A DNA stretch of 64,000 bases from Rhyzopertha dominica. Its lineage: Eukaryota; Arthropoda; Insecta; Coleoptera; Bostrichidae. The DNA is taken from the NCBI GenBank assembly GCA_025024175.1, contig QCXZ01000137.1, positions 67,146,680 to 67,210,679 on the forward strand, given 5' to 3'. Shown here in pieces: positions 1 to 64,000 of this stretch; position 1 is the first letter of the stretch; the number at the start of each line of letters is the position of its first letter. The notes beneath the pieces were generated by a model. It did no database searches. It was not told the DNA's origin and worked only from the letters and a program-made list of their open reading frames with translations. The position numbers and the translations under genes were made by a program.

Positions 1-2218
1 TTAAACAAAACAATTTTCTCAACGTGGCCGATTTGACAATGTCCATGCCGGTGCTGCCGCCAAAGTTCTTGGACTGCCACATGGACGGTAAGTGAATGGG
101 ATGTGAAAGAAGAGTCTTTATGAACCAGGCGCTCGCCATCGTTGACATACTTGGTGGAACTACGCCCTTATTTTTTGATTCAACCAGTAGACCTACAATG
201 TGCTCGTATTATATAAGTATATGCTGTATATTAGATTATATTTTCATGTTTTACTGATTCTTTTTTTTGTGTCAATTGATTATATTTGGCTAGATGGATA
301 AATTATAATTTTATAGCTATTGGCATGCATTTGTTTCATTGTGGAAGTTTATTTTATCTACTATAGAATATATTTCTGAATATAATTAATTCCAGGAAAT
401 TTGTTTTTAAGGAAATCATGCTGAGAAAATTTCCAAGAGAATAATCCAAAATATACATTCTCAGGAATATAAAAAATTCCAACGGAAATTTCCCAGGGAA
501 ACAATAAACTGTGTCCCAAATTGATTTTATTTATTTAATTTTAACTATTCGGATGGTAAAGATTAAAAGATCGCTAAATGGGATAAATTTGAGAGAATTT
601 TATAAGAAAATCATACTTGCTTTCCAATTTGGAACATTTTAAACGTTGCCCCATAGCTTCAAACTAAGCCGAAAGTAGTTTTGAATCTTATTACTGCACT
701 TTTTTATGTAAAATGCGATGGAGTATCAAGCAAAATTCCATTGTCATTTGTTTTGGACTTGTGTGTTAGTACCAACTTTAAAAATTCTTAGAGGTGCCAT
801 CCTGAGTTTTTTTTATTTAAAAAAGCAAGGACTTTATAAGTGAGGGACATGGTGTTCCATTTTCGTTGTAATTGCAGGGTATATTGTTAACTATTAATAC
901 TAGAGAGTTGTGGTTTGCATGTTACTTTTGTTGCGACTAGAACTTTACCATCGGCATTTTATATTGTCTTTTGTTTTAAAGTTATGGCCAACTTTTGTAT
1001 AACCCTGTATTTCTTCGGTCCTTAATGAAATATACATAGATACAAAAACTGTAAATACATTTTAATGAATATTTTTGTATTAAATCCAGCAGCATACTCA
1101 GAATTTTTTAGGGGATTACATTTTTGAAATATAACAAATCTGTATTTCTTTAAATGGAAAACACAGTTTACTATAGTAGAAAAGACCTATTTTTTCTGAT
1201 TAAGAAAATATCTAATTAGATTTTATATTTACGTCCAGCAAGCTACAGAACAAGAGGACACAATTTTGCTCTATTAAAGAAAATACATGCCTATTTACAT
1301 GCTTGTCAGAAATCACGCCATGCCACCATATAGCAAAACAATGTTTTTATGTCTTGAGACTAGTGATGTCTATTCTATAGTAGAGCGAATATTCGTTCAA
1401 AATTGTCCCAAATAATATTCGATACAAATTAACTAATATTCATATTCATTCTATTCAGAAACGAATATTCGGATACAAATAAACAAATGTTGGAATTGGT
1501 TATTTGGTTATAAATGTTATTTGTTTTCGAACCTAATAGATGTTTTTTTAATAATATCCGTCTTTGAACAATTTTGATGGCGAATAAAGGAATAGGTATA
1601 TGTAGTTTGGAATGTGCACAGGTATTTTGCATAGCAGCTGCTTTCATCCGAATATTCGTTTTTGAACAAATCAAAAATGAATATTTGTGTTTTACTCTAT
1701 TATGGAATTTACTTTTGGATCAGCAAAATTGTTTTGTTGTATTTACTGATATTTATGTCAATGTCGAGGTAGTTTTGTATTTTTTGCACTGTGATACATG
1801 TATTGCTAATATGTAATATATTTACATGTTTTTCATTGCTGACATTGCTGACGTGTCCTAGAAAATGTATTACAATTTTCTTTGGACGAATAATAATCTA
1901 ATCTAATCAAAATCCAAAATACGATTACGAAAAACTGGAAACCAATCATGTCGGATGTCTATATTATGAGAAAAATCTCTGATTTTTGTTCCTGACTAAT
2001 GGTGCACTTTCAAATGAAAGTATCAAATTGTTCAATAGTTGGAAGTATTTGAATTATTTGACAGCTAAGGTGGCAAATAAGCACGGATGCTTTTGATTAA
2101 AACAAATCTTTGCTTGCCATTTTCAGGACCCATTGTCCACAATGATCCGAAATTTAACGGGTTCTATTCTACAAAAAAAGAAGGGTGTTCATATTGGTGG
2201 AGACATTGTGGTAATTAA
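1..2218 (+). CDS. 3' end of an unrecognised gene (two exons, partial at left edge)
   Basis: Exon a (1-87, open to the window edge) reads in the frame starting at base 3 and ends in GAC G followed by a consensus donor GTAAGT. Exon b (2127-2218) follows a good acceptor (TTTTCAG at 2121-2126), restores the same frame (phase 1) and ends in TAA at 2216-2218. The joined tail is about 58 residues. It contains a Pro-rich stretch (MPVLPPKF), then DCHMDG across the junction, and a Cys/Trp/His-rich end (CSYWWRHCGN). I do not recognise the family. The matching splice phases and the lack of stops are the whole case for it. An AATAAA lies near 2656. The gene is tail-to-tail with the cyclooxygenase-like gene on the other strand. 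Confidence 0.5.
930..1200. repeat. Dispersed repeat, copy A (related copy at 26940-27175)
   Basis: The two stretches share recognisable blocks in the same order: TATTGTC-TTTGTTTTAAA, CCAACTTTT, ATTTCTTC-GTCCTTAAT, GGCATACTCA-like, and a final ACTAT-GT-GAAA-GACCTATTT. No coding potential or clear termini were seen, so the class is unknown. The rest of 240-2120 is AT-rich intron of the partial gene, and I see nothing else in it. Confidence 0.45.
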
Positions 2219-2729
2219 GAAGTTTGTAGCAAATGGATCTGTAACAGTGAAAAGAATGCATACAAGAAGATCACTATTGCTGAGTTTAACTACTTAAAAG
2301 CAATAGCGCTGAATATGAAGTAATTTTGATTCGAAAATCAATTTTTTACAATCAAAAAAAGCTTTAAATGTGATTGGTACTTCTATTTTAATTTAACATT
2401 TTTTTACCACTGAATATTATAATAGCTAAACATTTTTCCAAAGATACTATCGGCTTCAGTTAAACCAGCAACACCATGTGAAAGGTGTATTCCTGTATGA
2501 CCTGAATAGAACTTGATTGGTGGAGATCCTCGCACGCTTTGTTGCCATATTAACGCTGTTTACATGTTGGCGGAATGGCGTTATATGTCAATTTTTCTTA
2601 AAACGAACAAATACACTCACGGAAAGAAAAGAAGAAGAAAGAATGATATTTGAACAAATAAAATGTTCTTAAACCTTATTATTATTATTATGAAGCACCA
2701 CACGCCGGTGGGTATCAAATCAGCTATGT

Positions 2730-2735
2730 TTTATT
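2730..2735 (-). terminator. Poly(A) signal of the cyclooxygenase-like gene
   Basis: AATAAA on the minus strand, 39 bases past the TGA at 2774. It supports a genuine early 3' end rather than a missed terminal exon. The intergenic stretch 2219-2729 shows nothing else apart from a short ATT repeat near 2680. Confidence 0.6.
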
Positions 2736-2773
2736 ACAACAGTCAACACTCACTGATGCCCCACTGTTACAGA

Positions 2774-5700
2774 TCAATTTGTCACACTGTATCTGTCTAT
2801 CTCACGCTGTTGACAAATTAGCATGTACTGCCCTACAGTATTACCAGATTTAATCATTATGAGCAGTCTCATAAATAGTGTTGAATGCATAATGATGGTT
2901 TCATACTTACCCACGGGTAATTCCAGTGCTTCAATGTCAACATACAGTTCCCTGAGTTTAATGATAAGGAGCACATTATCTGTTAATTCGTCAAAGCTAC
3001 TCAGTGGTTTCATCGCGAATTTCCTTTTGTAATTGTTGAATGATTGACATTTCATTTTCCTAGTGAGCTCAATGAGCCTCTTGAAATTTTCTTCTTCAAA
3101 CCGACCAATGTTATGAGCTGTAAACTACAAAGACAGAGTACTGAATTTTCTATATTCTGACATTTGACTCTCACTTCTCCTGCCGGTTGAGTACCCATGG
3201 CATTAATAATCTTTTCCAGACCTGCATTAAAAACAATCTTGTTGTTTTTGGAAATTAGATCTTCCATTCTGTAAGTTTCATTTTTAATTAATATTCTGTT
3301 TGGAATATGTGGATGCCAGTGTGGAAGAAGCACAAAGTCTTGATGCACTGCTTCAAAATCCTTTCGTTTTATATCGGCAGCCAGTATGGGTGAATATATA
3401 AATTTAATTGGGTATCCACTCATGTGTTGTAGATATTCAGTTAACGTAATCTTAATTAGCTCTCCTAAAATTGCAGCTAAAGTTTTTGCAATCAGTGTTG
3501 ATATTAACAAATACCAGTTATAATTAATCGTGCTGTTTGATACAATTCTTCATCTGTTGCATTTGGGCGTTCACGATAAAGTATATTGCATACTCTGTTA
3601 TGTTCTCTCAGCCATATTGTAGAGAACACGAACAGAAGTGGATTGACCCCCAGTGCAAGGTTCCCGATTGCCCATAATGGTTCATGTGTAAGAGAATTTG
3701 GATCCGCCAACTGAAATAAGTTGTAAGCAAACAGAGTAATATTTATTTCATGCAACAAACCTGATGTTCTACCCATATCTGTTGACAGTCCGTTAAAAAT
3801 GGTGGGTACTCCTCTCTCTTGAAAATTCTAGTTTTAAGTTTCCCTTTTTTAAATGACCTCAAGGAAGCTTTGGCGTTTGCTGACTTGCCATATATGTGCG
3901 ACATGTCAAACTAGAAATTAGAAATTACATTGTTGTGTACATATTGAGTTTTCATATTTTATTCAAAGAAAACTGTTCATTTAGACTTAGCAGCGCCATG
4001 TCAAAATGACAAAACAATAAATAGTGTTGTTTTTTAGTAGTATAGGGGTCATAGAAAATTGGCAGAAAATATCCTCCCAAAAATGTTCATTAGATATGTC
4101 TTGCAAAATGTTGTCAATGCTGTTGGGGTATATCATTTCGTAAGTCCCACTTGACAATTCCACAATAATATTAAGACTGAAGGATTAACAAGTTAGATAA
4201 ATTTTTACAGCCATTGATGTAGGTGAAAAGTTTAAATTAGAAGTTGAACTTTTTCAAACCTAAAATAAAGAAATTATCAAATAATAAATTATAGTAAACT
4301 TGGCAAATAATTACAACAAACAGCTTTAACAAGTGTGTATCTTGATGTAACTGTTATATTTTATTCATTTCATTTTTCATTAAAAAAATTGAAAACTGAT
4401 CCCATACCTCTAAGTGGATTCTTAATAATTAATCCTAAGAAAACATACTTGAATTCACATCCACTTTATTGAATTAAAGGTATAGCACTTTCGGCTAACA
4501 AATAGCTGTCGTCAGTACCATAAATTACAAAGAAGAAAAGGAACTTTTACAAATATTTGGACTTCATCAAAAATATAGAAACAAGCAAACTTGACCTCAA
4601 ACCAAAAAGCAACCTGCAGGCCAGCAACACAACCGTAATATTAATTTAGAATGACAATTGAATTGCAAAAATCATTTAGAATAGTAAAGTTTCGTACATT
4701 GATAATATTATAAATTTTCAAATAATTTAAATGATAATGAATTTAAATTGTGTAGCGTGGCAATGAGCTTATTTATTTATTTTTCTTTACACTTTTATTC
4801 ACACAAAAAGGCCATTTTTCATACACTTTTTAACTGACGTTTCAAAATATACCTCTGTCATTAAAAGCTCTCGAAATTGAACTGGGAGTATTTAAGAGAA
4901 AAACTACTTTAAATATTTGACAACATTAAATTAAATTAATAAATGTGTAGATTTTTTAAATTAGAGGTAAGAGACATTTAAAACAATTTGAAAAGTATAG
5001 AAATACAGATATTATAACAACAAATGCTTCCATAGCTAAGAATTTATTGTTAAATAAACACACTGCCATGCTAGATAATTTAAATTCATTACATTTGTGC
5101 AAGAAATCATCAAAATTAAATTATTTGGAAATTTTAAGAATTTATGAAATTATTAATGAACAAAATTTTACTACTCTAAATGATTTTTGTAATTTCCACA
5201 GTCCAGTTATAAATTATTAATTTGATCTAAATTAATATTATGTTGTGTTGCTGCCCTGTAGGTTGTTTTTTTGTTTAAGGTTAAGTTTGCTTTTCTGTGT
5301 ATTTTTACCAGAGTAAAATATTTATAAAAGTTACCTTTTTTGTAATTTATGGTATTAATGATGGCTATTTGTTGGCCGAAAGTGCTATAGGTACATGTAA
5401 TTATGTAAAATGGATGTAACCTCAAGTATGTATTCTTAAAAAAGATTAAATTTTTCATAAGTGTTATTAATTGTATAATTAATACTTTTCCTTTGCGGTT
5501 CATTTTTAAATTTTCCATTTGCAGATTAATGAAGTGTGTAACAAATACATGTACAGGGTCTGCCTATTTATATTTATATACATATTTTGTGGGTACAACC
5601 TTAAGTGTTTTATCATATTGAGCAATATGAAGATGCCCTGCCATTATAGTAAGAGCAGCTGGACAATTTATAATTCACTTATACTCAGCAATATGACAAT

Positions 5701-8699
5701 ATGGGGTCAGTGGTCGCAAACAATATTTAGTAGACTTTTGAGAATGTTGAGCAAATCTATAAAGGTCATGCATGGTTTACCATTACTTACACCTACAACT
5801 GGACTATATGTTGATGGGAGTCTTACGCTTAGGGAAATATTGAGGATAGAACAGCTGAAATTAGTATATAGCATAATTCACAACAAGATGAAGCACAACA
5901 TTCATGTTACTTATGCATCTAATATCTAGTTATTAGTACTAGGGAGTGTGGGGCTGTGTTTGTGCCAACAGTGTTGGCTAATAAAGGGAAGTATATGGTT
6001 GCACATCAGATGATGGCGGAGTATAACAAACTTCCTCGATACATCAGGCAGTGATTCAGTGCCGATTTTCAAAAGAATAGCCTAAGCGTGGATAATGCAA
6101 CAGAGATCTTTATGAAGGTATGGACAACTAACCAGCCTGCCTCATGCCAACATTTGCTGCTTTGGTGGACCAGAATAAGATAATACATATTTGTCATTAT
6201 TTGTTTACCTTGTCTTTTCGAGCATTAGCTTTCAATTTTCTTCTTTTGATATATAACATTATAATAGTTTAATAATTACATTATAGTTACAAATTATGTA
6301 AGCATTATTATGTTTAATTTTGGATTTTTTGTAAATTCATAATTCTTAATATAATAATGTAAAAGGGTTACAACTGTGAAAGCTCTAAAGTCTAAAATCT
6401 GTGTGTGTTCCATTAAAAAACATAACTTTTATAATATATATGCCACTGGTGGCCAGAAATATATTAGGAAGGTGGCGACGGTAATTTTGCTCTTAAACTT
6501 TTTTCAGTACAGTCCCTGTGTAATATAAAATAAACAATAACAAATATTAATAATAATAATAAATAAAATATTATGTTAAATAAGTAGCTACTGTGCCATT
6601 TTTTTCTTTGCTTTTTAATGTTAGGTATTTATTTAGGCATAAGTTCAATTATGATATCTGAAATCTCACTTAGTACCGTGTAATTCGCTAAGAGCATTCA
6701 TATAATATATTATATGCTTTAGCAAATTAATGGATGCCAGGGTTGGCATGATTAAAACAGAATGTTTTAAACTTGTTTAAAACAACACCTCTGTTTAAAA
6801 CTTTGTTTTTAACAAATGTTTAAATCATTTGTCTTAAACAGTTTTTTTTACTAATGTTTTAAACAGTGTTTTTTTACGAATATTGTATGTGATTCATTAA
6901 TTATTACTATTAGGCTCGTCTACCCTCCACAAATAGATAAACAGGATTATTAGTAATTACATATCTACATTCACCTTACATTTGCATAAAAATGAATTGA
7001 ATTCAAAACCAGGCCCAGTTTTTTATCGATACAACAGTTATAGAAATTAATAATAAACTTAACATTTTTTCTGTAGCTTAAATTACAAACATTTTAAAAC
7101 AACAAATAAAAATCTTAACCTTATCATAACATAAAAATTTGTATTTCTGGTCCAATACAACAAAACAATAAATAAGACGTTCATTCAACACTTACTAGAT
7201 AATTATATCTTTAGCATAATAGAACAAATACTTGGGAATACAAAAAAAAAACAATAAACAAGAAATTAAATATTTTTACTAGTNCAAGCATATATTTTTT
7301 GCACTTCTTGCATCGAGCTCGCATTGTACTATTTTGCACCTTAATTTTGTCGAAGTAATTCCACACTGCATTATTCTTCCTACTGGTCATTGTAATTGTT
7401 GAACTTTAAACTTTAAAACATACAAGGTCGGTTCCTATTCTCTTTGTTAAAGTTGATATTAGCTAAAAACAACCCAGTAACCAGTATGTGATTGGTCTGG
7501 ATTTTAAGAACAGAGTTGATTTTCGCTTAAAATAGAAAAGAAAAACCGGCATAATAACAAAAATTGTCACGTAAACGCCATACACATCGAATACAAAGGA
7601 CAAATGACAACAGGCAATCGTAGTCACCTAGGGATTTTTAGACAACTGCTACGCTTTGCGTCATCTACTCCTATTTATTTTTACTAATACACATAGTAAT
7701 TTACATGAAAGTGTATGTTTAAAACGTTTTAAACATGTTTTCAACTAAGTAGGAAAAAAACATGTTCCAAAACAATTTAAACATGATTAAATTAAACAAA
7801 ATATATGTTTTTTGCCAACCCTGATGGATGCATACAAACCTGATTGTCGGATTGTGGAGAGTTGCCATCTGGATCCAAATTAAATTGGGACATAAAATGC
7901 TGAACGTACATGGCAAATAATAGATTTGTCTTTCTTGGACATGGTTTGAAAGTAAGACGTTTAAAAATTTGTTTATACAGTTCATCTACATCAGGTAACT
8001 GTACTGGACCTTAAAGAAAACAAAATATGACAAAGAAGAGTTTTATTTTTGTAATAATACCTTTAAAACCCATGGGTGTCGGACACTTTGATGGTACAGG
8101 AGGAAGCGTTCTGCTTATAGGCGTTATGTTCTGATAGGTGTTTAGTATTTCTGGATTCATCGATAGAATATAATTGGTGTCATACAATGAATCCTGAACA
8201 TGGTATATGCGGCTGTTGTATACACTATTAAGATATGGAAATCTATTCACAGCTGTCACTAGAATCCAATTGATCAAACTGTTATCAGTAAAAGATTGCC
8301 ATCTCCGTAGTTTATCAGTGGTGGGGTCTAAAAATGCAAGACTGTTAAATTACTAACAACTACGAAAAGTATATCACCTTTTTCACAGTTTTCTCCAGCC
8401 ACCGAGTTTGGACAGACACATGTATAACCAGAGCCATTAGATGAGCATATACCTCCATTTAAACATGGAAATGAACAACAGTAACTGAAATCTGAATTAA
8501 ACTGTATAATTTAATAATAAATTAGCTTCATTATACTATACTTACATTGTGGTTTTTGTAACTCTATGTGAGGTTCTTTCCATGTATAAACATACAATGC
8601 TATAAGTGTTAGGCCTAATAGAGTTATTAATGACACCACACAGTTAAATTTTAACAAAACATCACTCTGAATTTTTGAAGCTTTAACTATAGAGGTCAT
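2774..8699 (-). CDS. Cyclooxygenase-like (prostaglandin G/H synthase family) protein, probably catalytically altered
   Basis: Nine exons on the minus strand: 8699-8546, 8491-8378, 8327-8061, 8009-7840, 3910-3761, 3710-3515, 3464-3175, 3124-2911 and probably 2832-2774. All have GT/AG borders and matching phases, giving about 537 residues. Residues 19-40 are a hydrophobic anchor. Residues 56-87 are an EGF module with the PCLNGGIC pattern. The rest follows the animal COX heme-peroxidase domain: LPPVPSKCPTPMG, HIYG, STIWLREHNRVCNIL, EYLQHMSGY, HWHP and MKCQSFNNYKRKFAMKP. COX enzymes turn arachidonate into PGH2 at the ER membrane. Here the proximal heme His is kept (H401 in HWHP). The catalytic Tyr385 position is Pro398, and the distal His207 position is Ser219 (QHFMSQ). 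The usual last ~70 residues, including the Ser530 region, are missing, and an AATAAA lies 40 bases after the stop. The family call is firm; loss of activity is inference. Confidence 0.92.
4479..4519 (-). ncRNA. Hammerhead-ribozyme-like motif, copy 1
   Basis: Read on the minus strand: GGTA, then the core CTGACGA (4515-4509), a hairpin with perfect GCTA/TAGC stem, then CGAAA, then TACC, which pairs with the opening GGTA. Penelope-like elements are known to carry hammerhead motifs in their terminal repeats. This copy is an inverted match to the copy at 5351-5392. Position 10.1 is not a canonical pair, so activity is uncertain. Confidence 0.45.
5021..5220 (+). pseudogene. Penelope-like element remnant, C-terminal end
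   Basis: The reading frame ending in TAA at 5218-5220 contains LDNLNSLHLCKKSSKLNYLE followed by ILRIYEIINEQ. It matches residue by residue the end of the fuller Penelope-like protein at 62.2 kb (LDNLKSLHFCNKSSKLNNLE, then ILEIYKILNGQ). In that family this segment is the C-terminal tail after a GIY-YIG endonuclease. Here only the last ~65 residues survive, and the upstream sequence has stops. It lies inside the large fourth intron of the cyclooxygenase-like gene. Confidence 0.75.
5351..5392 (+). ncRNA. Hammerhead-ribozyme-like motif, copy 2 (degenerate)
   Basis: Aligned without gaps to copy 1: GGTA, TTAATGA in place of CTGACGA, a GGC/GCC stem around TATTTGTTG, CGAAAGTGCTATA. It starts 130 bases downstream of the Penelope-like stop codon. 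The homology continues to about 5440 (ATGGAT, CAAGTATG). The damaged core suggests an inactive relic. Confidence 0.4.
5600..6170 (+). pseudogene. Non-LTR retrotransposon ORF2 3' remnant
   Basis: The frame open to 5929 includes IWGQWSQTIFSRLLRMLSKS, then SLTLREILRIEQLKLVYSI, and IHNKMKH. These resemble the region after the reverse-transcriptase domain of CR1/Jockey-type elements, where a 'W...L..L.k.i.r' block is followed by a 'kLvykilhnk' block. Later frames (about 5930-6110) contain NKLPRYIRQ, like the 'yN.LP..ir' end of those proteins, with frameshifts. It has no catalytic YADD motif and is clearly a fragment. Confidence 0.55.
6738..7823. mobile_element. Non-autonomous hAT element in a cyclooxygenase-like intron
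   Basis: It begins CAGGGTTGGCA and ends TGCCAACCCTG, a perfect 11-bp terminal inverted repeat. It is flanked by an exact 8-bp target duplication ATGGATGC (6730-6737 and 7824-7831). These two features are diagnostic of the hAT superfamily. Subterminal runs of GTTTAAA/TTTAAAC occur at both ends and may be transposase binding sites. At 1086 bp it is too short to code a full transposase. It sits just 16 bases downstream of exon 4 of the host gene (minus strand), so it is close to the splice donor but does not disrupt it. Confidence 0.9.
7284..7390 (-). pseudogene. BED-type zinc finger exon relic of the hAT element
   Basis: From the ATG at 7390 the minus strand reads MTSRKNNAVWNYFDKI, followed by RARCKKCKKYM. 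This is the start of a BED zinc finger (aromatic VWNYF, then C-x2-C), the N-terminal DNA-binding domain of hAT transposases. The frame then meets an N base and stops. It is the only coding trace in the element and suggests derivation by internal deletion from an autonomous parent. Confidence 0.65.
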
Positions 8700-9371
8700 T
8701 TTTACTTGAAATTTGATACACTACATGCCTTCTGTCTTATTATTGATGTAACAACTGAAGTGTCAGTATATTTTTATAGGTATTTCAAAAATAAGTCTTA
8801 GCCACCTTCCTTTATCTCATTCACGTCACAAGAAAACTGCAGTCAATTAAAAAATAGTTTTTTATTGAATCAAAATGTTCATTTGTATTTTTTATTGAAT
8901 TATTTATTGTAGAATATTGTACTGGTTGTAATAATATTTAAATGGTGTAAATTTATTTGCAATTTACTATGGAATCTAATATTTGTGAAAGACTACAATA
9001 TTTGTCGACAGTGATGACTTTATGGCACAAATTAATAACAGCAGCTGTCATGAATTTCAAAAAGTTAAAGGGATATGTTTTAACTTTAAATTTGACTATG
9101 TGCTTTTTCAAGGAGAATAATAATTATATGTATAAAAAATTCGAGATAAATATTTGAGAAATGATTTTCTAAGCTGCTACAGCTATTATTTAACTAAATT
9201 CAAACACTAAAATCCACAAAATGTACATTTTATCCTACAAAATTCTTACACCTCTTCATAGTACTTAATATTTAACATTTTGTAGAATAAATTGAATCAC
9301 ACTATTACATATTTTATGTATCTAATTTTATTTCGAAATAATCGGTAAAGTAAAAGTGAAGTAAAGTGCGC

Positions 9372-9562
9372 GCCAGGAAAGAAGTCGTACCTTAAGAATG
9401 TAACATCGTCCACCCCACAATTTGAACTCATGGGTGGTCCTAGTTAATAAATTTATTCGCCGTCCTAGGCTGAAATTGTGACCATGAATAATGGCGGGCA
9501 CGCCAATGATTTAATGTCTTGCGACAATTTTCGTCCCCACCACGTCTGCCTTCTTTCCTGGC
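9372..9562. mobile_element. Short MITE-like inverted-repeat element
   Basis: The 191-bp segment begins GCCAGGAAAGAAG and ends with its exact reverse complement CTTCTTTCCTGGC. The interior is more GC-rich than its surroundings. No target duplication was seen. It lies between the divergent cyclooxygenase-like and METAP1 genes, just upstream of the METAP1 promoter. The remainder of 8700-9600 is AT-rich and shows nothing else. Confidence 0.5.
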
Positions 9563-9649
9563 CCACACATTATTTGGTAGATGTTAAAAGAGTTGTGATT
9601 TTCTTATAAAATTTGGTAGTGTGGCAACACTGCATCTTTTCGGTTTTAG

Positions 9650-12600
9650 GTTAACCCTTTTTTTACATAAAAACGATTTTTTGTGCTGTTGTTTTCACGC
9701 GTGTTATCGCGTGCGGTTTCCAGTGTTCCAAAGCAAGGTAGGTTTCAAAAAAGCATCTATTATAATTACTGTTCATTTATAGAAAGTTTAATTTAAAAGG
9801 TCAACAAATACCCAGTATGACATTAGACACCAATCCTTAACCTATTGGAAACGTGCGTTACAAAAACACGCATTCCTGTGTTCTAGTAAAAGAAAATTGG
9901 AATTTCGGAATAATGGCAAATTTGGGGACTTGTGAATCGCCAGGTTGCAATTTGCCTGCTAAACTACAGTGCCCTAACTGCCTAAAGCTGGGAATACAAG
10001 GATCGTTCTTTTGCTCACAGGAGTGCTTCAAGAACAACTGGAAAACCCATAAGATCATTCATTCTTTAGCTAGTAAGTGGTAATAGGTAGGTATGAGTAC
10101 CTGCAACATCGTAGTTTAAACATGTTTAAGTGTGTATAAGTGAAATTTTGTTTGCTAATGGGTAGGTGCTCTGTATAACGTATAAGGGGTTCGATTTCAT
10201 TATAGAACATACATGAGACAAAAGCCTTGCACAAAATTAATCATTTTAAAATGCTCTTGTTTTATATGCTGTTCAATTTACAACTAACATTAGATGTTGG
10301 TGAAGCATAGTTTAGGTATAATACGCGGTCTACATTTGTAATTATTTTGTGAATATTGTTTTCTGTGAATTGTGTCACATAGTCCTCTCTACATGGTTGT
10401 CTTATGTATAGTTATTAAACAGTAAAGTAAGCTAATGTGTGATCTTAGGGGAGAGGTAAAAACCATAGAATTTAAATAAAAAGAGAAGACCTCACAGAAA
10501 ACATGCTACAACTAGATCAGGTACCTACTTCCTGGAAAACTGTTGATGATAATTAATAGTTTTTTGATGTGCACGGCAACATGATATAAACATTTTCCCA
10601 TAAATTGCATGTGACGTGAACTGTATAATCTAGTAATTTGTAGAAGCATTAGATATGGACTTAATATAAATAGCTGTTTTTTTTATCTGATTGTGAATAA
10701 CAACATGCTGTTGTATTTTAATTTTTAATGAATTATGATTCATGCAGTTTTTCAGCAGATACCTGTTAACTATTGCCCTCAAAAAGCATAATATCTTCAA
10801 CAAAATTTTTTTGCATAGAGATTATCATATATTCCTATGATACCAGATTTCATATGAATTGTGTGAATATTTAATTAAAAAATTTGAAGTTCCAAAGGCA
10901 TTGGATCTAATAATTCTGGTAATTCGCTTTCTAGATGTTCTAAATAATTTTTGCTATTTAGTCGAGGTGGTAAAATGACAGGACAAATTATGAAAATGTC
11001 TGTGATGCCTGCCCACTCATTTATCTTATACTCACACTGATAATGGGTTACTTAAGTGGCATGAGTACTTTTTTCAGTATAGATATGTTCATTATGCATA
11101 TTAGTTATGCCACTCCGTGTGAAAACAGGTTACATCTGTGAATAAAAGAAGATTTTAAAAATAAATTTATCTACAGTATACGAGTTAAGTTTTATGAAGG
11201 AATGTATGATAGGATTGTCTTCAAAGACTATTACATCAATGCATTTTTTCCAAGCTTTTATTTGTTAGAGGGAGAAAGTGTCGATGGCAAAAAAGAAACC
11301 ACATATAATCCATGGCCATCATATACCTTTACTGGTAAATTAAGACCGTTTCCACAATCAGAAAAACGTACTGTACCGACTCACATAGGAAGGCCAGACT
11401 ATGCAGACCATCCCAAAGGTTATCCTTTAAGTGAACAAGCTGCCAGGGGTGCAGGACAAATAAAGGTTCTTGATGATGAAGAAATTGAAGGTTCGATTAA
11501 AGTAGCTCATCGTTATAGGTATGTGTTTGACGAATTTCTGTTAAAGGTATGCGTGTTTCCTGTAAATTGGGTAGGGAAGTACTAGATGAAGCGGCTAAAG
11601 TTTGTGATGTGGGCATAACTACAGATGAAATTGATAGAGTTGTCCATGAGGCGTGCATTGAACGGGAATGTTATCCTTCGCCTCTAAATTATTACGAATT
11701 TCCTGCTTCTTGTTGTACTTCTGTGAATGAGGTACGTAAATTTCTTCCTTTCTTCTTCATCCTTGTATTTTGATTTCTCCAGGTAATTTGCCATGGAATT
11801 CCCGACACCAGACCATTAAAGGACGGAGATATTTGCAATGTAGACATCACAGTATACCACAGGGGTTTTCATGGTGATCTGAACGAAACATTTTTCGTTG
11901 GGAACGTAAAAGAGCAACATAAAAACTTGGTCAAGGTTACTCATGAGTGTTTGATGAAAGCGATTGACATCGTGAAACCTGGTGAAAAATATAGGGAAAT
12001 TGGGAACGTTATACAAAAACATGCTCAAGCTCATGGGTATTCTGTCGTCAGAAGTTATTGTGGTCATGGAATACATCGCTTGTTTCATACTACTCCTAAT
12101 ATACCACACTATGCTAGTAAGTAATTTTATTGTTATTAATTTTCTAGTTAATTTAAGAAAAAAACATTAAATTTCCTGATTTTCACACTTCTTGGCAAAC
12201 ATTTCATGCCCATATTTTTAAGAGCACTATCAAAAAAGATAGAACCTCAAAGTTTCCTATAATCCAAATGGTTTTTGTTCGTGTCGTCCACATAAAATTA
12301 CGCTGCGTGTTCGGCTACGAATTGTGTAAATTGCAATCAATTCGTTTAACACTGACATCGCAAAGTCGAAAAGATCTGGACTTGGATGTGTCAGCATGAC
12401 ACAGTAGATTATACATCATAAGGACTAAGTAGAAGACTGCACCGCTTCTCAAAGCTACACGTAAAGATAAAAATAGAATCGAATTCACTCGAAATAATAT
12501 NGATTGAGAGTTGAACATGGTAATTTTCGTTTTTGTACTTAACATTTACCATCATNGTAAATATTATATAAAATGGCAATTTTTATGTATGTTCTNTTTA

Positions 12601-15600
12601 ATATTTAAGGTGATGCAAGCTTGCAAACAACGAGCGACAAGCAACTTAGCTACAAAAGCACCAGATGACGTTCAGTAGTGTTACATTTCGTAATTTTAAT
12701 GTATATATGCCACTTTGTCCAGAAATTTGAAAAATGCATGTATGTTAGTGTTGTCAATATTGTAATGATTCATTACTCAGTAATCGTTACTTCGCAGTAA
12801 TCGAAGTAATCGATTACCAATTTTGAACAGTAGTCGTTATACGATTACTGCTCGAGTACCGATAGTCTCCAGCACCACAGCACAGCGCAGTCATTCAGTA
12901 TAACGATTAAGGAGTAACGACTAAAATAACGAATAAAGAAGGAATCGGTTCGAATTCGATTGGTATCGACTGCGGTATGATACGTGAATCGATTGTAGAT
13001 AAAATGGAAGGTAGTTAAAGGCCAGTAAAAGTAGTAGGTAATGAAGTAAACATTCAAAAGATGGACCTAGAATTAAGTTTAAAAATGTTATAGTCCAGCT
13101 GAATATTGTTTATTTCGTTCCAACAGCATTTAATAATATTTGATCTGCTTCGCTTACAGTAAAGTGAGATCATCTGGCATAATCTTGAAATAAATAACAA
13201 AAGTTCCAGTTCATTGGGTATAATACTCTGATTAAATGATTTTTAAAGGAATACCAGAATCGTGCGGAATATCACTTGCGTAGATGTTTGTCTTTGCTTT
13301 TATAGAAGAGTGATACCAATCGCATGCATATTTTAATAAGTTGCAAAGATAAGGAAATATTAAGTAACGAAGCGTACCTTTACCTAAGCTAAGTTTTACG
13401 CTAGTGTTGTTTTAGTGTCTTACTAAACGCATATAATTGGCTTTTATGGTATCCCAATGTTTGTTTTTTCTCTTTAATATAAGAATACCGTTAAAGAAAA
13501 AAAACTCCAGTTACGACTGACGCATTGGCTTAATATGTAGGTATATTTTTACTTTTGGTAGTACTGTTTTATCTCTTTAACGGCAAAATAATAGTTATAA
13601 TAAAAAATGTAAGAAATCCCATGTCAAATTCTGTAATAGCGCTATTTCTAACAAAAAAAAATGTTTAATGTTTTACCTACTAAAACTATATCTGGTCAGT
13701 ACAGACATCCCTATTTAACTACATATCAAACAAAAAATATTATCTTATTTATTTATCATTGCTTTTATTCTTAGTTATATATAATTGCACTTATTACTTA
13801 TTAAATTTCAAACGTGGCTACAATAATCCTACGTGTCGGTGTGGAATACGGTACCTTCCGTAACCACGATTACTTTAGGAGTAACGATTATTAGTGCAAG
13901 ACTAACGTATTTCACCCGTATACTGGTATGATGGCGACACGAATGTATTAGCGCTAAGTAATCGGTAACAAGTACAAAGTAACGATTACTAGTTACACCA
14001 GTAACGAGTAATTGCGATTACATAAAAGTAATCAGATTTGACAACACTAATGTATGTATCAAAGGGTCCCGGGGTCAAAACCTGGTCAGAGCTGGCAATA
14101 CTTTTTCATTAATAAGTCTACCTGCATAATACTCATTTAAATCTCTTATAATCATTACATATCATACAGCTTAAAATAACTTTGTCATTATAGAAGCCAA
14201 TGAACACTTGGTAAGGCGCTATAGCATATTTTTACGTGTTCAGTTTTCGAATACTGAATCAAGCTTGCTTATTTTTGAACTTTTTTTATTGATTTTGATT
14301 ATAGATTGTGTTTTAAGCAATAGATTTTGATACATATGCTTTAAAATTAACAGTTTAAGAAATACATTAGGTCCAGTTAACTAAACGTTATCAGCAATAC
14401 GTTAGGTGGTGCAGTTGTAGTCATTTAACCATAGAATGGAAGTACTAAAAGCCACAGTTAAAATCATAATAACAAATTGGTAACACTTTTGTTGTATATT
14501 AGTTACATTACCAATTTATTACAAAAACTTTTAGCATGATTTTTAAAATCGTTTATATAAAAAATATATCGAAAATCTTCATTTTTATTATGAAAAAGCG
14601 AAATGCAAAAGAGGGTTTACCATGACCTTTCACTTGTTGACCATTATGGGATCTTACTTTACTTACTTTTATTTTACTTTTGCAAAAAGCTTGGTTTATT
14701 CTCGTTGCTTATTTTTTATTGTCTTTTTATGTTGTATTAAACCAGTATTGCTTTGTACGGTTTTTTTTATCACTACTTACCTGTACACTGTTTCAATAAT
14801 TTACACGTTTAGGCCATGAACATTTTTCTTTATTTCTCGTCTTACATATTGCACTTATTACAGATAAAAATATTATAACAGATCACCATATTTCGATAAA
14901 TTGGTTACTTAACTCCGCTTATGCCTAAGACGACATCATTTTGAATGCCCTGTCTAAACGAATTCAGATACATATATGGCACCACAGACTTGTTTTCCCA
15001 GGGTTATAAGAAGTAGCTCTGAGAGACTGGAATCAGATACACAGCGAAGAATATTGAATTGTTATGAAATGGTTGGAGGTCATATTTAGCATATTCTGTA
15101 ATAAAGAAAAGTTGTTTACTTAACTGGTCTTACATATAGTTTCAATAATTGAATAAACATCATGGAAAAAGCTAAGTTATCTTGTGCATGTTTGCTTGCC
15201 CAACACTGTGACAGTTACCCTAACTATAAGGCATCCCATGCTTTGCAAATATTTTCGCAGAATCAACTACACACTGTATTATTCACAAGTTTACAGGTAA
15301 CATTAATAATGTCTTATTTTCATCAATACAATAAACGACGAATACGTCAAATTATTATACGGACCCAATGTCAAATCTGCATGGAATTGTATGAACTCGT
15401 TCACATAGCAGGTGCTAGATACGCTTTAGAACATGAAAGAAAAAGAGAAAACCAGACTTACTTGATCCATTTTTTATGAGCACCCATTAGATATGTAGTA
15501 CAAGCAATTTTACTTTTTTTGTCTGCTTTTCCAAGCAATGGGGTGGTCAAAATAGCAGTAGATATGTTTTTTATCTTGTGTTTTTGCTTCGCAGTTTTTG

Positions 15601-17030
15601 TTTTTCTACTGATAAAATAAAATNATAAGTAGATTTCTTTGAATACGGATAACTCCACCTAAAAGGATTACGAACTTTTTTCATTTGACACGCTACAAAG
15701 TGGCCATCTTTTAGGAAGAGACCGGTAGATGGTCGCAACTTACAAGTCTAAGATTTTTACATTTTTTTTATCGTCTTATTTAAAATGCAACACATAATAA
15801 TGATTATGCAATAGGAGGGCGTGACAAGGGAATATTTTATATATACTTTCAATATGCTCTGAACAGTTACAATACGGATAAGGTTAGGTCTCCATTTTTT
15901 AAATTAAGTACTGTTTACAAGTTTCAATTACTTTTTTAACGTTTTAGAGTTTTCATAGTTTGAGTTTTGCTAAATTCGTTTTTTAACATTCGTTTTGGTG
16001 AAAGTTAAGGTCGCTTAGAGCAGGAAAACAAATGAATGTGCGATGGTACATAGCTTCTTAATTGTTAAATTATGATAAGTATTACTATTATACAGTAATT
16101 TTATACTTATGGCGATAAACTGAATGATTGGTGGTTGTAGTTTACAACCTGAAATGAAAATAAAACTTAATAATGTTTAACCAGTAAAAAAGAAATTGTG
16201 TTACATTGTGCTTAACTTATTCAAAAATTAAACATATATCGGCAATCTGTAAAAGCTTGGCTGGGATTTCAAAAATGGTTTGAAATAGAAACTCGGCTAT
16301 ATGGACAAAGTTTTGCAGTATTATGCCCACTGTAATATGCAACTGAAAAAATCATAAATTATGAGTCATTCACATTTATTTATAAAAAAATTAAAAATCT
16401 AGTTTTCAATATGCCGTAACTTTTTAGTTATGATTTTTTGTAACACCCCTTTAACCTAATGTTAATAATTTTTCTAGTACTTTTAAATACTGCAGCAGCT
16501 TAGTTGCTGAGATATGTATTTAGAGCTTCTAAATTATTGGTTTAAGGTTTTTTTATAAGTAGTTTAATATGCTATGTGACCTGTTGTGCACCACTTGGAT
16601 CTTATTCACTTTTTTTGAAAAATTCTGTTTTCAGCAACTTAAAAAAATCTCGTTTGTACAAATTATATAATTTCTTACAGAGAACCGTGCTGTAGGGGTA
16701 ATGAAAGCAGGCCACTGCTTCACTATAGAACCAATGATTTCCATGGGCACATGGAGGGATGAAATGTGGCCCGATAAGTGGACTGCTGTCACTGCTGACG
16801 GGCAGTGGTCAGCGCAGTTCGAACATACTCTCTTGGTCAATGATACAGGCTGTGAGATACTCACACGTCGCAGGAATGAGTCCGGTTTACCACATTTCAT
16901 GGACAAAATGTGAGGGCTAGTCATTTTAGAAGTGTAAAACACATGCGGCCCGCATGATGATAATGTGAAATGTTTTCCCGGTTCTTGTGTTGGATAATCA
17001 ATAAATGTTTGCAAAGCATTGTTTTTGGTT
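9650..17030 (+). CDS. METAP1: Methionine aminopeptidase 1 (METAP1), complete
   Basis: This cytosolic enzyme removes initiator methionine from nascent proteins. A non-coding first exon ends at about 9736 (donor GTAGGT). Coding exons are 9887-10072 (ATG at 9913), 11269-11490, 11547-11731, 11783-12116 and 16681-16913 (TGA), giving 377 residues; the human enzyme has 386. Residues 7-50 are the double Cys/His zinc-finger region of type-1 enzymes (CESPGC, CPNC, CSQEC, HKIIH). The catalytic fold keeps all five metal ligands: D210, D221 (HGDLNETF), H284 (YCGHGIH), E317 (FTIEP) and E348 (AQFEHT). The 56-bp intron at 11491-11546 has an unusual GTTCGA donor, but only that junction restores the conserved IEGMR sequence. 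AATAAA is at 17000. The last intron (12117-16680) holds a hAT-type insertion. The call is secure. Confidence 0.97.
12746..14049. mobile_element. Non-autonomous hAT-like element in the last METAP1 intron
   Basis: It starts TAGTGTTGTCAA and ends TTGACAACACTA, flanked by a perfect 8-bp target duplication ATGTATGT (12738-12745 and 14050-14057). Subterminal regions at both ends are rich in repeated TAATCGTTACT/AGTAACGATTA motifs in both orientations, as expected for transposase binding sites. No transposase frame was found. At 1304 bp it is a large MITE. The rest of the intron (14058-16680) shows nothing else; a 105-residue open frame at 15162-15479 has no recognisable features. Confidence 0.88.
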
Positions 17031-17039
17031 GTATGTTAT

Positions 17040-17990
17040 TTCATGAGCATATGACGGCGAAGTAATAAAGTCAATTACCTACCGTCACAAAACTAAACGA
17101 GTATAAAATTTGCCAAACGATTCACTTGCGGCAAGCAAATGCGACGACTAGCATTTAGGGAGAGTGGGGAGGTTCCACTTATTAGTTATTAATTAAATTA
17201 AGGCGCCACCAAAATTTTAACACGAAAGTGTCGAAGCAAAGATCGGCCGCCCTGTAAATTTTGGAAACAGGCTGAATAGTTCGCGTTNACTGAAAGGCAA
17301 AAATCAAATCATGAGTAAAAGACAACTGGTTGATTGCTACCCCCTTTAATGACCAATGGCATTCAATAATTATTACAAATTCAACGGCACGAATATATCA
17401 ACACATTCATGTACATGTGCTTTAAAAGTGGTTGTAATGGGTTAAAATAATTATTTAGTCCATCACAACACAGCCACAGAGATACTCAGCAACATAGTGT
17501 AGTTAATATCTATTAATCTAATAGACCTTTAAAGCAGCAAAATCACATAAAAAGAACTAGGTACTTATGGATCAAATACCTGACAGCAGTGTTTATTGTG
17601 AGGTATATTTATGGTGTGTCACCTAAACCCGGATGGACTATAGTTCAGTTAATATTTATTTATTCTTGTATCAGCAGGGCAAGCCCCATACAAAGAATAA
17701 AAAATACAATGAATATGTAGCGGTTATGCAAAATCAAACAACAAACATATAATATAGCTATCCAAATACATAGGAAAAAGAACAAAATTTATGTTTTCTT
17801 AAACTAAACTAATGATTGGTATGAATTATAATTATAGAATCTCAATATACAAAATTCATTTACACTCCAGAACTATTCTAGACTTATTTTTTATGTAGCC
17901 ATAAGATTAGTTTGAAGGCTTCCGTGGTTGTTGTCGATGACATGTTGTTTTCCGGGCTGGTTCCCACACTCACGTTCGACATGAGTGTCG
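17040..17990. other. Intergenic, ends in a hairpin with GAAACGTC tail
   Basis: Nothing is recognisable until 17941-18040. There, GGCTGGTTCCCACA and TGTGGGAACCAGCC form an inverted repeat around a small hairpin CGACATGAGTGTCG (17977-17990), directly followed by AAACGTC. Hairpin plus GAAAC resembles the second half of the hammerhead-like motifs in this window, but the CTGANGA core is absent. Confidence 0.35.
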
Positions 17991-17995
17991 AAACG

Positions 17996-19090
17996 TCAAG
18001 GTCTAATAACCAATGTGGGAACCAGCCTGGAAAACATGTCATAGCCATCAGATTTATTGTAAAAATCAAGCCAATGGGAGTTCAAATTGCACAGTTTGTA
18101 TAACCTCCGTATAACTGTTTCTTTTTTTCCATAAGCCAACATAGGAATTTCAAAATAATATTGATTGGTACGAAGAATTCGAGTTGGTATATGCAAGTTG
18201 AAACTATTAATAATACTAGAACATTCAATAGAATTAGTAAGAATTTTATATGCAAAAAGATCTATTCTATTTCTCGCCAATTCTAGATTTGAAATAGAAA
18301 GACTGGTAAGTAGTAGCAAAATCATGATTCGTATAATGTAATGGATTGCCACTTTATAAGCTGCAAATCTTAAATATAAATAGTTCAATGATTCTAATTT
18401 TCTAACCAAATCCAAATCATGTGGTCTCCATATTGTTGAGGCACATATTAATTTTGAGTAAATAAAAGAGAAGGGTATTAGTGGTTTTAAATGTAAAAGA
18501 AAACATTTTTATGAAGTACAACAAACAAACAAATAGAAGTACTACAAATTTTAATATCCAAATGTTCAATATGTGCTTTAAAGGTCATTCCAGACTCAAA
18601 AATGATTCCCAAATCATGAAAATGTTTAACATTCTCTAATGGTTCTCCAGCAAGCAAATAAAAATTATTTGGAAGTCGAATGTCCAAACCTTATAGAGAA
18701 GCATTTTTTGAGTTATATCTCTGACAATTTAACTCACACCAGTTCAGAAATATGTCAATATCATTTTGAAGCAAACGTACATCATCTGTGGATTTTATAG
18801 CTCTAAATAGTTTCATATCATCGGCAAATAACAGAATTTCAGTATACTGTATATGATTACAAACAACATTTATGTACATTAAAGATAGGAGTGGTCCGAG
18901 ATGTGTACCTTGTCCCACACCTGACAGATCATCAATAGGATCAGAATTGAACCCTTTAATCTTTACTATTTGCTTACGGTCACCAAGATAAGACTTAAAC
19001 CAAGCTAAAACTGAACCAACAATTCCATATGCATAAAGCTTTCTACAAAGCAAGTAAAATTAAACAAATCAAAAGCACGAGTGAGATCTA
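17996..19090 (-). pseudogene. Non-LTR retrotransposon reverse-transcriptase remnant (CR1/Jockey-like)
   Basis: On the minus strand, 19053-18691 reads a reverse-transcriptase palm: LAWFKSYLGDRKQIVKI, GVGQGTHLGPLLS, then LLFADDMKLFRAI with the catalytic F-A-D-D. It continues through LQNDIDIFLNWCELN. After a stop at about 18690, 18687-18487 gives the thumb-like part (NNFYLLAGEPLENVKHFHDLGI). Then 18415-17996 gives the C-terminal region (NLELARNRIDLFAYKILTNS, then IPTRILRT). At least two frame breaks and no endonuclease show it is a 5'-truncated dead copy, the usual fate of this class. Confidence 0.85.
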
Positions 19091-20626
19091 TATAATATTA
19101 AAAATTTCTTAAAAAGTTATACCAAATCAAGTTCTCTACTTAATAAAATTGTGTTGCTTTACACAGGGTGTTCAATTTTTGCTGGACGATATCACACTTA
19201 TATTTTTTAATAGAACATTTTGTGTATTTTTGTATTTTTTATTTCCTAAACAAAAATTAAGGCCATTTGTTAACAATAACGTTTCGGCCATGTTTGTGAA
19301 TTTTTTTGATAATTTTGACGTTTTTAGTATGCTGGAAAAAGATTAATATCTCTTGGAATAAAAGATGTTAGTAATTTCTCTAAGAATAAAGTTTATCAAG
19401 CTATAAATAGCATATTTTCTTTATTTTCTAGAAAAAATGTTGAATTGAAATGAGGACAAACTGGGTAACTGGAACCAAATTGCAGCAGTGTATTTTGTAC
19501 TGTAGCCCTTTATTTAGGTTTAAGTTTTATGAAAACAGTTGACAAGATTACCTTGTTTTTAGAATAAAGATTTGGTATTGCAAATGAGAGATAGTGATGA
19601 TGTACTCCTTTGAACTCAAGGCAGTGCGATGATAGTTTAGTACAAAATGCTGAAATAGCATTTGCTGCAGGATATGTGACTTCAGCTCTAGGTTGTTACC
19701 TTATTGTATCTATTTCTACACCTTACATTATTTGTATTTCTTATTTCTTTGTCTTGTCTTGTCTCCCTCATTATTATCCTCCTTGTCATGTGTTTTGTGA
19801 TGTGTGGCTATACCTTCACTGCTTAATTGCAACAAATATTACTATTCCACTACTAACACAAAACAATTCTGTTTGATTCGTAGGAAACATATTCAGGTCG
19901 TTGCTGTTTTCCTAGTCTTTTTAAGAGTCTGCCTTTAACGATTTATGATGCATTTCACAATTTTTAAGTAAATTCAGGTCTAGTCTGATTTCGCAACATA
20001 ACATTTGTGGTTCCATATATTTACTATCATAGACTGAAGCATTTCCTGCAGTTTTTCTCTATTCTGTTATACCTATAAGTAGGTACTCCACAATTTTTTC
20101 GATGCACAATATACTATAAACTTTTACTATTTATATTCTATATTCAAAACTGTAAGTATGTTACACCGAATTAAGTATTTTACATTACAGATAATATATA
20201 AATAAATATGAACACAACATAATTTTGGGTTCTACTAATTAACTAGCCAATCACAACTATATAGTAACATTCTGTGAGTTTTAAGAACTTTATAAATTTA
20301 AATATACAGCCTAGTGATGCCTGTTATTTAATTAAAGATTCACACAAGTTTTATTTTCATTGTAGACGTAAGTATAAAGTTACTATTTACTGGTACCTAC
20401 CGTGGTTATTTAGACAGCTTCCAATTTCAAACCATTTTGTATTTTAATATAAAAAATAGTAAAGAAAAAGCATTGTTAGATTATTAGTCATATGTCTTTA
20501 TTTTACCCCTATTACACTGTATTTTTATTTTTCATCTACAGTATTGCAGCTTGTTAGTATTAGCAAAACGGCATCCTTCCCTGGATACTTCCATTTATAT
20601 TAAATCATAAATCCCTGCGGGCCCAT
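19091..20626. other. Intergenic, no gene seen
   Basis: AT-rich, with only short frames of no recognisable character. AACGTTTCGGCC at about 19279-19290 is the reverse complement of a GGCCGAAACGTT block, possibly another Penelope-terminal relic. Nothing else can be supported. Confidence 0.4.
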
Positions 20627-23600
20627 TCAATTTGCAGGAACCATGATACCATAGCTATAGAGCCCTTTAAAATCAGATTTAATGGGTTTATATTTTGCTA
20701 CAAATGGCATGCAAAACTTGAACAGCATCATTGCTAAGAACATGGAAGCTGTGTTTACCATGGCTTCATTTACAGCTGGTTGGTTTTCGTTATTTAATAG
20801 GTAACTATGTTCATTGCATACCTTAGTATTGGTTTCGGAAATATAATCCTCGTATGATCCTTCATATATTTTACCCTGATTTACGAACGTGTCATTGTAG
20901 TTGTCCACAGCTTTTCCTTGACTGACATACTCCAAAGACTTTCCTTGGCACACATACTCCAAAGACTTTCCTTGGCTGACATAGTCAAGTGTCTTGCCCT
21001 GGAAGATTTCTTTAGCTTGGGATACTTCATCGAAAGTCTTGCCCTGTGCGATGGCTTTTCCTTGGCTCACATACTCCAAAGACTTTCCTTGGCAGACATA
21101 TTCAAGTGTCTTGCCCTGGAAGATTTCTTTAGCTTGGGATACTTCATCGAAAGTCTTGCCCTGTGCGATGGCTTTTCCTTGGCTCACATACTCCAAAGAC
21201 TTTCCTTGGCTGACATATTCAAGTGTCTTGCCCTGGAAGATTTCTTTAGCTTGGGATACGTCATCGAAAGTCTTGCCCTGTGTGATGGCTTTTCCTTGGC
21301 TCACATACTCCAAAGACTTTCCTTGGCTGACATATTCAAGTGTCTTGCCCTGGAAGATTTCTTTAGCTTGGGATACTTCATCGAAAGTCTTGCCCTGTGC
21401 GATGGCTTTTCCTTGGCTCACATACTCCAAAGACTTTCCTTGGCTGACATATTCAAGTGTCTTGCCCTGGAAGATTTCTTTAGCTTGGGATACGTCATCG
21501 AAAGTCTTGCCCTGTGCGATGGCTTTTCCTTGGCTCACATACTCCAAAGATTTTCCTTGGCTGACATATTCAAGTGTCTTGCCCTGGAAGATTTCTTTAG
21601 CTTGGGATACTTCATCGAAAGTCTTGCCCTGTGCGATGGCTTTTCCTTGGCTCACATACTCCAAAGACTTTCCTTGGCTGACATATTCAAGTGTCTTGCC
21701 CTGGAAGATTTCTTTAGCTTGGGATACTTCATTGAAAGTCTTGCCCTGTGCGATGGCTTTTCCTTGGCTCACATATTCCAAAGACTTTCCTTGGCTGACA
21801 TATTCAAGTGTCTTGCCCTGGAAGATTTCTTTAGCTTGGGATACTTCATCGAAAGTCTTGCCCTGTGCGATGGCTTTTCCTTGGCTCACATACTCCAAAG
21901 ACTTTCCTTGGCTGACATATTCAAGTGTCTTGCCCTGGAAGATTTCTTTAGCTTGGGATACTTCATCGAAAGTCTTGCCCTGTGCGATGGCTTTTCCTTG
22001 GCTCACATACTCCAAAGACTTTCCTTGGCTGACATAGTCAAGTGTCTTGCCCTGGAAGATTTCTTTAGCTTGGGATACTTCATCGAAAGTCTTGCCCTGT
22101 GCGATGGCTTTTCCTTGGCTCACATACTCCAAAGACTTTCCTTGGCAGACATATTCAAGTGTCTTGCCCTGGAAGATTTCTTTAGCTTGGGATACTTCAT
22201 CGAAAGTCTTGCCCTGTGCGATGGCTTTTCCTTGGCTCACATACTCCAAAGACTTTCCTTGGCTGACATATTCAAGTGTCTTGCCCTGGAAGATTTCTTT
22301 AGCTTGGGATACGTCATCGAAAGTCTTGCCCTGTGTGATGGCTTTTCCTTGGCTCACATACTCCAAAGACTTTCCTTGGCTGACATATTCAAGTGTCTTG
22401 CCCTGGAAGATTTCTTTAGCTTGGGATACTTCATCGAAAGTCTTGCCCTGTGCGATGGCTTTTCCTTGGCTCACATACTCCAAAGACTTTCCTTGGCTGA
22501 CATATTCAAGTGTCTTGCCCTGGAAGATTTCTTTAGCTTGGGATACGTCATCGAAAGTCTTGCCCTGTGCGATGGCTTTTCCTTGGCTCACATACTCCAA
22601 AGATTTTCCTTGGCTGACATATTCAAGTGTCTTGCCCTGGAAGATTTCTTTAGCTTGGGATACTTCATCGAAAGTCTTGCCCTGTGCGATGGCTTTTCCT
22701 TGGCTCACATACTCCAAAGACTTTCCTTGGCTGACATATTCAAGTGTCTTGCCCTGGAAGATTTCTTTAGCTTGGGATACTTCATTGAAAGTCTTGCCCT
22801 GTGCGATGGCTTTTCCTTGGCTCACATATTCCAAAGACTTTCCTTGGCTGACATATTCAAGTGTCTTGCCCTGGAAGATTTCTTTAGCTTGGGATACTTC
22901 ATCGAAAGTCTTGCCCTGTGCGATGGCTTTTCCTTGGCTCACATACTCCAAAGACTTTCCTTGGCTGACATATTCAAGTGTCTTGCCCTGGAAGATTTCT
23001 TTAGCTTGGGATACTTCATCGAAAGTCTTGCCCTGTGCGATGGCTTTTCCTTGGCTCACATACTCCAAAGACTTTCCTTGGCTGACATATTCAAGTGTCT
23101 TGCCCTGGAAGATTTCTTTAGCTTGGGATACGTCATCGAAAGTCTTGCCCTGTGCGATGGCTTTTCCTTGGCTCACATACTCCAAAGACTTTCCTTGGCT
23201 GACATATTCAAGTGTCTTGCCCTGGAAGATTTCTTTAGCTTGGGATACTTCATCGAAAGTCTTGCCCTGTGCGATGGCTTTTCCTTGGCTCACATACTCC
23301 AAAGACTTTCCTTGGCTGACATATTCAAGTGTCTTGCCCTGGAAGATTTCTTTAGCTTGGGATACGTCATCGAAAGTCTTGCCCTGTGCGATGGCTTTTC
23401 CTTGGCTCACATACTCCAAAGATTTTCCTTGGCTGACATATTCAAGTGTCTTGCCCTGGAAGATTTCTTTAGCTTGGGATACTTCATCGAAAGTCTTGCC
23501 CTGTGCGATGGCTTTTCCTTGGCTCACATACTCCAAAGACTTTCCTTGGCTGACATATTCAAGTGTCTTGCCCTGGAAGATTTCTTTAGCTTGGGATACG

Positions 23601-25915
23601 TCATCGAAAGTCTTGCCCTGTGCGATGGCTTTTCCTTGGCTCACATACTCCAAAGATTTTCCTTGGCTGACATATTCAAGTGTCTTGCCCTGGAAGATTT
23701 CTTTAGCTTGGGATACTTCATCGAAAGTCTTGCCCTGTGCGATGGCTTTTCCTTGGCTCACATACTCCAAAGACTTTCCTTGGCTGACATATTCAAGTGT
23801 CTTGCCCTGGAAGATTTCTTTAGCTTGGGATACTTCATCGAAAGTCTTGCCCTGTGCGATGGCTTTTCCTTGGCTCACATATTCCAAAGACTTTCCTTGG
23901 CTGACATATTCAAGTGTCTTGCCCTGGAAGATTTCTTTAGCTTGGGATACTTCATCGAAAGTCTTGCCCTGTGCGATGGCTTTTCCTTGGCTCACATACT
24001 CCAAAGACTTTCCTTGGCTGACATATTCAAGTGTCTTGCCCTGGAAGATTTCTTTAGCTTGGGATACGTCATCGAAAGTCTTGCCCTGTGCGATGGCTTT
24101 TCCTTGGCTCACATACGCCAAAGACTTTCCTTGGCTGACATATTCAAGTGTCTTGCCCTGGAAGATTTCTTTAGCTTGGGATACTTCATCGAAAGTCTTG
24201 CCCTGTGCGATGGCTTTTCCTTGGCTCACATACTCCAAAGATTTTCCTTGGCTGACATATTCAAGTGTCTTGCCCTGGAAGATTTCTTTAGCTTGGGATA
24301 CTTCATCGAAAGTCTTGCCCTGTGCGATGGCTTTTCCTTGGCTCACATACTCCAAAGACTTTCCTTGGCTGACATATTCAAGTGTCTTGCCCTGGAAGAT
24401 TTCTTTAGCTTGCGATACGTCATCGAAAGTCTTGCCCTGTGCGATGGCTTTTCCTTGGCTCACATACTCCAAAGACTTTCCTTGGCTGACATATTCAAGT
24501 GTCTTGCCCTGGAAGATTTCTTTAGCTTGGGATACGTCATCGAAAGTCTTGCCCTGTGCGATGGCTTTTCCTTGGCTCACATACTCCAAAGACTTTCCTT
24601 GGCTGACATATTCAAGTGTCTTGCCCTGGAAGATTTCTTTAGCTTGGGATACGTCATCGAAAGTCTTGCCCTGTGCGATGGCTTTTCCTTGGCTCGCATA
24701 CTCCAAAGACTTTCCTTGGCTGACATATTCAAGTGTCTTGCCCTGGAAGATTTCTTTAGCTTGGGATACTTCATCGAAAGTCTTGCCCTGTGCGATGGCT
24801 TTTCCTTGGCTCACATACTCCAAAGACTTTCCTTGGCTGACATATTCAAGTGTCTTGCCCTGGAAGATTTCTTTAGCTTGGGATACTTCATCGAAAGTCT
24901 TGCCCTGTGCGATGGCTTTTCCTTGGCTCACATACTCCAAAGACTTTCCTTGGCTGACATATTCAAGTGTCTTGCCCTGGAAGATTTCTTTAGCTTGGGA
25001 TACTTCATCGAAAGTCTTGCCCTGTGCGATGGCTTTTCCTTGGCTCACATACTCCAAAGACTTTCCTTGGCTGACATATTCAAGTGTCTTGCCCTGGAAG
25101 ATTTCTTTAGCTTGGGATACTTCATCGAAAGTCTTGCCCTGTGCGATGGCTTTTCCTTGGCTCACATACTCCAAAGACTTTCCTTGGCTGACATATTCAA
25201 GTGTCTTGCCCTGGAAGATTTCTTTAGCTTGGGATACTTCATCGAAAGTCTTGCCCTGTGCGATGGCTTTTCCTTGGCTCACATACTCCAAAGACTTTCC
25301 TTGGTTGACATATTCAAGCGTCTTGCCCTGGAAGATTTCTTTAGCTTGGGATATTTCATCGAAAGTCTTGCCCTGTGCGATGGCTTTTCCTTGGTTCATG
25401 TACTCCATAGATTTTCCTTGGTTAACATAATCAATAGTCTTGCCTTGGCTGAATTCCTTAGCTTGTGACACATAGTTTTGAGCAATATTCTTTCCTTGGT
25501 TAATTTCGACGTCTCTGATTGTTGGCTTTACTGATGGTTCAAGACCCATAATTGGTGTTGTATAGTTGATAGTATTTTCCAGCTCCTCGTCAGATAATTC
25601 TAGCATATCTGCATCTTCCTGTAATATAAAAACGATGGTTGAACTTATGGCGCAAAGGTACAGAATCACCGTTTCAATATCAGTTGTGGTATGTTTATGT
25701 ATTTTACCGAAAATTTTTAAAGCATATTTGCTTTATTTCACTTTGCCGTTTGGGAATTTCATTCCAAAACCGACAATTGATGTGGAATTATACAAATTAC
25801 TTACAATGTAAACAAGAGCAGATGGATTCTTCTCACTCAAGCACATCAGAGGTGCGGTGTAAGCAAATAAATCATCCATTTCCTTCTTGGAGAATGCCAA
25901 GAAGTCTGGGCCTTC
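20627..25915 (-). CDS. QGK-repeat protein: two duplicated N-terminal modules plus 38 x 39-residue repeats
   Basis: Two clear exons: 25915-25805 (111 bp, 37 codons, acceptor TTTCAG, donor GTAAGT) and 25618-20627 (1663 codons plus stop), both phase 0. The first exon and the start of the second encode related modules sharing E-x2-D-x-L-x2-S-x2-E-x6-YT-x-P-x-M. Then come 38 in-frame copies of a 39-residue unit made of sub-repeats of 9, 9, 6, 9 and 6 residues, each opening QGK (once QAK), e.g. QGKTLEYVS. The unit is rich in Gln, Lys and Glu with near-zero net charge. The ~120-residue C terminus is unique and ends with a hydrophobic stretch (MFLAMMLFKFCMPFV). No signal peptide was found in these exons; the true first exon is unresolved (candidate at 32682). 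I do not recognise the family. A structural, adhesive or cross-linked extracellular role is speculation. Confidence 0.85.
20930..25450. repeat. 117-bp coding minisatellite, about 38 copies, with 1053-bp higher-order repeat
   Basis: The same base in the AAAGTCTT block recurs from 21033 to 25362, a distance of 4329 = 37 x 117, so no unit has gained or lost a base. Rare variants recur at exactly 1053 bp (9 units). For example, CACATATTCC lies at 21770, 22823 and 23876, and the Asn variant (TTCATTGAAAG) appears in the first two blocks. This shows recent block duplication. Synonymous sites are nearly as uniform as the rest. Confidence 0.95.
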
Positions 25916-27662
25916 CTGAAATTAAAGGATCTCTTTTAATTTATCCATGATGATCACATTTCTAAATAATTTATGAAAGTAATAATTCACTCGGCTTACA
26001 TATATTATTGTAATCTCAATTCAAACACACAATCTACATTTATATACACTGAAATTAAGTTTGATCTCATCTGTAAGTAGTAGTTAAGCATTAATTATTA
26101 GCATAATTAACTTATATTATGATTAAGTAAAGTAGTACACTACAATGTCCAGTTGCTGCGTAATTATGTTACAAATCGGTACTGATCTTACTACATAAAA
26201 ATGTAGGAAAACATTGGGTTTAATAATAATTTTGCTAGGTATCGATTCTCTACGTTGTCTGGGGAATTTATTTAGTTGTAACAAAGGAAGCAATCTCGAC
26301 TAGAGTAATAATTAAGAAAGGTATATTGATGAAATGTTTTGGAACTGGATCATCGAAATATTTTACATCACATAATCATATAAAGGAAAAAGACGGAGTA
26401 GAACTGCAGCACAAGGAAAACCTCATATAAAGCCAGCATGACATAAATATATACAGAAGGAAGGCTAGAAAAGAAGGTTAAATTAAATTTCGTTTTATTG
26501 GTTCAAGTCAATACACGTTTTGGTTTTTTTTATAGAAAATTTTCTGGCTTAGTAGACATTAAAAAATATAAATTTTGACTAATACAAAAAAGTTAAATAT
26601 TAACAAAACTTCAAATGTGTTCAAACAAACCACCATTATTTCTTCTTTGAAAATTACATCTTTAAAATTAAATTAGTTGCTTTTCTAATAGAACGCCTGT
26701 CAACTGTTTCATAATTCGTTACGTATACTTTGGTTTCTATTGTGCTCCTTAAAAGAAATCTAAAACAGGTAAATCTGGAAAAAACCATTCCATTTCTACA
26801 GAATCACCATTTATATATAGAATAATCAGAAATGTTTGGGTATAGTATGGTAGATCATTATAATGCCACAAAAAATACTAAAGAATTACAGTTTGGGCTT
26901 ACTTTCTTACTCTATGTTGAGAATTTAACTCTAGTATATCCCTCCTTTTATATTGTCCTTTGTTTTAAACGATACCCAACTTTTAGATAAAATTGCATTT
27001 CTTCAGTCCTTAATATATTGTTTGGGAATGTGAATATAAAAAACGTTTTTTTAGATATTTTTATTTTGACTCCCGTGGCATACTCAAATTGTTTTAGCTA
27101 TAACCAAGTTGTAGTTTTTTTTTAAAGGAAGCCGTATTTGGCTTTACTATGGTTGAAAGGACCTATTTCGTAAACCAGTAGGGACAGAAGGAAGTTTAAA
27201 TTGGCAAAGATTTGCAGTTTTCTGAGCCTAATTATCATTTCTGTAGTCAATTTAATCCATTATACTAATGTGAGTTACTTGAATCAAATAAATAATCTTA
27301 GGTAATTTGGATAAAACAAAAGTATCCCCATTGCCCAAGATTAGTTTCGTTCAAAAACCTCTTAATAGCATTACTTAGAAAAATGTAAGTGCGATTTGGC
27401 CATTTTTCTGTTTTATTCTGGTTTTAATATAGTTCACCATGGAAAAATGAAATATTTTGGTTCTACAAAACAAGTCGTTTGAAAAACTTTCTTCTATAAC
27501 GAAGTACTATTAAGTTAGTATTTATATATGTAAAAAATAAAATAATATAAAATAGGCGCACATGCAATAATTAACTACAAATCATGTTCAAAAGACCACC
27601 ATTATCAATGCACGTATTGCACTGTTTTAAAACAGAGATAGGTATAATTTAACGCCTCATGA
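25916..27662. other. Probable intron or upstream region of the QGK-repeat gene
   Basis: AT-rich with no supported gene. 26940-27175 is copy B of the dispersed repeat also seen at 930-1200. Confidence 0.4.
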
Positions 27663-28394
27663 CAGTGATGGTAACTTGAGGAAAATTTCCCTACATGTAG
27701 GGAAAAATCTTGCTGATTTTAAACTGTGAGGGAAACGGGAGGGAAATTTAAAAAACTGTATAATGTAGGGAAATTCTGAATTTAACATTTTTTGATACAT
27801 GGCATTACATTTGTTTAAAACTTGAATTTATTGCCAATGCGCGAATAGCAGTTGTTTTACTGTAACTTGACGGATGCTGTTACATAGCGTTTGAACTTGA
27901 AATATGTTAAGTCCCTAGATTGAGGAAAAGTATTACACTAGACAAGAACAAGATATGCAATTTGCAATCAAGGTTGACAGAATGTTTAATATTAAGTTTT
28001 AAGTTTAACATTGTTGCTGGCTATTGGAAAGTTCTAGTTTAAGTGTTAAATTTTTAGAATGCCGCATGATGATATTATTTAAAAAAAGTTAAATATAGTG
28101 TTAAATAACATAAAAATTGCTCAGGTATTTATATTTTACTTAGATACCCAATCACAGTTTGCGGGTTGATTGGCGTTAAGCAAAATGTTTGAGGGCTTTG
28201 TCATTTATTTATTTTAGAATGTTTTAATTAATATATAGTGAAAAACTTAAACATGTACAATGAAAAAAATTGAAAATACAAGTAAAACCGCATTGTAGGG
28301 GAAAAAGAGGGAAAATTTCAAGTTAGAGCGGGAAATTGTAGGGAGATTTTATATTATATAGAGGGAATTGCAGTTTTAAAGGTTATCATCACTG
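27663..28394. mobile_element. Non-autonomous hAT MITE with 8-bp target duplication
   Basis: The left end is CAGTGATGGTAAC. The right end reverse-complements to CAGTGATGATAAC (one mismatch). Exact 8-bp flanks CCTCATGA are at 27655-27662 and 28395-28402. Both subterminal regions carry repeated (A)GGGAAA/TTTCCC blocks with TGTAGGG. The 732 bp have no transposase frame. Confidence 0.9.
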
Positions 28395-28791
28395 CCTCAT
28401 GATAGCTTCTTCCGCGTTTCCTCTGAAGTTATCCACTCTTTCATGACTAAAGGATTGGCGGGTTGATATTTAATTATTAATCTAGTATCAACAGTTACCG
28501 AGATACCCTATAATTACAAAGAAAATGGGATACCCTATACATTAAGAGGGTTTTCTTGTGCGCATGCAGATACAGGTATGTTCATTTATCTCGATTAAAC
28601 GTAGGTACTGCAGTTGATAATTTTCGCTTTGTCCAACCACGTAACTGTGGGTCATCCGCGCGATTTTCGGTTAAGTAAGACCGTTAAGACGCCTATCTTC
28701 AACTCCAACGTTTGGCAAACTGTAAGCCAGTGGCGGCTCGCGACCTTTCAAGTAGGGTAGGCAACACCCTATACTCGTATATAGTATAGGC

Positions 28792-30090
28792 AATTGGGTA
28801 TTATCACTTTTTTTTAAATTACGTAAAATCAATCTTGAAGTGCATATATATCGTATGCCATGTTAAAAAAAGACAAAAAAATATTTGTAGGTTGAGAATT
28901 TCAGGTCTGAAATTCGAATCTTAGGAGTCACCGCCAAGACGCTTCTATCCAAGGTTATTCAACTCGTGACGTCAAGTGTCATGTAAACATTACCGAGAAG
29001 CGTGCTGTTTAATGGTGTAGTATCATTATTGTATTGGAAAAGCTTTTGTGTGGTGTTTATTGAAAGGACGATGTAAGAGGTTGCACCAAAAAGTGATTTG
29101 TGTAGTTTTGCAAGCATCTATTATGTATGGAAAACAAAACAAGTGTTGTTCTGTACATGGTTATAAAAGTACTTCAGTCAGTACAGCTAACAAAATATTT
29201 TTGTAACCATTCCTCGAGATCAACGTATGAAAAAGTTGTTTAAGGTCCCTAGACGTGATATGCCGAAATCGCAAAGTTTGTTTTTCTGTTGTGAAGGTCA
29301 TCTTAATTCTTAATGTAAGTTTTATTATTCTTTTTGGGGTTATAGGTGTTTACCATTCAGTTTCCATTTTGTTATAGCTTAAAGAGGATATGGAAAATTA
29401 TATGCGTTTTAAGTTGATAGAGGGAAATGTTACAATAAAGAAAGACGTTTATTTCCCATATATTCGACTGTTAGCCAGACCGGAAACGAGCCGCAACAGC
29501 CCCGAAAATAAATGACAATTTATATTTATTCTGACTTCAAAATAAATGTCGTGTTTAGGGTACATTTTTGATTCTTACATTTTTATGTTTACAAATAGTA
29601 TATTTCCAACAACCCACTGTGATCAAATTATCAATGCTACGTTAATTTGATAAAAAGTTCACTTATGCTGTTGCTTTTACGTTCCTCATCTCCGCCGCGT
29701 TGAACCGCTCGTCGCTGTACACAAATTCGATAAGAATGAACATGCCTTCAGAAGTCATAACTCATAAGTAGTTCACTTTTTCTTGGCGTATTTTAATTCG
29801 CTTGTGACAAAATGAACGCAAACAACAAACTGATAAATTGACGGACTGAGGCTGACCCGTGACGCGCTGACCTCAGATGTAAACAAGCGGCCATTTACAA
29901 GACACCTGACGTCACGGCCAATATGTTCGCGTTTTGGTGGTCCCTTTAAATATTCACATTTTTAATATTAAAAATACACCTTACGATCCATTTTTTCGAA
30001 TTTATAAGCTGTCATAGCTGTTTTGTGGATTAGATGCTACCTATTGATATGCAATTTAATAAAATATAAATTCATGGCAAATACCCAATT
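28792..30090. mobile_element. THAP-carrying non-autonomous DNA transposon, copy 1
   Basis: The 1299-bp element begins AATTGGGTATT and ends AATACCCAATT. It matches the copy at 59562-60630 along its whole length, with one internal stretch of about 160-200 bp (around 29705-29870) absent from the other copy. On the plus strand, 29123-29314 is a decayed exon with a GTAAGT donor. It encodes NKCCSVHGYKST and later FFCCEGHLNS, the C2-CH pattern of a THAP zinc finger. THAP domains head P-element-type transposases. No target duplication was identified. Confidence 0.75.
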
Positions 30091-32680
30091 ATTATTATTA
30101 TTGTCTTCGATCTTGTAATATGTGTATTTTATTGGTCATGCTAATCATTTATTTTTATTCCTATTCAGTATTAATAAGATAATATTTTGTCGGATAGATC
30201 GCTGTCTCTTGAAAAACACTGACAAAAAATTAATAGTCTGACGTTTCAATTACACCTGTAATCTTTGTCAAAGACGAAGAACCTCAAAATTTGCCTGACA
30301 CAAGTTCAAACAAAATGAAATTCCAATTGCCTACCCCGAGGAGGCAAACTGCGTTTAGCTCTTCTTAATTGTCGCTTAATACGATTCTAAGGATGCGAGC
30401 GGTAAAAACTTTTAATTATTAATATCTCAATGGACGTATGACTGGATCTCCGACAAGTATGATGCGGTTGAAGTATACCATCACTACTCAAATGTTCGTT
30501 TTACAGTAAGAGCGAAGTATTTATTAGTTTTCATAGGATCATATCAATTCGTTGGTTAATTAATATAAAGATGTTGAATGTTAACAATGAAGGCGTGGAT
30601 TTATATCTAGGTTTACTTAATTCATCAGATTTCGTCAGTTGATTTTTCCTTGTAGCATCGGATGCCATGGAAGACAGTTTTGGGCAGAAGAATAACGTAA
30701 TATAATTAAATATGTAACAGCATGGACCAAACTAAGCAGAAAAGAACATATCAGTCAGATATTTTTAGGACACATCAGTCAAACTTACATTGACATGATG
30801 TTAAAGTTTAAATTAACAAGTTTCAATAGCTTCACAAACGTTCGATGAATAATAAAACAGACAAAAAGAGAAGATGAAGGATAACTGACATCATAACAAA
30901 GTAAGGCTGCCAGAAATACAACTTTTCCAAGATTATTTACTGGTATGAATAAGATAAGTATAAATTGATAATTTTTTTATATCAGGCTTCTTATTAATGT
31001 TGTGAGTTTCTTTATTTAAACCATTTCTAAAATTAAATAAAATAAAAATAATTAGAAGAAAAGACTTGTGCTCGTACAATGTTCAGCTAACACAGATTTC
31101 TTGGATCCCCCACACCCATATCTCTTTTATGTTCATTTATTCTACCTTCTAAATACCTCCCAGTTTATCCAATATAAAATGAGGAACTATTGCAACTATT
31201 CGGTATCTTGATCTTCGAGAAGAAAGAATCGACCTTAACGGAGGAACGATAGGAAAACTTAATTCTGGGAACACCTTTAGCGATGTCAGTATTTTTTTTC
31301 TGTTAGGTCTTCAACATAAGGTAAATTACAAATTAACAACCACGTTAACTTTCATACACATTTTATGGTACCAGAGGCATAAGGTTTATATGTTTAATGT
31401 CAAGGTAGTGCATACTTCAACTGGATTCCAGCTTAACTGTAAATTATATAGAACGCTTCAATGAAAGATCGCAAAGATATTTTACAATTAGTTTCAGTGC
31501 TAGGCTACTCTGCTTTGATACGGTCCAATACTAAATCAGTACGTATATTAATGAACAAAGACACTACATCTAGACTAACTCTGACATAACCCTGAGGTAC
31601 TTGGAAATTGTTGAACTTAGAAAATTCGAAACTCTTTGATATAATAAGGATCATTATAATTACGTTGTTAAAAATGTAGACAAATTAGAGGTTGGGGAAT
31701 TCACAGAGAAAATAATAGATAACATTTGACTATGTACTTTAGGCAAACATTTTTTTTGCTCAAATTTTGTTTTTTTTGCATTTTCGGTCATTTTAAAGCG
31801 AAAGCAAATAAAATTTTTTTAAAATTTTTTTCNCGATACAATACTTTCCATCCGTTGGATGTGAAAGTAATAAATATCGACATTAGTGTCCCACTAATAC
31901 CTTCCGAAATTATATAACACTTGAAACCCAAAGACAGGCAAAAATTTTCAATTAAATTCTAAAAAAAACGTGCACCTCGCTTAAGTTCTGTATACTCTTT
32001 CAAACTGACTGTATGGTTGAAACTTTACGTTTCACAATCAATACCTCTTTGATTATTAATTCAAAAGTATTTCAAATTCCACGAGAATTTATACGAATTT
32101 TAGAAGAAAACGTGATTTTTTTCGTAATATTTACTTATAATGATAATTGTTAAGCCGATGATAAAATAAATCCACACATTATTTGTTTATTATGGTTTAC
32201 GAACTATTTAATGATATACCGCTTGAACTCTGAATTCCCACATTCACAGCAAGAAGCGAGTATAACCTTAGACACGGACTATTGCTGACGGTAGGTGAAG
32301 ATAAGTTGACCCTAAAAGTTGTCTGTTTTATTCGTACCGATAATCAGGAATGTACCTAACGATCAACATTCTGAACAGAAAAATAAGCCTACATGAATGA
32401 TTTGGCAGTTTTAGTTCAATTTCATTTCCGGAATGCTCCATCCAAAAGTTCTGGTTTTATATTTGGATGCTCGATGAAATGAAGATTTAATAAAGCTAAC
32501 GATTTTTAATTATTGCACAGTATAGTGGTGTGATTGCCAATGCCAAAATGTGTAAAGCTTGCAAAAGGACACATTCCTATCCTAAACTACATTTAGATAT
32601 GATTTTATAGCGTTTTATAGAAATGTCTATTTTATTTGTTAAACTAGATGAGTGATTGCAAAATTAGTCAAAGGAACTAA
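30091..32680. other. Intergenic/intronic, includes a hammerhead-like relic
   Basis: No gene seen. At 30244-30271 the minus strand has a hairpin ATTACA-GG-TGTAAT followed by TGAAACGTC, resembling the stem II and CGAAAC half of a hammerhead. The upstream core is TTGACAA rather than CTGANGA, so it is a relic at best. The rest is AT-rich and featureless. Confidence 0.35.
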
Positions 32681-32681
32681 C

Positions 32682-32796
32682 CTGGTAAGCAAACATCGTA
32701 CACATCCTGAAGCACTATGGTATCACTTGGAGCAAAGATGACACAGAAGCTGCAATGTATAATAAAATTAGCACACCCTTTGTCGAAATTTAAATA
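32682..32796 (-). promoter_or_regulatory. Candidate TATA promoter and first exon for the QGK-repeat gene
   Basis: On the minus strand TATTTAAA (32796-32789) is followed about 90 bases later by an ATG at 32705, an eight-codon open frame (MCTMFAYQ), and CAG|GTTAGT, a plausible donor after 32682. It ends in phase 0, as the first clear exon of the repeat gene requires. This would imply a 6.8-kb intron holding the hAT and THAP insertions. It rests on splice phase and a TATA-like box only. It could belong to another gene or be chance. Confidence 0.3.
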
Positions 32797-32989
32797 CTTC
32801 TATCCCCCCAGTCTCCTACTTCTATTGGTCAAGCAACAAGATTATCTATGAGTTCCTCTTTGTGATTGGCCGTTAAATATAATGTAAGAAATCGGGTGAC
32901 GTTTTTGAGATGCCATAGGGTTATAATTTTGTATGTATTCCGCATTTGTTTAGTGGGCTGCAGTAGGGGAAAAGCGCCGTTCTGAGCCC

Positions 32990-34640
32990 TAATTTGCATA
33001 TTTGCATATTAATTAGGGTAATTAAAACAATGGGTAATTAATTAATTAAGACAATGGGTAATTAATTAAAACAATGGGTAATTAATTAAGACAATGGGTA
33101 ATTAGCGATTTTGATGAACTAATTAGGGTAATTAGCAGTTTGATAAGGGTAATTAGCAGTTTGATTGGGGTAATTAACAGTTTGATTAGGGTAATTAACG
33201 GTTTGATTAGGGTAATTAATAGTTTGATTAGGGTGATTAGCATTTTGATTGGAGTAATTAGTGATTCTGATTAATTAATTAGGGTAATTAATAGTTTGAT
33301 TAGGGTAATTAGTGATTATGATTAATTAATTAGGTTAATCAATAGTTTGATTAGATGAATTATCAGCTTAATTTGGGTCGTTCTGAGCCCTAATTTGCAT
33401 ATTTGCATATTAATTAGGGGTAATTAGCGTTTAATTAAGTTAATTAGGGTAATTAGCGATTTTGATGGGCTAATTAGGGTAATTAGCGGCTTGATTGGGG
33501 TAATTAGCAGTTTGATAAGGGTAATTAGTAGTTTGATTAGGATAATTAACAGTTTGATTCGGGTAATTAGCGGCTTGATTGGGGTGATTAGTAGTTTGAT
33601 TGGGGTGATTAGTAGTTTGATTGGAGTAATTAGCAGTTTGATTGGGGTTATTAGCATATTAATTAGGGGTAATTAGCGGTTAATTCGGTTAATTAGCTGT
33701 TTAATTAGGGTAATTAGCGATTTTGATGGGCTAATTAGGGTAATTAGCGGCTTGATTGGGGTAATTAGCAGTTTGATAAGGGTAATTAGTAGTTTGATTA
33801 GGATAATTAACAGTTTGATTCGGGTAATTAGCGGCTTGATTGGGGTGATTAGTAGTTTGATTGGGGTGATTAGTAGTTTGATTGGAGTAATTAGCAGTTT
33901 GATTGGGGTTATTAGCATATTAATTAGGGGTAATTAGCGGTTAATTCGGTTAATTAGCTGTTTAATTAGGGTAATTAGCGATTTTGATGGGCTAATTAGG
34001 GTAATTAGCGGCTTGATTGGGGTAATTAGCAGTTTGATAAGGGTAATTAGTAGTTTGATTAGGATAATTAACAGTTTGATTCGGGTAATTAGCGGCTTGA
34101 TTGGGGTAATAAGTAGTTTGATTGGAGTAATTAGCAGTTTAATTGGGGTAATTAGCATATTAATTAGGGGTAATTAGCGGTTAATTCTGTTAATTAGCTG
34201 TTTAATTAGGGTAATTAGCGGTTTAATTAGGGTTATTCGCGGATTAATTGATTGATTAGGATAATTAGACGTTGTAATTAGGGCAATTGGAGTTTTGATT
34301 AAAGTAATTGGCTGTTTGATTAGGGTAATTAGAGTTTTGATTAGAGTAATTGGCTGTATGATTAGGGTAATTGACGGTTTTTTAATTGATTGATTAGGTT
34401 CTAATAAGCGTAATTCGCGATTTTGATTGATTGATTAGAGTGATTCGCGGTTTAATTGATTGATTAGGACAATTAGCAGTTTACTGAGGGTAATAAAAGG
34501 TTTAATTACGGTACTTAGCTTATAGCGGTTATAATTGATTAATAACGATAATTAAGGTTTTAATTCGCGGTTTTGATTAATTTATGATTAATGATATGGA
34601 GGTAATTAGCGATTTAATTATAATTAGCGATGTGTACTTA
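32990..34640. repeat. TAATTAG minisatellite with 261-bp higher-order unit (left arm)
   Basis: Degenerate units of about 18-24 bp of the form GTTTGATTAGGGTAATTAGC are repeated dozens of times. A larger unit of exactly 261 bp repeats about three times (33491, 33752 and 34013 carry the same sequence). The array is mirrored at 51230-52640 and continues more loosely at 34990-35400. It is dense in TAATTA cores. Confidence 0.95.
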
Positions 34641-34739
34641 CACATTTCTTACTATAGCCGTACAACATCAATTCATATATGCCAAGCTTCGAGGCTGGTT
34701 TGTATATATAACATCGGACAACCCCACCCCATCGACAAA

Positions 34740-37700
34740 ACCCATAATTTATAGGTATAAATCACCTGTCAAGGAAAGGTAAGGTCCTTTGTTCCCTAAT
34801 GCACCCTCATTAAATCACCTTTTGTTGTCTAATTTATGGGAGACCCGTTGTAACAAAAGAACATCTGCTCCTTTGTGAGTGTACCTACGTTAAATCGCCT
34901 GTCAAGGAAAGATAAGATCCTTTGTTTCCTAATGCATGGCAGACCACCCACATTAAATCTCCCGCAACTAAAGACCACCTGCCCCTTTGTTCTCTAATTT
35001 TAATTAGCAGTTTGATTAGGGTAATTAGGGATTTGATTATGGTAATTAGCTGTTTGATTAGAGTTTGATTATGGTTATTCGCGGTTTAGATTAGGGTAAT
35101 TAGCGGCTTGATTAGCAGTTTGATAAGGTTAATTAACAGTTTAATTTATTAATTATGATAATTATCGGATTAAATTATCATGATTTGCTGTTTTAATTAG
35201 GGCGATTCTCGGTTTTAATTGATTGATTAGGGTGATCAGCGGTTTTAATTAGTGTGATTGATCAGCATAATTAGCGGTTTTAATCGATTGATTATGATAA
35301 TTAGGGTGATCCGCGGTTTAATTAGCGTGATTCGTGGTTTTGATAAGGATGATTCGCGGTTTTAATTAGGGTAATAATAGTTAATAGCGATTTTGATTAA
35401 TTAATAGGGTAATTATGGAGCCCCCAGTTCAACAAAGGACAGACCACCCAATGACAGCCTGCAACAAAATAAGACCCCCCATCGAGCACCCTCGCTTGCA
35501 ACAAAAGAACATCTGCCTCTTTTAGATAGACCCCCCATTGAGAATCCGCGTTAAATTGCCTGCAACAAAAGAACATCTGCCCTCGACCTTACATTGAGAA
35601 CCCGCGTTAAATTGGTTGTAACAAAAGAACATATGTGAGACCGACGTTAAATCACCAAGTCCATCATACATCAAATACACAAGCGCAGCACCAACGAACA
35701 GAAGAACACCAAACTCCGAATCTGGTTTAAATAATCTTAAGCAAACCCCTACACGTGCAAAGTATTTTTCTACCTGCCCGCAACCCAACGTCAAAACATC
35801 TGTCACGGTTCTACCTGTCTTCAAGAAAATACAAGATCTGCCTCCTTGCTCCCTAAAGCATAACAGACCACCCGCAGCAACCCTTTTGAACCCTAACTTG
35901 AGGGAGACACCCATTATACTGTTCGTGCGCTATATAGTTCCTATTTTCACTTGGGAGTGATGTAATATCTTGTGCTATAGTTTTTATTTATATAAGCTGT
36001 CCCATTTCTGCTATACCGCATGCAACTACTTTATTTTAAATAAAAAACTATCTATTATCGCATTTTGTTAAGATATTGATCAAATTAGCACACTAGTTAA
36101 AATTTTACATAATGAGAATTCTTATTATTATAGCCTTATATCACAAGCTCTCATTTTATTTGATATGGGGAGGAAAAATTTCGTATTTTACTAAGTAGGT
36201 ACTAGCCCGATCTGAAAAGTTGCAAAATGGAAAAATTTATTCTTGAAGAAAGAGAAATTACATACCCTTATTGCTTTCTTGAACAAAGGAGTCTATCATA
36301 CACAACCGCACAGTTCAAATCCAACGGGAGAATGCCAAGATTCGAATGAATCTGGTTTAAATAACCTCTATTTTACAGCCTGCATTCGTAAAAATCACAA
36401 GTGTCTGAATTCCATCTGCTTCTTTATGGGAGACCATCCGTAGAGAACCCTCGTCAAATCACCTGTCAAGTTACTTACCCTCCCCCCCCCCCCCCCTCAC
36501 ACCCTAATCGGCAACCTTTGTTAGATCATGTGTCTAGATTCTACCTGAAACCAAGAAAAGATATATGTCCTTTTTTATGAGCACGAGCACCCTCTTTAAA
36601 TCGCATCTCACATTTCTACATACCTGCAACAATAGATAACATCTGTCCTTTTATGGGAGACCTCCCATAGAATACACAAGTTCTTGTTCTGAATGCTTAC
36701 AACAAAAGATAACATTTATGAGAGACCTCCACATTAAATAAGCCATGATCAATGTTTTTAACCAGCAAAAAGATGCTAAGTCATGGGAGACCGGCTATAA
36801 ATCAACTTTTATCTTTACCAGACACTCTGATGGATTTTGCACTATTCCCTAGTGTTCTATCACGGTCATCAAAGACAGAAGTGCAATTCTCAGAACCTTT
36901 TCTGTGAGCATATTATCCATTCAGTAAAAACATAACCTCATCACACAATAGATAACATATACCTATAGAGAACCCTCGTAATGCTAACAAAATCATATCA
37001 TCTACCCTCCATTAAACCATCCAACATGTTATTCTTCTACCTGTTTTACAATTTTACATGCTTCCATCTTTGAGACGCCAAAGTTATATCGACCGTGAAC
37101 AATATTCCTAACCAACGGAAATATGACATATACTTTTAAGTTATGAGAGACCGCCTGCTATTCGATAACCTTAGCAAAGTTATTCTTCTACCTGATTGCA
37201 ATAAAATATGTATCACTCACCTACCATACGTTATTGTTCTATAGTCTCTGTTTTTTCCCTATTCAACAGTTTTTTTTAAATTATATATCGTCATATTATC
37301 TTACAATAAAAAGATGGAATACCACACATCGAGCATTGATTCGCATTTTTTTTTAACTCCTCAACACCCCAAATCGTAAAAATTATAAGTCTTTTGAGCT
37401 CCGGATGTGGTATATGCTATCGGATAGAAGAATCCATATTATACTTCTCGATTAAATGTTTAATAACGCCAATATCCTCAGCGGAATGCTGTGATGAACT
37501 CTTGCGATGACAAGGTCACCTTCTTGTATCTTTAAACACCCGAACTCGTAATAATTATAAGCTATTTTGAACTCTACATAATATGATATCGATTATTCGA
37601 TATTCTGTACCAACGGCTTCAAACACAAACATAACTCTTATGTGATCCATATATGGGAGACAGTCCACTATTCAGCATAAGATGGCTGACCCCGACTATT
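34740..37700. repeat. Degenerate subterminal repeat module (left arm)
   Basis: The recurring block is roughly: a CAACAAAAGAACATCTGCC box, CTTT, ATGGGAGACC, a few bases, AACCC, CGTTAAATC, ACCTG. Examples start near 34851, 34963, 35499, 35563, 35621, 36628 and 36712. Spacing varies (60-120 bp). The mirrored set lies at 43440-45850 and 48670-51110. The function is unknown; repeated subterminal blocks are often transposase binding sites. Confidence 0.75.
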
Positions 37701-39855
37701 TAAAGAAAAAACTCATTAATGAGGTTCTTCAAATACTTCAGTTTTATTTTCTTACTATTGGTTAAATTGTCGTGATTTCACGCCTATAGTATTTAAAAAT
37801 TCGATACAACGCTTTAAGGTAAACTGTTTTTCAAGTATTTAAGTACATTTGCCTATCGAACATTCTGTCTAATAAAAGCCAAGAATATCACATATTTGCA
37901 ATCACTTAATGATTTCAGAATTTCAGATTGGGAATTAACTCAATTTTTCATTATTGTACTTTACGTATTGGTAGATAAGGTATAATTGCACATGCATATA
38001 AAGAACTTTATACCAACATTCGAGTATTACACACATTGATTTACATAAGCTTCACATATGCTCCTTAAGCTTTCAAATAATACCCACAATTCTTAGAAAA
38101 AACGATATTATTAAATTAATCTAGCATGGGTGGACTCGGAAATCTGTGTTCGAAGATGTATTCCAAACCCGCCTTAGCGATAAGTTTAACATAAAACATC
38201 TCCAATTAGCAATGCTATACTTAAATGTGACAAATTGCATGTATAAAACATCATACTAACACAATCGCGTATACCTGAATCAGAGCAATACGACAGAGCG
38301 GATGACTTCCTACCTGCCTTCGATTTTATATTAGACTCAATTTTCATTGTTAAACTTTACATACTGGTAGTTAAGTTATACTTGCTTATTCAGAATTGAT
38401 AACTTCTAAATACACATGTACATAAGTATTATACATTGATTTCCACCACGACATCTAATAATATCCGCACAATTCTTAGAAAAACAAAAACAACTTAGTT
38501 TTTTACGAATTATTAATTAATTTTAGTATGAATTGGCTCAGAAATTTGTGTTCGAAGACGTATTCCAAACCCATCTTAACGATAAGTTTAGCACAAAACG
38601 TATCCAAATAGCAATGCTCTAGTTAAATGTAACAAATTATATGTATAAAAACAGCGTGCTAATGCAATTGTGTGCACCTAAATCTGAGCGATATGACAGG
38701 GCGGGCGACCCTAAGACGTGACTTTCTACCTGCCTCCGAATTTAAAAGCGTCTACCTGCGTAACCGACCGACCGACCGCATTATGTAGTTACCGACACTC
38801 AAAATGCACTAGCCGTCAAATACTCGCTTTAATTCACTTGCAAGAATAACATTTTCCGCAAACATGCTCATCGAACTATTTCAACAAAAAACGGGTCGTC
38901 AATTAAACTTATATCGTCTCAGATCAGGTTTTTATACTTAAATACATTGTATCAAAATTATATCTATAAAAAAGCACCATTCAAATACGTATACCTGAGT
39001 GATGGACCGATCGGCTGGGTTATGCAGTCCCTGTACACGCATCATACAAAGACCGAACGATCCAAAAATGCCTTCAACAATTATCAATTCGTAATGCATT
39101 TAATGTTAAAAAAAGGCAAATCACAATATTTCAGGGCAGTCTGTTTGAATATGAACACCATGCTTTATATTACAAGTACTATAAGCTTACAGAAAAATGA
39201 ATATATGTCAAAAAAAGGCGAAACACTAAACATATTTTAAGGAGGTCTGTTTGAATATGAGCTTACAGAAAAATGAATATTTCAGGGTGGTCTGTTTGAA
39301 TATACGTCATGCAAGTACTTTAGGTGTATAGTCAATACATTTTGAATGAAAGGAAGCGAGACTGTCCTTTGAAAGTTAGGATGGTCTAGTCGACTCTATA
39401 GAAAAATCTCAGTTAGTATTGTAAATGGATGGTCAATGCGCTTTTGAATACAAAGGAAAAACGAGACCACCCTTTGAAAGTCAGGTCGACTTCATGCATT
39501 TTTGAATAAAACGAAATAGCTTGTGGGCGGTCTGTTTGAATGCCGAACACTGTACTTCATAGACATATTTTAAATGTATAGCCTATGCGTTTTTTTTTTA
39601 ATAAAGGGAAACGAGACTGTCCATTTCAAAGGTTTTGGATGTAATATATCACTAACAATGCATCCCTAGATGGCTTTGGGTTCCTAGCTTTCTAAAAAAC
39701 CCTTTACAAGAATCTAATGTGGAAGGGTTTGTCTGAAGTTATTTAAGTCAGACTGAATCCATAGCTTAGCATTATTCTGTTTTTGTTGCTCAGTCGAGAT
39801 AAACAGTGTTATTCTGCGTGTGTGTGCCTACATCTGTTCTTTCTTTTATAATAAA

Positions 39856-41113
39856 ATGGAAAATTTCGGCGATAGTGTTGTGGAGTATGTGCTCAGGGCA
39901 TATGATATGTAAGTATACATAAGCTAGAACGGCATAGTTGATTATATAACTTTTTAATTCATAGATTTATGACATTCCTGGCGGTGCTCACTAGGATAGG
40001 AGACCTGTTAAAATGTCCTGTATGTCTGCAGCATTTCAAACCGCCAGTAAGAATCGTCAGTTGTCAATTAGGACATAATGTATGCTTAACATGCGTCCAA
40101 TATTTAAACGATCTTGAGCAGTCAGGGGATGGAGGGATTAAATGCCCTGTATGCAGGGATGCTAGGGTAAAAGTTGATAATTTTAATTGGTTCGCTGAAA
40201 ACATATGCGATGTGCTTTTCACGGCCGGGGTATTCGGAAATCCCGCTATGCATCTGGAACACCCAATAACTTTAGTTGATGACATTAGGGGACGCTCAAC
40301 GCCAGGTAATACTCAACTTACATTTTTTCCTTATTTTCTATTGTTTTATTTTTTTAGATCAACTTCTCGAAAATCCCGGCAGTCCTATTGCTGGCCCATC
40401 AGAGCTATCATTGGCTTTAAGAATGAGTATGTAATTTGCATTAGTTGCATCTAAAATTAATTTTATGTGTTATAGACGATTTTGAAAATGCCGAGGCCGA
40501 CAATAATGAAAATATGGACGTAAACCATAGACCACAGCAGCCATCAGTTATCAGTAAGTCATACAGTCTGTATTATTTTTCATGAGAAACTTAATTTTCT
40601 TTTCTTTTTCCATTAGCCATAGAAGATTCTTCCGATGAAGATGAGCCATCACATCAGTTGCATCCTGGTGAGACAATCAATCATTTTGTTTAAATTTTTA
40701 ATCAGCCTTTTTTTTCTAATTATCTTCAGAAAATCCTTATGCACCTGTAACCCATATTGAGCAGCATGTTTATGGCAATGAACATTATGCATGGGGTATG
40801 TTACAATTGGTTTTTTTTTCCTCCAATTTCTTAGGAATGATTTTATTTTCCAGTTCCAACTCCTGAAACTTATACTTCAAGAATTGGACCCATGAGATTG
40901 TCAAATATTTATATGCAACACCCGGCTGAGCCATATTATAGAGGTAATAAGTTTTTTTTTCTTCTTATATATATATTACTAATACAATTTTTTCTTTTTA
41001 TTTCAGATCCAATCAATCACGTCCAGCATCCAGGAATCCCTCACTACATGCAGCATCAATCGTCAACAAGTGTTGTTCAGAATATTACTTATTACCTACC
41101 CCCGCCGTTTTAA
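39856..41113 (+). CDS. RING-finger protein (SIAH-like RING), sole gene of the giant element
   Basis: Eight exons: 39856-39908, 39965-40305, 40358-40426, 40476-40553, 40617-40667, 40730-40795, 40854-40943 and 41007-41113 (TAA). They total 855 coding bases and 284 residues. The first intron is phase 2 and the other six are phase 1; all are about 50-60 bp with GT/AG. Residues 35-81 form a complete C3HC4 RING: C35, C38, C51, H55, C58, C61, C78, C81. The layout CPVC..PP...CQ-GH-VC..C resembles SIAH-type E3 ubiquitin ligases. The rest (113-284) is low-complexity: an acidic patch (EDSSDEDEP) and a His/Tyr/Gln/Pro-rich tail. A TCAGT initiator-like site is at 39791 and AATAAA at about 41145. RING proteins usually pass ubiquitin to bound targets; the substrate here is unknown. 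The intact frame over eight exons argues for selection. Confidence 0.88.
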
Positions 41114-44100
41114 AAGAAATTAAGTTGCAATGTAAACATAACTTGAATAAACCGAGAAAAAACATATACACTTGTATTTTTTTAAGTGTAATTTCTTATT
41201 TTTCAGCTTGAAAAAAAAGTGTGTGGTGTTTAATATTGACAACAGTAAGTATAACTTGAAAAATACGTGCTTGTAATATGCTATCCTAACTTTCAAAGGA
41301 CAGTCTCGCTTCCTTTCATTCAAAATGTATTGACTATACACCTAAAGTACTTGCATGACGTATATTCAAACAGACCTCCTTAAAATATGTTTAGTGTTTC
41401 GCCTTTTTTTGACATATATTCATTTTTCTGTAAGCTTATAGTACTTGTAATATAAAGCATGGTGTTCATATTCAAACAGACTGCCCTGAAATATTGTGAT
41501 TTGCCTTTTTTTAACATTAAATGCATTACGAATTGATAATTGTTGAAGGCATTTTTGGATCGTTCGGTCTTTGTATGATGCGTGTACAGGGACTGCATAA
41601 CCCAGCCGATCGGTCCATCACTCAGGTATACGTATTTGAATGGTGCTTTTTTATAGATATAATTTTGATACAATGTATTTAAGTATAAAAACCTGATCTG
41701 AGACGATATAAGTTTAATTGACGACCCGTTTTTTGTTGAAATAGTTCGATGAGCATGTTTGCGGAAAATGTTATTCTTGCAAGTGAATTAAAGCGAGTAT
41801 TTGACGGCTAGTGCATTTTGAGTGTCGGTAACTACATAATGCGGTCGGTCGGTCGGTTACGCAGGTAGACGCTTTTAAATTCGGAGGCAGGTAGAAAGTC
41901 ACGTCTTAGGGTCGCCCGCCCTGTCATATCGCTCAGATTTAGGTGCACACAATTGCATTAGCACGCTGTTTTTATACATATAATTTGTTACATTTAACTA
42001 GAGCATTGCTATTTGGATACGTTTTGTGCTAAACTTATCGTTAAGATGGGTTTGGAATACGTCTTCGAACACAAATTTCTGAGCCAATTCATACTAAAAT
42101 TAATTAATAATTCGTAAAAAACTAAGTTGTTTTTGTTTTTCTAAGAATTGTGCGGATATTATTAGATGTCGTGGTGGAAATCAATGTATAATACTTATGT
42201 ACATGTGTATTTAGAAGTTATCAATTCTGAATAAGCAAGTATAACTTAACTACCAGTATGTAAAGTTTAACAATGAAAATTGAGTCTAATATAAAATCGA
42301 AGGCAGGTAGGAAGTCATCCGCTCTGTCGTATTGCTCTGATTCAGGTATACGCGATTGTGTTAGTATGATGTTTTATACATGCAATTTGTCACATTTAAG
42401 TATAGCATTGCTAATTGGAGATGTTTTATGTTAAACTTATCGCTAAGGCGGGTTTGGAATACATCTTCGAACACAGATTTCCGAGTCCACCCATGCTAGA
42501 TTAATTTAATAATATCGTTTTTTCTAAGAATTGTGGGTATTATTTGAAAGCTTAAGGAGCATATGTGAAGCTTATGTAAATCAATGTGTGTAATACTCGA
42601 ATGTTGGTATAAAGTTCTTTATATGCATGTGCAATTATACCTTATCTACCAATACGTAAAGTACAATAATGAAAAATTGAGTTAATTCCCAATCTGAAAT
42701 TCTGAAATCATTAAGTGATTGCAAATATGTGATATTCTTGGCTTTTATTAGACAGAATGTTCGATAGGCAAATGTACTTAAATACTTGAAAAACAGTTTA
42801 CCTTAAAGCGTTGTATCGAATTTTTAAATACTATAGGCGTGAAATCACGACAATTTAACCAATAGTAAGAAAATAAAACTGAAGTATTTGAAGAACCTCA
42901 TTAATGAGTTTTTTCTTTAAATAGTCGGGGTCAGCCATCTTATGCTGAATAGTGGACTGTCTCCCATATATGGATCACATAAGAGTTATGTTTGTGTTTG
43001 AAGCCGTTGGTACAGAATATCGAATAATCGATATCATATTATGTAGAGTTCAAAATAGCTTATAATTATTACGAGTTCGGGTGTTTAAAGATACAAGAAG
43101 GTGACCTTGTCATCGCAAGAGTTCATCACAGCATTCCGCTGAGGATATTGGCGTTATTAAACATTTAATCGAGAAGTATAATATGGATTCTTCTATCCGA
43201 TAGCATATACCACATCCGGAGCTCAAAAGACTTATAATTTTTACGATTTGGGGTGTTGAGGAGTTAAAAAAAAATGCGAATCAATGCTCGATGTGTGGTA
43301 TTCCATCTTTTTATTGTAAGATAATATGACGATATATAATTTAAAAAAAAACTGTTGAATAGGGAAAAAACAGAGACTATAGAACAATAACGTATGGTAG
43401 GTGAGTGATACATATTTTATTGCAATCAGGTAGAAGAATAACTTTGCTAAGGTTATCGAATAGCAGGCGGTCTCTCATAACTTAAAAGTATATGTCATAT
43501 TTCCGTTGGTTAGGAATATTGTTCACGGTCGATATAACTTTGGCGTCTCAAAGATGGAAGCATGTAAAATTGTAAAACAGGTAGAAGAATAACATGTTGG
43601 ATGGTTTAATGGAGGGTAGATGATATGATTTTGTTAGCATTACGAGGGTTCTCTATAGGTATATGTTATCTATTGTGTGATGAGGTTATGTTTTTACTGA
43701 ATGGATAATATGCTCACAGAAAAGGTTCTGAGAATTGCACTTCTGTCTTTGATGACCATGATAGAACACTAGGGAATAGTGCAAAATCCATCAGAGTGTC
43801 TGGTAAAGATAAAAGTTGATTTATAGCCGGTCTCCCATGACTTAGCATCTTTTTGCTGGTTAAAAACATTGATCATGGCTTATTTAATGTGGAGGTCTCT
43901 CATAAATGTTATCTTTTGTTGTAAGCATTCAGAACAAGAACTTGTGTATTCTATGGGAGGTCTCCCATAAAAGGACAGATGTTATCTATTGTTGCAGGTA
44001 TGTAGAAATGTGAGATGCGATTTAAAGAGGGTGCTCGTGCTCATAAAAAAAGGACATATATCTTTTCTTGGTTTCAGGTAGAATCTAGACACATGATCTA

Positions 44101-45853
44101 ACAAAGGTTGCCGATTAGGGTGTGAGGGGGGGGGGGGAGGGTAAGTAACTTGACAGGTGATTTGACGAGGGTTCTCTACGGATGGTCTCCCATAAAGAAG
44201 CAGATGGAATTCAGACACTTGTGATTTTTACGAATGCAGGCTGTAAAATAGAGGTTATTTAAACCAGATTCATTCGAATCTTGGCATTCTCCCGTTGGAT
44301 TTGAACTGTGCGGTTGTGTATGATAGACTCCTTTGTTCAAGAAAGCAATAAGGGTATGTAATTTCTCTTTCTTCAAGAATAAATTTTTCCATTTTGCAAC
44401 TTTTCAGATCGGGCTAGTACCTACTTAGTAAAATACGAAATTTTTCCTCCCCATATCAAATAAAATGAGAGCTTGTGATATAAGGCTATAATAATAAGAA
44501 TTCTCATTATGTAAAATTTTAACTAGTGTGCTAATTTGATCAATATCTTAACAAAATGCGGTAATAGATAGTTTTTTATTTAAAATAAAGTAGTTGCATG
44601 CGGTATAGCAGAAATGGGACAGCTTATATAAATAAAAACTATAGCACAAGATATTACATCACTCCCAAGTGAAAATAGGAACTATATAGCGCACGAACAG
44701 TATAATGGGTGTCTCCCTCAAGTTAGGGTTCAAAAGGGTTGCTGCGGGTGGTCTGTTATGCTTTAGGGAGCAAGGAGGCAGATCTTGTATTTTCTTGAAG
44801 ACAGGTAGAACCGTGACAGATGTTTTGACGTTGGGTTGCGGGCAGGTAGAAAAATACTTTGCACGTGTAGGGGTTTGCTTAAGATTATTTAAACCAGATT
44901 CGGAGTTTGGTGTTCTTCTGTTCGTTGGTGCTGCGCTTGTGTATTTGATGTATGATGGACTTGGTGATTTAACGTCGGTCTTCACATATGTTCTTTTGTT
45001 ACAACCAATTTAACGCGGGTTCTCAATGTAAGGTCGAGGGCAGATGTTCTTTTGTTGCAGGCAAATTTAACGCGGATTCTCAATGGGGGGTCTATCTAAA
45101 AGAGGGCAGATGTTCTTTTGTTGCAAGCGAGGGTGCCTCGATGGGGGGTCTTTATTTTGTTGCAGGCTGTCATTGGGTGGTCTGTCCTTTGTTGAACTGG
45201 GGGCTCCATAATTACCTATTAATTAATCAAAATCCTATTAACTAATTATTACCCTTCTAATTAAAACCGCGAATCATCCTTATCAAAACCACGAATCACG
45301 CTAATTAAACCGCGGATCACCCTAATTATCATAATCAATCGATTAAAACCGCTAATTATGCTGATCAATCACACTAATTAAAACCGCTGATCACCTTAAT
45401 CAATCAATTAAAACCGAGAATCGCCCTAATTAAAACAGCAAATCATGATAATTTAATCCGATAATTATCATAATTAATAAATTAAACTGTTAATTACCTT
45501 ATCAAACTGCTAATCAAGCCGCTAATTACCCTAATCTAAACCGCGAATAACCATAATCAAACTCTAATCAAACAGCTAATTACCATAATCAAATCCCTAA
45601 TTACCCTAATCAAACTGCTAATTAAAATTAGAGAACAAAGGGGCAGGTGGTCTTTAGTTGCGGGAGATTTAATGTGGGTGGTCTGCCATGCATTAGGAAA
45701 CAAAGGATCTTATCTTTCCTTGACAGGCGATTTAACGTAGGTACACTCACAAAGGAGCAGATGTTCTTTTGTTACAACGGGTCTCCCATAATTAGACAAC
45801 AAAAGGTGATTTAATGAGGGTGCATTAGGGAACACAAGGACCTTACCTTTCCT
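40718..45853. repeat. First copy of a 5.1-kb direct duplication (spacer end plus right arm)
   Basis: The 5136 bases match 45954-51092 (5139 bases) almost perfectly, broken only by single-base indels. The right inverted-repeat arm begins at 41283 within this copy and is cut off by the N gap. Near the gap this copy has extra bases (e.g. GTCTTCACATATG at about 44978 against GTCTCACATATG in both other copies), which suggests contig-end errors. Confidence 0.9.
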
Positions 45854-45953
45854 NNNNNNNNNNNNNNNNNNNNNNNNNNNNNNNNNNNNNNNNNNNNNNN
45901 NNNNNNNNNNNNNNNNNNNNNNNNNNNNNNNNNNNNNNNNNNNNNNNNNNNNN
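45854..45953. other. Assembly gap of exactly 100 N
   Basis: A run of 100 N, a conventional scaffold-gap length. The sequence before it ends CTTACCTTTCCT, and the sequence after it restarts 5.1 kb back within the RING gene. Confidence 0.98.
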
Positions 45954-46347
45954 AATTATCTTCAGAAAATCCTTATGCACCTGTAACCCATATTGAGCAG
46001 CATGTTTATGGCAATGAACATTATGCATGGGTATGTTACAATTGGTTTTTTTTCCTCCAATTTCTTAGGAATGATTTTATTTTCCAGTTCCAACTCCTGA
46101 AACTTATACTTCAAGAATTGGACCCATGAGATTGTCAAATATTTATATGCAACACCCGGCTGAGCCATATTATAGAGTAATAAGTTTTTTTTTTCTTTAT
46201 ATATATATATTACTAATACAATTTTTTCTTTTTATTTCAGATCCAATCATCACGTCCAGCATCCAGGAATCCCTCACTACATGCAGCATCAATCGTCAAC
46301 AAGTGTTGTTCAGAATATTACTTATTACCTACCCCCGCCGTTTTAAA
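45954..46347 (+). pseudogene. Duplicate of RING-gene exons 6-8 with single-base indels
   Basis: It repeats 40718-41113. Compared with the intact copy it lacks one G at the exon 6 donor (ATGGGTATG for ATGGGGTATG), one G at the exon 7 donor (AGAGTAATA for AGAGGTAATA), and one base in exon 8 (CAATCATCAC for CAATCAATCAC). Each loss breaks a splice site or frame. Because they cluster at a contig start, they are more likely sequencing errors than real decay. Confidence 0.7.
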
Positions 46348-49300
46348 AGAAATTAAGTTGCAATGTAAACATAACTTGAATAAACCGAGAAAAAACATAT
46401 ACACTTGTATTTTTTTAAGTGTAATTTCTTATTTTCAGCTTGAAAAAAAAGTGTGTGGTGTTTAATATTGACAACAGTAAGTATAACTTGAAAAATACGT
46501 GCTTGTAATATGCTATCCTAACTTTCAAAGACAGTCTCGCTTCCTTTCATTCAAAATGTATTGACTATACACCTAAAGTACTTGCATGACGTATATTCAA
46601 ACAGACCTCCTTAAAATATGTTTAGTGTTTCGCCTTTTTTTGACATATATTCATTTTTCTGTAAGCTTATAGTACTTGTAATATAAAGCATGGTGTTCAT
46701 ATTCAAACAGACTGCCCTGAAATATTGTGATTTGCCTTTTTTTAACATTAAATGCATTACGAATTGATAATTGTTGAAGGCATTTTTGGATCGTTCGGTC
46801 TTTGTATGATGCGTGTACAGGGACTGCATAACCCAGCCGATCGGTCCATCACTCAGGTATACGTATTTGAATGGTGCTTTTTTATAGATATAATTTTGAT
46901 ACAATGTATTTAAGTATAAAAACCTGATCTGAGACGATATAAGTTTAATTGACGACCCGTTTTTTGTTGAAATAGTTCGATGAGCATGTTTGCGGAAAAT
47001 GTTATTCTTGCAAGTGAATTAAAGCGAGTATTTGACGGCTAGTGCATTTTGAGTGTCGGTAACTACATAATGCGGTCGGTCGGTCGGTTACGCAGGTAGA
47101 CGCTTTTAAATTCGGAGGCAGGTAGAAAGTCACGTCTTAGGGTCGCCCGCCCTGTCATATCGCTCAGATTTAGGTGCACACAATTGCATTAGCACGCTGT
47201 TTTTATACATATAATTTGTTACATTTAACTAGAGCATTGCTATTTGGATACGTTTTGTGCTAAACTTATCGTTAAGATGGGTTTGGAATACGTCTTCGAA
47301 CACAAATTTCTGAGCCAATTCATACTAAAATTAATTAATAATTCGTAAAAAACTAAGTTGTTTTTGTTTTTCTAAGAATTGTGCGGATATTATTAGATGT
47401 CGTGGTGGAAATCAATGTATAATACTTATGTACATGTGTATTTAGAAGTTATCAATTCTGAATAAGCAAGTATAACTTAACTACCAGTATGTAAAGTTTA
47501 AACAATGAAAATTGAGTCTAATATAAAATCGAAGGCAGGTAGGAAGTCATCCGCTCTGTCGTATTGCTCTGATTCAGGTATACGCGATTGTGTTAGTATG
47601 ATGTTTTATACATGCAATTTGTCACATTTAAGTATAGCATTGCTAATTGGAGATGTTTTATGTTAAACTTATCGCTAAGGCGGGTTTGGAATACATCTTC
47701 GAACACAGATTTCCGAGTCCACCCATGCTAGATTAAATTTAATAATATCGTTTTTTCTAAGAATTGTGGGTATTATTTGAAAGCTTAAGGAGCATATGTG
47801 AAGCTTATGTAAATCAATGTGTGTAATACTCGAATGTTGGTATAAAGTTCTTTATATGCATGTGCAATTATGACCTTATCTACCAATACGTAAAGTACAA
47901 TAAATGAAAAATTGAGTTTAATTCCCAATCTGAAATTCTGAAATCATTAAGTGATTGCAAATATGTGATATTCTTGGCTTTTATTAGACAGAATGTTCGA
48001 ATAGGCAAATGTACTTAAATACTTGAAAAACAGTTTACCTTAAAGCGTTGTATCGAATTTTTAAATACTATAGGCGTGAAATCACGACAATTTAACCAAT
48101 AGTAAGAAAATAAAACTGAAGTATTTGAAGAACCTCATTAATGAGTTTTTTCTTTAAATAGTCGGGGTCAGCCATCTTATGCTGAATAGTGGACTGTCTC
48201 CCATATATGGATCACATAAGAGTTATGTTTGTGTTTGAAGCCGTTGGTACAGAATATCGAATAATCGATATCATATTATGTAGAGTTCAAAATAGCTTAT
48301 AATTATTACGAGTTCGGGTGTTTAAAGATACAAGAAGGTGACCTTGTCATCGCAAGAGTTCATCACAGCATTCCGCTGAGGATATTGGCGTTATTAAACA
48401 TTTAATCGAGAAGTATAATATGGATTCTTCTATCCGATAGCATATACCACATCCGGAGCTCAAAAGACTTATAATTTTTACGATTTGGGTGTTGAGGAGT
48501 TAAAAAAAAAATGCGAATCAATGCTCGATGTGTGGTATTCCATCTTTTTATTGTAAGATAATATGACGATATATAATTTAAAAAAAAACTGTTGAATAGG
48601 GAAAAAACAGAGACTATAGAACAATAACGTATGGTAGGTGAGTGATACATATTTTATTGCAATCAGGTAGAAGAATAACTTTGCTAAGGTTATCGAATAG
48701 CAGGCGGTCTCTCATAACTTAAAAGTATATGTCATATTTCCGTTGGTTAGGAATATTGTTCACGGTCGATATAACTTTGGCGTCTCAAAGATGGAAGCAT
48801 GTAAAATTGTAAAACAGGTAGAAGAATAACATGTTGGATGGTTTAATGGAGGGGTAGATGATATGATTTTGTTAGCATTACGAGGGTTCTCTATAGGTAT
48901 ATGTTATCTATTGTGTGATGAGGTTATGTTTTTACTGAATGGATAATATGCTCACAGAAAAGGTTCTGAGAATTGCACTTCTGTCTTTGATGACCATGAT
49001 AGAACACTAGGGAATAGTGCAAAATCCATCAGAGTGTCTGGTAAAGATAAAAGTTGATTTATAGCCGGTCTCCCATGACTTAGCATCTTTTTGCTGGTTA
49101 AAAAACATTGATCATGGCTTATTTAATGTGGAGGTCTCTCATAAATGTTATCTTTTGTTGTAAGCATTCAGAACAAGAACTTGTGTATTCTATGGGAGGT
49201 CTCCCATAAAAGGACAGATGTTATCTATTGTTGCAGGTATGTAGAAATGTGAGATGCGATTTAAAGAGGGTGCTCGTGCTCATAAAAAAAGGACATATAT

Positions 49301-51092
49301 CTTTTCTTGGTTTCAGGTAGAATCTAGACACATGATCTAACAAAGGTTGCCGATTAGGGTGTGAGGGGGGGGGGGGCGGGGGAGGGTAAGTAACTTGACA
49401 GGTGATTTGACGAGGGTTCTCTACGGATGGTCTCCCATAAAGAAGCAGATGGAATTCAGACACTTGTGATTTTTACGAATGCAGGCTGTAAAATAGAGGT
49501 TATTTAAACCAGATTCATTCGAATCTTGGCATTCTCCCGTTGGATTTGAACTGTGCGGTTGTGTATGATAGACTCCTTTGTTCAAGAAAGCAATAAGGGT
49601 ATGTAATTTCTCTTTCTTCAAGAATAAATTTTTCCATTTTGCAACTTTTCAGATCGGGCTAGTACCTACTTAGTAAAATACGAAATTTTTCCTCCCCATA
49701 TCAAATAAAATGAGAGCTTGTGATATAAGGCTACAATAATAAGAATTCTCATTATGTAAAATTTTAACTAGTGTGCTAATTTGATCAATATCTTAACAAA
49801 ATGCGGTAATAGATAGTTTTTTATTTAAAATAAAGTAGTTGCATGCGGTATAGCAGAAATGGGACAGCTTATATAAATAAAAACTATAGCACAAGATATT
49901 ACATCACTCCCAAGTGAAAATAGGAACTATATAGCGCACGAACAGTATAATGGGTGTCTCCCTCAAGTTAGGGTTCAAAAGGGTTGCTGCGGGTGGTCTG
50001 TTATGCTTTAGGGAGCAAGGAGGCAGATCTTGTATTTTCTTGAAGACAGGTAGAACCGTGACAGATGTTTTGACGTTGGGTTGCGGGCAGGTAGAAAATA
50101 CTTTGCACGTGTAGGGGTTTGCTTAAGATTATTTAAACCAGATTCGGAGTTTGGTGTTCTTCTGTTCGTTGGTGCTGCGCTTGTGTATTTGATGTATGAT
50201 GGACTTGGTGATTTAACGTCGGTCTCACATATGTTCTTTTGTTACAACCAATTTAACGCGGGTTCTCAATGTAAGGTCGAGGGCAGATGTTCTTTTGTTG
50301 CAGGCAATTTAACGCGGATTCTCAATGGGGGGTCTATCTAAAAGAGGCAGATGTTCTTTTGTTGCAAGCGAGGGTGCTCGATGGGGGGTCTTATTTTGTT
50401 GCAGGCTGTCATTGGGTGGTCTGTCCTTTGTTGAACTGGGGGCTCCATAATTACCCTATTAATTAATCAAAATCGCTATTAACTATTATTACCCTAATTA
50501 AAACCGCGAATCATCCTTATCAAAACCACGAATCACGCTAATTAAACCGCGGATCACCCTAATTATCATAATCAATCGATTAAAACCGCTAATTATGCTG
50601 ATCAATCACACTAATTAAAACCGCTGATCACTTTAATCAATCAATTAAAACCGAGAATCGCCCTAATTAAAACAGCAAATCATGATAATTTAATCCGATA
50701 ATTATCATAATTAATAAATTAAACTGTTAATTAACCTTATCAAAACTGCTAATCAAGCCGCTAATTACCCTAATCTAAACCGCGAATAACCATAATCAAA
50801 CTCTAATCAAACAGCTAATTACCATAATCAAATCCCTAATTACCCTAATCAAACTGCTAATTAAAATTAGAGAACAAAGGGGCAGGTGGTCTTTAGTTGC
50901 GGGAGATTTAATGTGGGTGGTCTGCCATGCATTAGGAAACAAAGGATCTTATCTTTCCTTGACAGGCGATTTAACGTAGGTACACTCACAAAGGAGCAGA
51001 TGTTCTTTTGTTACAACGGGTCTCCCATAAATTAGACAACAAAAGGTGATTTAATGAGGGTGCATTAGGGAACAAAGGACCTTACCTTTCCT
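45954..51092. repeat. Second copy of the 5.1-kb direct duplication
   Basis: Same orientation and content as 40718-45853. Away from its first few hundred bases it agrees with the left arm better than the first copy does, so it is probably the more accurate version of the right arm. Confidence 0.9.
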
Positions 51093-52666
51093 TGACAGGT
51101 GATTTATACCTATAAATTATGGGTTTTGTCGATGGGGTGGGGTTGTCCGATGTTATATATACAAACCAGCCTCGAAGCTTGGCATATATGAATTGATGTT
51201 GTACGGCTATAGTAAGAAATGTGTAAGTACACATCGCTAATTATAATTAAATCGCTAATTACCTCCATATCATTAATCATAAATTAATCAAAACCGCGAA
51301 TTAAAACCTTAATTATCGTTATTAATCAATTATAACCGCCTATAAGCTAAGTACCGTAATTAAACCTTTTATTACCCTCATTTAAACTGCTAATTGTCCT
51401 AATCAATCAATTAAACCGCGAATCACACTAATCAATCAATCAAAATCGCGAATTACGCTTATTAGAACCTAATCAATCAATTAAAAAACCGTCAATTACC
51501 CTAATCATACAGCCAATTACTCTAATCAAAACTCTAATTACCCTAATCAAACAGCCAATTACTTTAATCAAAACTCCAATTGCCCTAATTACAACGTCTA
51601 ATTATCCTAATCAATCAATTAATCCGCGAATTACCCTAATTAAACCGCTAATTACCCTAATTAAACAGCTAATTAACAGAATTAACCGCTAATTACCCCT
51701 AATTAATATGCTAATTACCCCAATTAAACTGCTAATTACTCCAATCAAACTACTTATTACCCCAATCAAGCCGCTAATTACCCGAATCAAACTGTTAATT
51801 ATCCTAATCAAACTGTTAATTATCCTAATCAAACTACTAATTACCCTTATCAAACTGCTAATTACCCCAATCAAGCCGCTAATTACCCTAATTAGCCCAT
51901 CAAAATCGCTAATTACCCTAATTAAACAGCTAATTAACCGAATTAACCGCTAATTACCCCTAATTAATATGCTAATAACCCCAATCAAACTGCTAATTAC
52001 TCCAATCAAACTACTAATCACCCCAATCAAACTACTAATCACCCCAATCAAGCCGCTAATTACCCGAATCAAACTGTTAATTATCCTAATCAAACTACTA
52101 ATTACCCTTATCAAACTGCTAATTACCCCAATCAAGCCGCTAATTACCCTAATTAGCCCATCAAAATCGCTAATTACCCTAATTAACTTAATTAAACGCT
52201 AATTACCCCTAATTAATATGCAAATATGCAAATTAGGGCTCAGAACGACCCCAAATTAAGCTGATAATTCATCTAATCAAACTATTAATTAACCTAATTA
52301 ATTAATCATAATCACTAATTACCCTAATCAAACTATTAATTACCCTAATTAATTAATCAGAATCACTAATTACTCCAATCAAAATGCTAATCACCCTAAT
52401 CAAACTATTAATTACCCTAATCAAACCGTTAATTACCCTAATCAAACTGTTAATTACCCCAATCAAACTGCTAATTACCCTTATCAAACTGCTAATTAGC
52501 CTAATTAGCTCATCAAAATCGCTAATTACCCATTGTCTTAATTAATTACCCATTGTTTTAATTAATTACCCATTGTCTTAATTAATTAATTACCCATTGT
52601 TTTAATTACCCTAATTAATATGCAAATATGCAAATTAGGGCTCAGAACGGCGCTTTTCCCCTACTG
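46515..52666 (-). repeat. Right terminal inverted repeat of the giant element (complete copy)
   Basis: From ATCCTAACTTTC at 46515 to the CTACTG end at 52666 (6152 bp), it is the reverse complement of the left arm. The TAATTAG minisatellite is at 51230-52640, with one fewer 261-bp unit than the left arm. The near identity of the arms implies recent insertion or ongoing gene conversion. Confidence 0.85.
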
Positions 52667-52670
52667 GCTG

Positions 52671-53961
52671 CTATATAATATACATAATCTTGGACTGGTT
52701 CCACTACATAAATTACTAAAAATCAAGAGGTTTTTTCCATAATTAATTATTTGCCGTCATAAGGTTAGTAGCAAATAAGAGTTGGTGATTACTTATGACT
52801 TACATTTAAAAAATAAATTAACTGGCGCTACTAATGTTTTTGTAACACAGGTTTTATTAATTGACATATTTTTCATGAAGGAGATACCAACGATGTTTAG
52901 TTGGAAAAAAATTTATATCAAGCTAAATACAGCGAAATTTTAACATTCGTCAAAAATGAGAATCTCACGAGAACGAAAATTGATGATACTGAAAATTAAA
53001 GAACATACTTGATTCGGACATATTGCCTAGCACCATTTGGACTCCAAATAAATTTTTAGGCGAACTTTTGTTTTCTTAGTAGTAAATTTCTTCAAGCGAC
53101 TTGTAACGAATAAAGTTTTGAAATGATTTTTGGTGATCTCATTTAGGGCTATTATCTACATTCATTTTGACTTTTTGAGTGCTTTGTTACGTCGATTCAT
53201 TAATTTATTACAAATACTGAGTAATTACCTACATGGGCTCTTTCTTTAACTTTTTTACGTCCGGGGAACAATGGATCACAATAGCTCGGGGTTGCTATTG
53301 CTACCCGGTCGCACTTGCATTTTCTAGTCATAAATCAGTTTTTATTTTCAAATACTGAAGCACATAAATAAAAGTACGTATAAAGATTTGAAATAAAAAT
53401 ACCTTTGTTTTAAAATATTTTTTTTAAAATCAGATGTTAAATACTTTTTGTTACCGTCCATACGGTAGGTTATAATATGATGTTCAGACCCGCTGCGCAT
53501 GTTTGTGTTTATAAATTAGCTTTGAAATAATTTTGACATTCTGTTAATAAATTTGTCATTACACTTTTCTAATTAAAAGTTACTTGTTCTTCAAATATCG
53601 GGGAATGTGTCTGCAGCCCTGATANTTACAATAGAGCGTCACAGGATCACAACCTCAGTGCTTTATTGTCNCTACTGGTCCTTCGAGAAGTTGAATATTT
53701 CTCCTGCAATACACCGTGTGGTGGAAGAATCTAATACTGTCTATCGACGAAGATCTGTCTGCCATACTTTTAAAATGTATTTATATACTAATTAAAATTT
53801 AGGTTTTTTTTTCAAATAAATACCTACTTATATTTCCAACCGAAATAGAGAATTTTGACTTTAGTTGTATATCTTGCCAACAATGTGGGGTGAGATAGAC
53901 GACGATTAGTCGCCAATAAAATGCAAATTAAGGATTCATCGGTTTTTCTTCGTCTTCAAAA
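52671..53961. other. Flank of the giant element, no gene seen
   Basis: AT-rich sequence with a few N bases. No reading frame, repeat or RNA gene could be supported. Confidence 0.4.
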
Positions 53962-55333
53962 CAGATGTTGCTATACAAAGTATGGAACCAGAAGGATATT
54001 TCAGGTTCTGTTCGACCGATTTTTCTGAAATTGTGCATTGGCCTATGGGTAATTAACATTTTAGCATTTTCTGGAATTTTCTCTTCGTTTCCCAGATATG
54101 GGAGCAAGTTGCATTTTTTTAAATAAAAAAAGGCACATCATTGAAAAGGTTGCTACGAGTGAGAAAAGTAGCTTTTAGATGTGCAAGACAATCCCAAGTG
54201 TTCCGTACAACAGCGTGCTCTCACTCACTCTATTAGCAGAAGATCTGTTCAGAAAATTTTGAAAAAAGAGAAGTTTTATTCATACAAAATTCACTTATTA
54301 CAAGAACTGAGCGAAGATGATTTCGATCGTAGGACATAATTTTGCGAAACTGCTATGAACATGATAGATGAAGATTTTAAATTGGATTAAGTTTTCTGAT
54401 GAAGCGACTTTTTGCCTTCATGGTAATGTGAATAGACATAATCCAGTCCACACACAACACCCTCAAAAAGTGAATGTCTGGTGTGGTATTATTGGGCCTT
54501 TTTCATCGATGGAAATTTGAATGCGGTCAAGTATTTACAGCTCTTGCTCGAACACATTATACCAGAACTTATTCGCCTGTTCCCATTTTGCAGTCAACGT
54601 TCGTGGATATTTGAATATTTCCAGAAAGATGGATTGGTAGGCGCGGAGCACGTTGCCCTGACCTAACGCCGCTTGATTTTTTCCTGCGGGGGTATCTGAA
54701 TAATAATATTTATGCTGGTCGGCCACATAATTCAGAAGATTTAAATGGACAAATCAGGGCAGAAATTCAGAACTTACCTCCAACTATGCTACAAAGAACA
54801 TTAGAAAACTTTTATTTAAGTCTTCATTACTGCCAGGAAGTAAATGGGGAACATTTTGTGCATTTTCTGTAACGTAAATCTGAAAAAATACAGCATTTTT
54901 CACGGAATCATGTTTTTTTACGTTTTGGGTACCCGATTCGGAATAAATTGATCAAAACTAGACGAAACTTATCACCAGTCAAGGAAAAATGATAATACCT
55001 GGCTTTTTGTCCATTTTAACCATAAAGAAAATTGTTTTCATTCTTTTCGTTCTTTGTCAGGCTCAATTATTGCTTTACACTTTTCTCAACTCAGAAGCAG
55101 TAAATTTTGGAAATCACGAAAAAATATCCTTTTCAATGATGGGCCCTTAGACTCCCCTTCTCATTAAAAAAAATGCAACTTGCGCCCATATCTCGGAAAC
55201 GAGAGCTGACACGGGGTAGAAAAAAATCCAGAAAATGCATTTTAATTACCCACAGGCCCATGCACAATATCAGAAAAATCGATCAAACAGAACCTGGAAT
55301 ATCCTGCTGGTTCCATACTTTGTAACGACCCTG
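53962..55333 (+). mobile_element. Decayed Tc1/mariner-superfamily transposon
   Basis: Inverted repeats of about 200 bp: the left end (53962) contains ACAAAGTATGGAACCAG, and the right end reverse-complements to CAGGGTCGTTACAAAGTATG, finishing at 55333 next to TA. Inside, broken frames give FSDEATFCLHGNVNRHNP (first catalytic Asp), VNVWCGI, YLQLLLEHIIPEL, QKDG, and in a shifted frame PDLTPLDFFLRGY (third acidic residue region). These are DDE motifs in family order. Multiple frameshifts and stops show the transposase is dead. Confidence 0.85.
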
Positions 55334-55807
55334 TACAAACGGATTTAGGGCGTAAGCACCAAGCGGTATAAATACAAATGCAAATATAAATTTGGTCTGT
55401 CTCAGTCCACACTGATGGCAAGATTTACAATTAAAGTGGAAATTCACTATTTCGGTTGGATGACTAATTATGGTTTTCTATTATAGATTAGTATATTAAA
55501 AAACTAGTTTCATTAAGCGCCATTTTGTCACATGCATCCAAGGTTTATAAAACGATCCGAAGGCGAGTTTTTGTAATGGACCAGTGCGACAAAGAGCCTT
55601 ATGAAATGTTTTTTTTACATTTTTTCTNCATTGCGTGATTTCCGTCTTCAACACAAGAAAATGCGAGAAATTTAATGCTTAAGTTGGCTATGTGTCAGTT
55701 TTGACAAGACCCATGACAGTTACGACGTTACGAGATGGAGTTTGTATGATGTTCCTTCGGAGTCTTTTAGTGATACCAACACTGGAAAATAATTTCAAAA
55801 TGACTCT

Positions 55808-55836
55808 ATTACGAAACGCAAATTGCGTTTCGTAAT
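55808..55836. repeat. Perfect 29-base palindrome
   Basis: ATTACGAAACGCAA, a single A, then its exact reverse complement. It lies between the mariner element and the Crypton relic and may be the junction of two transposon ends. Confidence 0.8.
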
Positions 55837-56191
55837 GGCTTCATTGTATAACGCAAAATAGAAAAATAGTTATTGATGATATACCTAAGTGTGAAAAACG
55901 CAAATTTAAGGCATTTCATTCATTGCATTCTTACAAGTGCCTTTAAGAGCATTTTCACACGAATACCATACAAGATTTTTTCTTCATGGATGTGATTTTT
56001 TTAATATTATAAAAATTTTGACATTTTCATACAATTTGAAAAAGTCGGCAACAAATAAATTTAAAGCGCAACATCAAACTACCTAGAAAATAATGTTAGT
56101 AAGTAATCTTTTCAAACAACGCCAAAACGCCATCAATTTTGTGAATTTCATATTTGATATTTAAAAGTTTGCACTTTGTTCTACTTGCAAT

Positions 56192-57190
56192 ATGAGTGGT
56201 AGTGAAAATCCACCCTAGGAAGTGACAGTGTGGCATCCGATGTCGAGGAATCGGCGAATTTGGCAATCGATGCATTGTTACTAGTGAAGTCCAGAGTCCA
56301 ATACGAGGCAGCGAGCATGCGACTTCAAAAATGGTGTTATGAAAAGAACGTAAAGAACCCCAGCCAGATCTGTTAGCATATTTTCCACAAAAATCCAAAG
56401 TCCAAAAACCATCCTCGCTTTAGAGCTACTACTCAATGCTGAGAACAATGTTATCGAAGAATAAGAACGTTGATAGTAGCAGGTTTAATAATGTCATTGC
56501 TTTTTTGAAAAGAAAGTCCGACGGTTATAAAGCGAAATCACCTAAAGTGTTAAGCAAAGAAGATATTGCCAATTTTTTAACAACAGCAGATGATGAAAAT
56601 TACTTGATGATGAAGGTATGTCCATAATGCAAAAAATAGTTGGTTTATTTATAAGCTGATGTACTTTTAAGGTAACGCTAATATTGGTATCGCAGGGGGA
56701 TGTAGGCAAGATAAGCAAAACCTTATGTTAGTAGAAGATGTTAGAGATAATTGCGATGTTTATCATATTGTTATACCCTTGACGAAAACAAAATGTTCTC
56801 GAGAATTTTGGATCACTTGTGGAAACATTGAAGGATTGAACATGGTGGAAATTATAGGGAAATATGTTTGTCTACGCTCGCATGAAACCGACATCGAAGA
56901 TTTTTTCTTGCATACAGAAAAGGGCAATGTATTAGAGTATTAGACAATCCGTAAGGATCAATACATTTGGAACTATCCCAAAAAATATTGCTAGTTTCCT
57001 TAAATTGCCTGGCCTGGAGAGGTACACTGTACATTGTTTTAGAAAATCTTAGGCCACAATATTAGTGGCCGAAGGCTACGTGGACAATTCTTTCGAAAAC
57101 AAAAGGAAAACTGCTGTGAAAATACTGGGCGATCAAATAAGTGTGGGGGGGCTGCCATTACCAGCAGATAGAGACGATTCCGACAAGTAG
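56192..57190 (+). pseudogene. Crypton-type tyrosine recombinase, decayed
   Basis: Successive frames rebuild the order of the insect Crypton-like recombinase family: an N-terminal core-binding part (residue blocks AASMRLQKWCYEKNVKNP, LAYFPQKSKVQKPSSL, YSMLRTMLSKNKNVDSSRF), then RKSDGYKAKSPKVLSKEDI, a GG-C-R box near 56695, IPLTKTK, and in a shifted frame ASFLKLPGLERYTVHCFRKS with the H-x2-R catalytic pair, ending in TAG at 57188. At least three frameshifts and stops, including the TAG at about 56374, rule out function. Cryptons integrate by tyrosine recombination and lack terminal repeats, consistent with none being seen here. Confidence 0.75.
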
Positions 57191-59149
57191 TTGGTGGCGA
57201 AACTATACAAGTCGACAACGCAATTTCCTCATATCAAATGTCTTCAGGCTTAAGTATGGTCAATTGTACTTTAAAAAATTGTGTTGCAAATATGTATAAA
57301 TAAGGTTCTAATAATAAATAAAAATTTTGATTTTAACGTTAATCTGTCAAATTACTTTTCGCACTAGTGCGAAAAATAAAGTTGTTGTCGCACTGCATGC
57401 GTTAAAGTGGCACTTTTCAAACTAAATGATATTTCTTCCGTCGGAAACCTAAGAAGCTATTAATAAAGCCATTTTCCAGTTGTTGCCTAGTGAGTCAAAG
57501 CAACATTATTGCTAGTTTTCGTACAATCGTTTCATCAGATAGTATGGATTCTAAAAAATGTTAGTGGCAAGTTTAGTGAAAAAGTGCTTTAAAGGAAAGC
57601 TCAAAATATGGGAAATGTCAACGCTTTAGTAAAACTATTCGATGCTGAATGCAATGATAAACATAAAGGATCAGGCCATAAGCAAATATTACGAGCTTTC
57701 TAGAGTATTTTTTTGGTGTATGTAGAGCTCGTCGTCCCACAGAACTGAGCCTCGTAACTTTCTGTGCATATACCAGACATAAATGCTATAACATAGAACA
57801 AGCTTTCATTATTACTACTATTATAAAAAGTACATGGCCCTTCGTCCATTCATTCCTCATTCAAGGATTTTCATAAAGGTAAGGTGGCTGCCAATATTGA
57901 TGAATTTCTAATTTTTCCTGATTTTTACCTTTATTTGCTTGACATTGCTTCCGACAATACCGGCTATTTTGTTGGCAGATTTCGGTGCTAATCTTACTAT
58001 AATCAAGAGCGTATTTATTTGCAAACATTAAAAAAACGATGATAAAAAGGGATTTTAAATAATTCGCATATTATTATTATTTGCAAGCACTCTATCAAGA
58101 GTTTGAGCCCTATTGAGTGTGAAACGCCTTCTTGGACGAAAAAATGCGTCACTTATTGGCAATGAATTTTATAGATTTATGAAAGATGGAAAAAATTTTT
58201 GATCAATCATTCCTTTAAAAATTATTGAGAAACGTCTAAAGTTCCCCGTTATGCTACAGACAATAATTATTGTTTTACGGAAACTTGAGGAGCTAAAAAA
58301 AAAACAACATGCAAAACTTATGTTTCTTGACAAAACTATGGCTTTTCTTAAAGAAGAAAATAAGTGCACTGTGCATTCTTGTAAATAATCAAATAATGGC
58401 GATGGATCATTTTATATGGGAAAGGGTTTTGTGAAAAATAAAAATCAAGATGCATATTAAACTTTTGTATTCCAAATACAAATTGGATAATTATCACAAC
58501 ATTCACATCCCGCTATTCAAAAATGGATCGTAACTTATGACCAGTGTTTGGGAAACCGATAGTTATTTTTGTGAGCTAATAAGTTTTATATATTCCGAAC
58601 TTCGGTATAGAAAAAATGCCTAATGAAGACGCTGAATCTAGGTGGCAAACTGCAAATCGACTACATAAACAAGTGAATTATACGACATCCGTAATCACTT
58701 ATTATAGCTGCACCTGTACTGCCTTACCACTGTGAACATTTTATGACTGAAATATCAGATGAAACAAATTTGGTGACCATGCAGTGAAAAAAATTTTAAC
58801 AATTACGCTCGACATTTAGGAGTAAACAAATGTTTTATTTGACCTCAACTACAGTTAAAATNAATTTATAATTCATGTAGCGGCCGACATATGACATGAN
58901 ATTCGATGGTGAATAAAATAAGTATTTTTATTATTTATTAATTTCTACTCCTNTAAAGATATTAANAAAGCAAATAGTGTNATATTGCTTGTTAATGTGA
59001 AATGCCATTTTGGTTAGAGAATTCTTGGTTTCTGGACTGAGATCCCTTCTTTTAGTTGATCAAGTTGAAAGTGTCTTTTTCTAACTAATGATGTAGAAGA
59101 CATCTGTGTTACGAATATATCAATTGAATACTCGTCCATCCGAAATGTT
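57191..59149. other. No supportable gene; probable decayed repeats
   Basis: There is a palindrome TTCGCACTAGTGCGAA at 57358-57373, and scattered broken frames that I cannot assign. N bases are scattered at about 58860-58980. Confidence 0.35.
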
Positions 59150-59371
59150 GGATTTAAAATATATCTCATACTATTTCGTTTGGGTGGTAAATATGAGTAA
59201 GAACTGTATAAATTGCACCGTCTAAAAATATTTATTGTATATACTTTGAATATTTTTTATCTTTTACCGGTCAGATTTTTTCTTACGGGTCCATCATCAG
59301 CTGTTGCTTGTTACGTTACTACATACAACATGGATGCGACTTCATAACTAATAATCTAATGGATTAAATTT
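59150..59371. repeat. 220-bp direct repeat, copy 1 (Penelope-associated)
   Basis: Matches 61085-61310: shared blocks ATATATCTCATACTATTTCG, TTTACCGGTCAGATTTTTT, ACGGGTCCATCATCAGCTG and AATCTAATGGATTAAATTTC. On the minus strand it has CTGATGA followed by TGGACCCGTAA, like the start of a hammerhead motif but without a convincing second half. The sequence between the copies holds THAP copy 2. Confidence 0.85.
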
Positions 59372-59561
59372 CGCCACCGCGATAGGTGTTGTAAATGCTG
59401 TAAATGTAGCAGTTCATGTATCAATTTTTGTATTTTTGATAAGTTACCTGGGATTGTGACTGTCAGATAGAAAAAAAGTAGTAGAAAAATAAAAGTTGTG
59501 TCAATTGCTAAAAGTGAACTTTGTGTCGTTATTTTGGGGCATAAGAGCTGTTTTGCTGGGC

Positions 59562-60630
59562 AATTGGGTATTATCACTTTTTTTTTGAAAATTACGTAAA
59601 ATGAATCCTGAAGTGCATATATATTGTACGCCATGATAAAAAAAACAAAAAAATATTTGTAGGTAGAGAATTTCAGGTCTGAAATTCGAATCTCAGGAGT
59701 CGCCGCCAAAACGCTTCTATTCAAGGTTATTCAACTCGTGACGTCAAGTGTCATGTAAACTTTACCGAGGAGCGTGCTATTGAATGATGTAGTATCATTC
59801 TTGTATTGGAAAAGCTTTTGTGTGGTGTTTATTGAAAGGACGGTGTAAGAGGTCGCACCAAAAAGTGATTTGTGTAGTTTTTATCTATTATGTGTGGAAA
59901 ACAAAACAAGTGTTGTTTTGTACATGGCTATAAGAGTACTTCAGTCAGTACCGCTAACAAAATTTTTGTAACTGTTCCTCGAGATTATCAACGCATGAAA
60001 AAGTGGTTTAAGGCCGCAAGGCGAGGTATGCCGAAATCACAGTTTGTTTTTCTGTTGTGAAGATCATCTTAATTCTTAATGTAAGTTTTATTATACTTTT
60101 TGGGGTTTTAGTGTTTATAATTTTAATGTTATAATAAAAAAGGAGTTTGTTCCCCTTATGTTCGACTGTTAGGCAGACCGGAAACGAGCCGCAACAGCCC
60201 CGAAAATAAATGGCAATTTATATTTATTCTGATCTCTAAAATAAATGTCAAGTTTAGGGTACATTTTTGAATCTTACATTTTTATGTTTACAAATAATAT
60301 GTTTCCCACAACCCATTGTGCTCAAATTTTCAATGCTACGTTAATTTGATAAAAAATTCACTTACGCTGTTGCTTTTATGTTCCTCATCCCCGCCGCGTT
60401 GACGGGCTGACCCCAGATGTAAACAAGCGGCCATTTACAAGACACCTGACGTCACGGCCAGTATGTTCGCGTTTTGGCGGTCCCTTTTAATATTCATATT
60501 TTTAACATAAAAAATACACCTTACGATCCATTTTTTCGATTTTATAAGCTGTTACAGCTGTTTTGTGGATTAGACGCTACCTATTAATATGAAATTTAAT
60601 AAAATATAAATACATGGCAAATACCCAATT
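59562..60630. mobile_element. THAP-carrying non-autonomous DNA transposon, copy 2
   Basis: Starts AATTGGGTATT and ends AATACCCAATT (1069 bp). It aligns over its whole length with 28792-30090 except for an internal deletion near 60400. Two copies sharing exact ends establish the boundaries. No transposase catalytic domain is present in either copy. Confidence 0.85.
59890..60080 (+). pseudogene. THAP zinc-finger exon
   Basis: From the ATG at 59890: NKCCFVHGYKST, then ANKIFVTVPRDYQRMKKWFK and RRGMPKSQFVF. After a short frame break, CCEDHLNS is followed by a GTAAGT donor at 60081. The C-x-H spacing, the central W and the CEDH ending follow the THAP C2CH finger found at the head of P-type transposases and some host regulators. 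The frame break and the missing downstream exons mean it is not functional. Confidence 0.75.
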
Positions 60631-61084
60631 CAACATATTTAATCATCGCTGTCTGGTGATCGGGTAGATCACTTGCCGATGCGTAACAATAGGCACCGAA
60701 CAAGCCCACCACGTAGCTAATACAATACAAATAAATACTTCCCTTCATTTTTAACATTCTCTCTATCTCAAATCATTTGGTTTCTTTTATTGTTGTTTCA
60801 TCTTTTAATTGTTACTCTAAGCTCGTATAAGATATTGCAAAAGGTGTTTAAACTAATTTACCTAATTTTCAATGAAATTAATTATTTTTCCAGTTATGTT
60901 CCTTTCATGGCCTTTCTTGTTTTCATTTATTATCAACAAATATTTGGTGCCCGGGGTATTTAAAATTAATATATGTTATTCCTGCTCGGCAGAACTAGCA
61001 CTTGCTATCATACACAAAATGTATATCCGCAGATTTCCAGTTGATGAATGATGGCATTTCAATTGAGAAATACACAAAACGTTA

Positions 61085-61310
61085 TGTTAAATATATCTCA
61101 TACTATTTCGTTTGGGTGGTAAATATGAGTAAGAACTGTGTAATTGCACNGTCTAGAAATATTTATTTTATATAGNTACTTTGANTTTTTTCTGAATCTT
61201 TTACCGGTCAGATTTTTTATTACGGGTCCATCATCAGCTGTCGTTTGTTACTTTACTACATACAATATGGATGCGACTTCATAATTAATAATCTAATGGA
61301 TTAAATTTCG
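61085..61310. repeat. 220-bp direct repeat, copy 2 (abuts Penelope-like RT)
   Basis: Second copy of the 59150-59371 repeat. It ends in GGATTAAATTTCG, immediately before the reverse-transcriptase remnant, so it may be internal or terminal-repeat sequence of that element. It contains several N bases. Confidence 0.8.
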
Positions 61311-62385
61311 TACAAAAAATAGCGTGAGGTTTAGCTATGGGTTCTTCCCTTAGTCCACTTTTAGCAGAAATTTTCATGAATAGCTTAGAAAAAGAATTAT
61401 ATAAAATACTGTCTTATCTCGCCTCACGTTATTTTTTTGGTACCGTTATGTAGATGATGTTTTATGTCATTTTTCAGGAAATCAACAAGATCTAAATAAT
61501 TTTCTTACATTTATAAACTCATTACATAATACTATAAATTTTAGTTATGAAACAGAAGTTGATAATAAAATTTCCTTTTTAAATTTGCTAATTTTTTCTC
61601 TCCTTATCTTTATTTTGAAATTTTCAGAAAACCTACTTGTACAGACAACATTATCCCTTATTCTTCCTTGCACCCTCATACCCATAAAATAGCCGTTTTT
61701 CATTCTCTTTTTCACGGACTTTTTAAAATTTCCCTTTCTTTAAATGCCTTCGAAAAGCAACTTGGTGAAATTCTCCAAATTGCTTATAATAACGGTTTTC
61801 CAAATTACTTAATAGAAAAATTGTACTATAAATACCTGACAAAATCAATCATCAAATGTGATAAAAAAGTTAAAATTTGGTACCCCTTTAGGTTTATTGG
61901 TCAAGTCTCAATTTACCTTTCTAAATTATTTGCATCTAAAGACATAAATATTGTTTTTTTTCTACTGTAGGCAATGTATGTTGCCGTTTTGTCCATAATA
62001 AAGATAAAATTTCAGTCTAAATCATTCAGGTGTATATAGCTTTACATGTAACGACTGTAACTCTGTTTATGTCGGACAAACGGGAAGATCCTTGCTTATT
62101 AAGGGAAATGAGCATCTAAAACAATTTGATAAGTATACAAATAAAGGCATTGTAACTACAAATTTTTCGTTAGCAAATCATTTATTATCATTTAAACATA
62201 TTTTCACTTTGGACAATTTAAAAAGTTTACATTTTTGTAATAAATCATCAAAATTAAACAATTTAGAAATTTTAGAGATATACAAAATTTTAAATGGCCA
62301 AAATTGGACAATATTAAATGATTTTTTATTACGCATGCATCATAATCAACAATTATCGCACGCTGCAGCGTGTGTAAAATGATGA
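61311..62385 (+). pseudogene. Penelope-like element: RT core and GIY-YIG endonuclease, decayed
   Basis: Blocks in order: GLAMGSSLSPLLAEIFMNSL (RT motif), YRYVDDVLCHFSGNQQDLNN (catalytic D-D), KISFLNLLIF, then FRKPTCTDNIIPYSSLHPHT. Then GVYSF-like CNDCNSVYVGQTGRSL at about 62040-62095, a GIY-YIG endonuclease core (Y-V-G), and the tail LDNLKSLHFCNKSSKLNNLE ending at 62380. RT followed by GIY-YIG is the hallmark of Penelope-like elements. Frameshifts at about 61380-61430, 61590 and 61970 break it, and the 5' part of the RT is missing. The tail matches the fragment at 5021-5220. Confidence 0.88.
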
Positions 62386-62667
62386 TTATGATGCGCCTAC
62401 TTTTTTATTACCTAGATATTTACCTGCCGTTTAAATTACTAGGTATACCTTTTGTACCCATATCAAAATGAACGAACACTTTTAAAAACAACATTTCTTT
62501 ATTCTAAGTAACTATAATACTCTTATTTTAAATAAACATTGATTGTACAATTTGTATTTTTAGATATTTCATTTTATGATTTAAGCCTACTAAAAATAAT
62601 TACAAAATTGTAAAAGAGAATGTTTAATGTTTAAAACATTTTTGAGCTTATGATGCATTCGTAATAA

Positions 62668-62812
62668 AAAATAGCGTATGATACGCGTGTATAAATAAGA
62701 GGCCTTTAAAGCCCTTGCGACTTACAAAACAATCCGCTGCGCGTCGTGTTTTGAAATATGTCGCGCGTGCTTTAAAGGCCCTCTTATACACTTGTATCAT
62801 AATATACTATTT
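62668..62812. mobile_element. Palindromic foldback MITE
   Basis: The left half (TAGCGTATGATACGCGTGTAT, then AGAGGCCTTTAAAG) is mirrored by the right half (CTTTAAAGGCCCTC, then ACACTTGTATCATAATA). The centre has AACAATCCGCTGCGCG. It would form a long imperfect hairpin. No coding content. Confidence 0.6.
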
Positions 62813-62975
62813 TGCAATTTCAGTTGTCCCATTCTAAATTTTTTATTTGAACGCTAATTTTTATGTTGCTGTTTTGAAAGTAGTTTTACATTTTTAGTTA
62901 AGATTGCTTGTTTAGATTTTTAGTTTCATTTTACAATTTTGAGAATGTCATCATTTTTTCCAATAATTTGTGTAT

Positions 62976-63015
62976 GGTATACTGACTACGGCATATTAGC
63001 CGAAAGCGCTTTACC
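62976..63015 (+). ncRNA. Hammerhead-ribozyme-like motif, copy 3
   Basis: GGTA, then a core of CTGACTA, a hairpin with GGC/GCC stem and ATATTA loop, then CGAAA, GCGCTT and TACC, pairing with the opening GGTA. It has the same layout as the motifs at 4479-4519 and 5351-5392. It is about 590 bases downstream of the Penelope-like stop, in the position expected of that element's terminal repeat. One core base differs from CTGANGA. Confidence 0.45.
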
Positions 63016-63469
63016 TGAATAAATAATGTATTGTGGATTTAACTTGGTGAAGTTATTTAACAAAAATTAATTGAAACTTAATTTATTTTCATTAGTGCCA
63101 GTAGATCAACTAATGCTTCCGATGAAACAGAACGCGTTTGCGCTAAGAAATGTCGTGGCTGTTTCAAATATCCTCACTTAGAAAAACTTGGATTCGATTT
63201 GCGTTGTGAGCAAAGCAAGTAAATTAGATTTTTGCAAGAATATTTTATAGTTACGAAATTATAGGCTACTGCTATCGTTGGCTCTTCAAGAAAAAGCGTT
63301 TATATCTGGGATAGGCGTTGCCAACTATTTTTAATTAATGTAAAGGTAATGAACAAGATATTAAAAAATATATTTTGTGCTGAGCTCGGGGAATGAATTA
63401 TAGCAAATATTAAAAATGCTTTTCTCATATTTTAGATTAAAATCAGTTATCCAGAAGACCATACATTTA

Positions 63470-63840
63470 GGTAAGTTATGTCTTATCACAGTTCAAACTT
63501 CACTGGATTGATTCTGAAAAGATGAAGGAAATTATGTCGCAGTTAGAGAATTCGTCATGAGTGAAGTCCAAGAACACTTTTTGCCTTCAAGTGATAAAAA
63601 CCATCAGAGTCCTTGCGTTTCACTTCTAGAATATATATTGTCAAATTTTTGTTTATATGGATTGATATGGATACATAGATATTATAGAGCCCGATGATGT
63701 CAGCGAAAATGCTTCACATCCCGTTCATTCCCGTTGAGCGAATGTTTAGTTCCGGTGGTAAAATTTTGAAACTTAAGCGTAAGAATTGGTCAGATAAATA
63801 ATTTAAAAAACTATTATTTTTAAAACATATCGGTGGTTTG
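63470..63840 (+). pseudogene. hAT transposase C-terminal remnant
   Basis: 63718-63790 reads IPFIPVERMFSSGGKILKLK and RKNWSDK, then TAA; it resumes after the stop as FKKLLFLKHIGGL. This is the hAT C-terminal dimerisation motif (VERxFSxxG....R..L). Upstream, in shifted frames, about 63488-63560 gives FTGLI / WIDSEKMKEIMSQLEN, like the segment just before it. A few Cys-rich codons at 63100-63220 could not be assigned. Confidence 0.65.
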
Positions 63841-64000
63841 TAATGTACATTAATAAAAATAATAAGTAATATAAATTATATTATTCGTAACTAGTTAGAG
63901 CAGTTGTAGGTATGCATATAAAAATAATTTGGATAATTAGTCCTGATTCGGTTAGATGTAAGCTTTTAAATTTTGTTTTATCACTGAGGTTTTATGTAAC

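Follow-up and report, generated by a model that had tools for sequence, protein, structure and literature searches.

Mavericks (Polintons, or polintoviruses) are regarded as integrated viruses whose accessory genes remain little understood. Foldback elements are characterized by inverted arms of great length that bear internal repeats. In the snapback defective-interfering genomes of linear DNA viruses, a terminal segment is inverted at both ends around a short loop. A RING finger occurs in eukaryotic DNA transposons of the Chapaev group (and in RAG1). According to the available part of PMC8097293, accessory genes flank the core modules of vertebrate Mavericks, and the intact elements have terminal inverted repeats of 46-1,447 bp and genes in which no introns were seen. 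A giant planarian Gypsy-like element has a RING zinc-finger motif, AIR1 (PMC6431247, in excerpt), and RING ligases are accessory genes of double-stranded DNA viruses, namely baculoviruses, poxviruses and some Megavirales (PMC4981718, in excerpt).

The element analyzed here lies in the window, the whole stretch of 64,000 nucleotides of Rhyzopertha dominica DNA. It was similar to Mavericks in its AG...CT ends and its 6-bp target site duplications (TSDs), and three pairs sharing these ends held a double-jelly-roll capsid gene. In contrast to the vertebrate Mavericks, the window copy had no core gene, its arms, at 6.2-6.4 kb, were several times longer, and its RING gene contained seven introns. 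The great length and the internal repeats of the inverted arms resembled those of Drosophila Foldback and Galileo (PMC3573991, in part), whereas the capsid-bearing relatives, the 6-bp TSDs and the absence of P- and MULE-type transposases from the scanned frames set the family apart. The RING finger is part of the transposase in Chapaev and of the polyprotein in the planarian element, but here it was encoded by a separate spliced gene; unlike the viral ligases, this eight-exon gene was tied to integrated Mavericks. The family also differed from snapback genomes in consisting of integrated, dispersed copies, for which we infer a snapback origin. The element is very probably a non-autonomous, snapback-like derivative of a Maverick/Polinton that was moved in trans and carries a spliced RING accessory gene. 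It was classed as a non-autonomous derivative instead of a complete Maverick because the window copy lacked the core genes.

Structure of the palindromic element

The original prediction described two near-identical inverted arms of more than 6 kb between 32961 and 52666, an abrupt loss of homology outside them and a 1.9-kb spacer with one intact eight-exon RING frame, and all of these features were recovered (Table 1). The arms of 6.4 and 6.15 kb, aligned over 6,439 columns, differed by 11 substitutions and by one 240-bp and one 45-bp indel. Arm homology ceased at the common ends, and the flanks were unrelated. The terminal sequence was shared as described, except for its leading C, which belonged to the TSD. 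At up to three mismatches, the terminal 16-mer matched two sites in the window, both exactly, whereas shuffled sequences gave a mean of 0.20 matches and two matches in 0 of 100 shuffles. The palindrome was real, but its predicted size was too large because a contig overlap of about 5.1 kb was drawn twice: positions 45954-51092 duplicated 40718-45853 at 99.2% on either side of the 100-N gap that joined the contigs. With the overlap counted once, the element measured 14,465 bp, and the arms made up 87% of it. Both right-arm drawings shared three substitutions and a 45-bp deletion relative to the left arm and therefore represent one arm.

Table 1. Features of the element in the window
Feature	Position	Strand	Remark
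Left TSD, GGCTGC	32956..32961	.	recurs at 52666-52671
Left arm, terminal inverted repeat, 6,420 bp, begins AGTAGGGGAAAAGCG	32962..39381	+	
Outer arm portion, mostly degenerate 21/42/261-bp tandem repeats (ATTAGGGTAATTAGCAGTTTG)	33019..34483	+	
Unique spacer, 1,901 bp	39382..41282	+	like spacers in other fetched copies
RING gene, 8 exons, 284 aa	39856..41113	+	exons 1-4: 39856-39908, 39965-40305, 40358-40426, 40476-40553; exons 5-8: 40617-40667, 40730-40795, 40854-40943, 41007-41113
Right arm, first drawing, ended by scaffold gap	41283..45853	-	
100-N scaffold gap	45854..45953	.	
Spacer 3' part drawn a second time (RING exons 6-8)	45954..46514	+	unmerged contig overlap
Right arm, full drawing, 6,151 bp, finishing CGCTTTTCCCCTACT	46515..52665	-	
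Right TSD, GGCTGC, 6 bp	52666..52671	.	

Fold-back reads from the library or the assembly could yield a false palindrome, and the unmerged overlap, the gap within the palindrome and the 100-N gaps in seven of the eight other fetched copies are in line with such an artefact. However, both arms stopped at the same base between unrelated flanks with a 6-bp TSD, the differences between the arms appeared in both right-arm drawings, and inverted arms were also present in copies at other loci, which leaves an artefact only a very slim chance.

No frame for a double-jelly-roll capsid or a packaging ATPase was found in the window element. The longest open reading frame of the non-repetitive arm had 135 aa, compared with a 95% value of 131 and a maximum of 180 in shuffles. 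Searches of the window with Rfam (gathering cut-offs) and for tRNAs gave no match.

Termini, target sites and capsid-bearing relatives

The true end of the element was AGTAGGGG...CCCCTACT. The window copy and 13 other pairs had AGTAGGGG on the left and CCCCTACT on the right, which agreed with the AG(T)...(A)CT ends of Mavericks/Polintons as given for vertebrates in the available part of PMC8097293. The search for the same ends at other loci, which had been proposed as a check, revealed a dispersed family of 14 inverted pairs, assembled by us from 46 end matches; 12 of them showed 96-100% identity, and the two diverged pairs, M and N, showed 82-92%. Exact 6-bp TSDs, the length typical of Mavericks/Polintons, flanked all 12 fully readable pairs (window included) in 12 distinct sequences, a count that leaves out M, whose right flank was not fetched, and O, in which no right end was seen. 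In pair J, one base of the TSD was an N and the other five agreed. An earlier 4-bp reading (GCTG) for the window copy was superseded by the 6-bp reading after the other copies were compared. All 49 arm-interior matches fell within W, B, D, E, F, G, H, J, K or O. The arms of copy F differed from each other at 0 of 1,801 sites, compared with 14-26 relative to other elements. The exact 33-mer and 20-mer of the element end were absent from viral contigs, and the 49 stretches of prokaryote genome contigs with the end 16-mer were regarded as chance matches.

In three pairs (A, I and L), the ends enclosed a divergent RING gene together with a Maverick capsid gene. Copy A matched the capsid PF21738 (E=5.6e-83), the PLA2-like PF08398 (2e-11) and the Pox_A32-type ATPase PF04665 (6.3e-8), and its RING gene, at 44-47% identity, lay about 1.25 kb inward of the left end. 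Pairs I and L had a capsid match and a RING gene equally far from the left end as in A. The predicted absence of a transposase thus applied to the window copy, whereas elsewhere in the genome other copies with these ends carried a capsid gene. The original prediction had sought an autonomous relative with the same ends; relatives with core genes (capsid, and in A also the ATPase) and RING were found, but neither a polymerase nor an integrase turned up in the family's own copies: no PF03175 polymerase match lay within A, I or L, and both domains were absent from the six frames scanned in copy A, which has at least eleven frames of 120 aa or more. Among the 20 frames (156-692 aa) scanned in A, D and N, integrase domains occurred only in the Gypsy-like frames of D, and no P- or MULE-type transposase was detected.

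The degenerate tandem repeats close to the ends of the long arms would fit a Foldback/Galileo-type element, P- or MULE-related and moved by a cut-and-paste transposase, since Galileo has long, internally repetitive repeats resembling Foldback (PMC3573991, in part). This origin is nevertheless highly unlikely in view of the TSDs and AG...CT ends, the capsid enclosed by the same ends in three pairs, the packaging-type ATPase in one, and the restriction of integrase domains to Gypsy-like frames of D among those scanned. The element had originally been taken for an unclassified foldback element, but its ends, TSDs and relatives place it with the Polintons/Mavericks. Past its first 476 bp within the tandem-repeat part, the arm lacked any long counterpart in copy A; the exact parent is therefore missing. 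The idea that hairpin RNA from the arms silences Mavericks was dropped because the long matches to copy A were confined to the outer part of the arm.

The RING gene and its association with Maverick capsids

The RING domain comprised residues 35-82 of the protein, and the first intron was in phase 2 and the remaining six in phase 1. Exon 1 and the first intron were alike in 9 of 9 RING loci inspected, including divergent lineages (five by our own grouping). All eight zinc ligands of the C3HC4 RING were invariant in the seven sequences compared. A Pfam scan placed zf-RING_UBOX and zf-C3HC4 above their cut-offs, while Sina_RING, the top match, stayed under its own (28.2 of 29.3 bits). The C-x3-H spacing presumably fits SIAH; in a sequence search, solved TRIM RINGs outranked SIAH1. 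No C-terminal Sina TRAF-like domain was found in the 284-aa protein (Pfam scan, E 0.1). In a set of 5.8 billion proteins, the RING protein matched one cluster from three contigs, at 100% across the aligned exon-2 part. A profile of seven RINGs gave four matches: the window gene (P0001), a clear relative (P0002) and two marginal ones. Against viral contigs, the RING part gave five pattern matches, none of which was confirmed. A secreted RING effector, as in the accessible account of phylloxera, was set aside because no obvious signal peptide was seen by eye and the gene sits in a Maverick family.

In the 268-286-bit class, 19 of 24 capsid loci had a RING-type match within 30 kb, compared with 2 of 55 in the other classes (Fisher p 8.6e-12). 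The count covers the 79 top-scoring matches out of 129 to the capsid, in score classes defined after the pattern was seen; the distances reached 26.6 kb, and co-location falls short of proof of one element. The other five loci of this class had no such match. Outside the 14 paired elements, 14 of 40 RING clusters had a capsid within 25 kb, against 0.46-0.75 expected. The idea that RING homologues always lie inside palindromes did not hold, as the other 26 clusters had no capsid match within 25 kb. RING, PolB and capsid occurred together inside 15 kb at two loci other than A, I and L. A literature search found no report of a RING gene in a Maverick, although an earlier description may exist; the main texts of PMC8097293, PMC4028283 and PMC3671162 contained zero words beginning with "ring" or "ubiquitin".

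A host RING gene could also have been captured and multiplied by the palindrome (Pack-type capture). Sina-type RING genes do occur elsewhere in the genome, as do a few Sina TRAF loci, and with Sina_RING as the best Pfam match an ancient host origin is plausible. Capture by the palindrome itself is quite improbable because Maverick capsid genes at other loci have divergent RING homologues nearby that share the gene's first intron, as the identity of exon 1 and this intron at all nine loci and the excess of capsids near outside clusters both indicate. The association of the RING gene with Mavericks predates the window palindrome.

The suggested dN/dS comparison gave mostly low values, below 0.3 in seven of ten RING pairs with dS below 1 and 0.41, 0.45 and 1.47 in the other three. 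The view of the element as non-autonomous stood. A use of the RING gene in the spread of the palindromic copies was not supported, given 5 synonymous and 16 non-synonymous changes over 10 near-identical copies, nine of which had coding indels (some possibly assembly errors).

Proposed origin and implications

The snapback-like Maverick derivative may have arisen when an ancestral Maverick lost its core genes and one terminal segment came to stand inverted at both ends, as in the snapback genomes of end-replicating linear DNA viruses. Such a derivative would retain both ends for replication and integration, with the RING gene in the loop. The enzymes of a donor Maverick, a protein-primed polymerase B and an integrase, would replicate and integrate it in trans. 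In fuller Mavericks, the RING protein may be an accessory factor under selection that probably acts as a ubiquitin ligase on a host defence or cell-cycle protein, while in the palindromic copies the gene would simply be carried along. More tentatively, and with some doubt on our part, the palindromic copies could be endogenised snapback (defective-interfering) satellites of Maverick viruses, with duplicated terminal origins, packaged and integrated by helper Mavericks, and the spliced RING ubiquitin-ligase gene could be a counter-defence module of one Maverick group.

In one Maverick group, most capsid loci have a separate, spliced RING-ligase-like gene nearby that is conserved across diverged lineages, which makes a defined counter-defence hypothesis testable. 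The young palindromic family in the same genome offers a natural case for trans-mobilisation and arm homogenisation.

Architecture of the palindromic element and its RING gene

Self-comparison of the window confirmed that the long inverted repeat of W, the window's palindromic RING-bearing element, was real. The sequence at 45954-51092, in which the 3' part of the RING gene stands a second time, repeated 40718-45853 at 99.2%. The first drawing of the right arm differed from the left arm by three substitutions and a 45-bp deletion, and all of these were present again in the second drawing, so the right arm was one arm represented by two unmerged contigs. With this arm counted once, W was 14,465 bp long, of which the arms made up 87%, and the left and complete right arms differed by 11 substitutions in 6,439 columns, a 240-bp indel and a 45-bp indel. 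Over 5,157 columns, the two drawings showed 4 substitutions and 32 gap events against each other; since they represent one arm, single-base indels of this assembly call for caution. Runs of 100 N also lay inside seven of the eight other copies read (pieces L059 and L061 of copy A, L063 of copy D, L066, L068, L070, L072 and L074), with none in copy N, and elements of this family seem difficult to assemble.

Features of the window and 6-bp duplications of the element copies
Feature	Position	Details
Frames resembling a cyclooxygenase (by eye)	2780-3830 (-)	Pfam scan of one frame: nothing
Frames resembling a methionine aminopeptidase 1 (by eye)	11142-16910 (+)	Pfam scan of one frame: nothing
1,701-aa open frame	20627-25732 (-)	mostly near-identical 39-aa units; 117-bp tandem array, 38.7 copies, 98% matches; motif QGKAI[AT]QGKTF x38
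W left arm	32962-39381	self-comparison
W spacer	39382-41282	self-comparison
RING gene of W	39856-41113	exons join into intact 284-aa frame
W right arm, first drawing	41283-45853	self-comparison
Run of 100 N	45854-45953	separates the two drawings
W right arm, second drawing	46515-52665	self-comparison
6-bp duplications		W GGCTGC; A AGTTTC; B GGTATT; D GCTCTC; E ATTTTG; F CGTATT; G AATGAT; H TTCACA; I AACATG; K TAAAAT; L GGTAAG; N ACCAAT

The introns of the RING gene were 49-63 bp long (phase 2 for the first, phase 1 for the other six), whereas the exons of the methionine aminopeptidase 1 at 11142-16910, if our reading is right, extend across kilobases. In the Pfam analysis, zf-RING_UBOX and zf-C3HC4 exceeded their cut-offs, and the top match, Sina_RING (E=2.1e-6), was slightly under its own. 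The protein had originally been called SIAH-like, which is no more than a leaning, because TRIM RINGs ranked first among solved structures (TRIM21 chain, E=4.7e-6) and SIAH1 was weaker (E=0.0062). The Pfam scan found no Sina TRAF-like domain in the protein. The closest database protein, P0001, was identical to W over the exon-2 part and differed at two residues in the read-through of intron 2 (window 40306-40357), so P0001 seems to stem from another individual or copy with the same coding sequence. In the non-repetitive arm of W, the longest open frame was 135 aa, against a 95% value of 131 and a maximum of 180 in shuffles.

Shared ends, target duplications and related copies

A search with the 99-bp end in the genome that the window comes from (479 Mb in 138 contigs) gave at least 46 scored matches, with 40 of the 62 candidates scored. 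We paired these into 14 inverted pairs, W included, 12 at 96-100% identity and two (M and N) at 82-92%, so that copies with the same ends, as predicted, did lie at other loci. Partial ends were also found on contigs C136 (copy O, whose right end was not seen) and C44. With the element end defined as AGTAGGGG...CCCCTACT, an exact 6-bp duplication, different in every case, flanked all 12 pairs readable in full; that of J matched except for one N, and the right flank of M was not covered. Duplications of 6 bp are likewise described, with ends of AG and AGT type, for vertebrate Mavericks, virus-like giant transposons (PMC8097293, available text). RING matches and element ends occurred at near-equal spacing at C44:608508-620387 and C45:5280870-5288515, suggesting a haplotig or segmental duplication of copy N, which held two RING matches of another lineage.

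Copy A (31.6 kb) encoded a capsid protein of the double-jelly-roll type (PF21738, E=5.6e-83), together with a PLA2-like protein (2e-11) and an ATPase of Pox_A32 type (6.3e-8), and a divergent RING stood approximately 1.25 kb inward of the left end of A. Pairs I and L each enclosed a capsid match as well, with a RING as far from the left end as in A; none of the genome-wide polymerase matches fell within A, I or L. Copy D contained Gypsy-like frames (reverse transcriptase, RNase H, integrase) at L063:2-4323 and L064:710-2837, the former with a baculovirus-F-like envelope frame after it.

A 1.7-kb arm-interior piece gave 49 matches, every one of them in W, B, D, E, F, G, H, J, K or O, and the long matches between the arm and copy A were limited to the outer part of the arm. 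When a 1.8-kb segment of the arm was compared (with matches shorter than 1,100 bp excluded), the two arms of F differed at 0 of 1,801 sites and F differed from other elements at 14-26. The F arms were thus homogenized, an outcome expected from gene conversion or from end-to-end replication; the other elements were too similar for such a judgment. The left arm of W differed from the first drawing at 1 of 1,798 sites and from the second at 12, a count that partly reflects misalignment because it exceeds the four substitutions of the direct comparison.

RING genes and Maverick capsids across the genome

The Maverick load of the genome was large, with 129 matches to the capsid (PF21738) and 64 to the polymerase (PF03175); many of these stood in long open frames, and some loci were counted by two matches. 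The W RING protein gave 123 exon matches, of which 62 of exon-2 type were typed into 53 clusters, excluding a few overlapping same-locus matches. RING homologues had been expected always inside palindromes, which did not hold, since 40 of the 53 clusters lay outside the 14 paired elements. A capsid match was found within 25 kb of 14 of these 40 and of none of the other 26; random expectation was a mean of 0.46 (maximum 4), or 0.75 (maximum 5) within contigs, in 2,000 trials each. The Sina_RING search gave 77 matches, including a 152-aa type close to further capsids; others resembled host SIAH relatives, and Sina TRAF loci were few.

Among the best 79 of the 129 capsid matches, with RING-type matches pooled, a RING-type match lay within 30 kb of 19 of the 24 loci of the 268-286-bit class (for the most part 421- and 425-aa proteins) and of 1/31, 1/17 and 0/7 in the other classes. 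The Fisher p of 8.6e-12 is descriptive because the classes, score-based and not tree-based, were drawn after the coincidences had been noticed, and distances of up to 26.6 kb do not by themselves prove membership of one element. At two loci, C136:38131808-38145846 and C64:43057595-43072428, RING, polymerase and capsid occurred together within 15 kb. Three RING matches on C136 (20302083, 20307595 and 20313107), each with one internal stop, followed at exact 5,512-bp steps, perhaps because a RING-containing unit is repeated there in tandem.

Conservation of the RING and nature of the element

All eight zinc ligands were kept in seven RINGs of five lineages (grouped by eye), and exon 1 and the first intron position were the same in all nine RING loci inspected. 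For dN/dS, 11 of 27 stop-free extracted RING domains were kept. Among ten pairs with dS below 1, which shared sequences, seven gave 0.04, 0.07, 0.08, 0.14, 0.17, 0.24 and 0.28, and three gave 0.41, 0.45 and 1.47, the last from six differences; deeper pairs were saturated or almost so. The ten near-identical window-type copies (leaving out a second, partial copy in each of D and F) carried 16 non-synonymous and 5 synonymous changes, N66K being one change found in four of them, and nine had coding indels, with one deletion common to four (in J and O). Judged from these sequences and allowing for assembly error, the RING gene looks conserved over the long term and unconstrained in the palindromic copies.

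As of 2015, a RING finger in transposable elements was reported from Chapaev only (PMC4411706, available part), and a RING zinc-finger motif is mentioned for a giant planarian Gypsy-like element (PMC6431247, in the text available). The literature searched contained no paper describing a RING gene in Mavericks, and an earlier description is possible. The palindromic family departs in repeat length and in having introns from intact vertebrate Mavericks, described in the accessible part of PMC8097293 with repeats of 46-1,447 bp and intronless genes. The best reading of W is a non-autonomous Maverick derivative. Its RING protein would be a putative ligase, considering its zinc ligands and the RING ligases that large DNA viruses possess (PMC4981718, accessible part). 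The arms may have grown when one end of a linear replicating molecule was duplicated in a snapback-like way, which fits the unique loop standing between two identical ends, and the element may move in trans by a Maverick integrase and polymerase, because its ends and duplications are common with those of Mavericks.
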